The translations under genes were made by a program, and so were the position numbers. The notes beneath the pieces are model-generated. The model was not told where the DNA came from and ran no database searches. It saw only the letters and a list, made by a program, of their open reading frames with translations. A DNA stretch of 64,000 nucleotides from Beijerinckiaceae bacterium (GTDB taxonomy: Bacteria > Pseudomonadota > Alphaproteobacteria > Rhizobiales > Beijerinckiaceae), in assembly GCA_027531565.1 (NCBI GenBank), contig JAPZSB010000007.1, forward strand, positions 682,001 through 746,000, given 5' to 3'. Positions within the stretch are counted from its first letter, which is position 1. Every line of letters begins with the position of its first letter. Positions 1 to 64,000 of the stretch are shown piece after piece.

Positions 1-611
1 GCGATATCACTTCCCCGGATCGCCGCGACATGGCGCATGATCTGCTCGACCGGCCAGTCCCACCAGCGGATCTCCAGCAGGGCTTCAATGGTCGAACTGT
101 CGAACCGCCGGCGTGTCTCCCGTGCGGGATTGCCGACCACGATCGCATAGGGCGCGACATCCCGTGCAACCACGGCATGGGCGCCGATGATGGCGCCGTC
201 GCCGACGCGGACGCCTGGCATGATCACCGCCTCGCGGCCGATCCAGACATCATTGCCGATGATCGTGTCGCCGCGGGGAGGATCTCCCTCGGCGCCCAGC
301 GGCTCATCCGGCACGAAGCCGAACGTGCCGAACGGAAAGGTTGAAAAGCCTCCCATCGGATGGTTGGCCCCGTTCATGATGAACTGTGCGCCCTGGGCGA
401 TGGCAACGAACCTGCCGATCACCAGCCGGTCGCCGACAAAGTCGAAATGATAGCGGACGCAACGCGCGACAAAATGCTCCGGCCCGCGCGAGTCGTCGTA
501 ATAGCTGAAATCGCCGACCTCGATCCGGGGGTCGTTGACGATCGCCCGGAGATAGGCCGTGCCATGCCAGCCCGGCAGGGGGTTGCGTTGCAGCGGATCG
601 GGAATGCGCAT
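1..611 (-). CDS. Vat/CatB-type xenobiotic acyltransferase, 3' end outside window
   Basis: Left-handed beta-helix (hexapeptide) acetyltransferase that would transfer acetyl from acetyl-CoA to a hydroxyl of a small acceptor. 203 residues are visible; the C-terminus runs off the left edge. Signs seen are the [16 protein letters not shown] segment near residues 85-100, typical of the streptogramin/chloramphenicol Vat-CatB group, and the hexapeptide-rich stretch IIGNDVWIG...[13 protein letters not shown] around residues 125-155, followed by YAIVVGNPA. The ATG at 611 has a purine-rich GGGAGG 8-13 bases upstream. It follows yidC by 24 bases in the same direction, so it is probably co-transcribed. 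The natural acceptor is unknown and many chromosomal members are not resistance enzymes. Confidence 0.85.
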
Positions 612-626
612 GCCGGCCTCCCGGAA

Positions 627-648
627 CCGGCGGGGTCAGCCCCGCCGG
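627..648 (-). terminator. Perfect 9-bp hairpin over the yidC stop codon
   Basis: CCGGCGGGG and CCCCGCCGG pair perfectly around a four-base loop that contains the yidC stop codon. No T-run follows, so it is not a classical intrinsic terminator. It may attenuate read-through into the acetyltransferase gene or protect the 3' end of the yidC message. Confidence 0.45.
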
Positions 649-2417
649 AACGTGCCCTTGAGGTTGTCCCAGAGCTCGATCTTGGTGCCCATCTTCTTCA
701 TGATCAGATATTGCTGGGCCACCGAGAGGATGTTGTTCCAGGCCCAGTAGATCACGAGACCGGCCGGGAACGAGCCGAGCATGAAGGTGAAGATCACCGG
801 CATCCAGGCAAACATCGTCTTCTGGATCGGATCCGTCGGTTCGGGGTTCATCTTCATCTGGACCCACATCGTGATGCCCATGATGATCGGCCAGATGCCG
901 AGATGGAACAGCGATGGCGGGGTGAAGGGCAGCAGCCCGAACAGGTTGAACAGGTTCGTCGGATCCTGGGCCGAGAGGTCCTTGATCCAGCCGAAGAAGG
1001 GCGCATGCCGCATCTCGATGGTGACGAACAGCACCTTGTAGAGGGCGAAGAAGACCGGGATCTGGATCAGGACCGGCAGACAGCCGGCCATCGGATTGAT
1101 CTTCTCCTTCTTGTACAGCTCCATCATCGCCTGCTGCTGCTTCATCTTGTCATCGGCGAAGCGATCGCGGATGGCGAGCATTTCCGGCTGCACGGCCTTC
1201 ATCTTGGCCATGGATTCGTAGGACTTGTTGGCCAGCGGGAAGAAGAGCAGCTTGATCAGGACGGTGACGATCAGGATCGTGACGCCGAAATTCCCGATCA
1301 GGTGGAACACCTTGTCCATCACCCAGAACATCGGCTTGGTGATGAAGTAGAACCAGCCCCAGTCGATCATCAGGTCGAAATTCTTGACGCCGAAGGCATC
1401 ACCATAGCCATTGATGGCATTGACTTCCTTGGCTCCGGCGAACAGCCGGATCGTGCTCTCGATGCCGGCGCCGGGCGCCACCTGCTGCGCTTCGGTGATG
1501 GCCGCCGATTCATAGACCGGATCGTTGCCATTCGCACCGAAGGCCGCCGAGAAGGGCTTCTTCTGGTCGGGGATCAGGGCCGAGGCCCAGTATTTCTCGG
1601 TAAGGCCCAGCCAGCCGCCCTCGCTGCGGGCGAAGGTCTTGGACTTGTCCTTGCGGATCGAGTCGAAACTGACTTCCTGCAGCTTGTCGGCGACATAGCC
1701 GATCAGGCCTTCATGCAGGATGTAGAAGCCGAGGACGGTCGGCGTGCCCTTCCGCGTCACGCGGCCGTAGTTCTGGAGCGACACGGCGGTCGCGCCGTTG
1801 TTGCGCACGGAATCGGTGATCGTGAAGAGGTACTTGTCATCCACCTCGATCCGGCGGGTGAAGACGAGGCCCTGGCCGTTATCATAGGTCAGCGTCAGCG
1901 GCGTGCCGGGTTTCAGGACATCACCGGAGGGCTGCCACTGCGTGTTCTCGTTCGGAAGGTTCTGCCCGCCCAGCCAGCCGAAATCGGCGAAATAGGCATC
2001 CTTCGCGCCATCCGGCACATAAAGGACGATGTTAGGGCTCTTCGGATCCACCGTCTCGCGATAGCGGACAAGACTGAGATCATCGATCCGGGCCCCGACG
2101 AGCGCGATCGAACCGGTGAGCGAGGGGGTCTCGATGCGGACGCGCGGCGAACGCGCCAGAGCGGCTTCCCGCGTGACGGGTGCCGCAACAGAGCCGGCCG
2201 GCGCAGGCGCTGCCGGTGCGGTGGAGGCCGGCGCGCCGGAGGGCAGGACCGTCGAGGACGGGGCCTGGCCAGCCGGCGGCTGGGCCGCCTGCGTCTGCTG
2301 GGCGGCCTGACGCTGCTGGTCGATCTTCGGGGCCCCGTAGAAATAGTTCCACCCGACCATCACCCCGACCGACAGCACGATCGCCAGTAGGAGGTTCCTG
2401 TTGTCTTCGGACTGCAT
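636..2417 (-). CDS. yidC: Membrane protein insertase YidC
   Basis: Inserts and folds inner-membrane proteins, alone or with SecYEG. The start MQSEDNRN at 2417 was chosen over an in-frame ATG 27 codons upstream because [15 protein letters not shown], followed by the first membrane helix and GWNYFY, is the conserved YidC N-terminus. It gives 593 residues, the normal Gram-negative size. A Pro/Ala-rich linker (about residues 35-75) leads to the periplasmic beta-supersandwich domain (about 90-330). The conserved five-helix core follows, with [20 protein letters not shown] near residue 445 and the basic C-terminus. It lies downstream of rnpA with a 115-base spacer and no yidD between, which is unusual for this operon. 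Confidence 0.97.
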
Positions 2418-2532
2418 CGCCCTGCCTTGCCTGCTTGCGGGCTCCCTGACGGGAACCCTCATGAATTCGCTGCCGCCTTCTATGCCGAAGCAAGGCATAT
2501 TGCCAAGCGCTGCCTTGCAGCAGGGCCAAGAA

Positions 2533-2952
2533 TCACGACGGTTTCCGGGCCGGGCCGGCTGCGGGCCGGGCGCCCAGCGAGGCCACGGCGCGCGCCAGAT
2601 CCGCCTCGATGGTGGTGAACGGCAATGTCAGCAGCGCGGCGCGGGCGAGGATGACGACGTCCATCGCCGGTCCTTCATGATGTCGGGCCAGCGCCCGGAT
2701 CGCCGCGCGCAACCGCCGCCGGATCCTGTTCCTGACCACGGCATTGCCGACCTTGCGGGTCACCGTCAGCCCATAGCGGACGATGCCGTCCTCCCCGGTA
2801 CCCGGCTTGCGCAACAGGGTGAAGCCGGGCGTTGCATAGCGGAACCCGGCTGAAGCCGCCTTGAAATCGGAGCGCTTCTTCAGGGTCTCGAAACGGAAAG
2901 GGGGCGCGCCCTTGCGGACTGCGCACCCCTGTTCCTTACTGATCGGTTCCAC
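2533..2952 (-). CDS. rnpA: Ribonuclease P protein component
   Basis: Protein cofactor of RNase P, which trims tRNA 5' leaders. Family hallmarks are LKKRSDF near residue 20, the RNR-type signature [15 protein letters not shown] around residues 70-85 and a following helical segment. No ATG lies between rpmH and the conserved region; the only in-frame ATG is inside rpmH. The GTG at 2952 (VEPISKEQG) therefore seems the best start and gives 139 residues, slightly longer than the usual 115-130. It is 40 bases downstream of rpmH, the standard bacterial order. The N-terminal 15 residues are the uncertain part. Confidence 0.93.
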
Positions 2953-2992
2953 CGGGAAATCCCGCGCCGCCGGCGGCGCGGATGCCGGATTG

Positions 2993-3127
2993 TCAGGCGG
3001 AAAGACGCTTGCGGCCACGGTTGCGGCGGGCCGCAATGACCTTCTGGCCGCCCTTGGTGGCCATGCGCGCACGGAAACCGTGGCGGCGCTTACGAACGAG
3101 CTTGCTCGGCTGATAGGTGCGCTTCAT
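2993..3127 (-). CDS. rpmH: 50S ribosomal protein L34
   Basis: Small basic 44-residue protein of the large ribosomal subunit. The sequence begins [19 protein letters not shown] and continues [11 protein letters not shown] to [10 protein letters not shown], which matches L34 from end to end. It is first in the minus-strand block rpmH-rnpA-yidC and is the promoter-proximal gene. Confidence 0.98.
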
Positions 3128-3198
3128 TGTCGATCTCTACTGGCTCTTGGGCGGAACACCGGGGCCGGCCATCAAGCCGGCATCCAAGATTGTTCCGA

Positions 3199-3227
3199 AT
3201 AGAATTGAGATCGCGCACAAACATCAA
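3199..3227 (-). promoter_or_regulatory. Candidate rpmH promoter
   Basis: Read on the minus strand, TTGATG (3227-3222) and TTCTAT (3204-3199) are separated by 17 bases, about 70 bases upstream of the rpmH start. A second -35-like TTGACT lies at 3244-3239. The -10 element is weak, so the exact start is uncertain. Confidence 0.3.
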
Positions 3228-3360
3228 TCGATCACAAAAGTCAACGCCTGTTCGCAATGCCTTGCCGAGAACGGCTCCTTGGGTTTGCCAAGAACGACCC
3301 CTTGCGGCATGACGACGCGATGCCATTTCTGCCACCCGGTACTTGTGCAAGGATTCCTGC

Positions 3361-4536
3361 ATGTCCGTGAAGCCTGATCTTCTCGTCATCGGTTGCGATC
3401 CTGCCGGCTTCGAGATTGCGTTCTCGGCAGCGGGAATCGGCGCGCGGGTGGTGCTGATCGGGCAGGATTGCCCGCCGGATGCCGCACAGCGGGCCCGGCT
3501 CGCCGCAATCGGCGTGACCCTCGTCGACGGGCATGCGCGGATGGCGGATCGGCGGCATGTCACGATTGGCGATCATCGCTGGGCACCGAGATGGATCGTA
3601 CTGGCCAACGGCGCCACCCGGCCCGATCCGGGGGTACCCGCCGGCACCGGACCGGTGACGCTGGTTCTCGGTGATGATTCCGAGGCCTGCGAAGCGGCCC
3701 TTGCCGCAAGCCAGGCCGGAAGCCGCGTAGTCCTGGCCTGTCCCGGGCGCTTTCTTGGCCGGTTCCACCGGGATTCCGTGGAGTGGCTCCTCCTGGAGCT
3801 GGAGCGGCGGGGCATTGCCGTTCTCGAGGAATGCGGTCGCCCCCTTGGACCGGCAGAAGCCCCCGACCGGATCCGGTTCGAGGGCGGGCAAAGCCTGCCG
3901 ACGGCGGAAATCGGCCCCCTCGTGAACTGCCTGCCGCGCGTGGCCAGACTGGACGGCCTGGATGTCGGGAAGGCGACCGGCGGGGCGATGGTTCCGGATC
4001 GAGGCCTTCGACTCGGGCGCTCGCGCGTGTTTCTTGTCGGCGAGGCCATCGCCGGCCAGGACGGGATGCCGCCGGCCCGGAACCAGACCGGGCTCGTGCT
4101 GGGGCAGGCACTCTTCGGCAAGCTCGACCGGCCGGACGCCGCCTTCGATCTGCGCCATGTCCCCACACGGCCCGGCCTCGCCGAATTCGGCCTGACGCCG
4201 GATCGCCTGTCCGAGGCAGAACGCAGCCGCCACCGGATCCTGCGGGCAACGCGGGCTTCCGCCATTCCGGAGGACAGGGCGGCGCTGACCGTGGTGACAG
4301 ACCGGAAGTCGCGCATCGTCGGGGCGGTGGCATTCGGCCAGCACGCGTCCGAACTCGTGACGCCGCTGCTTCTTCTTGCCCGGCAGGGCCAGCCGGTGAC
4401 GGCGCTTGCCGCGTTCGGGTTCAACCCGGCGGGCGATGATGATCTTCTCGCACAGGTCGCACGGCAACCCCTGGCCGATCTCGTCAGGAGCCCCGCTGCC
4501 AAGCGCCTGATGCGGCTGCGCCGCGTTTTCGGCTAG
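3361..4536 (+). CDS. Divergent FAD/NAD(P)-dependent oxidoreductase of the disulfide-reductase superfamily
   Basis: 391-residue flavoprotein-like enzyme. Starting at MSVKPDLLVIGCDPAG, it shows an N-terminal dinucleotide fold (IGCDPAGFEIA, a variant of GxGxAG), a second Rossmann strand at VTLVLGDDSEACEAAL (about residue 100-115) and the late FAD segment VFLVGEAI near residue 225. A C-terminal part (about 285-390) resembles the dimerisation domain (VVTDRKSRIVGAVAFG). The CxxxxC redox pair expected near residue 40 is missing; only DCPPDA is present, so it is not a functional lipoamide or glutathione reductase. Its electron acceptor is unknown. It overlaps or abuts the kinase gene downstream, suggesting an operon of two. 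Confidence 0.75.
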   Translation: MSVKPDLLVIGCDPAGFEIAFSAAGIGARVVLIGQDCPPDAAQRARLAAIGVTLVDGHARMADRRHVTIGDHRWAPRWIVLANGATRPDPGVPAGTGPVTLVLGDDSEACEAALAASQAGSRVVLACPGRFLGRFHRDSVEWLLLELERRGIAVLEECGRPLGPAEAPDRIRFEGGQSLPTAEIGPLVNCLPRVARLDGLDVGKATGGAMVPDRGLRLGRSRVFLVGEAIAGQDGMPPARNQTGLVLGQALFGKLDRPDAAFDLRHVPTRPGLAEFGLTPDRLSEAERSRHRILRATRASAIPEDRAALTVVTDRKSRIVGAVAFGQHASELVTPLLLLARQGQPVTALAAFGFNPAGDDDLLAQVARQPLADLVRSPAAKRLMRLRRVFG

Positions 4537-4546
4537 AGTGCCGGAT

Positions 4547-6016
4547 ATGCTCGATTCGGCGACGGAAACGCGAAATCCAGCCAAGGCGCCCGCCCCTGCC
4601 GGCACGCGGATCCGGGCGGGGCTTTCGGCGCGGCTGCTCCTGCTGACCGTGCTGTTCGTGCTGATCGCCGAAGTGCTGATCTATGTTCCGTCGGTCGCGA
4701 ATTTCCGGAACAACTGGCTGAGCGAGCGGCTGGCCCAGGCCCGCGCCGCGGCGCTGATCCTCGAGAAGAGCCCGCCCGATGCCCTGCCACGCCCGCTGGT
4801 CGAGGAATTGCTGGCCGGCATGGAGACCTCGATGATCGCCCTCCGGATCGACAATGCCCGGCGGCTTCTGGCCGTGGCGGACATGCCGCCGATGGTCGAT
4901 TTCGAGATCGACCTCCGGCAGCGCTCGGTATTGCGCGATATCGGCAATGCCTTCGACATCCTGCTGCGCGGGCACAGCCGCACGATCCGGGTGGTCGGCC
5001 CGCCGCCCCGGGGCGGCGATTTCGTCGAGATCGTCATCAGCGAATGGCCGCTGCGGCAGGCCATGCTCCGGTTTTCCTGGGGCATTCTCGGCCTGTCGCT
5101 GATCATCTCGGTCATCACCGCCGTTCTCGTCTTCGTGTCGCTGAACGGCCTTATCGTCCGGCCGGTGAAACGGCTGGCGACAACGATGAAGGCCTTCCAG
5201 AGCCACCCGGAAGACGCGCGCTCCCTCCTCCGGCCGACCCGCCGGTCCGATGAACTCGGCGAACTGGAGAGCAGCCTCGCGGAGATGCAGCGGAGCCTTC
5301 AGCAGGAGCTCCGCCAGCGCGAGCACCTCGCCAATCTCGGTCTCGCGGTGGCCAAGATCAACCATGACCTCCGCAACATGCTGGCCTCGGCGCAGCTGAT
5401 GGCGGACCGGATCAGCACCCTGCCGGATCCGAATGTCCAGCGTTTCGTTCCGAAGCTGATGGGCGCGCTCGACCGTGCGATCGCGTTCTGCCAGTCGACC
5501 CTCGCCTATGGCAAGGCCAGCGAGAAACCCGCCGATCTCGCTCCTGTCGATCTCCGGGTGATGGTGGAGGAGCTCGGCGAATTGCTGATGCTCTCCGCTG
5601 AAACCGAACCCGCCCTCCATGCCGAGATCCCGGCCGGGCTGCAGGTGCTGGCTGATCCCGACCACCTCGCCCGCGTCCTCACCAACCTGCTCCGGAATGC
5701 ACGGTCGGCGCTCGAGGCCATGGCTCCGTTGCCGGGCCAGCGCCGCGAGATCCGGGTCGTCGCGCAGCACGATCCTGACGCCACCCGGATCGCGATCATG
5801 GATAACGGGCCGGGCGTGCCGGAGATGATCCGCGAGCGGCTGTTCAAGGCCTTTACCGGATCGGCCCGCCCCGGCAGCACCGGGCTGGGCCTCGCGATCG
5901 CGCATGAACTTGTCCGGGGAATGGGCGGGACGATCCGCCTGCTGGAGACACCGCAGGGCCAGGGTGCGAAGGGTGCCGTCTTCGAAATCACGCTGCCCCG
6001 CGCGAACCGGCCCTGA
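4547..6016 (+). CDS. Orphan HAMP-containing sensor histidine kinase
   Basis: Membrane sensor kinase of 489 residues. Helix 1 lies at about residues 28-48 (LLLLTVLFVLIAEVLIY), followed by a periplasmic sensor part of about 130 residues. Helix 2 is at about 180-205, then a HAMP linker (VRPVKRLATTMKAFQ), a dimerisation helix with the phospho-accepting His273 in NHDLRNM, and a GHKL ATPase domain with N-box NLLRNARSAL, G1 DNGPGVP and G2 GSTGLGLAI. No response regulator is adjacent, so its partner is elsewhere. A GTG at 4538, two bases after the previous stop, is an alternative start three codons upstream. Its ligand is unknown. Confidence 0.9.
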   Translation: MLDSATETRNPAKAPAPAGTRIRAGLSARLLLLTVLFVLIAEVLIYVPSVANFRNNWLSERLAQARAAALILEKSPPDALPRPLVEELLAGMETSMIALRIDNARRLLAVADMPPMVDFEIDLRQRSVLRDIGNAFDILLRGHSRTIRVVGPPPRGGDFVEIVISEWPLRQAMLRFSWGILGLSLIISVITAVLVFVSLNGLIVRPVKRLATTMKAFQSHPEDARSLLRPTRRSDELGELESSLAEMQRSLQQELRQREHLANLGLAVAKINHDLRNMLASAQLMADRISTLPDPNVQRFVPKLMGALDRAIAFCQSTLAYGKASEKPADLAPVDLRVMVEELGELLMLSAETEPALHAEIPAGLQVLADPDHLARVLTNLLRNARSALEAMAPLPGQRREIRVVAQHDPDATRIAIMDNGPGVPEMIRERLFKAFTGSARPGSTGLGLAIAHELVRGMGGTIRLLETPQGQGAKGAVFEITLPRANRP

Positions 6017-6050
6017 TGGCCCGGGAATTTTTCCGGCGGCCCTCCGTAGG

Positions 6051-6074
6051 GGGTTGCCCTTTGTGCAGCAACCC
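6051..6074 (+). terminator. Candidate hairpin between the histidine kinase and tRNA-Arg
   Basis: GGGTTGC and GCAACCC pair as a 7-bp stem around a 10-base loop, 34 bases after the kinase stop. No clear T-run follows. It could separate the kinase transcript from the tRNA gene. Confidence 0.35.
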
Positions 6075-6109
6075 GCTATCAGACCGCCTCCTCCCGATGC
6101 GGAGGTCAT

Positions 6110-6186
6110 GCGCCCGTAGCTCAGCTGGATAGAGCACCAGACTACGAATCTGGGGGTCAGAGGTTCGAATCCTTTCGGGCGCGCCA
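6110..6186 (+). tRNA. tRNA-Arg (anticodon ACG)
   Basis: 77 bases that fold as a cloverleaf. The acceptor stem is GCGCCCG with CGGGCGC, the D-arm is GCTCAGCTGGATAGAGC, and the anticodon stem CCAGA/TCTGG encloses loop CTACGAA with anticodon ACG at its centre. The T-arm contains GGTTCGAATCC, then discriminator G and an encoded CCA end. A34 would be deaminated to inosine by TadA to read CGU, CGC and CGA. No integrase or duplicated 3' end was seen nearby. Confidence 0.97.
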
Positions 6187-6307
6187 TTTCATTACGACAT
6201 CTCCATCACGACCCTTCGTCATGATCTCGCCGACCGGGTAAAGCACCCCGTTGCTGCACTGCGGGTGGCTGCGCTCGCGCCTTGCCGGGCCTTCCTCCGC
6301 TTCTGCC

Positions 6308-8026
6308 TCACGCCCCGAATTCAGGATCCGGCAGTCCGGCCATCACGGCGCGGACCATGCCCGGGAGCAGCGCGGCCTCGTTCCCGGCAAAGTAGAGCGC
6401 ATCCGCAAGCGCATGGCGGCAGGCGGCGGAGCCCTCGCCGGCCCGGCAGCGTTGATCGGCGACGATCGCGGCCTCCGTCATGAACCCCATCGCAAGACCG
6501 GTTGCAAAGAGCCGCAGGAAGGGTGAGGCGGCGGCAAGAAGCGCAGGTGTCGCATCGCCCTGCGCCCGCGCCCAGGCGGTCGCGCGGGCCAGCGCAACGC
6601 TGGCCTCCGCCGCCGCTTCCGCCAGGACCGCCAGTCCGGCCGAACGCGCGGCGTGACTGGTTCCCGCCAGTTCGGCGATCATCTCTTCCGCCAAACGGCT
6701 GCCGGGACGCAGCACCTTCCGGAGCAGGAAATCGATGGCCTGGATGCCGTTCGTGCCCTCGTAGATCGGGGTGATGCGCGCATCGCGGAAGAGCTGCGCG
6801 GCGCCGGTCTCCTCGATGTAGCCCATGCCGCCATGAACCTGCACGCCGAGCGACGTGACCTCGCAGCCGAGATCGGAGCCATAGGCCTTGACGATCGGCG
6901 TCAGAAGCGCGGCCCGCTCGGCTGCCCGTTCGTGGCCGGGGCCACCGGCATGGGCAAGGTCGATCGCCTGGGCCGCGCGATGCGCGAGCGCCCGCCCGGC
7001 CGTTGTCAGCGCCCGCATCCTGAGGAGGTTCCGCTGGACATCCGGGTGCTCGATGATCGAGCTGGTCCGTCCCGCGCCCGGAGCCCGGCCCTGCCGGCGT
7101 TCGCGCGCGAAGGCGAGCGCATGCTGGAAGGCGCGCCCGGCCATCGCCACGCCCTGAAGGCCGGTGAAAAGCCTCGCCTTGTTCATCATCGTGAACATGC
7201 AGGCCAGCCCGCGATGCGGCTCGCCGACCAGCCAGGCCACCGCGCCGCCAGTCTCGCCGAAGATCATCGAGCAGGTCGGGCTGCCATGGATGCCGAGCTT
7301 GTGCTCGATGCCGGTGCAGGCCACATCGTTGCGCCGGCCGGGGCGCCCCTCTGCATCGAGCAGGATTTTCGGCACGAGGAACAGCGAGATGCCCTTCGTG
7401 CCCTCCGGCGCATCCGGCAGCCGGGCCAGGACGAGATGGATGATGTTCTCCGTCAGGTCATGCTCGCCAAAGGTGATGAAGATCTTGCTGCCGCGGATGC
7501 GGTATGTGCCGTCACCGGCCGGTTCGGCCTGGCAGCGCAGCAGGCCGAGATCGGACCCGGCCTGCGGCTCGGTGAGGTTCATCGTTGCGGTCCATTCGCC
7601 CGAGACGAGTTTCGGCAGGTAGAGCGCCTTCAGCGCGTCGCTGCCATGGATCGCCAGCGTGTCGACGGCGCCCTGCGTCAGGACCGGGCCCAGCGCGAAG
7701 GCCATGCAGGCGGAGGTCCAGAATTCCATGGTCGCAGTGGCCAGCCGGGTGGGCAGGCCCATGCCGCCCCAGGCCTCGGGCAGGTCGACGCCGTTCCAGC
7801 CGGCCTGGGCCCAGTCGCGATAGAGTGCCGGCCAGCCCGGCGGGGTGGTCACCCTGCCGGCCTCGCACCGGGCACCCAGCCTGTCTGCCCGGCGGTTCTC
7901 GGGCGCGAGGCGTTGTTCGGCAAACCGGGCGGCTTCCTCGAGGATGCCCTCGGTCATGGCCGGATCGAGGCCGCCATGGACTTCGAGGGAAAACCGGACC
8001 GCATCGAGGGGCGCTCGCCACGACAT
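6308..8026 (-). CDS. Acyl-CoA dehydrogenase (aryl-acyl-CoA type), last gene of the hydroxycinnamate-like operon
   Basis: FAD-dependent alpha,beta-dehydrogenation of an acyl-CoA, with electrons passed to ETF. 572 residues from MSWRAPLDAV. Present are the FAD/substrate loop segment MNLTEPQAGSDLG (about residue 155), the beta-domain GSKIFITFGEHDL and the late ITPIYEGTNGIQAIDF, whose Glu (YEGT) is the expected catalytic base. The length and C-terminal extension (about 440-572) match the long group that includes the DmdC-like enzymes. Seven bases separate it from the SDR upstream. In this operon it might act on a phenylpropionyl-CoA (saturated side chain), feeding the enoyl-CoA made by the ligase branch; that is inference. 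Confidence 0.92.
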   Translation of the reverse strand: MSWRAPLDAVRFSLEVHGGLDPAMTEGILEEAARFAEQRLAPENRRADRLGARCEAGRVTTPPGWPALYRDWAQAGWNGVDLPEAWGGMGLPTRLATATMEFWTSACMAFALGPVLTQGAVDTLAIHGSDALKALYLPKLVSGEWTATMNLTEPQAGSDLGLLRCQAEPAGDGTYRIRGSKIFITFGEHDLTENIIHLVLARLPDAPEGTKGISLFLVPKILLDAEGRPGRRNDVACTGIEHKLGIHGSPTCSMIFGETGGAVAWLVGEPHRGLACMFTMMNKARLFTGLQGVAMAGRAFQHALAFARERRQGRAPGAGRTSSIIEHPDVQRNLLRMRALTTAGRALAHRAAQAIDLAHAGGPGHERAAERAALLTPIVKAYGSDLGCEVTSLGVQVHGGMGYIEETGAAQLFRDARITPIYEGTNGIQAIDFLLRKVLRPGSRLAEEMIAELAGTSHAARSAGLAVLAEAAAEASVALARATAWARAQGDATPALLAAASPFLRLFATGLAMGFMTEAAIVADQRCRAGEGSAACRHALADALYFAGNEAALLPGMVRAVMAGLPDPEFGA

Positions 8027-8033
8027 GGCCGGC

Positions 8034-8795
8034 CTATCGCGGTGGCAGGCGGAGCGCACCGTCCAGCCGCACGATCTCGCCATTGAGGAAGCGGTTCTCG
8101 ATCATGTGGCCGACGAGGCTCGCGAATTCCTCCGCTCCGCCGAGGCGGCGCGGGAAGGGAATGGACTCCCCGAGGCTTTTCTGCACCTCTTCGGGCAGGG
8201 TGCGCATCATCGGCGTCAGGAACAGACCGGGGGCGATCGTCAGCACGCGGATACCGAAACCGGCGAATTCCCGCGCGACCGGCAGGGTCATCGCCGCGAT
8301 GCCGCCTTTCGAGGCGGCATAGGCCGCCTGCCCGACCTGCCCTTCGAACGCCGCGACCGAGGCCGTGGAGATGATGACGCCGCGCTCTCCATCCTCCAGC
8401 GGCTCCAGCGTGGACATCGCCGCACCGGCGAGGCGCATCATGTTGAAGGAACCAACGAGATTGACGCGGAGGACGCGTTCGAACTCGGCGAGCGGCATCG
8501 GTCCGTCGCGGCCGACCACGCGCTTCGCCGTGCCGATCCCGGCGCAATTGACGAGGACACGGCACGGGCCGTGTGCCTCCCGGGCTTGAGCAAGAGCGGC
8601 GATCATGGCCTGCTCGCTCGCCACATCGCCCGGCAAGGCGAGGCCGCCGACCCGCTTGGCCATCCGCTCCGCTGCCGCTGCGTCGAGATCGACAATGCCG
8701 ATGCGGGCGCCGCGCGCGGCCAGAAACTCCACGGTCGCCGCGCCGAGCCCAGACCCGCCCCCGGTAACGATGATCGCCTTGCCGTCAATCTCCAT
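8034..8795 (-). CDS. SDR-family 3-hydroxyacyl-CoA dehydrogenase
   Basis: 253-residue short-chain dehydrogenase with the cofactor motif TGGGSGLG (residues 11-18), NCAGIG, STAS and catalytic YAASK. Asp after the second strand (IVDLD) predicts NAD(H) preference. The sequence resembles type II 3-hydroxyacyl-CoA dehydrogenases (HSD10 group: ERGVIISTASVAAFEGQVGQ, FPRRLGG, NGEIVRLDGALR). It sits between the amidohydrolase and acyl-CoA dehydrogenase genes with gaps of about 10 bases. The likely role is oxidation of the 3-hydroxy-3-aryl-propionyl-CoA formed by the hydratase to the 3-keto thioester. Confidence 0.92.
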   Translation of the reverse strand: MEIDGKAIIVTGGGSGLGAATVEFLAARGARIGIVDLDAAAAERMAKRVGGLALPGDVASEQAMIAALAQAREAHGPCRVLVNCAGIGTAKRVVGRDGPMPLAEFERVLRVNLVGSFNMMRLAGAAMSTLEPLEDGERGVIISTASVAAFEGQVGQAAYAASKGGIAAMTLPVAREFAGFGIRVLTIAPGLFLTPMMRTLPEEVQKSLGESIPFPRRLGGAEEFASLVGHMIENRFLNGEIVRLDGALRLPPR

Positions 8796-8806
8796 GCCAC
8801 GCCTCC

Positions 8807-9670
8807 TCAGCCGAGACCCAGAGCGCGGATGGCGTTCTGCTTCAGGATCAGGTCATGCACCTCGGGCCTGAAGCCGGCCTCGCGGAACTGCTCGATCCAG
8901 CGATCCGGCCGGATGAGCGGGAAATCGGAGCCGAACAGCATCTTCGACTTGAGCTGGCTGTTGGCATACTGGACAATCTGCGGCGGGAAGTATTTCGGCA
9001 TCCAGCCAGAGAGGTCGATGTAGACATTCGGCTTGTGCAGGGCCATCGACAGCGCCTCGTCCGTCCAGGGCCAGGAGGGATGGGCGAGGATGATCGTCAT
9101 GTCCGGGAAATCGACCGCGACATCGTCGATATGGATCGGCTGCGAATATTTCAGCCGCATGCCGCCGCCACCGCGCATGCCGGTGCCGATGCCGGAATGG
9201 CCGGTATGGAAGATCGCCGGCAGCTTGTAATGGTTGATCAGTTCGTAGAGCCCGTATGCGATCCGGTCATTCGGAAAGAACCCCTGGCAGGTCGGGTGGA
9301 ACTTGAAGCCGCGCACCGCCCCGCTCTCGACCAGATCGCGCGCCTCGCGGACGCCCATCTTGCCCTTGTGCGGATCGATGGAGGCGAAAGCCAGCATGAT
9401 GTCGCTGTGCTCGCGCGCCGCATCGGCAATTTCCTCGTTCGGGATACGGCGGTTGCCGATCTGGAATTCGGTATCGACCGTGAACATCACGAGGCCGATC
9501 TTCCATTCGCGATAGAGTTTCAGCGTCTCGGCAATGGTCGGCCGCTTGCCGACCTTGAAATACCGGCTGGCCGCCTCGTCATAGGGCGCCCAGTAGACAT
9601 CGGCATCCTGCCGGCAGGAAACCTCCGCATGGGTGTGGACATCGATGGCGACAAGCTCGTCGATCTTCAT
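8807..9670 (-). CDS. Amidohydrolase-2 family hydrolase, candidate beta-ketothioester deacetylase
   Basis: Metal-dependent TIM-barrel hydrolase of 287 residues, starting MKIDELVAIDVHTHAE. Visible ligands are HTH (residues 12-14), H in FKFHPTCQG (about 140), H in IFHTGHSGIG (about 175), HPSWPW (about 215) and the late FGSDFPLI with Asp (about 260). Members near aryl-CoA ligases have been proposed to cleave the acetyl unit from beta-keto-aryl thioesters, replacing a thiolase. No thiolase is present in this operon, which fits that idea. It lies 11 bases after the ligase gene. Substrate is inferred from context. Confidence 0.85.
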   Translation of the reverse strand: MKIDELVAIDVHTHAEVSCRQDADVYWAPYDEAASRYFKVGKRPTIAETLKLYREWKIGLVMFTVDTEFQIGNRRIPNEEIADAAREHSDIMLAFASIDPHKGKMGVREARDLVESGAVRGFKFHPTCQGFFPNDRIAYGLYELINHYKLPAIFHTGHSGIGTGMRGGGGMRLKYSQPIHIDDVAVDFPDMTIILAHPSWPWTDEALSMALHKPNVYIDLSGWMPKYFPPQIVQYANSQLKSKMLFGSDFPLIRPDRWIEQFREAGFRPEVHDLILKQNAIRALGLG

Positions 9671-9681
9671 CGCGGCATTCC

Positions 9682-11526
9682 TCAGCTCTCGGGCAGGATG
9701 GCATCGGGGACGGGCGGCTCGGCATAGAGCGCCTCGACCAACCCGGCGCGCCGGCTCAGCACGGCGCGCTGGTTGATCGAGCCCTTGTCGGTGATCTCGT
9801 TGGCATCGATGGAGGGCAATTCCGCCAGCAGCAGGATGCGGGTGACGCGGTTGGAGGAGCCGGTGCTGGCCTTGGCGAACTGGCCGAGCCGCGTCGCGAA
9901 ACGTCGACGCAGGGCCGGATCGGCCAGCACGGCGGCATCGGGCGTCGAGGAAGGCGCGGCAATCGCCGCCCGGCACGCCGCGACATCCGGGAAGACCAGC
10001 ACCCGCACATCGTCGCGGTCATGGCCGGCAATCACCACGTCCCGGGCCAGGGGCGCGAACGCCGAAATGAGCCGGGCGCGGAGCGGGCCGACGCTGACCC
10101 AGGTGCCGGTGACGAGCTTGAAATCCTCCGAAACGCGGCCATCGAAGATGAAGCCACCCTCCGGGCGCCCCGGCTCGGCATAGCGCAGGGCATCGCCGAG
10201 GCAGTAGAACCCGTCCTCGTCGAAGGCCTTCGCGGTCTGGGCCGGATCCCGCCAGTAGCCCGGCATGATCGTCGGGCCGCGGAGCCGCGCCTCGAGCTTT
10301 CCGGCATTGGGCACGAGCTTCAGTTCGAGCCCCGGCAGCGGCAGGCCGACAAGGCCCGGCCGCGCGGTTTCCTTCGTGCAGGCCAGTGCCGCCGGCGCGG
10401 TCTCGGTGGCGCCGAGGCCGGTCACCATCAGGATCCGCTCGCCGATCGTCTCGACGGCGATCTCGTCGAGAGCCGTCGCCACATGCGGCGGCAGGCCGGC
10501 ACCGGCATAGAAATTGGCGCGCAGCCGGCTGAAATAGCTCTCGCGCAAGGCGCCATCGGTCCGAAGCCGGGCGACCAGCTCCTCGAAGCCCTTGGGCACG
10601 TTGAGATAGAAGGTCGGCGCGATCTCCTTGAGATTTCGGACGGTTTCCTCGATGCCGCCCGGCAGCGGCTTGCCATGGTCGATGTAGAGCGAGCCGCCAT
10701 TGCTCAGCGCCAGGCCGAAATTGTGATTGCCGCCGAACGTGTGGTGCCAGGGCAGCCAGTCCACCATGACCGGCGGCTCCTCCTTCACGAAGGGCAGCCA
10801 GTGCCGCAGCATCGCCTGGTTGGCGGCGAGCATGCGATGGGTGTTGATGACGCCCTTCGGCTGGCCGGTCGAGCCGGAGGTGAACAGCACCTTGGCGATG
10901 GTTTCCGGCCCGACCGCCGCATGCGCGGCCGTGACCCGGGCATCCGCCTCGTCGCCGTCCAGCAGGGCCGCAAAGGGCGTCGTTGCAAGGCCGTCGATCC
11001 GGCCCTCGGTGCAGACGATCTCGCAATCCGGCGGGGCGATGGCCCGCAGCGCGCGCTCGAACGGCGCGGCGCGGTTCACGAAGATCAGGCCCGGAGTGAG
11101 CCGGCCGATAATGTGGCGCAGCTTCTCGAAATCGGTGGAAACGAGCGAATAGGCGGGCGAGATCGGCGCGACCGGTACGCCGATCCGCATCGCCGCCAGC
11201 ACGAGGAGTCCCTGTTCGATATCATTCCCGGAGAGAATGGCGATCGGTCGTTCGGCCGAAACCCGGCGCCCCATCAGGGAGGAGGCAATTCGGCGAGACA
11301 ACGACAGCGCCTCGGCAAAGGTCAGCCGGCGCCATTCGCCACCCTGCACGCGCTCGGCAAGGAACACCCGGCCCGGCGCAGCGGAAGCCCAATGGTCGAG
11401 CGCATCGGTCATCCGGTCAGGCAGGGTATCCAATGCTTCGACCGAACGGACGAGCTGCACACCCGACGGCCTCGCTTCGAGGACGGGCGTCAAGACGCCG
11501 AGGGCAACATCCCGGAATGCAGCCAT
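9682..11526 (-). CDS. Feruloyl-CoA-synthetase-like acyl-CoA ligase
   Basis: ANL-superfamily adenylating enzyme of 614 residues that would activate a hydroxycinnamate with ATP and CoA. The P-loop-like motif LFTSGSTGQPKGVINTH is near residue 205; further motifs are WLPWHHTFGGNHN, the ATP-binding GLGATETAP (about 370) and FYCLGDALRY with the conserved Asp (about 450). The set (LPWHHTFGG, FDGRVSEDFKLVTGTWV, ANEITDKGSINQRAVL) is characteristic of the feruloyl-CoA synthase group rather than of fatty-acid ligases. Within the operon it follows the enoyl-CoA hydratase by 73 bases and precedes the amidohydrolase by 11. Exact substrate (ferulate, p-coumarate, caffeate) cannot be read from sequence. Confidence 0.88.
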   Translation of the reverse strand: MAAFRDVALGVLTPVLEARPSGVQLVRSVEALDTLPDRMTDALDHWASAAPGRVFLAERVQGGEWRRLTFAEALSLSRRIASSLMGRRVSAERPIAILSGNDIEQGLLVLAAMRIGVPVAPISPAYSLVSTDFEKLRHIIGRLTPGLIFVNRAAPFERALRAIAPPDCEIVCTEGRIDGLATTPFAALLDGDEADARVTAAHAAVGPETIAKVLFTSGSTGQPKGVINTHRMLAANQAMLRHWLPFVKEEPPVMVDWLPWHHTFGGNHNFGLALSNGGSLYIDHGKPLPGGIEETVRNLKEIAPTFYLNVPKGFEELVARLRTDGALRESYFSRLRANFYAGAGLPPHVATALDEIAVETIGERILMVTGLGATETAPAALACTKETARPGLVGLPLPGLELKLVPNAGKLEARLRGPTIMPGYWRDPAQTAKAFDEDGFYCLGDALRYAEPGRPEGGFIFDGRVSEDFKLVTGTWVSVGPLRARLISAFAPLARDVVIAGHDRDDVRVLVFPDVAACRAAIAAPSSTPDAAVLADPALRRRFATRLGQFAKASTGSSNRVTRILLLAELPSIDANEITDKGSINQRAVLSRRAGLVEALYAEPPVPDAILPES

Positions 11527-11599
11527 GGTTCCTCCCCTGGGCCAGACCGGTTCTGTCGCCGGCTGCGCCCCGTCCTTCCGGCTGGCCCGTCGCTACGGG

Positions 11600-12385
11600 T
11601 CAGCCATGCGTGATCTTCCGCGCCCGCTTCTCGAGGAAGGCGCGCAAACGCTCCTGTGCTTCCGGCGTCGCTTCCGCGATCGCGGCCATCAGCGATTCCG
11701 TGAAAAGCCCGGCCTCCGGGCTCGATTCGGCGATATGAGGCAACGCCTGGAGCACGGCATAGTTCGTCATCTGCGCATTGCCCGCCGCCCTGTGCGCGAG
11801 TTCGAGCGCCTTGGCCCGGCCTTCGCCGGCCGGCACCAGATATTGCGCGGCACCCATTCGATGCCCCTCTTCCGCCGAGAGCGTTCGCCCGGTGAGCATC
11901 AGGTCCTGCACCATCGGCACGCCGATCAGCCGCGGGATGCGCATCGAGCCACCGCCGCCGAGGAAGATGCCCCTCTGGCCTTCCGGCAGCGCGAAATAGG
12001 CCGAGGCCTCCGCCACGCGGATATGGGACGCAGCGGCGAGTTCGAAGCCGCCGCCGACAACGGCGCCATGCAGCACCGTGAAGACCGGCACCGCCGCATA
12101 CTGGATGGCCCGGAAGGCCTCGTGCCACATCCGTGAATGCAGGATGCCCCTGAAGAGGTCGGGCTCGCCGGTCACCTCGCCGAGATCGAGGCCGGCGCAG
12201 AAATGATCTCCGCGACCATGGATGACCACGGCCCGCACCCCCTCGGGCAGATCACGGAAGAAGGCAGCGAGGCCGAGGATCGTGCGGTCATCGAGGGCAT
12301 TCCGCTTTGCAGCGCGGTTCAGGGCCAGCAGGGCGACCGGGCCATCCCTCTCGAGCACCAGCGTCGGCGGCAGATGATCCGTCAT
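11600..12385 (-). CDS. Enoyl-CoA hydratase/isomerase family (crotonase fold)
   Basis: 261 residues starting MTDHLPPTLVLERDGPVALL. The crotonase oxyanion-hole segments are visible: RAKRNALDD (residues 24-32), HFCAGLDL (about 65) and HGAVVGGGFELAAAS (about 105), followed by FALPEGQRGIFLGGGGS. First gene of the minus-strand aryl-CoA operon. It probably hydrates the hydroxycinnamoyl-CoA made by the ligase; whether it also cleaves it to an aldehyde is unclear, and the SDR plus amidohydrolase downstream favour hydration only. Upstream lies an inverted-repeat operator and the divergent MarR gene. Confidence 0.9.
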   Translation of the reverse strand: MTDHLPPTLVLERDGPVALLALNRAAKRNALDDRTILGLAAFFRDLPEGVRAVVIHGRGDHFCAGLDLGEVTGEPDLFRGILHSRMWHEAFRAIQYAAVPVFTVLHGAVVGGGFELAAASHIRVAEASAYFALPEGQRGIFLGGGGSMRIPRLIGVPMVQDLMLTGRTLSAEEGHRMGAAQYLVPAGEGRAKALELAHRAAGNAQMTNYAVLQALPHIAESSPEAGLFTESLMAAIAEATPEAQERLRAFLEKRARKITHG

Positions 12386-12425
12386 GACCCCTCCTCGCGC
12401 CCTCCCGGTGACGCGGCCTTTCTGA

Positions 12426-12444
12426 TCGTCATAATGCATAACGA
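12426..12444. promoter_or_regulatory. Candidate MarR operator 1
   Basis: TCGTCAT-AATGC-ATAACGA forms an inverted repeat of 7-bp arms (6 of 7 positions symmetric) with a 5-base centre. It lies 41 bases upstream of the hydratase start and about 100 bases upstream of the divergent MarR gene. The surrounding 26 bases match operator 2 at 21 positions, with both arms identical. Confidence 0.7.
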
Positions 12445-12542
12445 TATAGCCTGGTCAAGCGATCCTGCCGGGGCAGGACCGGCAGGCGGTTGACCGGCAG
12501 GCCAGATCAGGCACAAGAGGCGGGATCCCGTTCCGAGGCCCC

Positions 12543-13070
12543 ATGCCGAAAAAATCGACCCATTCCGCGCCTCCTGCCCGCGATCCGGCGGAAACGTTCG
12601 ATTCCGAGCTGGATTTCGGCCCCCTCACCCGACGCCTTGGCTATGTCGTCCGGCGGGCGCAGATTGCCATCTTCCAGAGTTTCTTCCAGACGATGAATGC
12701 TGCGGAAATCAGCCCCGCGCAGTATTCCGCACTGGTGATCATCGCGCACAATCCCGGCCTTTCACAAACCCGGGTTGCCGATGCGCTGGCGATCAAGAAG
12801 GCCAATTTCGTCGCCCTGGCGCGGGAACTCGAGCAGCGCGGCTTCGTCGAGCGGCGCGCCATTCCGGGTGACAAACGCTCCCTCGCCCTGCATCTGACAC
12901 AGGCGGGCAGGCTAGCCTATTCCGAGCTGGACAGGCTGTCCGAGGAGCATGAGGCAAAGCTGCGCGAGGCGATCGGCATCGAGGCCTATGATGCACTATT
13001 CGCGCCGCTGATCCGGCTCGCGAAGGTGAATTCCGGCGCGGCCCTGCCGCCGGATCGGGACCCGGATTGA
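12543..13070 (+). CDS. MarR-family regulator of the aryl-CoA operon
   Basis: 175-residue winged-helix repressor-like protein. The helix-turn-helix region is around residues 75-110 (PGLSQTRVADALAIKKANFVALARELE), then the wing with RRAIPGDKRSLALHLT. It is divergent from the hydratase-led operon and followed by the DctP gene in the same direction. MarR regulators of this context (HcaR/CouR type) are typically released from DNA by hydroxycinnamoyl-CoA thioesters, so the same inducer logic is likely here. Two matching inverted repeats at 12426 and 13083 are its probable binding sites. The N-terminal 25 residues are polar and may be disordered. Confidence 0.9.
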   Translation: MPKKSTHSAPPARDPAETFDSELDFGPLTRRLGYVVRRAQIAIFQSFFQTMNAAEISPAQYSALVIIAHNPGLSQTRVADALAIKKANFVALARELEQRGFVERRAIPGDKRSLALHLTQAGRLAYSELDRLSEEHEAKLREAIGIEAYDALFAPLIRLAKVNSGAALPPDRDPD

Positions 13071-13082
13071 CAAACTCCAAGG

Positions 13083-13101
13083 TCGTCATATCCTATAACG
13101 A
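13083..13101. promoter_or_regulatory. Candidate MarR operator 2
   Basis: TCGTCAT-ATCCT-ATAACGA, with the same arms and spacing as operator 1, lies between the MarR stop and the DctP start (39 bases upstream of the DctP ATG). Its presence implies that the transporter receptor gene has its own promoter in the same regulon. Confidence 0.7.
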
Positions 13102-13139
13102 AATAGCCGGCACAAGCCGCATTCGGAGGGAGGACGACC

Positions 13140-14264
13140 ATGACGGACACCAAGGGGGCCGGCTCGCCCGCGCCCGGAACTTCGCGGCGGAACCTGCTTG
13201 CCGGCGGGGTCGCCGCAGCCGGCACGGCGATCGCTGCGCCGGCCATCGCACAGAGCAACCCGCAGCTGACGTGGCGCATGCCGATGTTCGTGCCGCGGAC
13301 GGTCGATTCCGTTGTCGAGGCGGCAAATGACTTTGCGCGGCGGGTTGCGGATTCGACCGACGGAAAATTCCAGATCCAGCGGTTCAGCGCCGGGGAGATC
13401 GTGCCCGGCGGCCCGGCCGTCCTGGATGCGGCGGAGGCCGGCACGGTCGAATGCGCGTTCACCCTCTCCTATTATTCGTTTGGCAAGGACCCGGCCTATG
13501 CGTTCGGCTCCACGCTGCCGTTCGGTTTCAACACGCGCGGCCAGGCGGCCTGGCTGTTCAAGGGCGGCGGCCTCGCGCTGCTGAACGAGTTCTTCAATGC
13601 CCGTGGGACGCATGGGCTGCCCGTCGGCAATTCGACAGCCCAGATGGGCGGGTTCTTCCGCAAGGAAATCAACACGGTTGATGACCTCAAGGGCCTGAAG
13701 ATGCGGATCCCCGGTCTCGGCGGCACGGTCATGGCGAAGCTCGGCGTGGTGCCCCAGCAATTGCCTCCGGGTGACATCTACCCTGCGCTGGAACGCGGTA
13801 CGATCGATGCGGCGGAATGGGCCGGCCCCTATGACGATTTCAAGTTCGGGCTGCACAAGGTCGCGCCGTATTATTACGCGCCGGGCTGGTGGGAGCCCCA
13901 GGCGACGATCATGGCCTTCGTCAACAAGGCGAAATGGGACGAACTGCCGAAACATTACAAGGCGATCCTCGAGGCGGCCGCTACCGCGACCTGGACCGGG
14001 CATGTCGCCCATTACGATACGATCAATTCCGGCGGCCTCCGCCAGCTCGCCGCAGCCGGGGCCAAGATCCGCTTCTTCTCCCCGCAGATCCTTGATGCGG
14101 CCTATGACGCCTCGTTCAAGGCCTTCGAGGAACTGCGCGCCAAGAGCCCCGATTTCGCGAAGATCTATCCGCACTGGAAGAAGTTCCTCGAGGAAAACGA
14201 GCTCTATGCCCGTGTCGGCGACGCGAGCTACGACAATTACATCTACAATCGGAAGACGCGCTGA
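13140..14264 (+). CDS. TRAP transporter receptor DctP, orphan, Tat-exported
   Basis: 374-residue periplasmic solute receptor of the DctP family. A Tat-type signal (TSRRNLLAGG then an Ala-rich core to AIAQS, about residues 15-37) precedes the mature domain, with the DctP hallmarks LKGLKMRIPGLGG (about 185) and WAGPYDDFKFGLHKVA (about 225), where the conserved Arg binds a carboxylate. No DctQ or DctM gene lies beside it; the nearest pair (48042-49953) already has its own receptor. It follows the MarR gene and its operator, so it probably captures the aromatic acid catabolised by the adjacent operon and docks to a membrane partner encoded elsewhere. Confidence 0.9.
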   Translation: MTDTKGAGSPAPGTSRRNLLAGGVAAAGTAIAAPAIAQSNPQLTWRMPMFVPRTVDSVVEAANDFARRVADSTDGKFQIQRFSAGEIVPGGPAVLDAAEAGTVECAFTLSYYSFGKDPAYAFGSTLPFGFNTRGQAAWLFKGGGLALLNEFFNARGTHGLPVGNSTAQMGGFFRKEINTVDDLKGLKMRIPGLGGTVMAKLGVVPQQLPPGDIYPALERGTIDAAEWAGPYDDFKFGLHKVAPYYYAPGWWEPQATIMAFVNKAKWDELPKHYKAILEAAATATWTGHVAHYDTINSGGLRQLAAAGAKIRFFSPQILDAAYDASFKAFEELRAKSPDFAKIYPHWKKFLEENELYARVGDASYDNYIYNRKTR

Positions 14265-14404
14265 TCCGCGGAATGCCGGTGCCCGGCTTTTCCGGTCGCG
14301 TCGCGTGGCCGGAATCCTCGCCTGAGTGAGAAAGGCCACAGCGTCCGGCGCGGCTTCGGTCCAGCATGACGGGCATGGAGCGGGTTTCCTGCCCGCCCCG
14401 TGAT

Positions 14405-14444
14405 GCAGGGCGGCAGGCCTTTCTCCCCCGGCGTGCCGCCCTGC
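14405..14444. other. Strong hairpin between dctP and the SGNH hydrolase
   Basis: GCAGGGCGGCA and TGCCGCCCTGC form a perfect 11-bp stem with an 18-base loop, 140 bases after the DctP stop and 47 bases before the next start. No T-run follows. It may be a Rho-assisted terminator or an mRNA 3' stabiliser for dctP. Confidence 0.45.
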
Positions 14445-14490
14445 GGGAACACGCATGCCGGGTGACCGGCACGGACAGAAGGAGGCCGGC

Positions 14491-16374
14491 ATGGCCAGCC
14501 CTGGCAGGACCGTCACGCAGCGAAGGGCCCGCCTCGCCGGGCTGGCCATGCTGGGGTTCCTCGGGGCCGGGCTGCCGGCTGCGGCCCAGAGCATCGAGTG
14601 GCATGTCGTCAACCGGTTCCGGCTTTTCACCGAACGCGCGGATTTCGAGCGGCATGAACAGGCCGCTGCCGACCGGTCGTCGATCCTCGAGACGGAACGC
14701 GCGCTCTCGGCCGGCCCGCGCGAGGGCTGGGCTGCCGCGATGCTCGGCCGGACCTGTCTGAAGCAGGGCGGCAACGAGATCCTGGGAACCTGCCGGCGCG
14801 ACGGTGTGCCGGAATCCTACCTCAGCCCTGCCAGCTTTCCGGTCCGCCTGTCCCTCGCCCCCGCCGGGCCAGCCGCAACGGCCTGCCGCTGGGTCTTCCG
14901 CGATCTCGCCACAGGCGCGCGGGAGGAGGTGCGGGGCGCCTGCCAAGGCCTCGAACGGCGCATCGCCGCAGGCCGTCGCCTCGCGGTCAGCGTCGCCGAC
15001 GCGGCAACACCGCGCGTGATTCTCGCCACGACGGATGTTGCGGTCCGGCATGTGCTGCTGGCCGGGATGGGCGATTCCATCGCCTCGGGCGAGGGCAACC
15101 CGGACCGGCCGGTCCGGCTGTCGGCGACGCGCGCCATGTGCTTCGACCGGTTCTTCTCCAACCGCGAATACTGGCGGCCGAGCCGGGAAGGCTATGCCCT
15201 CCGCACGGCCTGCCCGGCCAGTTCGGGGGAGGCCTCGACCGACGAGGAGCGGCGAGCCTGGGCCGCCCGGGCGGCACGCTGGACCAGCCCGGCCTGCCAT
15301 CGCTCCCTCTACAGCTACCAGATGCGCGCGGCGCTGGCGCTCGCCATCCGCAACCCCGACAGCGCCGTCACCTTCGTGCAGCTCGGATGCTCGGGCGCAA
15401 CGATCCAGGACGGCATCCTGAAATCGCGCAAGGCCCGCGAGTACTATTACGGGCAGACGATCGTCCAGTCGCAGATCTCGCTGATCGACCGCTACGTTCT
15501 CGATGCCGGCCGGCCCTTCGACGCGATCCTCTTGACGGTCGGCGCCAACGATATCGGCTTTTCCGGCCTTGTCGCCGATGTCATGCTGCAGCCGGGCAAG
15601 GAGCGCGAGGTCTTCGAGGCTGCGGGACTTGTCACCAGCGTGCGCGAGGCCGAGCGCGCGCTTGCGCAGGTGTTGCGGCCGAATTTCGAGACCCTGCGCC
15701 GACGGCTCGCCCCGGTGATTGCGGGGCGCGATCTCGGCAATGTCCTCTACACGATCTACGGCAACCCGGCCCGGCGCGACGCAATACGGGCCTGCCCGAA
15801 TTCGCGGCACGGATTTGACGTGCATCCCGGCTTCGGTGTCGACGGCGCCAAGGCGGCGGACGTCGTTCGGTTTGTCGATGGCACGTTCTTTCCGGCCCTC
15901 AGGGAGATGGCCGTTTGCGCGCCCTCCTCCGGCTGCCGCTCACCGGAGAGCCGGGCAATGACACTCGTCGACCGGCATCAGGATGCCTTCGCCCGGCATG
16001 GCTTCTGCGCCACGGGAACCGATGATCCGGATTTCGACCGCCAGTGCTTCCGGACGGATGGCCGGTCCTTTGCCACCGCGCCGCCCCCGGAAACCAGCGC
16101 ATTGGCCGGCGCCTGTGCCGGCCGCGAGGGCGAGTTCCGGCCCTATGCCTCGCGGCAACGCTGGGTCCGGACGGCCAATGACAGCTACTTCGCCGCGATG
16201 ACCTATCCGGACGAATTCCGGCGCCTCGCCGGCGACCTGCATGACGCGATCTGGGGCGCGACCAGCGCTGTCTATGGCGGGGCGATCCACCCGACGGCCG
16301 AGGGACATGCCGCGATGGCGGATGCGGCGCTGGTCGATCTGGCCCGGCGCCTCGGCATGAAGGGGTGGCAATAA
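14491..16374 (+). CDS. Secreted SGNH/GDSL hydrolase
   Basis: 627-residue exported esterase/lipase-like protein. The start MASPGRTV was chosen for its AAGGAGG 6-12 bases upstream. A signal peptide spans about residues 1-32 (LAGLAMLGFLGAGLPAAAQS). Residues 33-190 form a lead-in domain of unknown type. The hydrolase core has block I GMGDSIASGEG (Ser196), block III VGANDIGFSG (Asn353) and block V HPTAEGH with His near 600 preceding a short C-terminal helix. The core carries a long Cys-containing insertion (about 400-570). This organisation resembles large secreted SGNH enzymes of bacteria. Monocistronic between a DctP gene and a convergent acetamidase; substrate unknown. Confidence 0.85.
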   Translation: MASPGRTVTQRRARLAGLAMLGFLGAGLPAAAQSIEWHVVNRFRLFTERADFERHEQAAADRSSILETERALSAGPREGWAAAMLGRTCLKQGGNEILGTCRRDGVPESYLSPASFPVRLSLAPAGPAATACRWVFRDLATGAREEVRGACQGLERRIAAGRRLAVSVADAATPRVILATTDVAVRHVLLAGMGDSIASGEGNPDRPVRLSATRAMCFDRFFSNREYWRPSREGYALRTACPASSGEASTDEERRAWAARAARWTSPACHRSLYSYQMRAALALAIRNPDSAVTFVQLGCSGATIQDGILKSRKAREYYYGQTIVQSQISLIDRYVLDAGRPFDAILLTVGANDIGFSGLVADVMLQPGKEREVFEAAGLVTSVREAERALAQVLRPNFETLRRRLAPVIAGRDLGNVLYTIYGNPARRDAIRACPNSRHGFDVHPGFGVDGAKAADVVRFVDGTFFPALREMAVCAPSSGCRSPESRAMTLVDRHQDAFARHGFCATGTDDPDFDRQCFRTDGRSFATAPPPETSALAGACAGREGEFRPYASRQRWVRTANDSYFAAMTYPDEFRRLAGDLHDAIWGATSAVYGGAIHPTAEGHAAMADAALVDLARRLGMKGWQ

Positions 16375-16375
16375 C

Positions 16376-16392
16376 GCGGCGGAAACCGCCGC
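16376..16392. terminator. Candidate bidirectional terminator hairpin
   Basis: GCGGCGG-AAA-CCGCCGC, a perfect 7-bp stem with three-base loop, lies between the convergent SGNH hydrolase and acetamidase genes (40-base gap). No T-run is present. Confidence 0.4.
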
Positions 16393-16414
16393 CGCCGCCC
16401 CGTGCGGGCCCACC

Positions 16415-17356
16415 TCAGCGCGGGCCGACCAGATAGTCCTTCCGCAGCATGCAATGCACGCCCTTGTGCTGGTTCACCGTCTGGGTGATGCGCAGATCCG
16501 CGGCGATGGAGCAGAGCCCGTAGGCCTGTTCGCGCGTCAGGCCCGTCCGCTCGACCACGAGGGCGATCATGTCACGCAGGGCCTTCTCGGCGCATCTGTC
16601 GAGATCGGGATCCATGCCGCAGGTGATGACATGGGTCGGCGTCTCGGCGCGCGGATAGGTGAAGCGCAGGTCCTTCCGCACGACGAATTCGAACGTGCCG
16701 ACAAGCGCGGTCTCGATCGCGGTCACGTTCACCTCGCCATCGCCCTGGAGGGCATGGCCATCCCCGCAGGAGAAGTTCGCCCCCTCGACAAAGACCGGCA
16801 GGTAGAGCGTGGCGCCGGCCACCAGCTCCTTGTTGTCGATATTGCCGCCGAAGGCGCGGGGGATGATCGAGGTGCAGCGCCCCCAGGCCGGGGGCGGGGC
16901 GACGCCCATCACCCCGAAAAACGGCGCCAGTGGCAATTCGAGCCCCCAGGGCATGGTCCCGACCATCCGCTTCGCATCGAGTGCGACATGCATGAGGTGA
17001 TAGGTCGGGAAATCATCCGGCAGGGTGCCGGCCAGCGGGCGGTTGAAATTGAAGCCCCAATCCTGATGCAGGCCGATCTCGCGGATCCGCACCTCGAGCA
17101 CGTCGCCCGGGCTGGCGCCCTCGACATGGACAGGCCCGGTGAGGATATGGGGCCCGAACGGCAGGCCGACCTGCGCCGCATGGATGGCATGAAGTTCCGG
17201 CGGCACATGGAAGCCGGCCGGCGGCAGCACCTCGCGCGTGCCGGAGACGCTGCTGATCCGCACGGTTGCGCCATCGGGCACGCGGAGGGCCGGCGCAAGA
17301 CCGGCCTCGAAATAACCCCAGTGGGCGGTTTCGGGAGAGGCCTTCAGTTCGAACAT
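16415..17356 (-). CDS. Acetamidase/formamidase family protein
   Basis: 313-residue hydrolase of the FmdA/AmdA family, which releases ammonia from short amides. The start MFELKAS has AGGACC upstream. Family landmarks are GPVHVEGASPGDVLEV (about residues 95-110), FGGNIDNKEL (about 185), GANFSCGDGHALQGDGEVN (about 210-230) with the HA.QGDGE segment, and the C-terminal INxxK-like NQHKGVHCML. It stands alone, divergent from the LOG gene. Substrate could be formamide, acetamide or another small amide. It lies just upstream of the cyclic-amidohydrolase operon but is not part of it. Confidence 0.88.
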   Translation of the reverse strand: MFELKASPETAHWGYFEAGLAPALRVPDGATVRISSVSGTREVLPPAGFHVPPELHAIHAAQVGLPFGPHILTGPVHVEGASPGDVLEVRIREIGLHQDWGFNFNRPLAGTLPDDFPTYHLMHVALDAKRMVGTMPWGLELPLAPFFGVMGVAPPPAWGRCTSIIPRAFGGNIDNKELVAGATLYLPVFVEGANFSCGDGHALQGDGEVNVTAIETALVGTFEFVVRKDLRFTYPRAETPTHVITCGMDPDLDRCAEKALRDMIALVVERTGLTREQAYGLCSIAADLRITQTVNQHKGVHCMLRKDYLVGPR

Positions 17357-17470
17357 CGCCAAGGGTCCTTTCCCGCGCGGAATCAACGCCCGATGTTGCA
17401 AATGCCCGGGGCTCCCGGCAAGGACTGATTGCAAGTACGGATTGTTTCCCCAGCCTGCGAGCGCGCTGCC

Positions 17471-18061
17471 ATGTCGAGAGAAGCCCCCCGCCCCATCCAG
17501 TCCATCGCCGTGTTCTGCGGCTCGAATACCGGCCTCGGCGAGACCTATATCGAGGCCGCGAGGGCCCTTGGCCAGGCAATCGGCACACGCGGGCTGACCC
17601 TCGTCTACGGCGGCACCAACAAGGGGCTGATGGGCCTGCTCGCCGATGCCACCCGCGCGGCAGGGGGGCGGACACATGGCGTGATCACGCAGCGCCTCGC
17701 CGATCGCGGCCACATGCACCCGGAGCTGGATGCCGGCGAAATCGTCGGCTCGATGCGGGCGCGGAAGGCGCGCATGGCCGAGCTGGCCGATGCTTTCATC
17801 GCCCTGCCCGGCGGGATCGGGACGCTCGAGGAGTTCATGGAGATCTGGACGCTGAACCAGCTCGGCGAGATCGACAAGCCGGCCGGCCTGCTCGATGTGG
17901 CGGGCTATTACCAGCCCTTCCTCGCCTTCATCGACCACATGATCGGCCAGCGTTTCCTGCCGCCGGAACATCGCAACGGCATCGTGGTCGAGCCCGAGCC
18001 GGGATTGCTGATCGACGGGCTGATCCGGTTCGAGAAGGTCACGGTTCCGAAGTGGATGTGA
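17471..18061 (+). CDS. LOG-family cytokinin riboside 5'-monophosphate phosphoribohydrolase
   Basis: 196-residue Rossmann-like protein of the TIGR00730 family, which hydrolyses nucleoside 5'-monophosphates such as AMP or cytokinin nucleotides to base and ribose 5-phosphate. Diagnostic are YGGTNKGLMG (about residue 45), the Arg-Lys pair MRARKARM and the PGGIGTLEEF motif near residue 115. The ATG at 17471 was preferred over an upstream TTG because SIAVFCGSNTG then sits at the usual position. Its end overlaps the convergent LysR gene by 23 bases. In many bacteria the true substrate is AMP; no cytokinin pathway is visible here. Confidence 0.92.
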   Translation: MSREAPRPIQSIAVFCGSNTGLGETYIEAARALGQAIGTRGLTLVYGGTNKGLMGLLADATRAAGGRTHGVITQRLADRGHMHPELDAGEIVGSMRARKARMAELADAFIALPGGIGTLEEFMEIWTLNQLGEIDKPAGLLDVAGYYQPFLAFIDHMIGQRFLPPEHRNGIVVEPEPGLLIDGLIRFEKVTVPKWM

Positions 18062-18962
18062 CCGGCGGGCCGGTGAACCGGCGGGCGAGCTGCTCGGCGA
18101 ATTTCGCAGCCGCCACCGGCAGGGCCCGGCCGCGGAGCTGCCCCATCGCCAGCCGCGCGGGCGGCATGTCGCGCAGGTCGACCGGGCGCGAGACAAGGCC
18201 ATGCCGTTCCTTCAGCGTGGCCGGCGCACCCACCTCGATCTGGAACGTGATGGCTGGCTCGAACCGGACATAGTTGCGCAGGAACTCGAAGGAATTCGAT
18301 TCGACCACTGCCTCGAACCGGAACGAACTCCGCGCCGTGGCCTCGTCCAGCAGCTGGCGCCCGCTATAGCTCCGATCCGGCAGGGCCAGCGGATAGACCG
18401 CGCAATCCCGCAACCGGAGGTTGCTCTGCCCGGCCAGGGGGTGATCGGCAGCCATGATCGCCACGACCCGCTGCTCGGCGGAAGCGAGAACCTGGAAATC
18501 CGCCATGACCGAAGGTCGGAACACCATGGCCAGATCGACCTCGAACTCGGCCAGCGCCCGCAGCGCATCGGCATGGTCCCGGACCTTCACGTTGAATTCG
18601 ACCAGCGGAAATTCATGCCGGTAGGCCGCAATGACGCTCGGCAGCAGCTCATAGGCCAAGGCCTGGCTGCAGGCGATCGACACCGTCCCGCGCCGGAAGC
18701 CGGAGAGATCCTCGATCTGCGAGCGGACGCGGCTCATGTCGGCCAACTGCGTCCGGATATGTCGGATCAGCAGCTCGCCGGCCGCATTGAGCCGGACACC
18801 GCGGGGCAGGCGTTCGAAAATCGGCGTGCCCAGCTCCTCCTCGATATCCTGGATGCGCCGGTTGAGCGCCGAGGCCGTGAGGTTGAGCCGCTCCGCCGCG
18901 CGCCGGATCGAACCGACCCGGGCCACCTCGTCGACGTAGTTCAGGAGGCGCAGATGCTTCAC
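18039..18962 (-). CDS. LysR-family regulator, probable activator of the cyclic-amide operon
   Basis: 307 residues: an N-terminal winged helix (residues 1-60, HTH at GSIRRAAERLNLTASALNRRIQ) and a periplasmic-binding-like effector domain (about 90-295). It is divergently transcribed from the receptor gene at 19069 with 106 bases between start codons, the classical arrangement for control of the neighbouring operon. Effector unknown, expected to be the transported compound or an intermediate. Confidence 0.9.
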   Translation of the reverse strand: MKHLRLLNYVDEVARVGSIRRAAERLNLTASALNRRIQDIEEELGTPIFERLPRGVRLNAAGELLIRHIRTQLADMSRVRSQIEDLSGFRRGTVSIACSQALAYELLPSVIAAYRHEFPLVEFNVKVRDHADALRALAEFEVDLAMVFRPSVMADFQVLASAEQRVVAIMAADHPLAGQSNLRLRDCAVYPLALPDRSYSGRQLLDEATARSSFRFEAVVESNSFEFLRNYVRFEPAITFQIEVGAPATLKERHGLVSRPVDLRDMPPARLAMGQLRGRALPVAAAKFAEQLARRFTGPPVTSTSEP

Positions 18963-19068
18963 AACCAGCTGCTCCTAGTGGTGCTTTTTTCGAACAGGTC
19001 TGGCAAGAAATAAGCAGAAGACGGCATCGGTCAACTGGCTGTAGCGTCCCCTCCGGTCTGAACAGGGG

Positions 19069-20142
19069 ATGGCTGACATGAAATCGGACACGGCAGGACG
19101 GATTTCGCGACGGACTTTCGGCCTCGGTCTTGGCGGTGCGGCATTGGCTGCCGGCCTGTCCCGACCGGCGCTCGCGCAATCCCTCACCAAGCTGAAAATG
19201 GTCCTGAACTGGCGCTACCAGGGGCCTCAGGGCTGGTTTTTCCTCGCCGAGGATCGCGGCTATTTCCGCGAAGCCGGGCTCGAGATCACGATGGATCAGG
19301 GGAATGGCTCCGGCGCCGCGGTCGGCGCGGTCGCCTCGGGCTCCTACGATCTCGGCTTCGGCGACATCAATGCGCTGATCCAGCTGGTGGCGAAGGGTCC
19401 GGCGGGCGGCAACACGCCGCTGGCGATTTCGGCACTCTACAACCGGCCGCCCTTCACCATCGCGGTGAAGGCGGATGGCCCGATCAAGACGCCGAAGGAT
19501 TTCGAGGGCCGCACGCTCGGCGGGCCGGCGAATGACGGCGCGCTGAAACTCTTCCCGGCCTTCGCCAAGCAGGTCGGCATCAACCTCGCCAAGGTGCAGA
19601 TCACCAACATGCAGCCGAACCTCCGTGAACAGATGCTCCAGCGCGGCCAGGTGGATGGCGTGTTCGGCTTCGTCAACACGATCCGCTTCTCGGCCAAGCT
19701 GGTCGGCATCAACCCGGACAAGGATTTCCGGTTCATCAATTATGGCGATTTCGGCATGGATCTCTATTCCAACGCGGTCATTGCCTCGCGGAAGCTGGTC
19801 AACGAGAACCCGGGCGCGTTGAAAGGACTGCTCGCGGCGATCAACAAGGGCCTGAAGGACACGCTGAAGGACCCCGATGCCGCGGTCGAGGCCGTGGCCA
19901 AGCGCGAACCGCTGATCAACAAGGTCGTCGAGAAGGAGCGCCTGCTTGCGACGCTGGCGGATGAGATGAGCCATCCCGAACTCCTAAAGCTGGGCCTTGG
20001 CGAAATCGACGATGCCCGTTTCGCCAAATCCATCGGGATTGTCGTCGAGGCGGATGGCCTGCCACGCAGCCCGGCGCCGGGCGAGATCTTCAGCCGCGCC
20101 TACCTGCCGCCAGCGGCTGACCGCATCACCAAGCTGATCTGA
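19069..20142 (+). CDS. ABC transporter receptor, NMT1/THI5-like (NitT/TauT class), Tat-exported
   Basis: 357-residue periplasmic receptor. Tat signal ISRRTFGLGLGG with an Ala-rich core ends near ALAQS (about residue 36). The mature part has the family start LNWRYQGPQGWFFLAEDRGYF and the segment GDINALIQL. First gene of the LysR-controlled operon. It is clearly paralogous to the receptor at 24119 (shared W-x-YQG, DQGxGS, ASGxYDxGFGD-type blocks) but uses Tat rather than Sec export. Family members bind pyrimidine-like or other small nitrogenous ligands. An in-frame ATG at 19078 is an alternative start. Confidence 0.9.
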   Translation: MADMKSDTAGRISRRTFGLGLGGAALAAGLSRPALAQSLTKLKMVLNWRYQGPQGWFFLAEDRGYFREAGLEITMDQGNGSGAAVGAVASGSYDLGFGDINALIQLVAKGPAGGNTPLAISALYNRPPFTIAVKADGPIKTPKDFEGRTLGGPANDGALKLFPAFAKQVGINLAKVQITNMQPNLREQMLQRGQVDGVFGFVNTIRFSAKLVGINPDKDFRFINYGDFGMDLYSNAVIASRKLVNENPGALKGLLAAINKGLKDTLKDPDAAVEAVAKREPLINKVVEKERLLATLADEMSHPELLKLGLGEIDDARFAKSIGIVVEADGLPRSPAPGEIFSRAYLPPAADRITKLI

Positions 20143-20157
20143 GCCGGAAGCGCGATC

Positions 20158-20952
20158 ATGGACCTGAAACTGAAAGACCGGGTGGTGGTCATCACCGGCC
20201 CCGCCAAGGGCATGGGCGCAGCCATCACCCGCGCCTTCGCTGCGGAAGGCAGCCGGCTGGCGCTGCTCGGGCGGGACATCGCCGCCATCGAGCCGGTTGC
20301 CGCCGATGTGCGGGCGAGGGGCGCCGAAGCGATCGTGATCGCCTGCGACATCACGAAGGGCGCGGAATGCGATGCGGCGATCGCGGAGACGAAGGCAGCC
20401 TATGGCGGGCGTGTCGATGTGCTGGTCAATGTGGCCGGTGGCTCCGGCCCGATCGGCAAGACGGGCTGGGAGACGACGGAAGCCGAATTCGACGAGATCG
20501 TCGATCTCAATATGCGCGGCTGCTTCAACACGATGCGGGCCTGCCTGCCGACGATGATCGACCAGCGCGATGGCAAGATCGTCAATGTGGGCGGAACCTT
20601 CGGGATGCGCGGCCGCGCTGGCCGCATGGCCTATTCCGCCTCGAAATGGGGCCTGCGCGGCATCACCAAGAGCTTCGCGCTGGAAGCGGGGCCTTACAAT
20701 ATCAACGTGAATTGCGTTGCGCCCGGCATGGTCGACGGCCCGCGCTTCCGCGGCAAGGTCGTGCCGGAAATGGCGGCGCGGCTGGGGATCACGGAAGAGC
20801 AGGCGGTCCAGAAGCATGCGGCCGACTATGCGCTGCGCCGCGTCTCGACCGACGAGGACGTGGCCCATGCCTGCCTGTTCCTTGCCTCCGAGGTTTCCCG
20901 CCAGATCAGCGGCGTCGACCTGCCGGTCGATGGCGGCTGGGCCATGCTGTGA
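20158..20952 (+). CDS. SDR-family oxidoreductase in the cyclic-amide operon
   Basis: 264-residue short-chain dehydrogenase with TGPAKGMG in place of TGxxxGxG (residues 12-19), NVAGGSG, a catalytic Tyr-Lys in YSASKWG and the C-terminal DVAHACLFLASEVSRQISG typical of classical SDRs. The catalytic Ser position reads NVGGTFG (Gly-Thr instead of Ser), a departure to note. Arg after the second strand (LLGRD) favours NADP(H). It is 15 bases after the receptor gene and 7 before the dihydroorotase-like gene. Role likely reduction or oxidation of a pathway intermediate. Confidence 0.87.
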   Translation: MDLKLKDRVVVITGPAKGMGAAITRAFAAEGSRLALLGRDIAAIEPVAADVRARGAEAIVIACDITKGAECDAAIAETKAAYGGRVDVLVNVAGGSGPIGKTGWETTEAEFDEIVDLNMRGCFNTMRACLPTMIDQRDGKIVNVGGTFGMRGRAGRMAYSASKWGLRGITKSFALEAGPYNINVNCVAPGMVDGPRFRGKVVPEMAARLGITEEQAVQKHAADYALRRVSTDEDVAHACLFLASEVSRQISGVDLPVDGGWAML

Positions 20953-20959
20953 GGCTGCG

Positions 20960-22414
20960 ATGAGCACGGAACCCTTCCTGGCCGATCTCGTCCTGACCGG
21001 CGGCACCATTGTCAACGGCATGACGCGCTACCGCGCCGATATCGCCATCAAGGACGGCCTGATCGCGCTGGTCGGCGAGCCCGGGGCCATGCCGGCGGCC
21101 CGCGAGGTTGTCGATGTGAGCGGGAAATTCCTGCTGCCGGGCGCGATCGATGTGCATGTCCATTTTCGCGAGCCGGGCTACACCCACAAGGAAGACTGGC
21201 GGACCGGCAGCGCCGCCGCCGCGATGGGCGGGACAACAACCGTCTTCGAGATGCCGAACACCCATCCGCCGACGCGCTCGGTCAAGGAGTTGCGCCAGAA
21301 GCAGGAGGCGGCCGGGAAGTCGCATGTCGATTTCGGCATTTACGGCCTGCTCGCCGAGGACAATATCGACGAGCTGCAGGGGCTGATCGATGGCGGCGTG
21401 AACGCTTTCAAGTGCTTCATGGGCAACACCTTCGGCAACCTGCCCTCGCCCTCGACGGGGGCCATGCTCGAAGGCTTCGAGATCATCGCGCCGTCCGGAC
21501 TGCGGATCTCGCTCCATGCCGAGACGGCCTCGATCATGGCCTGGCGCCAGAAAAGGCTGATGGAAGCCGGGCGGAACGACCCACTCGCCCATATTGCCGC
21601 CCGGCCTGCCATCGTGGCGGCAGAGGCGGTGAGCCGCGCGGCGGAACTCGCCGAATGGACCGGCGCGCGGGTCCATGTTCTTCATATTTCCTCGGCGGCG
21701 GAGTTGCGCCCGCTGGCTGATGCCAAGGCACGCGGTGTCGAGATCACCGGCGAGACCTGCCCCTGCTACCTGCTGCTCGACAGCCGCGACTATGCGCGGC
21801 TCGGCTCGGTGATCCGCGTCAACCCGCCGGTGCGGGAGGCGAGCGATTCCGCCGCGATCTGGCAGGCGCTGCAGAGCGGCGTTGTCGACATGATCGCCAC
21901 CGACCATGCACCGCACACGCCGGAAGAAAAGACGAAGGCGGTGATCTGGGAGGCGGATTGCGGCTTCCCCGGCGTCGAGACGCAGATGCCGCTGATGCTG
22001 AACGAAGTGGCAAAGGGGCGCATCACGCTTGAGCATTATGTGAAAATCTCGGCCGAGAACCCGGCCCGGGCCTTCGGCCTCTGGCCGGCCAAGGGGCGGA
22101 TCGAAGCCGGCGCCCATGCGGATATCGCCGTGGTCGATCTCGAGCGGACCGAGACGATCAGGGCCGCCGGACTGCATTCGCGCGGCAAGATCACCCCGTT
22201 CGAAGGGGTCGAGGTGACGGGCCTTCCCATCCATACGCTGGTCCGCGGGCGTTTCGTCCAGCGCGACCGCCGCCTCGTCGAGGAAACCAGCGGCTGGGGC
22301 CGGCAGGTCACCGGTATCCAGCGGATGCCGCCGGCCCGCCCGCGCAACATTGACCAGACCTTGGCCGCAGTCTTGCGAGGGCCAGTCAGGACCAGCCCGG
22401 GAGGCGCCTCATGA
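20960..22414 (+). CDS. Dihydroorotase/allantoinase-like cyclic amidohydrolase 1
   Basis: 484-residue binuclear-metal hydrolase of the hydantoinase-dihydroorotase-allantoinase group. Visible metal ligands are HVHFRE (about residues 64-66), the Lys expected to be carbamylated in NAFKCFMG, His in LHAET, His in VLHISS and Asp in ATDHAPH. The usual TCPHY is TCPCY here, a departure from the paralogue at 29077. The ATG at 20960 follows the SDR stop by 7 bases, and its end overlaps the ATPase start (ATGA). It likely opens a cyclic ureide or imide ring; the true ring is unknown, and a role in pyrimidine biosynthesis is unlikely given the context. Confidence 0.9.
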   Translation: MSTEPFLADLVLTGGTIVNGMTRYRADIAIKDGLIALVGEPGAMPAAREVVDVSGKFLLPGAIDVHVHFREPGYTHKEDWRTGSAAAAMGGTTTVFEMPNTHPPTRSVKELRQKQEAAGKSHVDFGIYGLLAEDNIDELQGLIDGGVNAFKCFMGNTFGNLPSPSTGAMLEGFEIIAPSGLRISLHAETASIMAWRQKRLMEAGRNDPLAHIAARPAIVAAEAVSRAAELAEWTGARVHVLHISSAAELRPLADAKARGVEITGETCPCYLLLDSRDYARLGSVIRVNPPVREASDSAAIWQALQSGVVDMIATDHAPHTPEEKTKAVIWEADCGFPGVETQMPLMLNEVAKGRITLEHYVKISAENPARAFGLWPAKGRIEAGAHADIAVVDLERTETIRAAGLHSRGKITPFEGVEVTGLPIHTLVRGRFVQRDRRLVEETSGWGRQVTGIQRMPPARPRNIDQTLAAVLRGPVRTSPGGAS

Positions 22415-23283
22415 ATGCCCAGCTCCGACCCGCCGAAGCCGGCGGCGGGGCGGTTCCGACCGCCCCGTTCATCGAATTCGAGAATGCCTCGATCACCTAT
22501 GGCAAGGGCGCGCGCGCCGTGCAGGCGCTGGCCCCGACCTCGCTGAAGATCGCCGAGGGTGAGTTCGTGGCGCTGGTCGGGCCATCCGGCTGCGGCAAGT
22601 CAACCATCCTGAAAATGGTCGGCGAGTTGCTGAAGCCGAGCACGGGCTTCGTCTTCGTGGCCGGGCGAGAGATCGGTGCGAACCCGATCCGGATCGGCAT
22701 GGCCTACCAGAACCCGACCCTGCTGCCATGGCTCAATATCCGCGACAACGTGATGTTGCCGCTGAAGATCGTGCCGCCTTTCCGGCAGGGCTTCCGGGCC
22801 AAGCGCAACAGCGAGTTCCGGGACCGGGTCGAGACCCTGCTGAAGCAGGTCGGGCTGGCCGGCTTCGCCGAAAAATTCCCGTTCCAGCTTTCCGGCGGGA
22901 TGATGCAGCGCGCCAATCTCTGCCGTGCCCTCGTGCATGACCCCGACCTGCTGCTGCTCGACGAGCCGTTCGGTGCGCTGGACCAGTTCACCCGCGAGGA
23001 GCTCTGGGCGGTCATGCAGGATCTCTGGCTGTCGAAGAAGCTGACGGTCATCCTCGTCACGCATGACCTGCGCGAGGCGGCCTATCTCGCCAGCCGGATC
23101 TGCGTGATGAGCGCGCGGCCGGGCCGGATCCTGGACGACCAGATCGTCGAGCTTCCGCGCCCGCGCACGATCGACATGACCTTCCAGCCCGATTTCGTCG
23201 AACTGAACCAGAAGCTGCGCGCGATGATCGTCGGCGCGCGGGGCGGGACCGGCATTGTCAGCCATCCGCCCGGCGCGGCCTGA
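22411..23283 (+). CDS. ABC transporter ATPase (NitT/TauT class)
   Basis: 290-residue nucleotide-binding subunit energising uptake. Walker A GPSGCGKST (about residues 56-64), Q-loop in AYQNPTLLPW, signature LSGGMMQR (about 165), Walker B LLLLDEPFGALD and switch His in LVTHDLREA. Start overlaps the preceding stop by four bases, implying translational coupling. It serves a single permease gene downstream, so the functional transporter is a homodimer of both subunits. N-terminal 25 residues are a low-complexity extension. Confidence 0.94.
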   Translation: MNAQLRPAEAGGGAVPTAPFIEFENASITYGKGARAVQALAPTSLKIAEGEFVALVGPSGCGKSTILKMVGELLKPSTGFVFVAGREIGANPIRIGMAYQNPTLLPWLNIRDNVMLPLKIVPPFRQGFRAKRNSEFRDRVETLLKQVGLAGFAEKFPFQLSGGMMQRANLCRALVHDPDLLLLDEPFGALDQFTREELWAVMQDLWLSKKLTVILVTHDLREAAYLASRICVMSARPGRILDDQIVELPRPRTIDMTFQPDFVELNQKLRAMIVGARGGTGIVSHPPGAA

Positions 23284-23294
23284 GGAGGAACCCG

Positions 23295-24077
23295 ATGGAA
23301 CGGATTCTCGACACCCTGCGGGAGAAAGGCGCCTCGACCGCGCTGATCCTCGGCTTTTTCGTGGCCTGGGAGCTGTTCTGCCTCGTGGCGAACATCTCCG
23401 ACATCCTGCTGCCACGCCCGACCCAGATCGTGGCGGCGCTGGTGAAATTCTGGCCGGCGATCTGGCCGCATACCTACCAGACGCTCTACACCACGCTGGT
23501 CGGGTTCAGCATCGGCGTCGTGATCGGGCTGTTCCTCGGCGTGCTGATCGGCTCGTCCAGGCTCGCCTACGACACCGCCTACCCGCTGCTGGTCGGGTTC
23601 TCGTCGATCCCCAAGGTCGCGGTCGTGCCGATCTTCGTGCTCTGGTACGGGGCGGGCACGGTGCCGGCCATCCTCACCGCGATGATCATCTGCATCTTCC
23701 CGATCGTGGTGAATGTCGCCACCGGGATCGCCACGGTCGAGCCCGAACTCGAGGATGTGATGAAGACGCTGAAGGCGTCGAAGCTCGACATTCTCTGGAA
23801 TGTCAGCCTGCCGCGCTCGATGCCCTATTTCTTCGCCGCACTGAAAGTGGCGATCACCCTCGCCTTCGTCGGCTCGGTCGTGGCCGAGACCGTCGCCTCG
23901 AACCGGGGCATCGGCAACATGATGATGATCGCCTCGTCGAGCTTCAACGTGCCTCTGGTCTTTGCCGGCCTGTTCGTTCTCGCGGGGCTGGGCGTCACGC
24001 TCTACGTCCTGTTCTCGCTGATCGAACACCGCGTCACCGGTTGGGCCCACCGAAAGACCGATCTCGCCTCCCCCTGA
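23295..24077 (+). CDS. ABC transporter permease (NitT/TauT class)
   Basis: 260-residue inner-membrane permease with about six helices. The cytoplasmic EAA-type loop is seen at ELEDVMKTLKASKLDILWNVSLP (about residues 150-172), where it contacts the ATPase. Eleven bases after the ATPase gene with AGGAGG upstream. Homologous to SsuC/TauC/ThiX-type permeases. Forms the channel for ligands delivered by one or both receptors of the operon. Confidence 0.93.
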   Translation: MERILDTLREKGASTALILGFFVAWELFCLVANISDILLPRPTQIVAALVKFWPAIWPHTYQTLYTTLVGFSIGVVIGLFLGVLIGSSRLAYDTAYPLLVGFSSIPKVAVVPIFVLWYGAGTVPAILTAMIICIFPIVVNVATGIATVEPELEDVMKTLKASKLDILWNVSLPRSMPYFFAALKVAITLAFVGSVVAETVASNRGIGNMMMIASSSFNVPLVFAGLFVLAGLGVTLYVLFSLIEHRVTGWAHRKTDLASP

Positions 24078-24118
24078 AAGACCTCGCCCTCTCTCCCACC
24101 TGATCCAAGGAGATTTCC

Positions 24119-25162
24119 ATGCGTCGCCTTTTCCTCAAGACCGCCCTTGCAACCCTCGCCGCTGCCACCTTCGGGCTCGCCGCACCGGCCGTGGCCCAGA
24201 GCCCGACCAAGATCCGCTTCACGCTCGACTGGAAATACCAGGGCGTCCATTCGTGGTATTTCTATGCCAAGGAGAAGGGCTATTTCGCCGCCGAAGGCCT
24301 CGATGTCACGATCGATCAGGGCGAAGGCTCGGCCGCCACTGTCACGCGGATCATGTCCGGCGCCTATGATGCCGGGTTCGGTGACATGAACGCCATCATC
24401 CAGCAGGCCGTGAACAAGCCGGGCGAAGCGCCGGTCATGGTCTACATGATCTACAACAAGGCGCCCTTCGCGATCATCCACAAGGCCGACAGCCCGATCA
24501 AGACGCTGAAGGACCTCGAAGGCCGCAAGCTGACCTCGCCGGCCGGCTCGGCCACGCACCGGCTTTTCCCGATCTTCGCCAAGCTGAACGGGCTCGATGC
24601 GAGCAAGGTCGAGGTGGTGAATATCGCCCCGTCGGTCCAGGAGATGATGATGGTGCAGGGCCAGGTCGATGGTGGCTTCGTCTTCACCGTGACCTCCTAC
24701 ATGAACCTGATCGGCATGCGGCTGAACCCGGACAAGGACTACAAGTTCATCATGTATTCCGATCACGGCATCGAGGCCTATTCGAACGGCGTGATGGTGT
24801 CGCAGAAGATGATCCGCGAGAATCCGAAGGCCGTGGCCGGGCTGGTACGCGCCGTGAACCGCGCGATGCTCGAACTGACCGCGAACCCGGCCGAAGCCGG
24901 CAAGGTGATGGCCCGGGTCGAGCCGACGGTGAACCCGGAGATCGAAGCGAAGCGCGTCGAGTTCACCTATCGCGCGCATATGTTCACGCCGGAAACCGAC
25001 AGGATCGGCGCGGGCGACGTTTCCGACGAGCGGATGGGCAAGGCGATCGCGCAGATCGTCGAGGCCTTCGGCCTGCCCAAGGCGCCGACCATGGCGGAAG
25101 TGTTCAACCGTTCCTTCCTGCCGCCGCTGGCCGAGCGCAAGCTCGCCGCCCCGAAGAGCTGA
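24119..25162 (+). CDS. ABC transporter receptor, second paralogue, Sec-exported
   Basis: 347-residue NMT1/THI5-like receptor with a Sec signal peptide (residues 1-27, [19 protein letters not shown]; no twin Arg). Mature start [21 protein letters not shown] closely parallels the receptor at 19069. AAGGAG lies just upstream of the ATG. Having two receptors for one permease and ATPase suggests two related ligands or high- and low-affinity capture. The gene separates transporter genes from the second block of hydrolases. Confidence 0.92.
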
Positions 25163-25171
25163 GGTCGGGGG

Positions 25172-26620
25172 ATGCCGGCCATGGCTGCCCCGCGCGAGAT
25201 TGCCGCCCGCCACGGGGTCGACGCACGGGGCGGCTTTGCTGACCGCCGGCTGATACTGGCGGAGGGGCGGATCCAGGCCATCGACGCCGCACCGGAAACG
25301 CCGGCGGATATCGTTGTCCTCCCGGCTCTGGCCAATGCGCATGACCATGCCCGGCCACTCCGTACGAGCTCGATCGGCGGCTTCGGCAGGCCGCTGGAAA
25401 TCTGGCTGCACCGGCTGGCGCTGATGGTGCCGGTCGAGCCCTACCTCGCCGCGGTGGCGCCGCTCGCCCGGGCGGCGCTGGGCGGGCAGGGCAGCGTCAT
25501 GGTCCATGCCACGCGGGCGATGGGCCTGACCGACCTGCCGACCGAGGCCCGGGAGATTGCCCGCGCTGCCCGGGATGTCGGCGTGCGGATCGCCTACGGG
25601 ATCGGCCTGCGCGACCAGAACCCGCTTGTCTATGGGGATCCTGCCGGCGTGCTGGGCGCCCTCGGCCCGGCTGAACGCGAGGCCATCGGCCAGCGCTTCC
25701 TCGGGCCGGTACCTCCGATCGGCGAGCAGCTTGCCCAGGTCGATGCCGTGGCCGAAGCGGTCGGCGGGCCGATGGTCGATGTGCAATACGGGCCGAACGG
25801 GCCACAATGGTGTTCCGAGGCGATGTGGGAAGCCATTGCCGAAGCGTCCGCCCGCACGGGCCGGCGCGTGACCACGCATCTCTTCGAGACGAAATACCAG
25901 CGGGAATGGGCCGACCGGAACTATCCCGGCGGGCTTGTCCGGCGCTGGAAGGAGATCGGCCTGCTCTCGCCGCGGCTGACCGTGGCGCATTGCGTCTGGG
26001 CACGGCCGGACGAGCTGGAGATGATCGCCGAGGCCGGCTGTGTCATCGCCACCAACGCCTCCTCGAACCTTGCCCTGCGCTCCGGGATTGCCCCGGTGGC
26101 GGAGATGCTCCGGCGCGGCTGCCGTGTGGCGCTTGGCATAGACGGGCAGGCCTTCGACGAGGATGACGACGCCCTGCGCGAGATGCGGCTGCTCTGGTCG
26201 CTCCATGCGGGATGGGGTTTTGACACGGAACTGGCCCCGGCCGATATCCTGCGGATGGCGCTCGAGAATGGCCGCATCGCCATCGGCGCGCCGGAGGGCG
26301 GCGTGCTCGCCGAAGGTGCTGCCGCCGATCTCGTGCTGGTCGACCGGGCGGCACTCGATGACGATGCGCTGATGCCGGTCGATCCGCTCGACCTGATGTT
26401 CGCGCGGGCCAACCGCAGCCATATCCGCGAGGTGATCGTGGCCGGGCGCACCATCGTCAGCCGCGGCCGCGTGGTCGGGGTGGATCTCGAGGCTGCGCAT
26501 CGGGAACTTCGCGCGGCCTATCGTGCGGGCATGGCCAGCCGTCAGGAATTTGCCGCCGCCCTGCCCGCCTTCGAGACGGCCGTGCGGGGGCATTACCTGC
26601 AGCGCCTCGGTTGCTGCTGA
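25172..26620 (+). CDS. Amidohydrolase, ATZ/TRZ-cytosine-deaminase-like
   Basis: 482-residue hydrolase or deaminase of the amidohydrolase superfamily, mononuclear-metal type. Ligands seen: HDH in ANAHDHARPL (about residues 55-57, in place of HxH), His in TTHLFETKY, His in VAHCVWARPDE and Asp in LGIDGQAFDEDDDAL. NASSNLALRSGIAP is the typical deaminase substrate loop. It starts 10 bases after the receptor gene (alternative ATG at 25181). Likely deaminates or hydrolyses a ring C-N bond of the imported compound. It belongs to a different branch from the two dihydroorotase-like enzymes in this operon. Confidence 0.88.
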   Translation: MPAMAAPREIAARHGVDARGGFADRRLILAEGRIQAIDAAPETPADIVVLPALANAHDHARPLRTSSIGGFGRPLEIWLHRLALMVPVEPYLAAVAPLARAALGGQGSVMVHATRAMGLTDLPTEAREIARAARDVGVRIAYGIGLRDQNPLVYGDPAGVLGALGPAEREAIGQRFLGPVPPIGEQLAQVDAVAEAVGGPMVDVQYGPNGPQWCSEAMWEAIAEASARTGRRVTTHLFETKYQREWADRNYPGGLVRRWKEIGLLSPRLTVAHCVWARPDELEMIAEAGCVIATNASSNLALRSGIAPVAEMLRRGCRVALGIDGQAFDEDDDALREMRLLWSLHAGWGFDTELAPADILRMALENGRIAIGAPEGGVLAEGAAADLVLVDRAALDDDALMPVDPLDLMFARANRSHIREVIVAGRTIVSRGRVVGVDLEAAHRELRAAYRAGMASRQEFAAALPAFETAVRGHYLQRLGCC

Positions 26621-26624
26621 GCCG

Positions 26625-27629
26625 ATGCTGTTCCTGGGCGAGGCGGATATCGAGGCGCTGATTACCCTGCCCGATGCGATGGCCTGTGCTGCGCTGGCCT
26701 TCCGCCTCCATGCCACAGGCGAAGCCGCCGCACCGGTGCGCGGCGATCTCCGGCACGGCACCCCGAAGGCGGGGTGCCTGATGCTTGGCGGCGCGCGCGG
26801 GGCGGAGGCGCTCACGATCAAGAGCAATGTCCACGCCTATCCCGACGGACCGGAGGCCCCGCGCCTCTGGGGCAGCCTGCTGACCTTGTGGGACTGGCGG
26901 CGGGCGGAACCGATGGCGTTGATGGCGGCGCGGGCCTTCAACGACCATCGCACAGCGGCGGGGTTTGCCGTCGGCGCGGACAGGCTCGCCGCGCCGGATG
27001 CCGGAATCCTTGCCCTGTTCGGCGCCGGCAAGAGCGCGCCTCTGACCCTGCGTTACCTCAAGGCCGTGCGGCCTTCGATCCGCGAGATCCGGCTGGCCGG
27101 GCGCTCGCCGGAACGTGTCGAGGCGCTGGCCCGGCAGGCGGCGCTCTGGCCTGATCTCGCCGATACCCGGATTGTCTGCGCGGACTCGCCGGAGGCGACC
27201 GTCGCCGGTGCGGATCTCATTGCCACGGTCACGACCTCGGACCAGCCGGTCTTTCCCGGCGCGGCGGTCAAGCCGGGCGCCTGCATCGTGCTGGGCGGGG
27301 CCAATCGCCCGGAGGCCCGCGAGGCCGATGACGCGCTGATGCGGCGCGCCGATCTCTATGTCGATGCGCGGCAGGGCGCGACGGAAAAGGCCGGCGATCT
27401 CCGGCTCGCCCTCGCCAGCGGGGCGCTCGTTCCGGAGCGGATCCGGGCCGAGATCGGCGCCGTGCCGGCGGGCGGGCTGCCGCTCTCGGCCGCGAGCGAT
27501 GTCCGCGTGTTCAAGTCGATGGGCCTCGCCATTCAGGATGTGGTTCTGGCCGAGCATCTGGCCGCCCGGGCCAAGGCGGAAGGGCGCGGCCTGCGGCTCG
27601 ACCTTGGAGCCGGAGGAACCCGGCCATGA
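26625..27629 (+). CDS. Ornithine cyclodeaminase/mu-crystallin family protein
   Basis: 334-residue NAD(P)-binding protein starting MLFLGEADIEALITLPDAM. The Rossmann motif LFGAGKSAPLTL lies near residue 130 and the family C-terminal hallmark VFKSMGLAIQDVV near residue 300; the conserved Lys region (TIKSNVHAY) is also present. Members act as cyclodeaminases or, more often, as imine reductases (ketimine, pyrroline). In this operon a cyclic imine or dehydroamino intermediate is plausible. Spaced 4 bases from the previous gene and overlapping the next start (ATGA). Confidence 0.9.
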   Translation: MLFLGEADIEALITLPDAMACAALAFRLHATGEAAAPVRGDLRHGTPKAGCLMLGGARGAEALTIKSNVHAYPDGPEAPRLWGSLLTLWDWRRAEPMALMAARAFNDHRTAAGFAVGADRLAAPDAGILALFGAGKSAPLTLRYLKAVRPSIREIRLAGRSPERVEALARQAALWPDLADTRIVCADSPEATVAGADLIATVTTSDQPVFPGAAVKPGACIVLGGANRPEAREADDALMRRADLYVDARQGATEKAGDLRLALASGALVPERIRAEIGAVPAGGLPLSAASDVRVFKSMGLAIQDVVLAEHLAARAKAEGRGLRLDLGAGGTRP

Positions 27630-29080
27630 TGAACGGCGGGACCGTGCTGATCCGGCAGGCGATGATCCTGACCCTCGATGCGGAGGAGAGAATCCTCGAC
27701 AGCGGCGACATCCTGATCCGCGACGGGGTGATCGAGGCGGTCGGGTTGGTTCCTGCCGAGGCCGCCGGGGCAGCGCATCGGGTGATCGAGGCGCGCGGCC
27801 TGCTGGCTGTCCCCGGGCTGGTCAACGCGCATATGCATTCACAATCCGGCACGATGGCCGGGTTCGGAGACCGTCTCAGCCACCCCGCCTTCATGTGGCT
27901 GACGCAGGCCCATACGTCGCGCCGGACACCGGACGAGATCCGTCTCGCCGTTCTGCTCTGCGCTGCGCAGATGCTGCAGAGCGGCACCACGGCGGCGATC
28001 GACCATTTCCCCGGCCAGCGCTTCACCGTGGCGGATATGGATGCGGTGCTTGCGGCCTGGGCGGAAACCGGGATGCGGGCGACACTCGGCATGCGGTTCT
28101 TCGACGGGGAATTCGGCGATATCGTGCCGGCCGGCGCCGGGCTGCCGCCCGAACTGGCCGCGGCTGCCGCTTCGGTCGACATCCTCAGGCCGCATCCCCT
28201 CGAGGCGTTACGCGAGGAGATGCCGGAGATCATCACGCGCTGGCATGGCCATGCCGGCCGGATCGGCGTCTTTCCCGCGCCCTCCAACCCGGATCGCTGC
28301 AGCGACGGGGCGCTGGTCTTCTGTGCCGAACTCGCCGAGCAGCACGATCTCGGCATCCATACCCACCTGCTCGAAACGCGGGCGCAGGCGGCGATTGCCG
28401 CGAAGCGCTATGGCACCACCACCGTCGAACATCTCGACCGGCTTGGCGTGCTGTCCGGCCGCTGGTCCTGCGCACATTGCAACTGGCTGACCGATGCCGA
28501 TATTGCCCGGATGGCCGGGCATGGCGTGGTGGCCGTCCACAATCCGGAGAGCAATGCCCGGATCGGCGCCGGCCGGATGCGGACGCCCGACATGCTGGCG
28601 GCCGGCGTACCGATCGCGCTCGGCACGGATGGCTCCGGCGCCAATGACAACCTGCTCCTGCAGGAGGCGATGCGGGCGGCTGCCCTGCTCCACCGGGCCG
28701 ACCTGCCCGATCGCACGCGCTGGGTCAGCGCGCGGGATGCGTTGCGCATGGCCACGGAAGGCGGCGCGAAGGCGCTCCGGCTCGAAGGCCGGATCGGCCG
28801 GATCGCGCCGGGCTGGAAAGCCGATCTGGCACTGTACCGGCTCGACCGGCCCTGGTGGGTGCCGGTGAATGACCCGGTGGCGCAACTCGTCTTTGCCGAG
28901 ACCGGCGCGGCGGTCTCGCATGTACTGGTCGATGGTCGGGTGCTTGTCGAGGACGGGCGGATCACGACCTTCGATGCCACCGGCGCGATGGGCGAGATCC
29001 GCGACCGGATGGCCGTGATGCGTCGGCGCAATGCCGATCTCTTCGCCGTGGCCGAGGCGATCGCGAGGGCCATCCCGTGA
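27626..29080 (+). CDS. Amidohydrolase, S-adenosylhomocysteine/atrazine-type deaminase-like
   Basis: 484-residue metal hydrolase of the TrzN/MtaD group. HMH in VNAHMHSQSG (about residues 68-70), His in THLLETRAQ, His in SCAHCNWLTD, then NPESNARIGAGRM and Asp in LGTDGSGANDN are the expected active-site elements; the C-terminal composite beta domain (APGWKADLALYRL) follows. It overlaps the OCD-like gene by four bases and is overlapped by the next gene. A dechlorination, deamination or hydrolysis of an N-heterocycle is the family chemistry; substrate unknown. Confidence 0.9.
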   Translation: MMNGGTVLIRQAMILTLDAEERILDSGDILIRDGVIEAVGLVPAEAAGAAHRVIEARGLLAVPGLVNAHMHSQSGTMAGFGDRLSHPAFMWLTQAHTSRRTPDEIRLAVLLCAAQMLQSGTTAAIDHFPGQRFTVADMDAVLAAWAETGMRATLGMRFFDGEFGDIVPAGAGLPPELAAAAASVDILRPHPLEALREEMPEIITRWHGHAGRIGVFPAPSNPDRCSDGALVFCAELAEQHDLGIHTHLLETRAQAAIAAKRYGTTTVEHLDRLGVLSGRWSCAHCNWLTDADIARMAGHGVVAVHNPESNARIGAGRMRTPDMLAAGVPIALGTDGSGANDNLLLQEAMRAAALLHRADLPDRTRWVSARDALRMATEGGAKALRLEGRIGRIAPGWKADLALYRLDRPWWVPVNDPVAQLVFAETGAAVSHVLVDGRVLVEDGRITTFDATGAMGEIRDRMAVMRRRNADLFAVAEAIARAIP

Positions 29081-30450
29081 TGCGCGGTCTTGTCGATCTT
29101 GTCCTCGCCGGCGGTACCCTTGCAACGCCGGAGGGTCTCAAGCCCGGCGCTGTTGCCGTCAAGGACGGGCGGATCGTCGCCCTCGGCAGCGATGCGGCCA
29201 TGCCTCCGGCGCGCGAGGTCGTCGATGTGACGGGGCGCCATGTCATCCCCGGTGCGATCGACGTTCATGTCCATTTCCGCGAGCCGGGCTTCTCCTACAA
29301 GGAGACCTGGACCAGTGCCACACAGGCCGCCGCGATCGGCGGTGTGACCACCGTGTTCGACATGCCGAACACCAATCCGCCGACAGCCGATGCGGGGGCT
29401 GTCCGCGCCAAACTGACCCTCGCCTCGGCGCAGGCTTTCGTCGATTTCGGTGTCTACGGTTATATCGGCGAGAACAATCTCGACCAGCTCGCGCCGATGG
29501 CCGAGGCCGGGTCGGTGGCGTTCAAGCTCTATCTCGGCAGCGACAACCCGCTCGTGCCCTGCCCGAATGACGGCGCGGTGCTCGATGCGCTGGCCATCCT
29601 CGCCGAACTCGGCATCCGCTGCACCGTTCATGCAGAGAACACGCCGATCCTTGGCTGGCGGGGCGCGAAGCTGAAGGCCGAGGGACGGCGTGACCTCGCC
29701 GCCCATCTCGAACAGCATGCCGATATCGCGACGGTGGAGGCGGTATCGCGGATCGCGCTCTTTTCCGAATGGACGGGCTGCCCGATCCATATCGCGCATG
29801 AGAATTGCCGGCACTCCCTGCCGCTGATCGCCGCGGCGAAGAAGCGGGGCGTGGACATCACCGCCGAGACCTGCCCGCATTACCTCTATCTCAGCATGGA
29901 GGATGCGCCCCGGGCCGGCGAACTCGCCTTGCGGGTGAAGCCGCCTGTGCGCGAAGCCGGCCATGCCGGACCGCTCTGGGACGCCTTGCTCAACGGGGTG
30001 ATCGACATGATCTCGACTGACCACGCCCCCCATGCGCCTGCAGAGAAACAGCGCAGCTCGATCTGGGAGGTAGCGCCCGGCTTTCCCGGGGTGGAGACCT
30101 CGATGCGGCTGATGCTGAATGCCGTGAACGAGGGCCGGATGGGCCTGCCGGATTATGTGCGGATGGCCTGCGAGGCGCCGGCGCGTGCCTTCGGCCTGTT
30201 CCCGCGGAAGGGCACGCTCCAGCCCGGGGCCGATGCCGATCTCGTGGTGATCGACATGGATCGGGAAGGCGTGATCCGCGGTGAGGACCTCCATTCCCTC
30301 GGGAATGTGACGCCGTTCGAGGGTTTCCGGACGCGCGGATTGCCGGTCATGACCTTCCTGCGGGGCCGGCTGGTGGCGAAGGACGGGCGGATCGTCGCCA
30401 ATCCGGGCATCGGCCAGCCCGTCCGGCCCCACCGCCTCAGGGGCGGCTGA
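29077..30450 (+). CDS. Dihydroorotase/allantoinase-like cyclic amidohydrolase 2
   Basis: 457-residue paralogue of the enzyme at 20960. It keeps all expected elements: HVHFRE (residues 61-66), carbamylated-Lys candidate in AFKLYLG, VHAEN, IHIAHEN, TCPHY and STDHAPHAP. The starts of the two enzymes share long identical runs (REVVDV, PGAIDVHVHFREPG), showing duplication of a common ancestor. Last gene of the operon; its stop overlaps the convergent DUF1850 gene by 14 bases. It would act on a second ring or a later intermediate than paralogue 1. Confidence 0.9.
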   Translation: MMRGLVDLVLAGGTLATPEGLKPGAVAVKDGRIVALGSDAAMPPAREVVDVTGRHVIPGAIDVHVHFREPGFSYKETWTSATQAAAIGGVTTVFDMPNTNPPTADAGAVRAKLTLASAQAFVDFGVYGYIGENNLDQLAPMAEAGSVAFKLYLGSDNPLVPCPNDGAVLDALAILAELGIRCTVHAENTPILGWRGAKLKAEGRRDLAAHLEQHADIATVEAVSRIALFSEWTGCPIHIAHENCRHSLPLIAAAKKRGVDITAETCPHYLYLSMEDAPRAGELALRVKPPVREAGHAGPLWDALLNGVIDMISTDHAPHAPAEKQRSSIWEVAPGFPGVETSMRLMLNAVNEGRMGLPDYVRMACEAPARAFGLFPRKGTLQPGADADLVVIDMDREGVIRGEDLHSLGNVTPFEGFRTRGLPVMTFLRGRLVAKDGRIVANPGIGQPVRPHRLRGG

Positions 30451-30808
30451 GCCCGGGGCAAGGCGCGAGATCAACGGGGCCGCCGGCCGCCTTGCCGAGG
30501 CTCCGGCATTGGCCCGCCACACAGAGGCGCCAGCCGGAGCCGGTCGCACCCGAGGCAGCCAGCATCAGGCGGCTTTCGCTCCGTTCGGGTTTCCAGACAT
30601 ACCAGCCATCGACGCGACGCGCCTCCGGAGGCGGCTCCATGCCGGCGCCGGAGCCTTTCACGCGGGCCTGTTCGAGCACGAGGCGCGGGCCATCGATGCG
30701 CCAGGTTTCCTCCCATTCGACCTTCTCGACCGAATGCGTCCAGCCGAGGGTGAAGAGCGGCGCCGCGAGGGCCATCACCTTCCCCGAGACGAGCAGGCAG
30801 GCACCCAC
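30437..30808 (-). CDS. DUF1850 protein of the TAXI-TRAP transporter
   Basis: 123-residue small exported or membrane-anchored protein with an N-terminal hydrophobic segment (residues 3-20). Its middle has the DUF1850 pattern FTLGWTHSVEKVEWEETW and the later LASGATGSGWRLC-type region. DUF1850 proteins are found almost only beside fused TRAP permeases and TAXI receptors. It follows the permease gene by 10 bases. Function unknown, probably a small accessory subunit. Its 3' end overlaps the convergent amidohydrolase by 14 bases. Confidence 0.85.
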   Translation of the reverse strand: MGACLLVSGKVMALAAPLFTLGWTHSVEKVEWEETWRIDGPRLVLEQARVKGSGAGMEPPPEARRVDGWYVWKPERSESRLMLAASGATGSGWRLCVAGQCRSLGKAAGGPVDLAPCPGLSRP

Positions 30809-30818
30809 GCGGCAGCCG

Positions 30819-33116
30819 TCAGGCCGGCACGGCGCGGTTCTGCCGCGCCCGCCAGAGGTGATGGCCGATCACGAGGGCAGCCAGGCCGACACCGAGTTCA
30901 TCGGTTACCGGCAGGGCCACAACGAGCAGGGCGGCCGCAATCACCGCAACGACACGTTCCCAGGCAGCCATGCTCCGCTGGAGGTAGCCGGTAAAGGCCG
31001 CGCCCCAGAGGATGATGGCCAGCGTGGCCTTGAAGACGATCCAGCCCACCGCCACCAGATAGGCGGCCCCCGTCACGCCCTTGACGGGCTGGAGCATCAG
31101 GGCCGGATCGTAAACGGCCATATAGGGGATGATGAACCCGGCAATCGCGATCTTCACCGCCTCGACCCCGATCCGCATCCCGCTTTCCCGGGCGATCGGC
31201 GCGGCAGCAAAGGCAGCCAGCGCGACCGGCGGGGTGAGATCCGCCATGATGCCGAAATAGAAGACGAACATGTGGCTGACGATCAGCGGAACGCCGAGTT
31301 CGAGCAGGATCGGCGCCGCGATCGATGACGTGATGATGTAATTCGGGATGGTCGGGATGCCCATGCCGAGCACAAGGCTGACGATCATGGTCAGGACCAG
31401 CGCGGCGAGGAGGCTTTTCTGCCCGACGGAGACCACCGCCGTGCCGAGAATGGTGCCCACGCCGGTCAGCGTCATGGTGCCGATGACGATGCCGACCACG
31501 GCACAGGCGACACCGACAGGAATAGCCTGGCGGGCGCCGTCAGCCAGCGAATCCCGGCAGATGGCGAGGGCCTCGCGGCCGCCATGGCTGACAAGGTTCC
31601 AGAGGACCAGCGTCACCACGAGGCCGACGATCACCATGATCCCGTACCAGAAGAAGGTCGCGCAGAGCAGGCCGAGCGCAACCCAGAACAGGATGCGGAT
31701 TGTCGGCTGCGTGATGCCGAGCGTGGCCGAGGCGCCGAGGATCAGCAGCACGGTCAGCGCGAGGCCGATCGAGCCGGAGAAAAGCGGCGTGAACCCGGCA
31801 AAGAGCAGGTAAACCAGCACGGCCAGCGGCAGGATGAGATACCATTTCGCCCTGAGGGCCTTGGCCGGGCTCGGCAGTTCATCCCGCGCCATGCCGACGA
31901 GGCCGCGCTTGCCCGCCTCGAGATGAACGGCGAGGAAGGCCGCGAAATAGTAGAGCAGGGCCGGCACGATGGCGGCCTTGACGATCTCGGCATAGGGAAC
32001 ATCGATGGTTTCCGCCATGATGAACGCCACCGCACCCATGACAGGCGGCATGATCTGCCCGCCCATCGAGGCCGTGGCCTCGACGCCGCCGGCAAAGGCC
32101 GCGCGGTAGCCGAAGCGCTTCATCAGCGGAATCGTGAACTGCCCGGTCGAGACGACATTGGCGACGCCGGACCCGGAAATCGTGCCCATCAGCGCGGACG
32201 AGAACACCGCCACCTTGGCCGGGCCGCCGCGCGCCGCGCCGAACAGGCCCATTGCCACATCGGTGAAGAGCTGGATCATGCCGGCGCGTTCGAGGAAGGC
32301 TCCGAACAGGATGAACAGGAAGATGAACGTGGCCGAGACGCCGGTCGGTGTCGAATAGATGCCCTCGGTACCATAGGCCATCTGGTCGATCACCTGTTCG
32401 AGGCTGTAGCCGCGATGATCGAGCGGCGCGGGCAGGTAATTGCCGAACAGGGCATAGGCCAGGAACAGCCCGGAGACGATCGGCAGGGCCGGGCCCATGA
32501 ACCGCCAGGCCAGGACGAAGAGCGCGATGAGGACAATGATCCCGAGCGCGACATCAAGGCCATTCAGCGACCCCGTGCGCAGCAGGAGGTCCGCATAGAA
32601 GAACCATTGATAGAGCGCGACGCCGATGCCGACGAGGATGATCCCGAGGCTGGTGGCCTTCTGCAGCGGCGTCGCCGAGCGATGAACGAGCAGCAGCCCG
32701 CCGGCCACGGTCATCAGGAAGCCGACATGCAGGGCCCGGAGGACCTGGTTGGGGACCGAGCCATCGAACCGTGCCAGAAGCTCGATCACGATGGCGAGCG
32801 GCAGCCATGCCAGCAGACCAGGCAGGGCCGGCTTGCCCTGAACCTTCCCGACAAGGATCCAGCCGAGCCAGCCCAGCATCAGCCCGCGCAGCAGGGCGAT
32901 ATAGGAGACGAGCCCGCCGATGCGCGAATCGAGCGGGAGGTTGAAGGCCGTGGCCAGCTGGAAGACCGAGAAGGCGAACGCCGTCCAGAACAGGAGATGG
33001 CCGGTCAGCCCCGGGCCGAACCCCGCCGGGAGCCCGTGTTCAGGATCGACAACCGGCGCAGGGGCAGGCGGCTGGCCTTCGGAAGCGGCGGAATTCGGGT
33101 TCAGCGCAGTCGACAT
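30819..33116 (-). CDS. TRAP transporter 4TM/12TM fusion permease
   Basis: 765-residue membrane protein fusing the small (DctQ-like) and large (DctM-like) TRAP subunits, typical of TAXI systems. About 16 or more hydrophobic segments are visible. Landmarks include GTEGIYSTPTGVSATFIFLFILFG split by charged ends, the GSGVANVVSTGQFTIP loop (about residue 320) and MGIPTIPNYIITS (about 600). The start MSTALNPNS at 33116 was preferred because of AAGGTGCG upstream and because the extension to 33188 lacks support. Lies between the TAXI receptor and DUF1850. Ion-coupled uptake, probably of an organic acid. Confidence 0.93.
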   Translation of the reverse strand: MSTALNPNSAASEGQPPAPAPVVDPEHGLPAGFGPGLTGHLLFWTAFAFSVFQLATAFNLPLDSRIGGLVSYIALLRGLMLGWLGWILVGKVQGKPALPGLLAWLPLAIVIELLARFDGSVPNQVLRALHVGFLMTVAGGLLLVHRSATPLQKATSLGIILVGIGVALYQWFFYADLLLRTGSLNGLDVALGIIVLIALFVLAWRFMGPALPIVSGLFLAYALFGNYLPAPLDHRGYSLEQVIDQMAYGTEGIYSTPTGVSATFIFLFILFGAFLERAGMIQLFTDVAMGLFGAARGGPAKVAVFSSALMGTISGSGVANVVSTGQFTIPLMKRFGYRAAFAGGVEATASMGGQIMPPVMGAVAFIMAETIDVPYAEIVKAAIVPALLYYFAAFLAVHLEAGKRGLVGMARDELPSPAKALRAKWYLILPLAVLVYLLFAGFTPLFSGSIGLALTVLLILGASATLGITQPTIRILFWVALGLLCATFFWYGIMVIVGLVVTLVLWNLVSHGGREALAICRDSLADGARQAIPVGVACAVVGIVIGTMTLTGVGTILGTAVVSVGQKSLLAALVLTMIVSLVLGMGIPTIPNYIITSSIAAPILLELGVPLIVSHMFVFYFGIMADLTPPVALAAFAAAPIARESGMRIGVEAVKIAIAGFIIPYMAVYDPALMLQPVKGVTGAAYLVAVGWIVFKATLAIILWGAAFTGYLQRSMAAWERVVAVIAAALLVVALPVTDELGVGLAALVIGHHLWRARQNRAVPA

Positions 33117-33211
33117 GAACGCACCTTGATCAGCAGGCGGGGTTGGCCAGAACGACATGACCGGCCGGAACGAAGCCCGGCCGGTCATGCATCAGCGGAA
33201 AGCTGTTGCCC

Positions 33212-34177
33212 TCAATTGGTGGCAGGAAGCTGGATTCCCTTTTCCTTGAAGTATTTCGCCGCACCCGGATGCAGCGGGATGGCCATGCCGCTCACGGCAT
33301 TCTCGAGCTTGATCGCCCGCCCGGCGGCATGGGCGGCAGCGATGGCCGGCAGGTTCTCGAAGATCGACTTGGTCATTTCATAGACCAGCTTCTCCGAAAC
33401 GCCTTCATGCGTGACGAGATAGTTCATCACGGCCGCCGTGCTGACCGGGCTGGCCTGGCCGGTATAGGTGTTGGGCGGGATCGCGCCCTGGATGAACGGC
33501 AGGCCGGCCTTGTCGACGATCGAGGGCGGCACTTCCACCATGACGATCTCGACCGAGGTCGAGAGATCGCGGATCGAGGCCACGCCGAGGCCGGCGGATT
33601 GCAGCGTCGCATCGAGCTGGCGGTTCTTCATCAACTCGACGGATTCGGCGAAAGGCAGGTACTCGATCTTGCCGAGATCCTTGTAGGACAGGCCTGCGGC
33701 GGCGAGGATCGCACGGGCATTCAGCTCGGTGCCGGATTTCGGCGCGCCGACCGAGAGCCGCTTGCCCTTCAGGTCCGCCAGGGTCTTGATGCCGGATTCC
33801 TTGGAGGCAACGATCTGGATGTAGTTCGGATAGATCGCGGCGATGCCGCGCAGCTTCTTCAGCGGCGCCGGGAAACCGGCATCGGCCTCGCCCTTCCAGG
33901 CGGAGATGACCGAATCGCCGAGTGTGAATGCGATCTCGCCCTTGCCCTGCTGCAGCAGGTTGAGGTTCTCGACCGAGGCCTTGGTCGCCTGAACGCTCGG
34001 GCGGGCACCGGCGATCTTCTCGCCGAAGAGTTTCGACATGCCGACGCCCATCGGATAATAGACACCGGAGGTGCCGCCGGTCAGCACGTTGATGAATTCG
34101 GCCCGGGCGATACCCGGTGCCATCATGGCGGCTGCGGCCATGGCCGCGAGGATCGTCTTGCGCATCGGAAATGTCAT
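33212..34177 (-). CDS. TAXI-family TRAP receptor
   Basis: 321-residue periplasmic receptor with a signal peptide (residues 1-26, MRKTILAAMAAAAMMAPGIARA from Met4). The TAXI hallmark NVLTGGTSGVYYPMGVGMSKL is at the mature N-terminus (quoted here as landmark only), and KGKRLSVGAPKSGTEL near residue 120 is also typical. First gene of the three-gene minus-strand TAXI operon. Ligands of known TAXI receptors include glutamate, alpha-ketoglutarate and other acids; here it cannot be assigned. Confidence 0.93.
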   Translation of the reverse strand: MTFPMRKTILAAMAAAAMMAPGIARAEFINVLTGGTSGVYYPMGVGMSKLFGEKIAGARPSVQATKASVENLNLLQQGKGEIAFTLGDSVISAWKGEADAGFPAPLKKLRGIAAIYPNYIQIVASKESGIKTLADLKGKRLSVGAPKSGTELNARAILAAAGLSYKDLGKIEYLPFAESVELMKNRQLDATLQSAGLGVASIRDLSTSVEIVMVEVPPSIVDKAGLPFIQGAIPPNTYTGQASPVSTAAVMNYLVTHEGVSEKLVYEMTKSIFENLPAIAAAHAAGRAIKLENAVSGMAIPLHPGAAKYFKEKGIQLPATN

Positions 34178-34339
34178 GCCGTTTCTCCACCCATCAATCT
34201 TGCGCCATTCTCATACGGTAGCGCATGGTTCCTGAATGCCACAGGCCGAACGCGGTTGCAATGGGGGCTTCTTCGGACCGGAATCGCAAACATTTGTTTT
34301 CGTTGATTATTTTATAGGCTGAATGCCCCGGAAGACCAC

Positions 34340-34915
34340 ATGGATACAACCCGACGCACCCTTCTCAGCCTGATGACCACGGGTTTTTTCGTGCCCGCTG
34401 CCCGGGCGCAGGAGCCTCTGCCGACCCTGCGCAACGCGCGCGGACAGGCGATCCGGTTCGCCGATCCGGCGCCGGTCGGGCGGCATGTCCTGACCGGGCC
34501 CGATGGCCGGACGACGCGGCTCGAACGCTTCCAGGGCACTGTTCTGATTGTGAATTTCTTCGCGACCTGGTGCCCGCCCTGCCGGCAGGAACTGCCCGCC
34601 CTCGACGCGCTGCTGCAGCGCGAGACGGGCCTGCGGGCGGTGGCGATCTCGGTCGACCGGGAGGGGGCGCGTGTTGTCCGGCCCTATCTCGCCGGCCTGG
34701 GCCTGAAACGGTTGCCGGCGTTCATCGATCCGGATTTCAGGGTGGCGCGCCGGACCGACGAAGCGACGCCGCAGGACCCGTTCCGGCTTTTTGGCCTGCC
34801 GTTGAGCTATGTGCTGACGCCGGGCGGGCGGAATTTCGGCTATGTCGCCGGGGCGATGGATTGGGCCGGCCCGGCGGCGCGGGCCCTGCTGGACGAGGCG
34901 GCCGCTGCGGGATGA
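34340..34915 (+). CDS. TlpA/ResA-like exported thioredoxin-fold protein
   Basis: 191 residues. A twin-Arg signal (TTRRTLLSLMTTGFFVPAARAQ) exports the thioredoxin domain. Redox motif WCPPC is near residue 80 in FFATWCPPCRQELP, and the cis-Pro loop near residue 155 is GLPLSYVLTPGG. Such proteins reduce periplasmic disulfides, often for cytochrome c maturation. Monocistronic and divergent from the TAXI receptor, with an AT-rich intergenic region. Its precise partner cannot be told. Confidence 0.9.
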   Translation: MDTTRRTLLSLMTTGFFVPAARAQEPLPTLRNARGQAIRFADPAPVGRHVLTGPDGRTTRLERFQGTVLIVNFFATWCPPCRQELPALDALLQRETGLRAVAISVDREGARVVRPYLAGLGLKRLPAFIDPDFRVARRTDEATPQDPFRLFGLPLSYVLTPGGRNFGYVAGAMDWAGPAARALLDEAAAAG

Positions 34916-34959
34916 ACGGGCATCCGGCCGGTTCATCACCCCCATAACATATTGACAAA

Positions 34960-35712
34960 TCAGTGGATATGGCTGCCGCCATTGATGTCGATCTCCGAGC
35001 CGGTGACATAGCTGGAGAGCGACGAGGCGAGGAACAGTCCGCAGCCGGCCACCTCGTCCGCCGTGCCGATGCGGCCCATCGGGATCGATTTCTTGATCTC
35101 CTCGCGCCGTTCATCGGTGAGCATGCCGCCGGTAATGTCGGTATCGATCATCGAGGGGCAGATGGCGTTGACGCGGATGTTGTCGGGGCCGAGCTCCCGC
35201 GCGCAAGCCTTTGTATATCCAAGGATTGCGCCCTTGGCGGCGGAGTAATGCGAGCCGCCGAACACCCCGCCGCCGCGCTGGGCGGAGACCGAGGACATGT
35301 TCACGATCGATCCTGAACGCTGCGCCCGCATCTGCGGTACGACGGCCTGCGTCATGTGAAGCGTGCCGCGCATGTTGATGTCGAAAACCCGGTCATAGGT
35401 GGCATCGTCGACCTGCATGACCCGCTGCGGCGAGGTAATCCCGGCGTAATTCAGCAGGATATCCAGACGCTTGTAGCGATTGATCACGCGTTCGACGGCC
35501 CGTTCACATTCGCGGCGCTTCGTCACATCGCAGCGGATCGCCATGTGGCCGCGGCCCTTCAGGGTGGCGATGGCCTCCTTCGCGGCGTTCAGATCCAGGT
35601 CAAGGATGGCGACACGGGCGCCGTGTTCGGCAAAAAGCCGCGCCGTGGCAAGGCCGAGGCCGCGCTTCGACGCCCCGCCGGTGATGACCGCGACCTGTCC
35701 CTTGAGCAGCAT
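34960..35712 (-). CDS. SDR-family oxidoreductase
   Basis: 250-residue classical SDR: TGGASKRGLG in place of TGxxxGxG (about residues 11-20), NYAGIT, Ser in MSSVSA and YSAAKG catalytic motif, then SEIDINGGSHIH at the C-terminus. Asp after the second strand (ILDLD) suggests NAD(H). Divergent from the LysR gene at 35858 with a palindromic intergenic region, so probably its target. Similar to 3-oxoacyl-ACP-reductase-like catabolic dehydrogenases; substrate unknown. Confidence 0.9.
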   Translation of the reverse strand: MLLKGQVAVITGGASKRGLGLATARLFAEHGARVAILDLDLNAAKEAIATLKGRGHMAIRCDVTKRRECERAVERVINRYKRLDILLNYAGITSPQRVMQVDDATYDRVFDINMRGTLHMTQAVVPQMRAQRSGSIVNMSSVSAQRGGGVFGGSHYSAAKGAILGYTKACARELGPDNIRVNAICPSMIDTDITGGMLTDERREEIKKSIPMGRIGTADEVAGCGLFLASSLSSYVTGSEIDINGGSHIH

Positions 35713-35785
35713 GAAAACCTCCCGGAATGACCTGTTTTGGTGCGATCTTGCGCAGGAATTTGGACAAAGAAAATCAAATAATATA

Positions 35786-35822
35786 TGTCGATTGACAAAA
35801 TTTTTTTGACGATTTGTCGATG
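35786..35822. promoter_or_regulatory. Candidate LysR operator in the SDR-LysR intergenic region
   Basis: ATTGACAAA (35791-35799) and TTTGTCGAT (35813-35821) are inverted arms matching at 8 of 9 positions with a 13-base spacer, and TGTCGAT is repeated directly at 35786 and 35815. The block is strikingly AT-rich compared with its surroundings and lies 37-73 bases upstream of the LysR start. Confidence 0.5.
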
Positions 35823-35857
35823 CCCAATCCTTGGCCGGTTTCCATCAGGAGTTCCGA

Positions 35858-36847
35858 ATGTCTGACCTGCCGCCCCTCCGGTCGCTCGAAGCCTTCCGCG
35901 CCGTGATGCGGCAGGGCAGTTTCACCCAGGCCGCCGAGACGCTCGGCCTGACGACGGCGGCGGTCTCGCACCGGATCCGGGAACTGGAGCGGGTGCTCGG
36001 CGCCCCGCTTTTCGAGCGCCGCAACCGCAGCGTGTTCGCGACCGATGCCGCGCATCGCTATCACGAGGCGTTGCAGGAGGGGTTCCAGCGCCTCGAGGCG
36101 GCGACACGCATCGTCTCGCAGCCGGCCAATGCGCAGATCCTGGCGCTGCATTGCTCGCCGAGTTTCGCGGCGCAATGGCTGATGCCCCGGCTGAAGCGGT
36201 TCATCGCCTCGCATCCCGACATCGTGGTCCGGCTGTCCTCGACACCGGATGCCGGGCCGTTCCGCGATGATGTGTACGATCTCGACCTGCAATATGCCCG
36301 TCCGGTGCCGGAAGGCTGCGATTCCCTGCTCGTGGCCGAGGAGAGCATCGTGCCGCTCTGCGCGCCCGACTACCTCAGGCCGGGGCCGTGGAACCCGCGG
36401 ACCACCTCGTTCGAGACGATGACGCTGCTCCATTCGGTGCGGAACGTCGCGCAATGGCAGAACTGGCTCGACGTGCATGCGCCGGGCAAGGCGGTGCCGG
36501 CGCGGCACATGCATTTCGACCGGTCGTTCATGGCGATCGCGGCGGCGACGGACGGGCTGGGAATCTGCCTCGAATCGACCTTGATCGCCGAAGCCGAACT
36601 CGCCTCCGGGCGGCTGGTCATGCCATTCGGCCCGCGTGACATCAAGGCCAGCGGGCATCGCCTCGTCTGGCGGAAACGCGCGGTGATGCCGAAGAAGATC
36701 GTCGCCTTCCGTGACTGGCTGGTGGCCGAACTCGCGCGCGGGATTTCTCCCCCCGCGAGCCCGCCCGGACCGGAGACAGCACCGCCCGCCCCGCGGGATC
36801 CGGCATCTCGGGACCGTCCGGGGCCCCGAATTAGTATTATTAATTGA
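35858..36847 (+). CDS. LysR-family regulator, GcvA-like
   Basis: 329 residues starting MSDLPPLRSLEAFRAVMRQGS, with AGGAG 9 bases upstream. The winged helix covers residues 1-65 (FTQAAETLGLTTAAVSHRIRELE), typical of the GcvA subgroup; the effector domain follows to about residue 300. A Pro-rich tail of about 35 residues is unusual and probably disordered. Divergent from the SDR gene, which it likely controls through the palindrome at 35786. Confidence 0.9.
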   Translation: MSDLPPLRSLEAFRAVMRQGSFTQAAETLGLTTAAVSHRIRELERVLGAPLFERRNRSVFATDAAHRYHEALQEGFQRLEAATRIVSQPANAQILALHCSPSFAAQWLMPRLKRFIASHPDIVVRLSSTPDAGPFRDDVYDLDLQYARPVPEGCDSLLVAEESIVPLCAPDYLRPGPWNPRTTSFETMTLLHSVRNVAQWQNWLDVHAPGKAVPARHMHFDRSFMAIAAATDGLGICLESTLIAEAELASGRLVMPFGPRDIKASGHRLVWRKRAVMPKKIVAFRDWLVAELARGISPPASPPGPETAPPAPRDPASRDRPGPRISIIN

Positions 36848-36877
36848 CGCAGCGCCCCGTCGCGGCCCTGGAATTGG

Positions 36878-37639
36878 TCAGGCCAATTGCACGGGATGGG
36901 TCGCCAGACCGCGCAGGGCCGCCAGGGTGGCGCGGAGGGCATCGGCAACGAGAATGCGCGTGAGCGTGGCCGCACCATCGGCGTCGCGGCGCTCCAGAGC
37001 CTCGTAAAGCCGGCGGTGATCCGCAATCGGCTGGTCGAAATCCTTCGGGTCCCGCGCGCTCTGCGTGCGGAGCGACCAATGCAGCGTCGTCGAGACCACG
37101 CCCATCAGCGCCTTGAGCGCCTCGTTGCCGGAGGCGTGGAAAATCGCCTCGTGAAAGGCGAGATCAAAGGCGAAATTCGCATCGGTATAGGGCGTCTCGC
37201 GCTCCATGCCCTCGAGGGCGAGGCGGATCGCCGCCAGCTGTTCGGGGCGATGGCGCATCGCCGCCTGCCGCGCCGCGCCGGGCTCGATCATGAAGCGGAG
37301 TTCGAACAGATCCCGGATGAAGGCCTCGTCGGGCTTGACCGCGAGCGACCAGCGCAGCACGTCCGGATCGAGCATATGCCAGGATTCCCGGGGGGCAACA
37401 CGGGTCCCCGCCCGCTGGCGGGCCTCGATCAACCCCTTGCCGGCGAGGAAGCGCATCGCCTCCCGGTAGGCCGTGCGCGAAGCCGCGCCCTCGCCATCCG
37501 GGCCTTCCTCGTTCGGGACCAGCGCACCGACGGGCAGCTCGCCCGAGAGGATGGCCACGGCAAGACGCTCGGTCATCTGGGTGAAGGGCCCCTCCATGCC
37601 CGGCCGCGCCACAGCCCGGCCCCCAACCCGCTTCAGCAT
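36878..37639 (-). CDS. FadR-subfamily GntR regulator of the second ABC operon
   Basis: 253 residues. Winged helix at about residues 15-90 (LAVAILSGELPVGALVPNE; AYREAMRFLAGKGLIEARQRAGTRVAPRESW), then an all-helical FCD ligand domain with metal-binding His positions in FDLAFHEAIFHASGN and IADHRRLYEALE. Such regulators usually sense sugar acids or other organic acids. Divergent from the ABC transporter operon with 219 bases between starts. Ends 30 bases from the convergent LysR gene. Confidence 0.9.
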   Translation of the reverse strand: MLKRVGGRAVARPGMEGPFTQMTERLAVAILSGELPVGALVPNEEGPDGEGAASRTAYREAMRFLAGKGLIEARQRAGTRVAPRESWHMLDPDVLRWSLAVKPDEAFIRDLFELRFMIEPGAARQAAMRHRPEQLAAIRLALEGMERETPYTDANFAFDLAFHEAIFHASGNEALKALMGVVSTTLHWSLRTQSARDPKDFDQPIADHRRLYEALERRDADGAATLTRILVADALRATLAALRGLATHPVQLA

Positions 37640-37712
37640 GAATGCCTCCCCAAATTCCCGTCCAGGAAACCTTGACCTCTCAACTCTTCGTTCCGATTGG
37701 CCAGAGACCCGC

Positions 37713-37741
37713 TTGACAGCACGGAAAAACTAGTATGACTT
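37713..37741 (+). promoter_or_regulatory. Candidate promoter and GntR operator of the sugar-type ABC operon
   Basis: TTGACA at 37713-37718 is a consensus -35 element; the best -10 (TATGAC, 37734-37739) has a short 15-base spacer. TAGTATGACTT overlapping it fits the FadR-subfamily half-site pattern TnGTnnnACnn, so a repressor bound there would block the promoter. Confidence 0.4.
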
Positions 37742-37858
37742 TTTAGGACCGGCCGCAAGAGCCGGGCAACGCGCGACAGCATGCCAGGCCGTTAGCACGC
37801 CAGGAACGCCGCGCTCAATCGAAGACGCTCCGGAACGGGGCGGTAGCGGGAGGAGTCG

Positions 37859-38917
<1,059 letters not shown>

Positions 38918-38960
38918 TACGCCTTCTCCGCTGGCGGACAGCCGGCGGCCTGACCTTTCC

Positions 38961-38981
38961 CCGCCGGCGGGAGGCCGGCGG
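38961..38981 (+). other. Intercistronic hairpin between ATPase and receptor genes
   Basis: CCGCCGGC-GGGAG-GCCGGCGG, a perfect 8-bp stem, lies in the 137-base gap. It may set transcript stability differences between the ATPase and receptor messages. Confidence 0.45.
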
Positions 38982-39054
38982 AGGACCGACCGGCCCGGAT
39001 GGGCGCATCAAACGGCTCCGGCGCTCAACGACCGGGCCATACGGAGGAAACGGC

Positions 39055-40398
39055 ATGACGATCAAGACCCCCTCACTCGACCGGCGCAGCTTCCTGTCCG
39101 GTACCGCCACGCTCGGCGCCGGCGCGATGCTGGCCGGCAGCGGCCTCACCGATTTCGCCCGCGCCTGGGCGCAGTCGGCCCCGTTCAAGCCGGAAGCCAA
39201 TGCCTCGATCCAGCTGCTGCGCTGGAAGCGCTTCATCCAGGCGGAAGAAGACGGCTTCATGGCCCTTGTCGACGCCTTCTCCAAGGCGACCGGCGTCAAG
39301 GTGAACGTGATCAATGAATCTCTCGACGACGTGCAGCCGAAAGCGTCGGTCGCGGCCAACACCAACCAGGGCCCGGACATGTTCTGGGGCCTCTACTCGC
39401 TGCCGCATCTCTTCCCGGCCAAGTGCACCGACGTCTCGGATGTCTGCAACTATCTCGGCAAGAAATATGGCGGCTGGGCCCCGACCGCGGAAACCTATGG
39501 CAAGAGCCAGGGCAAGTGGATCGCGCTGCCGGTCGCCTACAATGCCAACGTCATCAACTATCGCCAGTCGATGATCGAGAAGGCCGGGTTCAAGTCGATC
39601 CCGAAGGATACCGCCGGCTTCCTCGAAATGATGAAGGCGCTGAAGGCGAAATCGGTTCCGGGCGGCTTCGCGCTGGGCCGCGCCTCGGGCGACGGCAATG
39701 CCTGGGTGCACTGGGTGCTGTGGAGCCATGGCGGCAACACCGTCGACAAGGCCGACAAGGTCGTCATCAACTCGCCGGAAACCGCCAAGGCGCTCGAATA
39801 TGCCAAGGCCCTGTCGGATACGTTCGTTCCGGGCACGGCCTCGTGGAACGACGCGTTCAACAACAAGGCGTTCCTGGCCGGCGAAGTCTCGGTGACCAAT
39901 AACGGCGTCTCGATCTATGCCGCGGCCAAGGCCGGCGCGGACAAGGATCCGAAGATGAAGGAAATCCGCGACGACATGAACCACTCGACCTGGCCTGTCG
40001 GCCCGGTGGGTCGTCCGACGGAATTCCACATCGCCTATCCGATGCTGATCATGAAGTATTCGAAGGCGCCGAATGCCTGCAAGGCCTTCATGACCTTCAT
40101 GATGGAAGCCGAGAACTACAACAAGTGGCTCGAAAGCGCCGTGGCGTATCTCTCGCATCCGCTCAAGGCCTATGACGCCAACCCGGTCTGGACCTCGGAT
40201 CCGAAGCTCGGCGTCGCCAAGACCGCGGCCTGGGATACGCTCACCGCCGGCGGCCAGGGCTCGGTGGGCGAGCGCGCCGCCTCGGCCCTCGCCGACTTCG
40301 TGGTGCTCGACATGTTCGCCTCGGTCTGCACCGGGCGCGAGACCGTGCAGGGCGCGATGGCCGTCGCCGACCGCCAGCTGAAGCGCATCTATCGCTGA
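39055..40398 (+). CDS. ABC transporter receptor, carbohydrate type (family 1), Tat-exported
   Basis: 447-residue extracellular solute-binding protein. Tat signal LDRRSFLSGTATLGAGAML with cleavage near ARAWAQS (about residue 42). The mature domain has two lobes with GPDMFWGLYSLPH (about residue 105) and ALPVAYNANVINYR (about 160), typical of UgpB/MalE-like receptors. AGGA upstream of the ATG. Followed by a very stable hairpin. Ligand probably a sugar, polyol or sugar acid. Confidence 0.92.
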   Translation: MTIKTPSLDRRSFLSGTATLGAGAMLAGSGLTDFARAWAQSAPFKPEANASIQLLRWKRFIQAEEDGFMALVDAFSKATGVKVNVINESLDDVQPKASVAANTNQGPDMFWGLYSLPHLFPAKCTDVSDVCNYLGKKYGGWAPTAETYGKSQGKWIALPVAYNANVINYRQSMIEKAGFKSIPKDTAGFLEMMKALKAKSVPGGFALGRASGDGNAWVHWVLWSHGGNTVDKADKVVINSPETAKALEYAKALSDTFVPGTASWNDAFNNKAFLAGEVSVTNNGVSIYAAAKAGADKDPKMKEIRDDMNHSTWPVGPVGRPTEFHIAYPMLIMKYSKAPNACKAFMTFMMEAENYNKWLESAVAYLSHPLKAYDANPVWTSDPKLGVAKTAAWDTLTAGGQGSVGERAASALADFVVLDMFASVCTGRETVQGAMAVADRQLKRIYR

Positions 40399-40409
40399 TG
40401 ACAAGGCAT

Positions 40410-40435
40410 GCCCTCCCCGGTCCGCCGGGGAGGGC
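40410..40435 (+). terminator. Perfect 11-bp hairpin after the receptor gene
   Basis: GCCCTCCCCGG-TCCG-CCGGGGAGGGC begins 12 bases after the receptor stop and is followed by TTCCCC. A second GC hairpin (GCGCGG...CCGCGC) lies about 25 bases further on. Such elements protect receptor mRNA and reduce read-through to the permeases, giving receptor excess. Confidence 0.6.
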
Positions 40436-40500
40436 TTCCCCTCTCGACGCCGCGCGGCCGGGCCGCGCGCGATCCGGGATCTGACGCCGGAGGAACCGTG

Positions 40501-41457
40501 ATGACCGATGCCGCCCTGCCCCGCAGCGCCCCGACGCGTGCCCCGATCCGCGAGGCCACTGCCTGGGACCGCCTCAAGACCAACCGCAACTGGCTCGGCT
40601 TCTGGTTCATGGTGCCGGCCGCAGCCTTCCTGATCCTGTTCCTCGCCTACCCGCTCGGTCTCGGCATCTGGCTGTCCTTCACCGATACGCGGATCGGCCG
40701 GCCGGGCGAATTCATCGGTATCGAGAATTACGAATGGGTGCTGGGCGACCGCAAGTTCCAGGATGCGGTGTTCAACACGCTGTTCTACACGACGATCGCC
40801 AGCATCGCGAAATTCGCCATCGGGCTCTATCTCGCCATCCTGCTGAACCACCACCTGCCGTTCAAGGCGATGATCCGCGCCATCGTGCTGATCCCCTTCA
40901 TCGTGCCGACGGTGCTCTCCGCCATTGCCTTCTGGTGGATATTCGACCCGACGTTCTCGATCATCTCCTGGACACTGAAGGAGATGGGCTGGCGGACGAC
41001 CAACATCAACTTCCTCGGCGATGCCTGGAATGCGCGCTGGAGCGTGATCTTCGCCAATGTCTGGCGCGGCGTTCCCTTCATCGCCATCACCCTGCTCGCC
41101 GGCCTGCAGACCGTGCCGCCCTCGCTCTACGAGGCCGCGACGCTCGACGGGGCAACGCGCTGGCAGATGTTCCGCCACATCACCTACCCGCTGCTGACCC
41201 CGATCATCGCGGTGGTGATGACCTTCTCGGTGCTGTTCACCTTCACCGATTTCCAGCTCATCAAGGTGCTGACCAATGGCGGCCCGGCCGGGGCAACCGA
41301 ACTCATGGCCACGATGAGCTACAACACCGCCATTCTCGGCGGGAAGATCGGCGAGGGCGCCGCCATCTCCACCGCGATGATCCCCTTCCTGCTCGGCGCG
41401 ATCATGATCTCGTGGTTCGGCCTGCAGCGCCGCAAGTGGCAGCAGGGAGAGGATTGA
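40501..41457 (+). CDS. ABC transporter permease 1, carbohydrate type
   Basis: 318-residue permease with six predicted helices; MTDAALP start has GGAGGA upstream. The EAA loop appears at YEAATLDGATRWQMFRHITYPLL (about residues 212-234). UgpA/MalF-like. Pairs with the permease at 41516 and the ATPase at 37859. Confidence 0.93.
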   Translation: MTDAALPRSAPTRAPIREATAWDRLKTNRNWLGFWFMVPAAAFLILFLAYPLGLGIWLSFTDTRIGRPGEFIGIENYEWVLGDRKFQDAVFNTLFYTTIASIAKFAIGLYLAILLNHHLPFKAMIRAIVLIPFIVPTVLSAIAFWWIFDPTFSIISWTLKEMGWRTTNINFLGDAWNARWSVIFANVWRGVPFIAITLLAGLQTVPPSLYEAATLDGATRWQMFRHITYPLLTPIIAVVMTFSVLFTFTDFQLIKVLTNGGPAGATELMATMSYNTAILGGKIGEGAAISTAMIPFLLGAIMISWFGLQRRKWQQGED

Positions 41458-41515
41458 TGGCGAACCGCCTGACGCTTCTCCCCATCCCTGTTTCTCTTAA
41501 CGCCCGGAGCCTGTC

Positions 41516-42409
41516 ATGAGCGCCGCCGATTCCCGAGCCGACATCACCGACAACCGCGAGGGCATGTCCTATCTCGACACGCTGCCCCGGCGCGTGGTGA
41601 CGGTCTATATCCCGCTCTTCCTGATCATGTTCGTGCTGCTCTTCCCGTTCTACTGGATGGGTCTGACGGCGGTGAAGCCGAAGGAGGAGCTGGTCGATTT
41701 CGAGCGGGCCAATCCGTTCTGGACCTGGGCGCCGACCTTCGAGCATATCTACGATCTCATCTTCAAGACCGAGTATCCGCGCTGGCTCTGGAACACGATG
41801 TTCATCTCGGTGGTCTCGACCATCCTGGCGCTGATTGCCTCGGTCTTCGCGGCCTATGCGATCGTCCGCGTGCGCTACAAGGGGGCCAGCACGGTGGGCG
41901 GGCTGATCTTCCTGTCCTATCTCGTGCCGCCCTCGATCCTCTTCATCCCGCTCTCGACGGTCGTCTACCAGTACGGGCTGTTCGACACGCCCTTCGCGCT
42001 GATCCTGACCTACCCGACCATCCTCATCCCGTTCTCGACCTGGCTGCTGATGGGCTATTTCAAGACGATCCCGTTCGAGCTGGAGGAATGCGCGCTGATC
42101 GACGGCGCCAGCCGGTTCCAGATCCTGATGAAGATCGTGCTGCCGCTGGCCGTGCCGGGGCTGATCTCGGCCGGCATCTTCTGCCTCACCCTGTGCTGGA
42201 ACGAATTCATCTATGCGCTGACCTTCATCAACACGCATGCGAACAAGACCGTGCCGGTGGCGATCGTGACGGCCTTCACCGACGGCGACCAGTATCGCTG
42301 GGGCTCGCTGATGGCGGGCGCGCTCGTCGGCTCGCTGCCGCTGGTGATCCTCTATTCGTTCTTCGTGGAATATTACGTGTCCGCGATGACAGGCGCCGTG
42401 AAGGAGTAA
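41516..42409 (+). CDS. ABC transporter permease 2, carbohydrate type
   Basis: 297-residue UgpE/MalG-like permease with six helices and the EAA loop LEECALIDGASRFQILMKIVLPL (about residues 186-208). Starts 58 bases after permease 1. A 20-codon open frame between the two (from 41457) has no evident meaning. Confidence 0.93.
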   Translation: MSAADSRADITDNREGMSYLDTLPRRVVTVYIPLFLIMFVLLFPFYWMGLTAVKPKEELVDFERANPFWTWAPTFEHIYDLIFKTEYPRWLWNTMFISVVSTILALIASVFAAYAIVRVRYKGASTVGGLIFLSYLVPPSILFIPLSTVVYQYGLFDTPFALILTYPTILIPFSTWLLMGYFKTIPFELEECALIDGASRFQILMKIVLPLAVPGLISAGIFCLTLCWNEFIYALTFINTHANKTVPVAIVTAFTDGDQYRWGSLMAGALVGSLPLVILYSFFVEYYVSAMTGAVKE

Positions 42410-42413
42410 TCCC

Positions 42414-43307
42414 GTGCCGGCTCCGCGCGATATCGCCTTTATCGGCCTCGGCGCCATGGGCCTGCCCATGGCCCGGCGGCTGGTGGAAAAGCAGTTCCGC
42501 GTCCGTGGTTTCGACCTGAACCCCGCCGCCCTCGCCGCGCATGAGAAGAATGGCGGCCTCGCCTCGGCTTCGGCGCGCGAGGCGGCGAGCGGGGCCGGCG
42601 CGCTGGTTCTGATGGTCGTCAATGCTCAGCAGGCGCGGTCGGCCCTCGTGGAGAGCGGCGCGCTCGATGCGCTCGCCCCCGGCGCGGTGGTGATCCTGAT
42701 GGCGACCTGCGCCCCCGGCGATGCCGTGGCGATCGGGCAGATGGCGGAGGCGGCCGGCAAGGCCTTCCTCGATTGCCCGGTTTCCGGCGGGGTTGTCGGC
42801 GCGGAGGCGGGCACGCTCACGCTGATGGCCAGCGGGCCGGATGTGGTGCTCGATCAGGCACGGCCCGTGCTCGAGCCCCTGGGCGACAAGCTCTACCATG
42901 TCGGCCGGAAGGCCGGCGACGGCGCGATGGTGAAAACCATCAACCAGCTGCTTTGCGGCGTGCATATCGCGGTGGTGGCCGAGGCTTTTGCCATGGCGGA
43001 GAAGGCCGGGCTCGATACCGGGATGCTGCTGAAGATCCTCGGCCAGTCGGCGGCGGGGAGCTGGATGCTCAACAATCGCGGCCCGCGCATGATCCAGCCG
43101 GATCCGGAGGTCACCAGCGCGGTCGATATTTTCGTCAAGGATCTCTCGCTGGTGCTCGATGCCGGCCGGGCCGGCAAGGTGGCGCTGCCGCTGGCGGCGC
43201 AGGCCCACCAGATGTTCCTTGCCGCCTCGGGCGCCGGCCATGGCCGCGCCGATGACAGCCAGGTGATCCGCGCCTACCGGGCGCTCAACGGAACCAAGCA
43301 GGAGTGA
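42414..43307 (+). CDS. Beta-hydroxyacid dehydrogenase (3-hydroxyisobutyrate dehydrogenase family) 1
   Basis: 297-residue NAD(P)-dependent enzyme beginning with GTG, 4 bases after the permease stop. Rossmann motif FIGLGAMGLPMA (residues 7-18), substrate loop DCPVSGG (about 122-128) and catalytic Lys in GAMVKTINQ (about 172). The family includes tartronate-semialdehyde reductase and 3-hydroxyisobutyrate dehydrogenase; DCPVSGG is close to the glyoxylate/tartronate group. Likely oxidises the imported hydroxy-acid or a product of it. Confidence 0.9.
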   Translation: MPAPRDIAFIGLGAMGLPMARRLVEKQFRVRGFDLNPAALAAHEKNGGLASASAREAASGAGALVLMVVNAQQARSALVESGALDALAPGAVVILMATCAPGDAVAIGQMAEAAGKAFLDCPVSGGVVGAEAGTLTLMASGPDVVLDQARPVLEPLGDKLYHVGRKAGDGAMVKTINQLLCGVHIAVVAEAFAMAEKAGLDTGMLLKILGQSAAGSWMLNNRGPRMIQPDPEVTSAVDIFVKDLSLVLDAGRAGKVALPLAAQAHQMFLAASGAGHGRADDSQVIRAYRALNGTKQE

Positions 43308-43312
43308 CGGGA

Positions 43313-44209
43313 ATGGCAAAGGAACGGGTGGGATTCATCGGTGTCGGGTTCATGGGCCACGGCATGGCGAAGAACATCGTCACCAAGGGCTATCCGCTGA
43401 CCATTACCGGCAACCGGAACCGGGGCCCCGTGGAAAGCCTCGTCGGCATGGGCGCGGTGGAGGTGAAGAGCGCGGCCGAGGTGGCCCGGAATTCCGACAT
43501 CCTCCATCTCTGCCTCAGCGATTCGCCGTTGATCGAGAAGATCATGCGCGCGCCGGACGGCATCATGGCGGGGGCCCACAAGGGCCTTGTCATCGTCGAT
43601 ACCTCGACGGCCAACCCGGTCTCGACCGAGGCGCTGGCGGCCGAGCTCAAGACGATGGGTGTCGATTTCGTCGATGCGCCGCTCGGCGGCACGCCGGTCC
43701 AGGCGGAGGCGGGCCAGCTTGTGGCGATGTGCGGCGGCGACGAGGCGGTCTTCAACCGGGTCAAGCCGGTGATCGAGACCTGGGCCGCGAAGATCGTCCA
43801 TCTCGGCCCTGTCGGCGCTGGCCACAAGATGAAGCTGCTCAACAATTTCGTCTCGATGGGCTATGCCGCGATCTATGCCGAGGCGCTGGCGCTCGGCCAG
43901 AAGGTGGGCATTTCGATCGCCACGTTCGACAGCGTCATCCGCGGCGGGCGCATGTCCTGCGGCTTCTACGAGACCTTCATGGGCTATGCACTCGAAGGCA
44001 ATCCGGAATCGCACAAGTTCACGCTGGCCAATGCCTTCAAGGACCTGCGCTATGTCGATGCCATGGCCAATGCGGCGCAGGTGCCGAACCCGATCGGCAG
44101 CGCGGCGAAGAACCTGCTCGGCCAGGCAATCGGGGCCGGAATGGGCCAGAAATTCGTGCCGATGCTGGCCGATTTCGTCGCCGAGCAGAACGGTATCAAG
44201 AAGGGCTGA
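43313..44209 (+). CDS. Beta-hydroxyacid dehydrogenase family 2
   Basis: 298-residue second member beginning MAKERVGFIGVGFMGHGMA; a GTG nine bases upstream is an alternative start. Substrate loop DAPLGGTPVQAEAG (DxPxGG) and catalytic Lys in GHKMKLLNNF are present. Sequence differs clearly from its neighbour, so this is not a recent tandem copy. Last gene of the ABC operon. Two dehydrogenases may act on epimeric substrates or on successive steps. Confidence 0.9.
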   Translation: MAKERVGFIGVGFMGHGMAKNIVTKGYPLTITGNRNRGPVESLVGMGAVEVKSAAEVARNSDILHLCLSDSPLIEKIMRAPDGIMAGAHKGLVIVDTSTANPVSTEALAAELKTMGVDFVDAPLGGTPVQAEAGQLVAMCGGDEAVFNRVKPVIETWAAKIVHLGPVGAGHKMKLLNNFVSMGYAAIYAEALALGQKVGISIATFDSVIRGGRMSCGFYETFMGYALEGNPESHKFTLANAFKDLRYVDAMANAAQVPNPIGSAAKNLLGQAIGAGMGQKFVPMLADFVAEQNGIKKG

Positions 44210-44229
44210 GCCGGGGGGCGCCGGAAGCC

Positions 44230-44388
44230 CCTCACCCGGTCCCGGGCTTCGCCCGTGACCACCCTCTCCCCGCAGGCGGGGCCAGGGCAACGCGCCACCG
44301 CCTTCGCTTCTGCTCCCCGCCCCTCCAGCGCGCTCCCACCTCTCCCCACCGGGCAGAGGTCGACGGCGCCTAGCATCGGCGGGTGAGG
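44230..44388. repeat. REP-like intergenic element with inverted ends
   Basis: The 210-base convergent gap contains CCTCACCC (44230-44237) and its exact inverse GGGTGAGG (44381-44388) as outer ends, with CCCGGGCTTCGCCC and CCACCCTCTCCCCGC blocks between. This composition is typical of dispersed palindromic repeats in proteobacterial gaps. No second copy is in the window, so its repeated status is inferred. Confidence 0.4.
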
Positions 44389-44419
44389 CGCGTTGCGCCC
44401 ACCCCCTGCCTAGCCGTGC

Positions 44420-45868
44420 TTAGCCGGCGAAGGTATAGGCCGTCTTCACCGTGGTGTAGAATTCGCGGGCATAGGCGCCCTGCTCGCGCGGGCCGTAGGA
44501 CGAGCCCTTCCGGCCGCCGAACGGCACGTGATAATCCACGCCCGCCGTCGGCAGGTTGACCATGACCATCCCCGCCTCGCTGTTGCGGCGGAAATGCGTG
44601 GCATGTTTCAGGCTGCCCGTGCAGATGCCGGCGGAGAGGCCGAAATCGGTATCGTTCGCCACGGCGAGGGCCTCGTCGTAATCCTTCACGCGGATCACGC
44701 TGGCGACGGGGCCAAAGATTTCCTCGCGCGAGATGCGCATCTGGTTGGTGCATTCCGTGAAGAGCGCGGGCTGGAGATAGAAGCCCGGGTTCTCGCGGTT
44801 GAGGCGCTCGCCGCCCCAATGCAGCTTGGCGCCTTCCTTGCGGCCGATGGCGATGTAGTTCTCGTCGGTCTCGAGCTGCTTCGCATCGACCACCGGGCCG
44901 ATATGCGTGCCGGCCTTCAGCGCGTCATCCACGACGAGGCCCTGCAGCCGCTCGGTCAACGCCGCGACGAAGCGGTCATGGATTCCCTCGGTGACAATGA
45001 GGCGCGAAGAGGCGGTGCAGCGCTGGCCGGTGGAGAAATAGGCGCCGTTGGCGGCGCATTCGACGGCCGTCTTCAGATCGGCATCATCCAGCACGACGAG
45101 CGGGTTCTTGCCGCCCATCTCGAGCTGGACTTTCTTCATCGGGCTGGCAGCGACGCAGGCCGCCGCGATGGAACGGCCGGTGCCGACCGAACCGGTGAAG
45201 GAGATCGCCGCGACATCCCTGTGGTCGATGATCGCCTGGCCGACGACGGAGCCGCGGCCCATGACGAGGTTCAGCACGCCCTTGGGCAGGCCGGCGCGCT
45301 GGAGGATATCGACCAGGGCCCAGGCCGAATGCGGCACGAGATCGGCCGGCTTGATCACCACCGTGTTGCCATAGGCCAAGGCGGGCGCGAGCTTCCAGGC
45401 GGGAATGGCGATCGGGAAATTCCACGGCGTGATCATGCCGATGACGCCGACCGGCTCGCGCGTGACCTCGATGCCCACGCCAGGGCGGATCGACGGCACG
45501 GCCTCGCCGTTCAGGCGAAGTGCTTCGCCGGCAAAGAACGCCAGGATCTGGCCGGCGCGGGTGGCCTCGCCGATGCCTTCCGGCAGCGTCTTGCCTTCCT
45601 CGCGGCTGAGGATGCGGCCGAGTTCGTCCTTGCGGGCAAGCACCTCGTCCGAGGCCTTCTTCAGCACCTCGTAGCGTTCCTGCGGTGTCGAGCGGCTCCA
45701 GGCCGGAAAGGCGGCCTTCGCCGCGGCCACGGCCTGATCGACATCGGCTTTCGTGCCGGCCGCGAATTCGCCGATCACATCGCCGGTATTCGAGGGGTTG
45801 AGATTGGCCGAATAGGCCGAGGCCGACACGGCCTCGCCGCCGATCAGGTTCTTGAACTGCATGGTCAT
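44420..45868 (-). CDS. Aldehyde dehydrogenase, alpha-ketoglutaric semialdehyde type
   Basis: 482-residue NAD(P)-dependent aldehyde dehydrogenase starting MTMQFKNLIGG. It carries PWNFPIAIPAWKLAPAL (about residue 150), catalytic Glu in LEMGGKNP (about 253) and Cys in GQRCTASS (about 287). The DHDPS-family gene directly upstream makes alpha-ketoglutaric semialdehyde the most economical substrate, giving alpha-ketoglutarate. Last gene of the TRAP operon, 74 bases after the lyase gene. Confidence 0.88.
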   Translation of the reverse strand: MTMQFKNLIGGEAVSASAYSANLNPSNTGDVIGEFAAGTKADVDQAVAAAKAAFPAWSRSTPQERYEVLKKASDEVLARKDELGRILSREEGKTLPEGIGEATRAGQILAFFAGEALRLNGEAVPSIRPGVGIEVTREPVGVIGMITPWNFPIAIPAWKLAPALAYGNTVVIKPADLVPHSAWALVDILQRAGLPKGVLNLVMGRGSVVGQAIIDHRDVAAISFTGSVGTGRSIAAACVAASPMKKVQLEMGGKNPLVVLDDADLKTAVECAANGAYFSTGQRCTASSRLIVTEGIHDRFVAALTERLQGLVVDDALKAGTHIGPVVDAKQLETDENYIAIGRKEGAKLHWGGERLNRENPGFYLQPALFTECTNQMRISREEIFGPVASVIRVKDYDEALAVANDTDFGLSAGICTGSLKHATHFRRNSEAGMVMVNLPTAGVDYHVPFGGRKGSSYGPREQGAYAREFYTTVKTAYTFAG

Positions 45869-45942
45869 GGGAGATCCACCCTGGAGATATGCGAAGGGCC
45901 GCACGCGGGCGGCCCCTCTGGTTCTGGCCGTGACGAGCGGCG

Positions 45943-46893
45943 TCAGGCGGCTTTCCGGGCCTTCGGTGCCCAGTCGGCATACCAGCTCTTGAAGAGCCGG
46001 TGCTGGGCTTCGACATAATGCCGCTGGCTGTCGGAAAGGCTGTCGCTCTCGTTGAAGTGGAGAGCATATTCGGGATGGCCTTCGAGGACCATCAAATACT
46101 TGTAGTAGAGCACAAGATCGACACCCTCGTCGAAGGACGAGAGAACCGCCAGCGCCTGTTCGAGTTCCTGCGCCTCGCGCCGGGCCCGGGCATCGCCGCG
46201 CGCCGCCGCCTGGCAGAGCGAGACGAGGTGCAGCACCTCATGCGGGAGGGCATTGCCGATGCCGGTGATCGCGCCGGCGGCGCCGCAATTGACGAAGCCG
46301 TGGAAGACCTGCGTGTCGACGCCGACCATCAGGGTCAGCGCGGCATCGCGGCTGGTGATATGCTCGGCCGCATAGCGCAGGGAGGCGCCGCCGCCAAATT
46401 CCTTGAAGCCGACGAGATGCGGATAGCGGGCGCGCAGGGCGAAGAAGAGATCCGCCTTGGTCTCGTAGCCATAATAGGGGCTGTTGTAGATCACCGAAGG
46501 CAGATCCACCGCCGCCTCGAGAATGCCGGCAAAATGCGCCTGCTGCGCCGCGACCGACGAGCCGCGCGACAACACGCGCGGGATGATCATCAGGCCCTGC
46601 GCGCCGACCTTCTTCGCATGGGCCGCGAGCGCCGCCGCACGGGCCGGGCTCTGCGCGCCGGTGCCGACAATGACCGGCACGCCGGCGGCCACGAGGCGCT
46701 CGACGCCTTCCATCCGCTGTTCATCGGTGAGGAGCGGCCAGTCGCCCATCGAGCCGCAATAGACCACGGCGGACATGCCGGCGGCGATCAGGCTCTTGCC
46801 GGTGCGGACGAGGGCGTCGAAATCCGGCTTGCGGTCGGGGGTGCACGGCGTCATCAGCGCCGGGATGGTTCCTTGAAAAATGTTGGCAGGCAT
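45943..46893 (-). CDS. DHDPS-family lyase/deaminase, candidate hydroxyproline- or sugar-acid-pathway enzyme
   Basis: 316-residue class I aldolase fold. Schiff-base Lys in VGFKEFGG (about residue 165) and Tyr in VIYNSPYYGY (about 137) are present; the classical GTTGE loop reads YCGSMGDW, so it is not dihydrodipicolinate synthase. The MGDWPLLT and IPRVLSRGSS segments resemble rhizobial 1-pyrroline-4-hydroxy-2-carboxylate deaminases as I remember them. A ketodeoxy-sugar-acid dehydratase is the alternative. Either would yield alpha-ketoglutaric semialdehyde for the adjacent dehydrogenase. Confidence 0.82.
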   Translation of the reverse strand: MPANIFQGTIPALMTPCTPDRKPDFDALVRTGKSLIAAGMSAVVYCGSMGDWPLLTDEQRMEGVERLVAAGVPVIVGTGAQSPARAAALAAHAKKVGAQGLMIIPRVLSRGSSVAAQQAHFAGILEAAVDLPSVIYNSPYYGYETKADLFFALRARYPHLVGFKEFGGGASLRYAAEHITSRDAALTLMVGVDTQVFHGFVNCGAAGAITGIGNALPHEVLHLVSLCQAAARGDARARREAQELEQALAVLSSFDEGVDLVLYYKYLMVLEGHPEYALHFNESDSLSDSQRHYVEAQHRLFKSWYADWAPKARKAA

Positions 46894-46985
46894 GGTGCCC
46901 GGCTCCTCTCTGAGGCTGGTCAACCCAGCGTGAATTCATGGAAGGCCGGCCCGCAAGGGCCAGCCCGGACGTTTCCCCGGTCTAT

Positions 46986-47022
46986 CCGCCGAAGGGCGGG
47001 ATCGGCCCGCGAAAGGGCCGAT
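46986..47022 (-). other. Tandem hairpins between dctP and the lyase gene
   Basis: ATCGGCCC/GGGCCGAT (47001-47008 with 47015-47022, perfect 8 bp) and CCGCC/GGCGG (46986-46999) lie 19-55 bases past the DctP stop on the minus strand. They probably stabilise upstream receptor mRNA or partly terminate it. Confidence 0.5.
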
Positions 47023-47040
47023 CGGATCGCGCGGGCGGCG

Positions 47041-48024
47041 TTACAATGTCTTGCCGACCTGGCGCAGCTCGGACAGGATCGGCGCTTTCGGCAGCCAGAT
47101 CTTGTCATACTCCGCCACGACCTTTTCCGCATCGGCCGGATTGGCCTGGCGGATCGGGATCGGCGCGGCCCTGAACTGCTCGATCAGCTTCGGCTCGTTG
47201 CCAGCCAGCTCGTCGACCTGGCGGTCGAGTTCGGCCTTGACGATGCGGGTGATCAGTTCGCGGTCGGCCGGGGGCATCCCCTGCCAGACGCGGCCCGAGA
47301 CGAGGGCGATCACGGGCATGAAGATCGCATTCATCTGCAGGATGACCTTCGAGACCTTGTCGAAGCGCTGGTTCCACGAGAATTCGAGATCCGCCTCGAG
47401 CCCGTCGACCTGGCCATTGGTCATCGCGTCGAAGACCTGCGGGGTGGGAATCGGCGTCGGGGCGGCGCCGAGGAGCTGGTAGAAGTCACGATAGGCCGGC
47501 GTCGGGTTGATGCGCAGCTTCATGCCCTTGATATCGGCCAGCGAACTGATGTCCTTCGCGGAGAAGATCGCGCGCATGCCGGTAATGCCCCAGGCGAGGC
47601 CAACCGTGCCGGTTTCACGCGGGAGGACGTCAAACAGTTTGCCGGCAACCGGATGGCGCACAAGCTTGGCGATCTTGGCAGTGGAATCCACCACATACGG
47701 CGCGGTGATCGCGGCGATGGCCGGCACGCGCGAGCCGAGTTCGGCGGCCATGATCCAGCCCATGTCCAGAGCGCCGGACTGCATCTGCTGCAGCATGGCG
47801 GCCTCGTTGCCGAGCTGGCCGGCATGGAAGACCGTCAGCGTCATCCGCCCGCCGGATTCCGCCTTGAGGCGATCGGCAACGCGCAGGGCGGCGTTGTTCC
47901 AGGGATGGCCGGTCGGCGTCAGGATGCCGAGGCGCATCTCGCGCGCCTGGGCGACGAGGATGGTCGGCGCGGCCAGCGGAAGCGTGGCGCCGGCGGCAAG
48001 AAGGCTACGACGGGAGAGGGTCAT
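47041..48024 (-). CDS. TRAP receptor DctP, Tat-exported
   Basis: 327-residue periplasmic receptor. Start MTLSRRSLLAAGATLPLAAPTILVAQA carries a Tat motif. DctP landmarks: IKGMKLRINPTPAYRDF (about residue 155) with the ligand Arg, and NGQVDGLEADLEFSW (about 195). Belongs to the complete DctQ-M-P set on this strand. The solute is probably the compound degraded by the two downstream enzymes. Confidence 0.93.
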   Translation of the reverse strand: MTLSRRSLLAAGATLPLAAPTILVAQAREMRLGILTPTGHPWNNAALRVADRLKAESGGRMTLTVFHAGQLGNEAAMLQQMQSGALDMGWIMAAELGSRVPAIAAITAPYVVDSTAKIAKLVRHPVAGKLFDVLPRETGTVGLAWGITGMRAIFSAKDISSLADIKGMKLRINPTPAYRDFYQLLGAAPTPIPTPQVFDAMTNGQVDGLEADLEFSWNQRFDKVSKVILQMNAIFMPVIALVSGRVWQGMPPADRELITRIVKAELDRQVDELAGNEPKLIEQFRAAPIPIRQANPADAEKVVAEYDKIWLPKAPILSELRQVGKTL

Positions 48025-48041
48025 GCAAGGCTCCTTTCGGG

Positions 48042-49307
48042 TCATTTGAGGAGGGCGAGGGAAAGCGAGGGAAACAGCGAGAGCAGGACCAGCAGGATGC
48101 AGGCGATGATGAAGAAGGGCAGTGTCACGAGGAACATCTTCCCGGGTTTCGCGCCGGTCACTGCGGCGGCAACGAAGAAGCAGAGCCCCACGGGGGGCGA
48201 GAGCAGGCCGAGAACCAGATTGACCACGACCACCACGCCGAACTGGCGCGGATCGATGCCGTAGATCTCGGTCGCGATCGGCAGCAGGATCGGCACCGTC
48301 ATGATCAGGCCGGGAATGCCGTCGATCACCGTGCCGATGACGAGCAGGATGACGTTGGTGAGCAGCATGAAGCTGACCGGATCCTTCGCCACGGTCTGGA
48401 TCCAGGCGGCCGCGGCCTGCGGCACCTTGCCGTAGATCAGCACCCAGGAGAACACGGCCGCCGCCGCCACGAGGAACAGCACGATGGCGGAATAGATGCC
48501 GGCGCGCAGCAGCATGCGCGGCAGGCTGGAAAAGGCGAATTCCCGCGTCCAGTAGCGCCCGATCAGCGCGGCGGCGACCGAGCCGATCGCGGCGGATTCG
48601 GTGGGGTTGGCGAGGCCGCCGAGAATCGAGCCGACAATGACGACCGGGATGAGCAGGGTGGGGGCAGCGCCCAGGATCGTCCGGACCCGTTCGCCAAGAG
48701 TCCGACGATCGCCCGGCGGGTAGTTGTAGACGAAGCCCATGGCCGCGATGACGAGAAAGAACAGGCTGGTCAGGATCAGACCCGGCAGGATGCCGGCGAC
48801 CAGCATGTCGCTGACCGAGACCTGCGCCAGCACGGAATAGACGACAAACATCACCGAGGGCGGGATGATCGGGCCGAGCATGCCGCCATAGGCCGTGAGC
48901 CCGGCGGCGAAGGTCTTGTCGTAGCCCTTCTTCTCCATCTCCGGCACCATGATCTGCGCCATGATGGCGACCTGCGCCGTGGCCGAGCCGAGGATGGAGG
49001 CGACAAACATGTTGGCGAGGATGTTCACATAGGCCAGCCCGCCGCGCAGTGCGCCGACAAAGGCCATGGCCAGTTCGACGATGCGCCGCGTGATGCCGCC
49101 GCCATTCATGATCTCTCCGATCAGGATGAAGAGCGGGATGGCGATGAGGCCGTAGGAATCGACGCCGCCGAACAGCTGGAGCGGGTAGTTCTGATACAGG
49201 ATCGGGTTGCCGGAGGCGGCAATGTAGATCACGGCGCCGAGGCAGAGGCAGAGCCCGATCGGCACTCCGACCAGCATCATCAGCATGAACCCGGCGGAGG
49301 CGATCAT
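48042..49307 (-). CDS. TRAP large permease DctM
   Basis: 421-residue integral membrane transporter with about twelve hydrophobic segments; IPLFILIGEIMNGGGITRRIVE (about residues 55-75), GSATAQVAIMAQIMVPEM and PPSVMFVVYS are typical. Adjacent to DctQ with one base between and 17 bases from DctP. Sodium-coupled uptake with DctP as receptor. Confidence 0.95.
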   Translation of the reverse strand: MIASAGFMLMMLVGVPIGLCLCLGAVIYIAASGNPILYQNYPLQLFGGVDSYGLIAIPLFILIGEIMNGGGITRRIVELAMAFVGALRGGLAYVNILANMFVASILGSATAQVAIMAQIMVPEMEKKGYDKTFAAGLTAYGGMLGPIIPPSVMFVVYSVLAQVSVSDMLVAGILPGLILTSLFFLVIAAMGFVYNYPPGDRRTLGERVRTILGAAPTLLIPVVIVGSILGGLANPTESAAIGSVAAALIGRYWTREFAFSSLPRMLLRAGIYSAIVLFLVAAAAVFSWVLIYGKVPQAAAAWIQTVAKDPVSFMLLTNVILLVIGTVIDGIPGLIMTVPILLPIATEIYGIDPRQFGVVVVVNLVLGLLSPPVGLCFFVAAAVTGAKPGKMFLVTLPFFIIACILLVLLSLFPSLSLALLK

Positions 49308-49308
49308 C

Positions 49309-49953
49309 TCAGTTCACCCCGTCCACGTCGCCGGCACTGAAACCCGGCATCACCGCCTTCGGGGCGCGGCCGAGATCTTCCAGCAGGTTGGCGATACCGT
49401 GGATCACCATCGACACGGCGAAAAGCGGCATGACGAGATAGAGGATCCAGGTCGGCCAGTTCAGCGTCTGGGTGCGTTCGGTATAGACGAAGTTGAAGGT
49501 CTGGCCGGCGAATTCCCGCGCGTCGAACCCGGCGCGGGCAATGCCCACCGGGTCGAGCCAGAGCCAGCACATGACCGCGAGGGCGAGAGCGAAGGCAATC
49601 ACGCCACACGTGGCGATGATGCGGGCGCGGCGCTGCCAGAGCGGCGGGAGCCGTTCGGTGAGCATGGTCACCGCGAAATCGAGCCGCAGGCGCGTCATGG
49701 CCGAGGCGCCGATAAACGTGAGCCAGACCACCGAATAGACCGCGGATTCATCGACCCAGTAAATCGAGCGACCCATGTAGCGGGTGGTGACGTTGAGCAG
49801 GACGAGCAGGACGAGAAGCCCCATCAGGCCCATGATCGCGAGGCGCTCGGCCGCCAGCAGGCCGTCGGAGAGGCGGATCCAGAATCGGGCCAGCGGCCCC
49901 TGCTGCATCCGGGGCCATGACAACTCGGCTTGGGTCATCGGCACATCGCTCAT
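49309..49953 (-). CDS. TRAP small permease DctQ
   Basis: 214-residue four-helix membrane subunit with WVDESAVYSVVWLTFIGASAMTR (about residues 64-86), the typical DctQ helix 2 signature. The ATG at 49953 lies directly beside an AT-rich palindrome with no visible ribosome-binding site, so the transcript may be leaderless, or a later Met (49938 or 49908) may be used. First gene of the operon. Confidence 0.9.
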   Translation of the reverse strand: MSDVPMTQAELSWPRMQQGPLARFWIRLSDGLLAAERLAIMGLMGLLVLLVLLNVTTRYMGRSIYWVDESAVYSVVWLTFIGASAMTRLRLDFAVTMLTERLPPLWQRRARIIATCGVIAFALALAVMCWLWLDPVGIARAGFDAREFAGQTFNFVYTERTQTLNWPTWILYLVMPLFAVSMVIHGIANLLEDLGRAPKAVMPGFSAGDVDGVN

Positions 49954-49975
49954 TTATATAATGTAGATTGTATAA
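49954..49975. promoter_or_regulatory. AT-rich inverted repeat at the dctQ start
   Basis: TTATATAAT-GTAG-ATTGTATAA, arms matching at 8 of 9 positions with a 4-base spacer, touches the DctQ start codon. It looks like a GntR-type operator overlapping a promoter -10 region, in an otherwise GC-rich neighbourhood. Confidence 0.45.
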
Positions 49976-50091
49976 AATTTGAAGTCAAGCAGATTTCCCT
50001 GCCCGGGATGCATCCTGCCATGGCGGCGGGGATTGGCAAGGGGCGGAACAGCGTTGGGTCGGGACGGGCCAAAGCAATCCCGCCGGAGTGC

Positions 50092-50583
50092 TCAGGCGAG
50101 GCTGCGCCACTCGCTGGGGCTGGGCGGCGAGAGCGGCGTATAGGCACAGCGATCGGGCTTGAGATCGATCAGCGGCGTGCCGTCGAGACAGTCGAGGCCG
50201 CGCACCCGCAGCCGGGGACCCTCGATACCCAGCAGCGTGACCATCGAGGTGGCGATCGGATTGGGCCGGACAGGCGAGCGCAGCGCGAACGTTCCGCGCG
50301 TCTCCCCGTCGGATTTCGGCGATTGCAGCAGGAGGTCGCGCCGGGCCCGGTGCATCCAGTAGAGCACCTCGATCCGCTCGAAGGCCTCCAGCCCCTTGAG
50401 GGCCGGCGCCCAGTGCGGATCCAGTTCGATCGTGCAGACGGGTCCGTCGGACTTGCCCTGCCGCGGGCATTGGTCGCGGGTGGCAAAGGGCGTGCGGATC
50501 ACGCCGATGAAATAGAGCCCGGCATCGGGGGCCGTGGGGAGGGTCGTCTCGATCTCGCCCTTGCGGGTCCCGTCATGCGTCAT
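50092..50583 (-). CDS. trmO: tRNA (N6-threonylcarbamoyladenosine(37)-N6)-methyltransferase TrmO
   Basis: 163-residue TsaA/YaeB-family enzyme that methylates t6A37 of some threonine tRNAs using S-adenosylmethionine. Landmarks: FIGVIRTPF (about residue 25), WMHRARRD, FALRSPVRPNPIA (about 97-109) with the SPxRPNPI signature and LDGTPLIDLKP (about 130). Monocistronic; transcribed divergently from the exonuclease fusion. Confidence 0.92.
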   Translation of the reverse strand: MTHDGTRKGEIETTLPTAPDAGLYFIGVIRTPFATRDQCPRQGKSDGPVCTIELDPHWAPALKGLEAFERIEVLYWMHRARRDLLLQSPKSDGETRGTFALRSPVRPNPIATSMVTLLGIEGPRLRVRGLDCLDGTPLIDLKPDRCAYTPLSPPSPSEWRSLA

Positions 50584-50711
50584 GCCCTGCCCTCCGGAGC
50601 GCGTGTCCGACCAAAGACTACCGCGATTTCAACCGGTTGCCACCTCGTTTCGCTGCAATGCAGATGGCGGCATGCTGCAGAATGGCTTACCCTCACAGCA
50701 AGGAGAACGCC

Positions 50712-52802
50712 ATGTCCGATGCCACCCCGCTCATCGCCCTGGAAGCCGTGGTTCTCGACACGGAGACCACCGGCCTCGACCCGGGCAAGGTCCGGATCCT
50801 GCAGGTCGGAGCGGTGCATCTGGCGCGGGGGCGGATCACGGAGAGCTTCGAACGGAAGGTCAACCCGGGCGTCGCCATCCCGCCGGAAACGACGCAGGTG
50901 CACGGGCTCACGGCAGAGATGCTGGCGGACGCGCCGGGCTTCGCCGATATCCATGCCGATCTCGCTGCCTTTGCCGGCGCGCGCGTGATGATCGGGCACA
51001 ATATCGGCTTCGATCTTGCCGTGCTCGAGCGGGAATGCGCCATGGCCGGCCGGCCGGTTTTCTGGACGCATATCCTCGATACGCGGCTTCTGGGCGAATT
51101 GTGCTTCCCGCGGCTCGGCGGCTTCACGCTCGACAAGTTCGCCAGCCATCTCGGGCTTGCCATCACCGACCGGCATGATGCCCTCGGCGATGCCCGGCTG
51201 ACGGCGCAGATCTTCCTCGCGCTCGTGCCGATCCTGAAGACGCGCAACATCCGGACGCTGGGCGAGGCGGAAACCGCCTGCCGGCGGCTGACCGAAGCGC
51301 TGGACAGCTATCACCGCGCCGGCTGGGCAGAGCCTGTCCGGCCGAAGGCCGCACCGGACACGGTGCTCTCCCGTATCGATGCCTTTCCGTTCCGCCACCG
51401 CGTGCGCGACATTGCCAGCCAGCCGCCGGTCTGGATCGGGCCGGACGTGACCTTCGGCGACGCCATCCGGCTGATGGCGGAGAAGGGCATTTCCTCCGTC
51501 TTCGTCTCGACGGAGGCGGCGCGCCTCGCCGAGCCGATCGGCATCCTGACCGAGCGCGACGTGATCCGCCTTGTCGGGCTTGACGGCCCGTCCTCGCTGG
51601 GGCGCCCGGCCGGAGAGCTCGCAAACCGGCCGCTGGAAACCGTGCCGGCGGATGCGTTCATCTACCGTGCCATCGGACGGATGGAACTGAAGCATATCCG
51701 CCATCTCGGCGTCGTGGACGAGGATGGCGCGATGATCGGCGCCGTCTCCGCGCGCGACCTGCTGCGCCTGCGCTCGTCGGATGCACTGGCCCTCGGGGAT
51801 GCGATCGACCAGTCGCAGGATGTGGGAGACCTCGCCGCCGCCTGGGGCCGGCTGCCGCTGGTGGCGCGGCGTCTGAGCAGCGAGGGCGTGAATGCGCGCG
51901 AGATCGCCGCGATCATCAGCCGCGAGATCGGCGCGCTCACCCGCCGTGCCGCGCGCGAGGCCGAACGGGGCATGGTGGAGGCCGGCCGCGGCCCGGCCCC
52001 GGCGCCCTACGCCGTGCTGGTTCTGGGCTCGGGCGGGCGCGGCGAGTCGCTGCTCATTCCCGATCAGGACAATGCGGTCGTCCATGCCGGCACCGAGGCG
52101 GATACCGCCTGGTTCCTCGAACATGGCGCCCGGATGAACACGATCCTCGATGATATCGGGATCCCGCTCTGCAAGGGCGGCGTCATGGCCGGCCGTCCGG
52201 ACTGGAACGGGACGCTCGATGCCTGGCGGCAGCGGATCCGCGGCTGGACTGAAACCGTCGATCCGCAGGACCTGCTGGCCGTGGACATCTTCTTCGATTT
52301 CCGGTTCGTGGAGGGAGATGCCGGCCTCGCCGCAACCCTCCGCCAGGACGCGCTGGCCGCCGCCCATGAAGCCCGGCCGATGATCAAGCTGCTGGCCAAC
52401 CAGATCGGCAGCTGGTCGCCGCCGGTCGGGTTTCTCGGGCGGATCCAGGCCGAAGACGGGCGCGTCGATCTGAAGCGCGGCGGGCTGTTCCCCGTCGTCG
52501 CGCTGGCGCGGTGCCTCGCGCTCAGCCACGGTATCGCCCATCGCAACACGGCGGACCGGCTGCGGGCGCTGCGGGAGATGAAGATCGGCGCCGATTCCGA
52601 CCTCGCCATGCTCGAAGCGGCGCAGGCGGATCTGTCGGGCTTCATCCTGCGGCAGCAACTGGCCGATATCGCCGAAGGGATGCCGCCGAGTACGTCGGTC
52701 GAACTGCGCCGGCTCTCGAAGAGCGAACAGGCGGAATTGCGGGATCTGCTGGCCGGGCTGAAGATCGCCCCTGCCCTCGCGCATGACCTGCTGTTCTCGT
52801 GA
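50712..52802 (+). CDS. Exonuclease-CBS-DUF294 nucleotidyltransferase fusion
   Basis: 696-residue multidomain protein. Start MSDATPLIALEA has AAGGAG 6-11 bases upstream. Residues 10-175: DEDDh 3'-5' exonuclease with LDTETTGLD, GHNIGFDLAV and HDALGDARLT. About 205-350: paired CBS domains (ISSVFVSTEAA; HLGVVDEDGAMIG). About 400-530: DUF294 nucleotidyltransferase with LGSGGRGESLLIPDQDNAVV. About 540-690: its helical C-terminal partner. CBS domains generally bind adenine nucleotides and DUF294 is related to GlnD-type transferases, so an adenylate-sensing nucleotidyl modifier is plausible; target unknown. Monocistronic, convergent with bchJ by nine bases. Confidence 0.88.
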   Translation: MSDATPLIALEAVVLDTETTGLDPGKVRILQVGAVHLARGRITESFERKVNPGVAIPPETTQVHGLTAEMLADAPGFADIHADLAAFAGARVMIGHNIGFDLAVLERECAMAGRPVFWTHILDTRLLGELCFPRLGGFTLDKFASHLGLAITDRHDALGDARLTAQIFLALVPILKTRNIRTLGEAETACRRLTEALDSYHRAGWAEPVRPKAAPDTVLSRIDAFPFRHRVRDIASQPPVWIGPDVTFGDAIRLMAEKGISSVFVSTEAARLAEPIGILTERDVIRLVGLDGPSSLGRPAGELANRPLETVPADAFIYRAIGRMELKHIRHLGVVDEDGAMIGAVSARDLLRLRSSDALALGDAIDQSQDVGDLAAAWGRLPLVARRLSSEGVNAREIAAIISREIGALTRRAAREAERGMVEAGRGPAPAPYAVLVLGSGGRGESLLIPDQDNAVVHAGTEADTAWFLEHGARMNTILDDIGIPLCKGGVMAGRPDWNGTLDAWRQRIRGWTETVDPQDLLAVDIFFDFRFVEGDAGLAATLRQDALAAAHEARPMIKLLANQIGSWSPPVGFLGRIQAEDGRVDLKRGGLFPVVALARCLALSHGIAHRNTADRLRALREMKIGADSDLAMLEAAQADLSGFILRQQLADIAEGMPPSTSVELRRLSKSEQAELRDLLAGLKIAPALAHDLLFS

Positions 52803-52811
52803 CGGCCGCCG

Positions 52812-53408
52812 CTAAAGCCCGAAACCGGGTCCGAGCACGGAGAATGTGCTCTCCGCCGGATCGGGCCGGTTCGGTTCGGCGCCGATGACGCGGCAGGCAG
52901 GGCTGACGAGATGGCGGAACAACGTCTCGAAGACGGCGCGGTGCCAGGGATCGCCCGGTGCAACGGCAAGCGGATTGGCCATGACCGCGAGGTCAAGCTG
53001 ACGGCCCATCCGGTAACGGAAGGCGCCGGTGCCGCAGAACGTCCAGGCGTGGCGGGCAATGGCCCCGACGAGCAGCCGGGCCGCCAGCCGGGCCGGCAGA
53101 CGAGGCAGCAGCCACCGCGCGGGAGCGGGAATTCGGTTGGCCAGAATATAGATGCCGGTCCGATGGCCTGCCTCCTGCAGCAGCATCGCCGCATCGCGGG
53201 GCGGAAAGACGCGGACAAGGGCCGCATGGACCTCACGCACCAGGGCTTCCGGCACCATGACGGAAGGCGGCTCCTCCCACCAGCCGCCCTGCCCTGCCGC
53301 CGCGAAGACGGACCGGCCGTGCTCCGCGCCCATCCGCTCCGCCAGCACGTCGCGAAGCTGGATCACGGCATTGGGGCCGATCCGGCCGGGATCAGTGGGG
53401 CGGGCCAT
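52812..53408 (-). CDS. bchJ: Bacteriochlorophyll biosynthesis protein BchJ (V4R domain)
   Basis: 198-residue V4R-domain protein originally called 4-vinyl reductase. The N-terminal [21 protein letters not shown], the segment [21 protein letters not shown] and the late [17 protein letters not shown] match BchJ. The GTG/ATG choice: ATG at 53408 is used; its start overlaps the bchE end by 17 bases. True divinyl reductases are BciA/BciB, and BchJ is thought to aid the pathway (possibly substrate delivery) rather than catalyse reduction. Confidence 0.88.
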
Positions 53409-55041
53409 GGGGAACAGACTCGTCCATCTGCCGCGAACCGCCGCCGCAGGCGAGAACCGGCTCGCGTTCCGCATCGAGCTGGGCCTTCACGGCCTTCTTG
53501 CGTTCCTGGGCGCGCTGGCGGCGGTCCTGGATTGCAACCCAGTCCTCCATCTGCGCCGGCGCGATCTGGCGGCTGTCATCGAAGTGGAAGTCCACGGTCT
53601 TTTTTGTCTGCGGGCCCCAATAGCCGACCTTGCCAAGATCGTAGAAGGTGCGCTGCACGCCGGCCCGAAGGAAGGCCTTCAGGCAGCCGAGCAGGTATTT
53701 GCGCCGGAACCCGGTGCCGCGCCACGGATAATGGAACAGCGCCTTCTTCATGTAGAAGCGGCGGTAGTTCTTCATCACGCCATCGAGCAATTCGCCACGC
53801 TCCATCGCGTCGGGCTTCATGATCGGGGTGACGAAATTGTATTTCGAGAAGTCGAACACCTCTACCTTCTCCCCCAGTTCCTGGAAGAGCGGCGTGAAGG
53901 GCCAGGGCGTGTACATCGACCAGTTGGCGAGGTCGGGCTGCCAGTCCCAGGCCATCCGGTAGGTCTCTTCCAGCGTTTCCGGGGTCTCGTTGTCGAGGCC
54001 GACGATGAACTGGGCCTCGGTGAAGATATCGGCCTCGCGCAGCAGGCGGATCGCCTCCTTGTTCTGGTTGACCTTGGTTTCCTTGTTGAACCGGTCGAGC
54101 TTGAGCTGCGCCGCCGCTTCGGTGCCGAGGCTGACATGGACCAGCCCGGCCTTGCGCCAGAGCGGCAGGAGGTCCCTGTCGCGCATGATGTCGGTCACGC
54201 GGGTATTGATGCCCCACTTGACCCGGTCGGGCAGGCCGCGCGCGATCAGCTCCTCGCAGAATTCGGTGAACTTCTTCTTGTTGATGGTCGGCTCCTCGTC
54301 CGCGAGGATGAAGAAGCCGACCTGATGGTCATTCACCAGCCGCTCGATCTCGTCGACCACGGCCTTCGGCTCCCGGATGCGGTAATCGCGCCAGAACTTC
54401 CACTGCGAGCAGAAGGAGCAGGTGAAGGGACAGCCGCGCGCCATGTTGGGGATGGCGACCCGCACGCCCAGCGGGACATAGATGTATTTCTCCCATTCCA
54501 GCAGCGACCAGTCCGGGTTGATCGCCTCGAGATCCTTGACCGTCGGTGCGGCCGGAGTGGCGACGATGCTCTCGCCATCGTTGAAGGCGAGGCCGGCGAT
54601 CTGCGACCGGCTTTCCAGCCAGCGATCCTCGGCCACAGCCTGCACGAGATTGCGGAAGATCTCCTCGCCCTCGCCCCGGACGATCACGTCGATCCAGGGC
54701 GCCTCGGACAGGACCTGCTTGTACATGAAGGTGGCATGGACGCCGCCGAGCACGCGCAGCGCGCCGGGGCAGACATCCCGGGCAATCTCCAGCACCCGTT
54801 CGGCCATGTAGATCGACGGGGTGATCGAGGTGACGCCGATCACGTCGGGGCGGTAATCCCGCATCCGCGCTGCCAGGGTCTCGTCATCGAGATGATTGGT
54901 CATGGCATCGACAAAGACGATGTCCCTGAAGCCGGCGGAACGGAGCGAGCCCGCGAGATAGGCGACCCAGGCAGGAGGCCAGTTCCCGGCGATCTCGGCA
55001 CCGCCGGAATGATAATTCGGATGGATGAGCATCACCCGCAT
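53392..55041 (-). CDS. bchE: Mg-protoporphyrin IX monomethyl ester anaerobic oxidative cyclase BchE
   Basis: 549-residue radical-SAM enzyme that forms the fifth ring of bacteriochlorophyll with oxygen from water. N-terminal cobalamin-binding-like domain (about residues 1-150: [34 protein letters not shown]). The SAM iron-sulfur motif CPFTCSFC uses Cys204, Cys208 and Cys211, and the BchE tail is [31 protein letters not shown]. Length is normal. RBS AGGGAG lies 10 bases upstream. An FNR/FixK box lies 58 bases upstream, matching its need for low oxygen. Followed by bchJ, overlapping. Confidence 0.97.
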
Positions 55042-55070
55042 GTGTCCAACCTCCCTGACATAGGAAGGTC

Positions 55071-55112
55071 AGGCTAGGAAGGCGAGTGTCAGGCGTCTTT
55101 GACACACATCAA
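55071..55112 (-). promoter_or_regulatory. FNR/FixK-dependent bchE promoter
   Basis: Minus-strand TTGAT-GTGT-GTCAA (55112-55099) differs from the FNR/FixK consensus TTGAT-N4-ATCAA at one base. TAGCCT at 55076-55071 lies where the -10 would fall if the box centre is at -41.5, the class II arrangement; the start would be near 55064. Confidence 0.7.
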
Positions 55113-55116
55113 CGGG

Positions 55117-55686
55117 TCAGGGCTGGATCCGGCCGAGGATGCGGATCTGGCCGTTCTCGATGCGGAGCACCACGCCCTCGCCGGAGCGGGGCACGATGCC
55201 GGTCAACGCAGTGATGTTGACCTGATGCGTCGCCACGACCAATGCGCCCGGCCCCTGCCAGCCCTCGAGGATCCGGCGGGCGGCAGCCGTGGCCGCATCG
55301 CGGCGTTCGCGCGCCTCGAAGAACGAGTCGAAAGCCGGCTCGCCCTCGACCCGGCCGGGAAAGGCGAGCGTGGCCGTCTCCTGTGCCCGGCACCAGCGGG
55401 AGGCAAGAACCTGCCCGACCGCGATGCCGCGGCCGCGGAAGGCCTCGCCGATCCGCCGGGCCTGATCGCGGCCGGCCTGATCCAGATTGCGCTGGGTGGC
55501 GCAATCCCCCAGCCGGAAGCCCGAGGGATCGCCGGTTCCCGGTGCATTGGCATGCCGGAACAGCACGATGGCGCCGCGGGCCAGCGCCTCCCAGGCCGGG
55601 GCTTCCGCTGCGCGCACAGGCAGGAGGCCGGCGAGAAGGCCGGCAAGGGCCAGCAGGAGGGTGAAAATCCGCGACCTAGCCGCCAT
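55117..55686 (-). CDS. Exported histidine phosphatase family protein
   Basis: 189 residues with a signal peptide (1-28, RIFTLLLALAGLLAGLLPVRA). Catalytic motif LFRHANAPG (RHA replaces RHG) near residue 43, then the Arg in ASRWCRAQETA (about 95) and His in VVATHQVNI (about 155). Phosphohistidine phosphatase fold, likely periplasmic. Starts inside the end of the SUMF1-like gene (11-base overlap); substrate unknown. Confidence 0.87.
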   Translation of the reverse strand: MAARSRIFTLLLALAGLLAGLLPVRAAEAPAWEALARGAIVLFRHANAPGTGDPSGFRLGDCATQRNLDQAGRDQARRIGEAFRGRGIAVGQVLASRWCRAQETATLAFPGRVEGEPAFDSFFEARERRDAATAAARRILEGWQGPGALVVATHQVNITALTGIVPRSGEGVVLRIENGQIRILGRIQP

Positions 55687-56359
55687 AGGCGCACCGAAAA
55701 CCGATATAGAGCACGGTGAAGCTGGCTGCTTTCCATTGCGTGCCCTCGGCGCGCGACTGTTCCGGCCCATACCACCAGGAGCCACCGGCGGTCAGCGCCT
55801 CGTCGCCGCGCCGGTCGGCCAGCCATTCCCAGACATTGGCGCCCATGTCATGGAGGCCGTTGACGCCGCGTTTCGTGGTCCCGACCGGGACGTGATGGCG
55901 GCGGTTGTTGTTCATGCCCTCGGGGGAATCCCCCACCGCATAGCGATAGGTGCGGCCGGTCTCGAACCCGTCGGTCGGGGCTTGCCGCATCTCGGTGAAG
56001 GCCGCCCGGCGCCATTCCGCGAGGGTCGGCAGACGGCCACCGCGCTCCGCACAGAAGGCGCGGGCCTCGTCCCACGAGACATGGGTGACCGGCTCGGTCT
56101 CCGCCGCCGGCTGCCCCTGCGGATGCGACCAGATCCAGCCGGGCCGCCGCACCCACCCGCCGGCATATTCGAAACTGCCGCCCTCGCGTTCGGCGGCGGT
56201 CTGGCCGCCTCGCCGGGCGAGATAGGCCCGGAAGGCGCCGACCGTCACTTCCGTGCGGTCGATCTCGAAGGCATCGATCCGGACGCGCTCCGGCCCGGCG
56301 GCCAGTGCCGGCAGGGTGCCATGCAGAACCAGCGCAAGCACGATGGCAGGGCGGATCAT
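55676..56359 (-). CDS. Formylglycine-generating-enzyme-like (SUMF1 domain) protein
   Basis: 227 residues with signal peptide (MIRPAIVLALVLHGTLPALA). SUMF1 fold landmarks: IDRTEVTVGAFRAYL (about 35), VTHVSWDEARAFCAERGGRLPTLAEWRRAAF (about 95-125, in parts), NGLHDMGANVWEWL (about 175) and WYGPEQSR. The two active Cys of true formylglycine generators near the C-terminus (GGSWWYG here) are absent, so it is probably not a sulfatase activator. Start overlaps the upstream DUF3429 stop by four bases. Confidence 0.85.
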   Translation of the reverse strand: MIRPAIVLALVLHGTLPALAAGPERVRIDAFEIDRTEVTVGAFRAYLARRGGQTAAEREGGSFEYAGGWVRRPGWIWSHPQGQPAAETEPVTHVSWDEARAFCAERGGRLPTLAEWRRAAFTEMRQAPTDGFETGRTYRYAVGDSPEGMNNNRRHHVPVGTTKRGVNGLHDMGANVWEWLADRRGDEALTAGGSWWYGPEQSRAEGTQWKAASFTVLYIGFRCAYGG

Positions 56360-56841
56360 GGGGCCACGCCTCCATGCAGCGCCCCGGCCAGCATGGCGAG
56401 CGCGGCCAGCAGCGAGAGACGGAACCGCAACGTGCCGTACCAGGCCGGCGCCCTGCCTTCGACAACAAGGCGACGGTCGATCCAGAGCATGCCGACAAGG
56501 CCGGCGGCGACCGCGAGATGGCCGGCCCGACCGCCGGCCAGCAGCGCGCCCCAGCCGAGCAGCTGCGGCAGGACGCCGAGGATGAAGAGGGGTGCGTTCC
56601 GGCCGAGATCCTGTTCGTCGCGCGTATCGGCGATGGCAAAGCCCCAGGCGATGCCGCCGAGGAAGGACAGGATGGTCGCGCCATAGGCCAGAAGGGCCGG
56701 AAGCGCCAGCGCCTGCACGGTTCCAGGGCCGAGCCAGGCCAGGGCCGCCAGCCCGAAAAAGGGGATGAGACCGGCAAGGCCCAGCCTCTCGGCCCAGAGC
56801 GGGGCGCGCGCCCCCGGCAGTTCGGTCGCAGGAAAGGTCAT
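56356..56841 (-). CDS. DUF3429 membrane protein
   Basis: 161 residues with about five hydrophobic helices: LGLAGLIPFFGLAALAWL, LALPALLAYGATILSFLGGIAWGF (contains the DUF3429 SFLGGIxWG motif), ILGVLPQLLGWGALL, LAVAAGLVGML and the C-terminal one. MTFPATELPG start chosen at 56841. First of three overlapping genes with the SUMF1-like protein and phosphatase. Function of the family unknown. Confidence 0.85.
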   Translation of the reverse strand: MTFPATELPGARAPLWAERLGLAGLIPFFGLAALAWLGPGTVQALALPALLAYGATILSFLGGIAWGFAIADTRDEQDLGRNAPLFILGVLPQLLGWGALLAGGRAGHLAVAAGLVGMLWIDRRLVVEGRAPAWYGTLRFRLSLLAALAMLAGALHGGVAP

Positions 56842-57168
56842 GTCCGCCTCGTTGCCGTATCGGCCTCGGAAGCCCGGATTCTGGGGCGCGCTTCCGGCTT
56901 GGCCAGAGGGCGTGACATCGTGGCCAGCGTTGCAGCAGGCCTCGCGCGCAGCGAGCACTTTCTCCCGTTGCGGGCCGAGGCGACGGATGCCTTCTCTCCT
57001 GCGGTCCGGCCGCGCGGGAATCCGTCTTTTTTGTCCGGGAGGGCTGACAAGATGCCGCCTCTCCGGGTATCTGGCAGGCCGACATGTTTGATCCAGGTCG
57101 AAGCCGCACCCGCGCTCGTGATGCTAGGGAACGGCCCGCCATTGCCAGATCGAGGGCCCGAGACGCCG
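56842..57168. other. Divergent intergenic region, 327 bases
   Basis: Separates the DUF3429 gene from ferredoxin-NADP reductase. Short open frames occur but none has a recognisable protein or RBS. A T-run (TCTTTTTTGTC near 57025-57035) is the only AT-rich patch. Presumably holds divergent promoters; no clear operator was recognised. Confidence 0.5.
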
Positions 57169-57942
57169 ATGAGTGCCTTCAACACCGAAACCGTGACCCA
57201 TGTCCATCACTGGACCGACCGGCTCTTTTCCTTCCGCACGACGCGCAACCCCGCCTTCCGCTACGAGAACGGCCAGTTCGTGATGATCGGCCTGCCGGTG
57301 AACGGCAAGCCGCTGCTCCGAGCCTACAGTGTCGTCAGCCCGAATTACGAGGAAGAGCTCGAATTCCTGTCGATCAAGGTGCCGGACGGCCCGCTCACCT
57401 CACGGCTCCAGCATATCAAGGTCGGCGAGGAGATCATCGTGGGCCGCAAGGCGACGGGCACGCTGCTGGCGAACAACCTGCTGCCGGGCCGCAACCTCTA
57501 TCTCATCGGCACCGGCACCGGGCTCGCGCCCTTCATGAGCCTGATCCGCGACCCGGATGTCTATGATCGGTTCGCGAAGGTCGTGCTCGTGCATGGCGTG
57601 CGCGAAGTGGCCGAGCTGGCCTATGCCGAGGAGATCGAGCGCGACCTGCCGAACCACGAATTGCTGGGCGAGCAGATTGCCGGCCAGCTGATCTACTACC
57701 CGACCGTCACGCGGGAGCCGTTCCGCAACCGCGGGCGCATCACCGATCTGGTCGAGACCGGACGGATCTTCTCCGATATCGGCCTCCCCGCTTGGGACCC
57801 AGCACAGGACCGCGTGATGCTGTGCGGCAGCCCGCAGATGCTGGCCGACATGGTGGCCCTGCTCGAAAAGGGCGGCTTCACCGAGGGCAACAGCTCGAAG
57901 CCCGGCTCCTACGTGATCGAGAAGGCCTTCGTCGAGAAATAG
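57169..57942 (+). CDS. fpr: Ferredoxin--NADP(+) reductase
   Basis: 257-residue FAD enzyme of the bacterial FPR type. FAD motif RAYSVVS (about residue 51), NADP-binding GTGTGLAPFMSL (about 110-121), VLVHGVREVAEL (about 140) and CGSPQM (about 222), ending VIEKAFVEK, the typical FPR C-terminus. Exchanges electrons between ferredoxin or flavodoxin and NADPH, relevant to radical-SAM enzymes such as BchE and to oxidative stress. Monocistronic or with the DCC gene. Confidence 0.95.
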   Translation: MSAFNTETVTHVHHWTDRLFSFRTTRNPAFRYENGQFVMIGLPVNGKPLLRAYSVVSPNYEEELEFLSIKVPDGPLTSRLQHIKVGEEIIVGRKATGTLLANNLLPGRNLYLIGTGTGLAPFMSLIRDPDVYDRFAKVVLVHGVREVAELAYAEEIERDLPNHELLGEQIAGQLIYYPTVTREPFRNRGRITDLVETGRIFSDIGLPAWDPAQDRVMLCGSPQMLADMVALLEKGGFTEGNSSKPGSYVIEKAFVEK

Positions 57943-57992
57943 GCGCCCGGCCGATCAGACATCCATCCGGGGCGGCCGGGCGTAGACCCGGC

Positions 57993-58370
57993 ATGACCAC
58001 CACCTCCTCCAACGCAGCGCACGGTCCGGACCTGACCGTCTGGTATGATGGCGCCTGCCCGCTCTGCCGGCGGGAAATCGCGGCCATGCGCCGGCTCGAC
58101 CGACGGCGGGCCATCCTTTTCGTCGATATCGCGGATCCCGAATCGACCTGCCCGCTCGACCGTGCGACCCTGCTCGCGCGGTTCCATGCGCAGGAACGCG
58201 GATGCGATCCGGTTTCCGGCGCGGCCGCCTTTGCGGCCATGTGGCGCGCCATCCCGCTGCTGCGGCCGCTCGGACAGCTTGCCCGGATTCCCGCCCTCCT
58301 CTGGCTGCTGGAAAAGGCCTATCTCCGGTTCCTGCGTCTCCGCCCGCGGCTGCAGGCCTGGCTGCGCTGA
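57993..58370 (+). CDS. DCC-family thiol-disulfide oxidoreductase (DUF393)
   Basis: 125 residues with the DCC motif YDGACPLCRREI (about residues 18-29). Thioredoxin-like fold expected, probable CxxC (CPLC) redox centre. The gene starts 50 bases after fpr. Function of the family is not established. Confidence 0.88.
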   Translation: MTTTSSNAAHGPDLTVWYDGACPLCRREIAAMRRLDRRRAILFVDIADPESTCPLDRATLLARFHAQERGCDPVSGAAAFAAMWRAIPLLRPLGQLARIPALLWLLEKAYLRFLRLRPRLQAWLR

Positions 58371-58508
58371 CCGCCGAGTTCGCCCGGACCGGTGATTTCG
58401 AGAACATGGTGAACGCTTCGTAAAGGATCGTCTGGCAAGGTCGAGCCCGGATTCGCGCTGTGTGCGGCAGCGTGAACGGTGCCAAGTCGAGTCTCGAGGA
58501 TCGTGTGA

Positions 58509-60668
58509 ATGTTGCGGAAACTGGGAGCTGACGCGCGGAGGACGAGCGCCGCACCAGCCCAGCCGGCGGGCGTTCCTGCCCGGCCTGCCCGCGCCATGCG
58601 TCCGGGCTGGCTGAGCCGCCCTGCGGCCGCGCCGACCCCGGCCGGAACAGGCGAGATCCCCGTGGGAATCGCGGAATTCGGCGCGATCCTGCGCCGGCGC
58701 TGGATAACGATTGCCGCCTCGACCGCGGTGATGACCGGCCTCGGCCTGGCCTATCTCATGGTGGCCAAGCCGCAATTCACCGCCTCGACAATGATCTTCG
58801 TCGACCCCCGGAACAGGGCGAGCTTCCAGATCGAGGGCACGGGTGTTGGCGGGTCCTTCGACCCCAATCTCGTCGACAGCCAGATCGTCCTGATCGAATC
58901 GGACACCGTGCTGCAGCGCGTGATCAGCGCGGAGAAACTCAACGAGGATCCCGATTTCACGCGCGGTCCCGGCGATGTGCAGTTCAATACCCTGCGCAAC
59001 CTGAAGGAAGCGGTGAAGGTCAAGCGGCCTGACCGGACCTATGTGGTGGAAGTGCAGGTCCGCGCCGGGAGCGGCGAGAAGGCCGCGCGGATCGCGAATG
59101 CCATCGCGAAAGCCTATGTGAATGACGGCCGCGATTCAAAGAACGAGACGGCGCAACGCGAGGAGAGCTGGCTCGACACGCATCTGCTCGAATTGCAGGG
59201 CCGGCTGAAGGAAGCCGAAGCCCGCGTCGAGGCCTACAAGGTCGAGAACCGGATCCTCGGCGTCGAGGGGCGCCTTGTGGGCGAACAGCAGCTCAGCGAA
59301 CTCAATCGCGGGATTGTCGATGCGCAGCGCAAGGCGGCAGAAGCCAAGGCGAGCCTCGACCAGGTGGAGGCGATCCGCCGCTCCGGCCGCCTGCCGGACA
59401 CCACCAATGATGCCCTCCGTTCCGGCACGATCGAGCGCCTGCGGGGCCAGCTCTCCGAAATCCTGCGCCTCGAAGCGAATGCCCGCTCGACTCTCGGCCC
59501 GCGGCACCCGGCTTTTGCTGAAATCCGCGAGCAGGTGGTCGAGACGCGCCGGCAGATCAACGAGGAACTCGGCCGGATCGCCGATGGCGCGCGGTCGGCC
59601 TATACGGTCGCGCAATCGAACGTCACGGCCCTGCAACGCCAGCTCGACGCACTGAAAAACGATGCGACCAACACCAACAAGACGCTGCTGCGCCTGCGCG
59701 AACTGGAACGCGCCGTCGAAGCACAGAAGGCCGTCTACGAGAAATTCCTGCGCGACAAGGAACAGATCGCACGGCTCTCGGTCGACACGCCGGCCGGACG
59801 CATCATCGCGCCGGCCCTCGCGCCACAGCGCCCGTCGGCGCCGAACAAGGCGCTGATCCTCGCCCTCGCCATGGTGGCGGGCCTGTTCGCCGGGATCGGC
59901 CTCGCGCTGGTGCTGGAAACGCTCTCGCAGGGTGGCCAGAGGCGGCGGTCGCCGCCGGTTGCCCCGGGATCGCGCCTGATGGCGCCCGCCTATGGACCAA
60001 ACGATCCCGACGCGCCGCTTATGGCGATGCTTCCCCCGCGGGAGCCTGCCGGACAGGGTGGCCGCAGCCTGCGCCATCCCGGGCGCGGGCAGGGCCAATC
60101 GGCGATCGCCGCTCCCGGCTCGGCCTATGCCGAGGAGATGGGCCTCCTCGCGGAGGATATTCTCGCGCGGCTCGATCGCCAACCTGTGACGACCCTCATG
60201 GTTTCGGGCGTCGGGCGGGGCAACGCCTCGCCGGTTCTCGCCGCGAACCTGGCCATTGCCCTCGCCGAGCGGGGCGAATCCGTGCTCCTCGTCGACGGGC
60301 GCGGCAGCGCGGACGGGCTTGCCGCCCGGCTTCCCCTTGCCCGACGGGGCGTGCCGGCCCGGCTGCATGGCCAGACGCGGACGGCCTTTCCGGTCGCCGG
60401 GCTGGAGCATCTGCCGGTCCATGTCCTGCCCTTCGGCGATTCCGGCACCGCGCCACAGCCGAACAATGCCCCGGAGGCGCATGGCATCGTCATCATCGAC
60501 GGTCCTCCCGCCGGCTCGCGGGCGCTGTCGCGGATCGATCTCGCGCGCCATGTCGACGGTGTGATCGCGGTCCTGCCGGCGGGCCAGCAGCCGGATGCCG
60601 GCATGGCCGCAACCTGTGACCGCGCCTTCGGGCCGTCGCTGATCGGCGTGGTCGGGCAGGCGGCGTGA
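58509..60668 (+). CDS. GumC/Wzz-type polysaccharide chain-length protein with degenerate kinase domain
   Basis: 719-residue polysaccharide co-polymerase. N-terminal low-complexity part (1-55), Wzz domain (about 60-200, TM1 at about 65-85), long coiled coil (about 220-430) and second TM near 450-470. The C-terminal part (about 555-719) has the BY-kinase fold with VSGVGRGNASP where Walker A GxxxGKS/T is expected, VLLVDGR (A') and IVIIDGPP (B). The Walker A Lys is missing, so it is probably inactive. First of the polysaccharide block; the next gene overlaps by one base (TGATG). Confidence 0.9.
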   Translation: MLRKLGADARRTSAAPAQPAGVPARPARAMRPGWLSRPAAAPTPAGTGEIPVGIAEFGAILRRRWITIAASTAVMTGLGLAYLMVAKPQFTASTMIFVDPRNRASFQIEGTGVGGSFDPNLVDSQIVLIESDTVLQRVISAEKLNEDPDFTRGPGDVQFNTLRNLKEAVKVKRPDRTYVVEVQVRAGSGEKAARIANAIAKAYVNDGRDSKNETAQREESWLDTHLLELQGRLKEAEARVEAYKVENRILGVEGRLVGEQQLSELNRGIVDAQRKAAEAKASLDQVEAIRRSGRLPDTTNDALRSGTIERLRGQLSEILRLEANARSTLGPRHPAFAEIREQVVETRRQINEELGRIADGARSAYTVAQSNVTALQRQLDALKNDATNTNKTLLRLRELERAVEAQKAVYEKFLRDKEQIARLSVDTPAGRIIAPALAPQRPSAPNKALILALAMVAGLFAGIGLALVLETLSQGGQRRRSPPVAPGSRLMAPAYGPNDPDAPLMAMLPPREPAGQGGRSLRHPGRGQGQSAIAAPGSAYAEEMGLLAEDILARLDRQPVTTLMVSGVGRGNASPVLAANLAIALAERGESVLLVDGRGSADGLAARLPLARRGVPARLHGQTRTAFPVAGLEHLPVHVLPFGDSGTAPQPNNAPEAHGIVIIDGPPAGSRALSRIDLARHVDGVIAVLPAGQQPDAGMAATCDRAFGPSLIGVVGQAA

Positions 60669-61981
60669 TGCGCGCCCGGCCTGCCTCGCCGACACCCCGG
60701 ACCGACCGGCTGATCCATGGCCTCGCGATCGGGATCATCGCGCTGCTGATGCTGCTCTCGCCGATGGCCCTGAACGGGATCGGCTGGAACTATGACGGTC
60801 TCGGGGGCGCCGGCCCGACCCGGTTCCACCCCTCCATGTACCTGACGCTGATCACCTTCATCGTCATCGCCCTCCGCGACGGGAATCCGCTGGCCAGCGT
60901 GCTCTCGACCTTCGCGCAGGATGCCCGGGTCACGCTGTTCCTGCTGATCTGGATCCTCGTGTTCTGGCATGGCGTCGCCAACCAGGGCCTGCCCGCCGCG
61001 GGCCTGATCGACACCTATCTGATGCCGATGCTGCTCCTGCTGATCTTCCGCCGCCTCGAGGACGAGACGAAGGCCCGCATGGTCATGGTGATCCACGGAG
61101 TCTTCGCGGCGAATGCGCTGCTCGGCATCGGCGAGGTGGTGACCGGTCTGCGGCTGACACCCTATGTCGCCGGCGGCATTCTCATCACCGATGACTGGCG
61201 CGCGACCGCCCTTCTCGGCCACCCGCTGGGCAATGCGCTGATGACCGGCTGCTACGTCATGTTCCTGATGATGGGCGGCGGGCAGGAAGTGCAGGGCCGC
61301 TGGCGCAACGCGACACTGGCGATGCAATGCGCGGCGATGGTGGCTTTCGGCGGCCGGGCGTCGCTGGTCCTGCTGCTGCTGTTCCTTCTTGCCACGCTCG
61401 GGCTGAAAGTCGTGCGGTTCCTGGCCGGCGCCCGGGTCGATCTGCGTTTCCTGACGCTGCTGGCCGTGCTGCTGCCCGTCGGGATCTCTGTGCTCGGGCT
61501 CGCGTTCGAACTGGGCGTCTTCGACCGGCTGATCCTGCGCTTTGTCGATGACAATGACAGCGCGAATGCCCGCGTGAAGATGTTCGAGCTGTTCCATGGG
61601 TTCACGCTGGAAGAGATTCTCTTCGGACCGCAGCAGGACCATCTCGGCTATCTCGTGCGGGTCTACCGGCTCGAATTCGGGATCGAGAGCGTCTGGGTCG
61701 CCTTCACCCTCTATTACGGCTTCCTGCCCATGGTGCTGTTCTTCACCGGCTTCTTCCTGTTCATGACGTCGGTCATGACCCATTGCCAGAGGCGCGGCTG
61801 GGTCGTGGTGGGATATTTCTTCCTGGTCAACACGACCTTCCTCGGCATTGCCGGCAAATCGCTCGGGGTCTCGATCCTGTGCCTGATGCTGCTGCTGCTG
61901 GTTCCACGGTACGGATCCTACGCGGAGCGCCTCCCGAGGCAGGCCCCCTCCTTCCCCCGCGAGGCACGCCCGGCATGCTGA
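60668..61981 (+). CDS. Wzy/VpsF-like polysaccharide polymerase
   Basis: 437-residue membrane protein with about ten helices. The large periplasmic loop near residues 270-330 (FVDDNDSANARVKMFELFHGFTLEEILFG, in parts) is typical of O-antigen polymerase/ligase (Wzy) members of the VpsF type. It overlaps the upstream stop by one base. Extends polysaccharide repeat units in the periplasm. Confidence 0.82.
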   Translation: MRARPASPTPRTDRLIHGLAIGIIALLMLLSPMALNGIGWNYDGLGGAGPTRFHPSMYLTLITFIVIALRDGNPLASVLSTFAQDARVTLFLLIWILVFWHGVANQGLPAAGLIDTYLMPMLLLLIFRRLEDETKARMVMVIHGVFAANALLGIGEVVTGLRLTPYVAGGILITDDWRATALLGHPLGNALMTGCYVMFLMMGGGQEVQGRWRNATLAMQCAAMVAFGGRASLVLLLLFLLATLGLKVVRFLAGARVDLRFLTLLAVLLPVGISVLGLAFELGVFDRLILRFVDDNDSANARVKMFELFHGFTLEEILFGPQQDHLGYLVRVYRLEFGIESVWVAFTLYYGFLPMVLFFTGFFLFMTSVMTHCQRRGWVVVGYFFLVNTTFLGIAGKSLGVSILCLMLLLLVPRYGSYAERLPRQAPSFPREARPAC

Positions 61982-63423
61982 TCCGCCAGACCCTCGCCTA
62001 TTTCCCGGCGCAGATCCTCAGCCCGCTGACGCAATTCGCGACGGCAATCATCCTGACGCATTACCTCGCGGCAGCCGATTACGGGCTGACCATGCTGATC
62101 TTCGCCAGCCAGGAACTGATCTTCCAGATCTGCCTGTCCTGGTGGACAACGTATTTCCTGCGCTATGCCGGCCAGTTCGGCGCCGGCGGCGACCGGCGGG
62201 ACCTTGCCGGGACGGAATCGGCGATCATCCTCGCGACGGCCGGGCTGCAGGTCGCCGCCACGCTCATCCTCGTGGCCGTGAGCGCGACGAAGCCCTCGCC
62301 GGCCTTCATTGCCGGGGCCTGTCTCTATGTCGTCACGCGGAGCTACCTGACCTTCCTCAGCGAGAAGGCGCGGCGCGATGCGCGCATCCTCGACTATTCC
62401 TTCCTGCAGATCGGCGCACCCCTGGCCAGCCTGCTGCTGACGCTGGCGCTGATGACGTGGCTGGGCGCCGATCCGGCCCGGGTGCTGCTCGATTTCGCGC
62501 TGATGCATGGCGTGATCGCGCTGCTTGTCGCGCTGCGGATGGGCGTGATCGCGCGGCCGGGGCGGATCGATCACGGCATCCTGAAGGCGGCTCTCGCGTT
62601 CGGCGTGCCGGTGGTCGTGTCGAACCTGTTCGGCTGGTTCGCCGCGCACGGGATCCGGTTCGTCGTGCAATACGGCGCCGGACCGACCGCGCTCGGGCTG
62701 CTCTCGGTGGGTTGGGGGCTGGCCATCCGGCTGGCGGCCATGGCGGCGATGGTTGTCACGGCTGCGGCCTATCCGCTGGCGGTCCGCGAGATGGATCGCG
62801 GCGACCCCGATGCGGCGCGCCGCCAGCTCTCCACGAATTCGGCGCTGCTGCTCGGGCTGATCGCCCCCTCGACCGCCGGGGTGATCGCGATTGCCGATCC
62901 CTTCGTGACCCTGCTGGTCGCGCCGGATTACCGGGCGGCGACGATCGACCTCCTGCCCTGGGCGCTGATCTGCGCGGCCATCCGCAACCTGCGCATGCAT
63001 GGCTGGGACCAGATGTACCTGCTGTTCGAAGCGCCGCGCCCGATGGTGGTGCTCGAGGGAATCGAGGCGGTGCTGACGATCCTGGGATCCGCCATCGGGC
63101 TGTATCTTGGCGGGATTACCGGCGCGGTCTTCGGGGCAGCTTCTGCCGCCCTCGTGATCGCGCTGGCCGATTATGCCTATCTCAACCGCCGCTTCGGGCT
63201 GCACGCGCCGCTGGTCTTCTACGCGAAAATCGCCGTCGCTACGCTGACCATGTGGCTCGCGCTCAAGGCGCTGCCGGGCCTTGGCCTGCCGATGGCCGCA
63301 GACTGGTGGCATATCCTCGCCGCAGTGGCATTCGGCATGGCGGTCTATGGAACCGCCATCCTCATCCTGTTCGGCGGTGCCCTCATCCGGGCTGTCCGCG
63401 CGTGGCGAGCGAGCCGCGCCTGA
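61975..63423 (+). CDS. Wzx-like oligosaccharide flippase (MATE/MVF fold)
   Basis: 482-residue membrane protein with about twelve to fourteen helices, starting MLIRQTLAYFPAQILSPLTQF. Charged positions AADYGLTML, RFVVQYGAGPTALGLL and VAPDYRAATIDLLPW are typical of polysaccharide flippases. Overlaps the polymerase gene by seven bases. Moves undecaprenyl-linked repeat units across the membrane. Confidence 0.88.
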   Translation: MLIRQTLAYFPAQILSPLTQFATAIILTHYLAAADYGLTMLIFASQELIFQICLSWWTTYFLRYAGQFGAGGDRRDLAGTESAIILATAGLQVAATLILVAVSATKPSPAFIAGACLYVVTRSYLTFLSEKARRDARILDYSFLQIGAPLASLLLTLALMTWLGADPARVLLDFALMHGVIALLVALRMGVIARPGRIDHGILKAALAFGVPVVVSNLFGWFAAHGIRFVVQYGAGPTALGLLSVGWGLAIRLAAMAAMVVTAAAYPLAVREMDRGDPDAARRQLSTNSALLLGLIAPSTAGVIAIADPFVTLLVAPDYRAATIDLLPWALICAAIRNLRMHGWDQMYLLFEAPRPMVVLEGIEAVLTILGSAIGLYLGGITGAVFGAASAALVIALADYAYLNRRFGLHAPLVFYAKIAVATLTMWLALKALPGLGLPMAADWWHILAAVAFGMAVYGTAILILFGGALIRAVRAWRASRA

Positions 63424-63425
63424 AC

Positions 63426-63445
63426 CCCGCGCGCGGAGCGGGTTT
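63426..63445. terminator. Candidate terminator between flippase and decarboxylase genes
   Basis: CCCGC-GCGCGGA-GCGGG followed by TTT, in the short gap between convergent genes. Confidence 0.35.
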
Positions 63446-64000
63446 CACTCGGCGGCGGCGGCCCAGAGCGGCCCTTCGCTCCGCGCATTGACCAGCGGGG
63501 CCTCGAATGTCCCGGCCGGGCGGATCACCTGCGCAACGCCATTCTCGACCAGCACCTCGGCCGGCATCGGATGCGAGAGAAACCCGACCGGGCTGGCCGA
63601 GAGGCCATAGGCGCCCGACTGGAGAATTGCCACGAGGTCGCCGGCTGCAAGTTCCGGCAGGGCGGTCTGGCGTCCCAGCGTGTCCAATGGCGTGCAGAGC
63701 GGACCGACCAGATGCGTGTCGGCCATCAGCGGTGCCGTCAGCCTTTCCGGCGCGACAACCGGATAGTCCCGCTTGATCACCTGCCCGAGATTGCCCGAGG
63801 CCGCGAGGTGATGGTGCATGCCACCATCCCCGATCAGGAACCGTTGCCCGCGGGATTGTTTCACGGCCCGGAGCGCACTGACATAGAGCCCGGCCGGCCC
63901 GGCCAGCCACCGCCCGGGTTCGACCAGCAGCCGGGCCTCCCGGAGATGCGGATCGGCGTCGAGAACGGCGCGCAAGGCCGGCAGGCCGGCCCGGATTGCG
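63445..64000 (-). CDS. Fold-III PLP-dependent decarboxylase (DAP/Orn/Arg type), N-terminus outside window
   Basis: 185 C-terminal residues visible, continuing to the right edge. Motifs: GDGGMHHHLAASG (Gly-rich phosphate loop region), GPLCTPLDTLG (dimer-interface Cys) and SGAYGLSASPVGFLSHPMPAEVLV (Tyr near the active site). Convergent with the polysaccharide genes. In such loci this family occurs as exosortase-associated decarboxylases; lysA is an alternative. Confidence 0.85.
   Translation of the reverse strand, partial: AIRAGLPALRAVLDADPHLREARLLVEPGRWLAGPAGLYVSALRAVKQSRGQRFLIGDGGMHHHLAASGNLGQVIKRDYPVVAPERLTAPLMADTHLVGPLCTPLDTLGRQTALPELAAGDLVAILQSGAYGLSASPVGFLSHPMPAEVLVENGVAQVIRPAGTFEAPLVNARSEGPLWAAAAE

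Follow-up and report, generated by a model that had tools for sequence, protein, structure and literature searches.

A conserved LysR-linked amidohydrolase operon possibly involved in nitrogen scavenging from s-triazine or oxidised-purine-type rings

The ten-gene operon described here may direct LysR-linked scavenging of nitrogen from an s-triazine or an oxidised-purine-type ring, along a route that would converge on cyanuric acid, biuret and allophanate. We put the probability of this reading, which comes from sequence comparison, at about 0.45. It draws on the observed gene content and synteny, the linkage of AtzD and biuret-pathway genes in relatives, the exchange of genes in one operon slot and the intact catalytic residues. 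The substrates, step order and regulation of the pathway are what we infer from these.

Within the window (the whole 64,000-nt stretch of DNA analysed), positions 19069–30450 hold ten plus-strand genes in one operon-like run, with intergenic spacings of -4 to +41 bp. The order from 5′ to 3′ is SBP1, SDR, HYD1, ATPase, permease, SBP2, DEA1, OCD, DEA2 and HYD2. All frames are intact, and the families named in the initial annotation were recovered by Pfam: two NMT1/THI5-like receptors, one ABC ATPase, one permease, an SDR, four amidohydrolases and one OCD/mu-crystallin protein. There are three 4-base overlaps, two of them ATGA (22411–22414 and 27626–27629) and the third GTGA (29077–29080). The periplasmic receptor SBP1 (19069–20142) scored 122.9 bits and the second receptor SBP2 (24119–25162) 130 bits with PF09084, against a cut-off of 20.5. 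The ATPase (PF00005) is at 22411–23283 and the permease (PF00528) at 23295–24077.

Divergent from the operon is a LysR-type regulator gene (18039–18962, minus strand; PF00126 and PF03466), and a LysR-type gene was present in 35 of the 80 named DEA1 loci. The intergenic region at 18963–19068 is, from its position, likely the promoter/operator; a sigma-70-like promoter scan of 19 kb gave three sites against 1.9 expected, none of them in this region upstream of the operon. A TIGR00730-family gene, LOG (17471–18061, plus strand; 168.4 bits against 96.35), is cytokinin riboside 5′-monophosphate phosphoribohydrolase-like and was close to DEA1 in 17/80 named loci. FMD (16415–17356, minus strand) is an acetamidase/formamidase-family gene by PF03069 (125.8 bits, cut-off 27), below the formamidase FmdA model NF045496 (74.5 bits, cut-off 500). 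It is outside the operon in the window; such a gene is within the operon in relatives' loci L045, L046, L058 and L059. The LysR, LOG and acetamidase/formamidase-family neighbours had been omitted from the initial annotation.

Conserved synteny had been named beforehand as a check whose failure would speak against the annotation. Synteny was conserved. Four other members of the genus have all ten genes in the same order, and the operon core is kept in 36 of the 80 named DEA1 loci. Cultured organisms with the operon include Bosea vaviloviae, Skermanella rosea and a laboratory strain of Rhabdaerophilum. Per-gene identity limits were applied to the 80-locus counts; the neighbour comparison behind the OCD and AtzD locus counts dropped matches below 36% identity for most families. 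Because the codon-usage gene caller misses or shortens some genes in other genomes, the relatives' gene lists are approximate. Conservation of both order and sequence argues that the operon is not a chance array, and the order persists across genera even where enzyme identity falls to about 50%, which speaks for its age. Among the titles and abstract openings of the literature matches listed, no operon of this kind was found described.

In 11 of the 80 named loci, a homologue of AtzD (cyanuric acid hydrolase) lies directly 3′ of DEA1 on the same strand, 0–109 bp away from match to match. Such a position, immediately after DEA1, is hard to call incidental. In a 12th AtzD locus, from Methylocapsa, AtzD is 7.9 kb upstream of DEA1, which stands at the end of a BMP-transporter/BiuH-type/AtzD/AtzE/AtzH-type cluster. 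BiuH-, AtzE-, AtzH- and AtzF-type homologues adjoin DEA1 in some relatives, and a second BiuH-like gene is present in loci L125, L128 and L141. At least one AtzD, BiuH, BiuH-like, AtzE, AtzH or AtzF homologue was found in 21/80 named loci and none within the flanks of 59/80 (26 of the 80 being shorter than 20 kb). The AtzD-bearing loci (n=12) and the OCD-bearing loci (n=8) do not overlap, and OCD-DEA2-HYD2 occupies the operon slot held by AtzD in sister species. The in-operon AtzD copies scored 545.5–568.6 bits with NF052395 (cut-off 360). In the one copy that was aligned, from L045, residue 188 is Arg; at this position CAH has Arg and barbiturase Gln (PMC4051656). By score, and by Arg188 in the L045 copy, the operon AtzD of relatives is predicted to be a cyanuric acid hydrolase. 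The proposal in the initial annotation that a nitrogen heterocycle is imported and hydrolysed is supported at the level of sequence, and its "triazine-like" guess is strengthened by this AtzD, biuret and allophanate linkage.

DEA1 and AtzD are 19–51 kb apart in genus g62. A single large cluster was considered for this genus and rejected, as the gene lists of three genomes have shared housekeeping genes in between. The spacing therefore probably reflects one inherited layout and was counted as one event, not as independent proof.

At the genome level, AtzD was found in 10/10 genomes of the genus with a DEA1 orthologue and in 0/7 others, with G006 (sole match 28% identical) placed among the latter. 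Across the order, 27 of 34 genomes with a DEA1 orthologue had AtzD, versus 37 of 363 others; counted by genus, the figures were 11/12 and 16/129. Here DEA1 matches were split at 580 bits, in a gap from 589.6 to 488.8, so that 34 of the 48 genomes with a match counted as orthologue carriers. Including all 48 gave AtzD in 35/48 versus 29/349, and the 14 dropped genomes alone gave 8/14. AtzD above cut-off was not found in 7 of the 34 DEA1-orthologue genomes, among which G452 has split sub-threshold pieces; a DEA1 orthologue was present and AtzD not found in G030, G056, G061 and G089. As a control, AtzD also tracked the unrelated, common hydantoinase family TIGR02033 (63/265 genomes versus 1/132). 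Metabolically rich genomes thus inflate the co-occurrence, and plain co-occurrence is weakened as evidence. Among the 265 hydantoinase-bearing genomes, AtzD was present in 26/31 with a DEA1 orthologue versus 37/234 without, the overlap being counted by eye from the listing.

The absence of partner enzymes in the initial annotation holds for the operon, in which urease, carbamoylase and allophanate enzyme were not found among the families scanned, nor AtzD by Pfam family scan. It does not hold beyond it, as AtzD is inside the operon of sister species and the window genome encodes several partners at other sites. AtzD and a biuret hydrolase (BiuH; 421.4 bits against 370) are on another contig, in a cluster with a second, BiuH-like gene (250.8 bits against the same cut-off). 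An AtzE-family gene scored 694 against 461. An allophanate-hydrolase-type gene (PF21986, 160.8 against 27) is separate from the amidase part. By model score, BiuH, AtzE and allophanate hydrolase of the s-triazine (Atz/Trz) degradation pathway are all represented in this genome, which also has a dihydroorotase-like gene separate from HYD1 and HYD2.

In the proposed pathway, the two related receptors would deliver two related nitrogen heterocycles to a shared ABC importer. The SDR may alter the redox state of a carboxylated ring and HYD1 would open the ring. DEA1 would strip an exocyclic nitrogen group, leaving a ring that is most simply cyanuric acid. In relatives, AtzD would open the DEA1 product, and biuret, AtzE/AtzH and allophanate enzymes would then release ammonia. 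In the window clade, OCD-DEA2-HYD2 could be a second deaminate-reduce-open set in the AtzD slot, with AtzD and biuret hydrolase encoded on another contig. The formamidase-family enzyme may clear a small amide. As natural source, an s-triazine or another oxidised-purine product is the most probable.

The SDR (20158–20952; PF00106) has Gly at the catalytic Ser position and retains Tyr-x-x-x-Lys when aligned to 2et6. The Ser is absent in 38/38 copies, and OCD (26625–27629) keeps Arg39, Lys66 and Arg109 in 8/8 copies, counting for both only copies above set identity and length limits. In the OCD/ketimine reductase family this Arg/Lys/Arg set is carboxylate-binding. The set and PF02423 (145.4 bits against 24) place OCD in the ornithine cyclodeaminase/ketimine reductase family, below the cut-offs of all 14 NCBIfam models matched.

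HYD1 (20960–22414; PF01979) and its 49% identical paralogue HYD2 (29077–30450, GTG start) had been described as dihydroorotase/allantoinase-like. The first half of that label stands at subfamily level, since both exceed the dihydroorotase subfamily model TIGR00857 (349.9 and 325.8 bits against 279.05). The equivalog cut-offs were missed, narrowly for allantoinase AllB TIGR03178 (351 and 343.8 against 357.85) and further for dihydropyrimidinase/D-hydantoinase TIGR02033 (332.9 and 306.3 against 393.25); the dihydroorotase equivalog models among the matches listed were missed as well. The metal ligands, HxHxR and MPN are kept in 43/43 orthologous copies plus the two in the window (of 45 merged matches, one below 330 aa was dropped and the remote L153 set aside). 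The residue after HxHx is Arg in 45/45 HYD copies, versus Asn/Ser in 3hm7 and 3e74, and the motifs are unlike those of the aligned allantoinases and hydantoinases. Dihydroorotase-type Arg and Asn bind the substrate carboxylate. Their retention with the metal ligands suggests a carboxylated ring as the HYD1/HYD2 substrate.

These motifs and TIGR00857 scores are also what a pyrimidine- or hydantoin-carboxylate pathway would predict. Ring opening of dihydroorotate-like or hydantoin substrates would fall to HYD1 and HYD2, and deamination of aminated precursors to DEA1 and DEA2; the relatives' AtzD homologue would have changed specificity. L-hydantoinase and allantoinase are among the PDB neighbours of the HYD proteins, and SBP2 is weakly related to the pyrimidine-binding THI5/ThiY. 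However, the operon AtzD is far above the cyanuric acid hydrolase cut-off, with Arg188 in the aligned copy, and its BiuH-, AtzE-, AtzH- and AtzF-type neighbours indicate biuret/allophanate chemistry. We regard this alternative, and with it the pyrimidine or hydantoin substrate suggested in the initial annotation, as less probable than the s-triazine reading.

DEA1 (25172–26620; PF01979) is of TRZ/ATZ type by the A1 alignment and its neighbours, as is DEA2 (27626–29080). DEA1 is nearer an MTA/SAH deaminase structure (88 bits) than triazine hydrolase (66–68) or AtzA (64), and DEA2 is equally near AtzA (162.2) and MTA/SAH deaminase (163.2). The best NCBIfam model for DEA2 is 8-oxoguanine deaminase NF006055, far below cut-off (265.1 against 532). 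The N-ethylammeline chlorohydrolase model gave 137.7 bits for DEA1 and 256.6 for DEA2 against 609. No model named AtzA, AtzB, AtzC or TrzN was found among all 23 matches of DEA1 or the best 25 of 54 of DEA2. The structural position of DEA1 and the placement of AtzD outside the window operon count against an s-triazine substrate. So does biuret metabolism that seems mostly independent of cyanuric acid, as excerpts of PMC7948467 have it.

Salvage of purine/urate nitrogen in general, with no triazine involved, seems quite unlikely. The operon would then handle allantoin-, ureido- or oxidised-guanine-type intermediates, with AtzD and BiuH as merely co-regulated neighbours. The top DEA2 model, the LOG gene close by and an HpxZ/AtzH gene adjoining the operon in L051 fit this. 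In G123, AtzD and BiuH-type genes are 36 kb from DEA1; read by eye, they and an allophanate-hydrolase-type gene are beside what we take to be xanthine dehydrogenase, guanine deaminase, HIU hydrolase and OHCU decarboxylase genes. This neighbourhood counts equally in favour of the main reading. Names given in relatives' lists to urate, photosynthesis, methylamine- or creatininase-type genes likewise rest on reading by eye rather than on a family scan. HYD1 and HYD2, however, have no allantoinase motif and are (narrowly) below its cut-off, and AtzD immediately follows DEA1 in 11 loci. Plain allantoin degradation ranks low, with the two readings that follow.

A recent herbicide or melamine degradation cluster built from mobile parts is very improbable. 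TRZ/ATZ-family metalloenzymes and AtzD do serve such pathways (PMC5806882, in excerpt), DEA2 is as near AtzA as MTA/SAH deaminase, and DEA1 relatives are on 42 plasmid records, including operon-bearing plasmids of Azospirillum and Skermanella; but the order is conserved over genera at about 50% enzyme identity, and DEA1 is nearest neither AtzA nor TrzN. Thiamine-pyrimidine salvage, considered because both receptors are NMT1/THI5-like, is hardly credible: SBP2 matches THI5, THI13 and ThiY in PDB at only 36–41 bits, its best match, 4nmy (64 bits), has no named ligand, and no thiamine gene was found in the operon by Pfam and NCBIfam scans.

Oxonate is 5-azaorotate. A bolder form of the s-triazine or oxidised-purine reading, which we consider unlikely, sees in the operon family the natural pathway that fed cyanuric acid hydrolase before the industrial era. 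The operon would import s-triazine carboxylates from urate/guanine oxidation (e.g. oxonate), the Ser-less SDR or OCD would reduce a ring C=N, a dihydroorotase-like enzyme would open the ring, and the deaminated ring would pass to cyanuric acid, biuret and allophanate. As an enzyme family, cyanuric acid hydrolases stand isolated. Their role becomes directly approachable through a conserved operon that joins an importer to upstream enzymes; its two receptors, its dihydroorotase-like hydrolases and its unusual SDR are further targets for specificity work.

Compared with known systems, HYD1 and HYD2 share the fold and metal-ligand set of the dihydroorotase/allantoinase/hydantoinase family, with HxHxR and MPN as in dihydroorotases, but miss the equivalog cut-offs among the matches listed and sit in a catabolic context. 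As in the atrazine upper pathway (AtzA/AtzB/AtzC and TrzN), amidohydrolase-fold enzymes stand upstream of AtzD and DEA2 is as near AtzA as MTA/SAH deaminase, whereas DEA1 is nearer MTA/SAH deaminase and both miss the N-ethylammeline chlorohydrolase cut-off. As excerpted, PMC7948467 describes triuret hydrolase (TrtA) and the biuret pathway; the AtzD cluster of the window genome and loci L125, L128 and L141 resemble this system in having BiuH together with a second gene that scores as BiuH-like. The AtzD-BiuH cluster of Rhizobium leguminosarum 3841 (PMC5806882) and the atzDGEHF cluster of Pseudomonas ADP (PMC6219798) share AtzD, BiuH-, AtzE-, AtzH- and AtzF-type homologues with relatives' DEA1 loci, and AtzD, BiuH, AtzE-type and allophanate-hydrolase-type genes with the window genome. 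In contrast to these clusters, the window clade keeps AtzD outside the operon, and the excerpts of the two papers mention for neither cluster an NMT1-type importer with two receptors that is combined with an SDR, an OCD and dihydroorotase-like hydrolases.

The initial annotation had placed an operon of ten plus-strand genes at 19069-30450. These genes were confirmed as real, and the family labels given to their proteins match the Pfam results. In order, all on the plus strand, they encode an NMT1/THI5-like receptor (SBP1, 19069-20142), an SDR (20158-20952), a dihydroorotase/allantoinase-like amidohydrolase (HYD1, 20960-22414), an ATPase (22411-23283), a permease (23295-24077), a second receptor (SBP2, 24119-25162), a TRZ/ATZ-type amidohydrolase (DEA1, 25172-26620), an ornithine cyclodeaminase/ketimine reductase family protein (OCD, 26625-27629) and a second amidohydrolase of each type (DEA2, 27626-29080; HYD2, 29077-30450). 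The intergenic spacing is -4 to +41 bp. Upstream, a LysR gene (18039-18962) diverges from the operon, and a LOG-family gene (17471-18061) and the minus-strand acetamidase/formamidase-family gene FMD (16415-17356) lie beyond it. A DUF1850 gene (30437-30808, minus strand) separates the operon end from TRAP transporter genes, which from ORFs read by eye we take to be a fused permease (30819-33188) and a TAXI receptor, both on the minus strand. These three genes are convergent and outside the operon. The fused permease shares only 63% identity with its counterparts in two relatives of the same genus (L038 and L041, genomes G014 and G012), whereas identity is 81-100% for the remaining genes compared in them, a divergence that suggests local gene replacement. 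The genome from which the 64 kb window comes totals 3.67 Mb over 13 contigs.

All ten genes with FMD, LOG and LysR were found in the same order in four genomes of the same genus (L038-L041). Named genomes were scanned for DEA1 relatives, and the best 80 of 410 were taken as loci. Among these best 80, the ATPase and permease are present in 60, and a core of SDR, HYD1, ATPase, permease and DEA1 in 36; LysR, FMD and LOG occur in 35, 22 and 17, respectively. The core is also carried on Azospirillum and Skermanella plasmids. The complete OCD-DEA2-HYD2 set appears in 7 of the 80: the four same-genus genomes, Bosea vaviloviae (L097) and two Hyphomicrobiales MAGs (L095, L098). DEA2 of L098 is split in two pieces (11960-13434), possibly a frameshift or pseudogene. 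At another locus (L094), OCD is located at a contig end.

Other arrangements were also seen. An Elioraea MAG (L156) has four consecutive HYD1-like matches, either copies or fragments. A second operon type, read by eye in L052, L153, L185 and others, joins ATPase-permease-SBP2-DEA1 to genes for a DUF4440-like protein, a GntR-like regulator and an amidohydrolase resembling cytosine deaminase; F19amh or F27 homologues occur in 10 of the best 80 loci, and the GntR-like regulator in 13. In L205 and L206, DEA2 relatives (47-48% identical) adjoin what appear by eye to be creatininase-like and glutamine synthetase-like genes, possibly another N-heterocycle context.

In Skermanella rosea, DEA1 is followed directly by a gene annotated as 'ring-opening amidohydrolase', with acetamidase/formamidase and DUF3830 genes next in line. 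An AtzD-like gene occupies the post-DEA1 position in five same-genus loci (L045-L048, L057). The in-operon copies score 545.5-568.6 bits against a cut-off of 360 for cyanuric acid hydrolase (NF052395). Among solved structures, the Azorhizobium cyanuric acid hydrolase 4nq3 is the best match to the L045 copy, and in the alignment this copy retains Arg at position 188, which is Gln in barbiturases according to PMC4051656. Among the best 80 of 410 loci, 11 have AtzD after DEA1 in the same orientation, with 0-109 bp from one match to the next. A twelfth, in Methylocapsa (L144), has AtzD 7.9 kb upstream of DEA1. In this locus and in L050, DEA1 is preceded by genes for a BMP-type transporter, a BiuH-type protein, AtzD, a second protein resembling BiuH, AtzE and an AtzH-like protein. 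The BMP-BiuH-AtzE-type set adjoins DEA1 in L125, L128 and L141, with no AtzD match within these three loci, and part of it is found in L132. In L051, an allophanate hydrolase gene (780.9 bits vs. 511.05) and an AtzH-like gene adjoin the operon. Overall, 21 of the best 80 loci have at least one AtzD-, biuret-, AtzE/AtzH- or allophanate-type gene within their flanks; 59 have none there, 26 of the 80 being shorter than 20 kb.

The 8 OCD loci and the 12 AtzD loci among these best 80 do not overlap. Within the one genus, OCD-DEA2-HYD2 follows DEA1 in five genomes (the window's own, G002, G012, G013 and G014) and AtzD follows it in five others (G003, G004, G005, G008 and G011). Thus, OCD-DEA2-HYD2 occupies the slot that AtzD fills in sister species. 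All five OCD-DEA2-HYD2 carriers retain AtzD on another contig. G061, of the same family, has an SBP1-SDR-HYD1-ATPase-permease-SBP2-OCD-DEA2-HYD2 run without DEA1, which indicates that the trio is a separable module.

Counted over related genomes, which are not independent events, AtzD was present in 10/10 genomes of the genus with a DEA1 orthologue vs. 0/7 others, and across 397 genomes of the order it exceeded the cut-off in 27/34 DEA1 carriers vs. 37/363 others (by genus, 11/12 vs. 16/129). A common hydantoinase family, present in 265 of the 397, served as control. AtzD also follows this control (63/265 carriers vs. 1/132 non-carriers), which points to a genome-richness effect. Among the 265 hydantoinase-bearing genomes, AtzD occurs in 26/31 with DEA1 vs. 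37/234 without. It is absent from four family and order relatives with DEA1 orthologues (G030, G056, G061, G089). The adjacency of DEA1 and AtzD in several genera is stronger evidence than these counts.

In the window genome, AtzD lies on another contig (C9:101751). The BMP-transporter cluster that contains it also holds a BiuH gene (421.4 bits, cut-off 370) and a second BiuH-like gene below that cut-off (250.8 bits). An AtzE-family gene (694 bits vs. 461) is about 4 kb away, and an allophanate-hydrolase C-terminal domain is encoded on C4, separately from the amidase part. The downstream route is therefore present but split. The C4 stretch (L184, 146000-165900) apparently holds the allophanate hydrolase as two overlapping genes (amidase and AH_C) adjoining an ABC transporter. 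By eye it also bears reaction-centre and bacteriochlorophyll-type genes, a hint that the host is a phototroph.

The simplest account would be an operon that scavenges nitrogen from s-triazine or oxidised-purine-type rings and converges on cyanuric acid, biuret and allophanate. In G123, AtzD, BiuH-type and allophanate-type genes lie 36 kb from DEA1, and this cluster (L177, G123:C1:214000-233900) adjoins genes that by eye we take to be xanthine dehydrogenase-, guanine deaminase-, HIU hydrolase- and OHCU decarboxylase-like. Oxonate (5-azaorotate) is a urate oxidation product; as a candidate substrate it would match both a reductase acting on ketimine carboxylates and a ring opener of the dihydroorotase type. 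We infer the entering compound, the order of the SDR, HYD1 and DEA1 steps, and the roles of FMD, LOG and DUF3830. The ten operon proteins miss equivalog cut-offs among the NCBIfam matches listed. Our literature search, which covered largely open-access papers, showed no published description of the operon among the titles and abstracts listed, and no mention of DUF3830.

The enzyme families of the operon are all already known, and their catalytic residues were compared with those of characterized members. The DEA1 HxH motif is kept in 79/79 copies. In the SDR, aligned to 2et6, Gly stands where the catalytic Ser is expected, within a nearly invariant stretch preceding YSASK in 38/38 copies; C=N reductases, pteridine reductase for example, are among the SDRs lacking this Ser. 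OCD keeps Arg39, Lys66 and Arg109 in 8/8 copies, aligned with identical residues of a pyrroline-carboxylate reductase, a set that binds carboxylate in this family. In HYD1 and HYD2, the HxH, Lys, His, His and Asp residues, HxHxR and MPN are kept in the window's two copies and in 43/43 orthologous copies from named loci; a remote match in L153 and own-genome paralogues deviate. In dihydroorotases, the HxHxR Arg and the MPN Asn bind the substrate carboxylate. These two residues, with the Arg/Lys/Arg set of OCD, suggest that the substrates of HYD1, HYD2 and OCD are carboxylated. In contrast, Asn or Ser replaces the HxHxR Arg in the aligned allantoinases 3hm7 and 3e74, and the aligned L-hydantoinase has neither HxHxR nor MPN.
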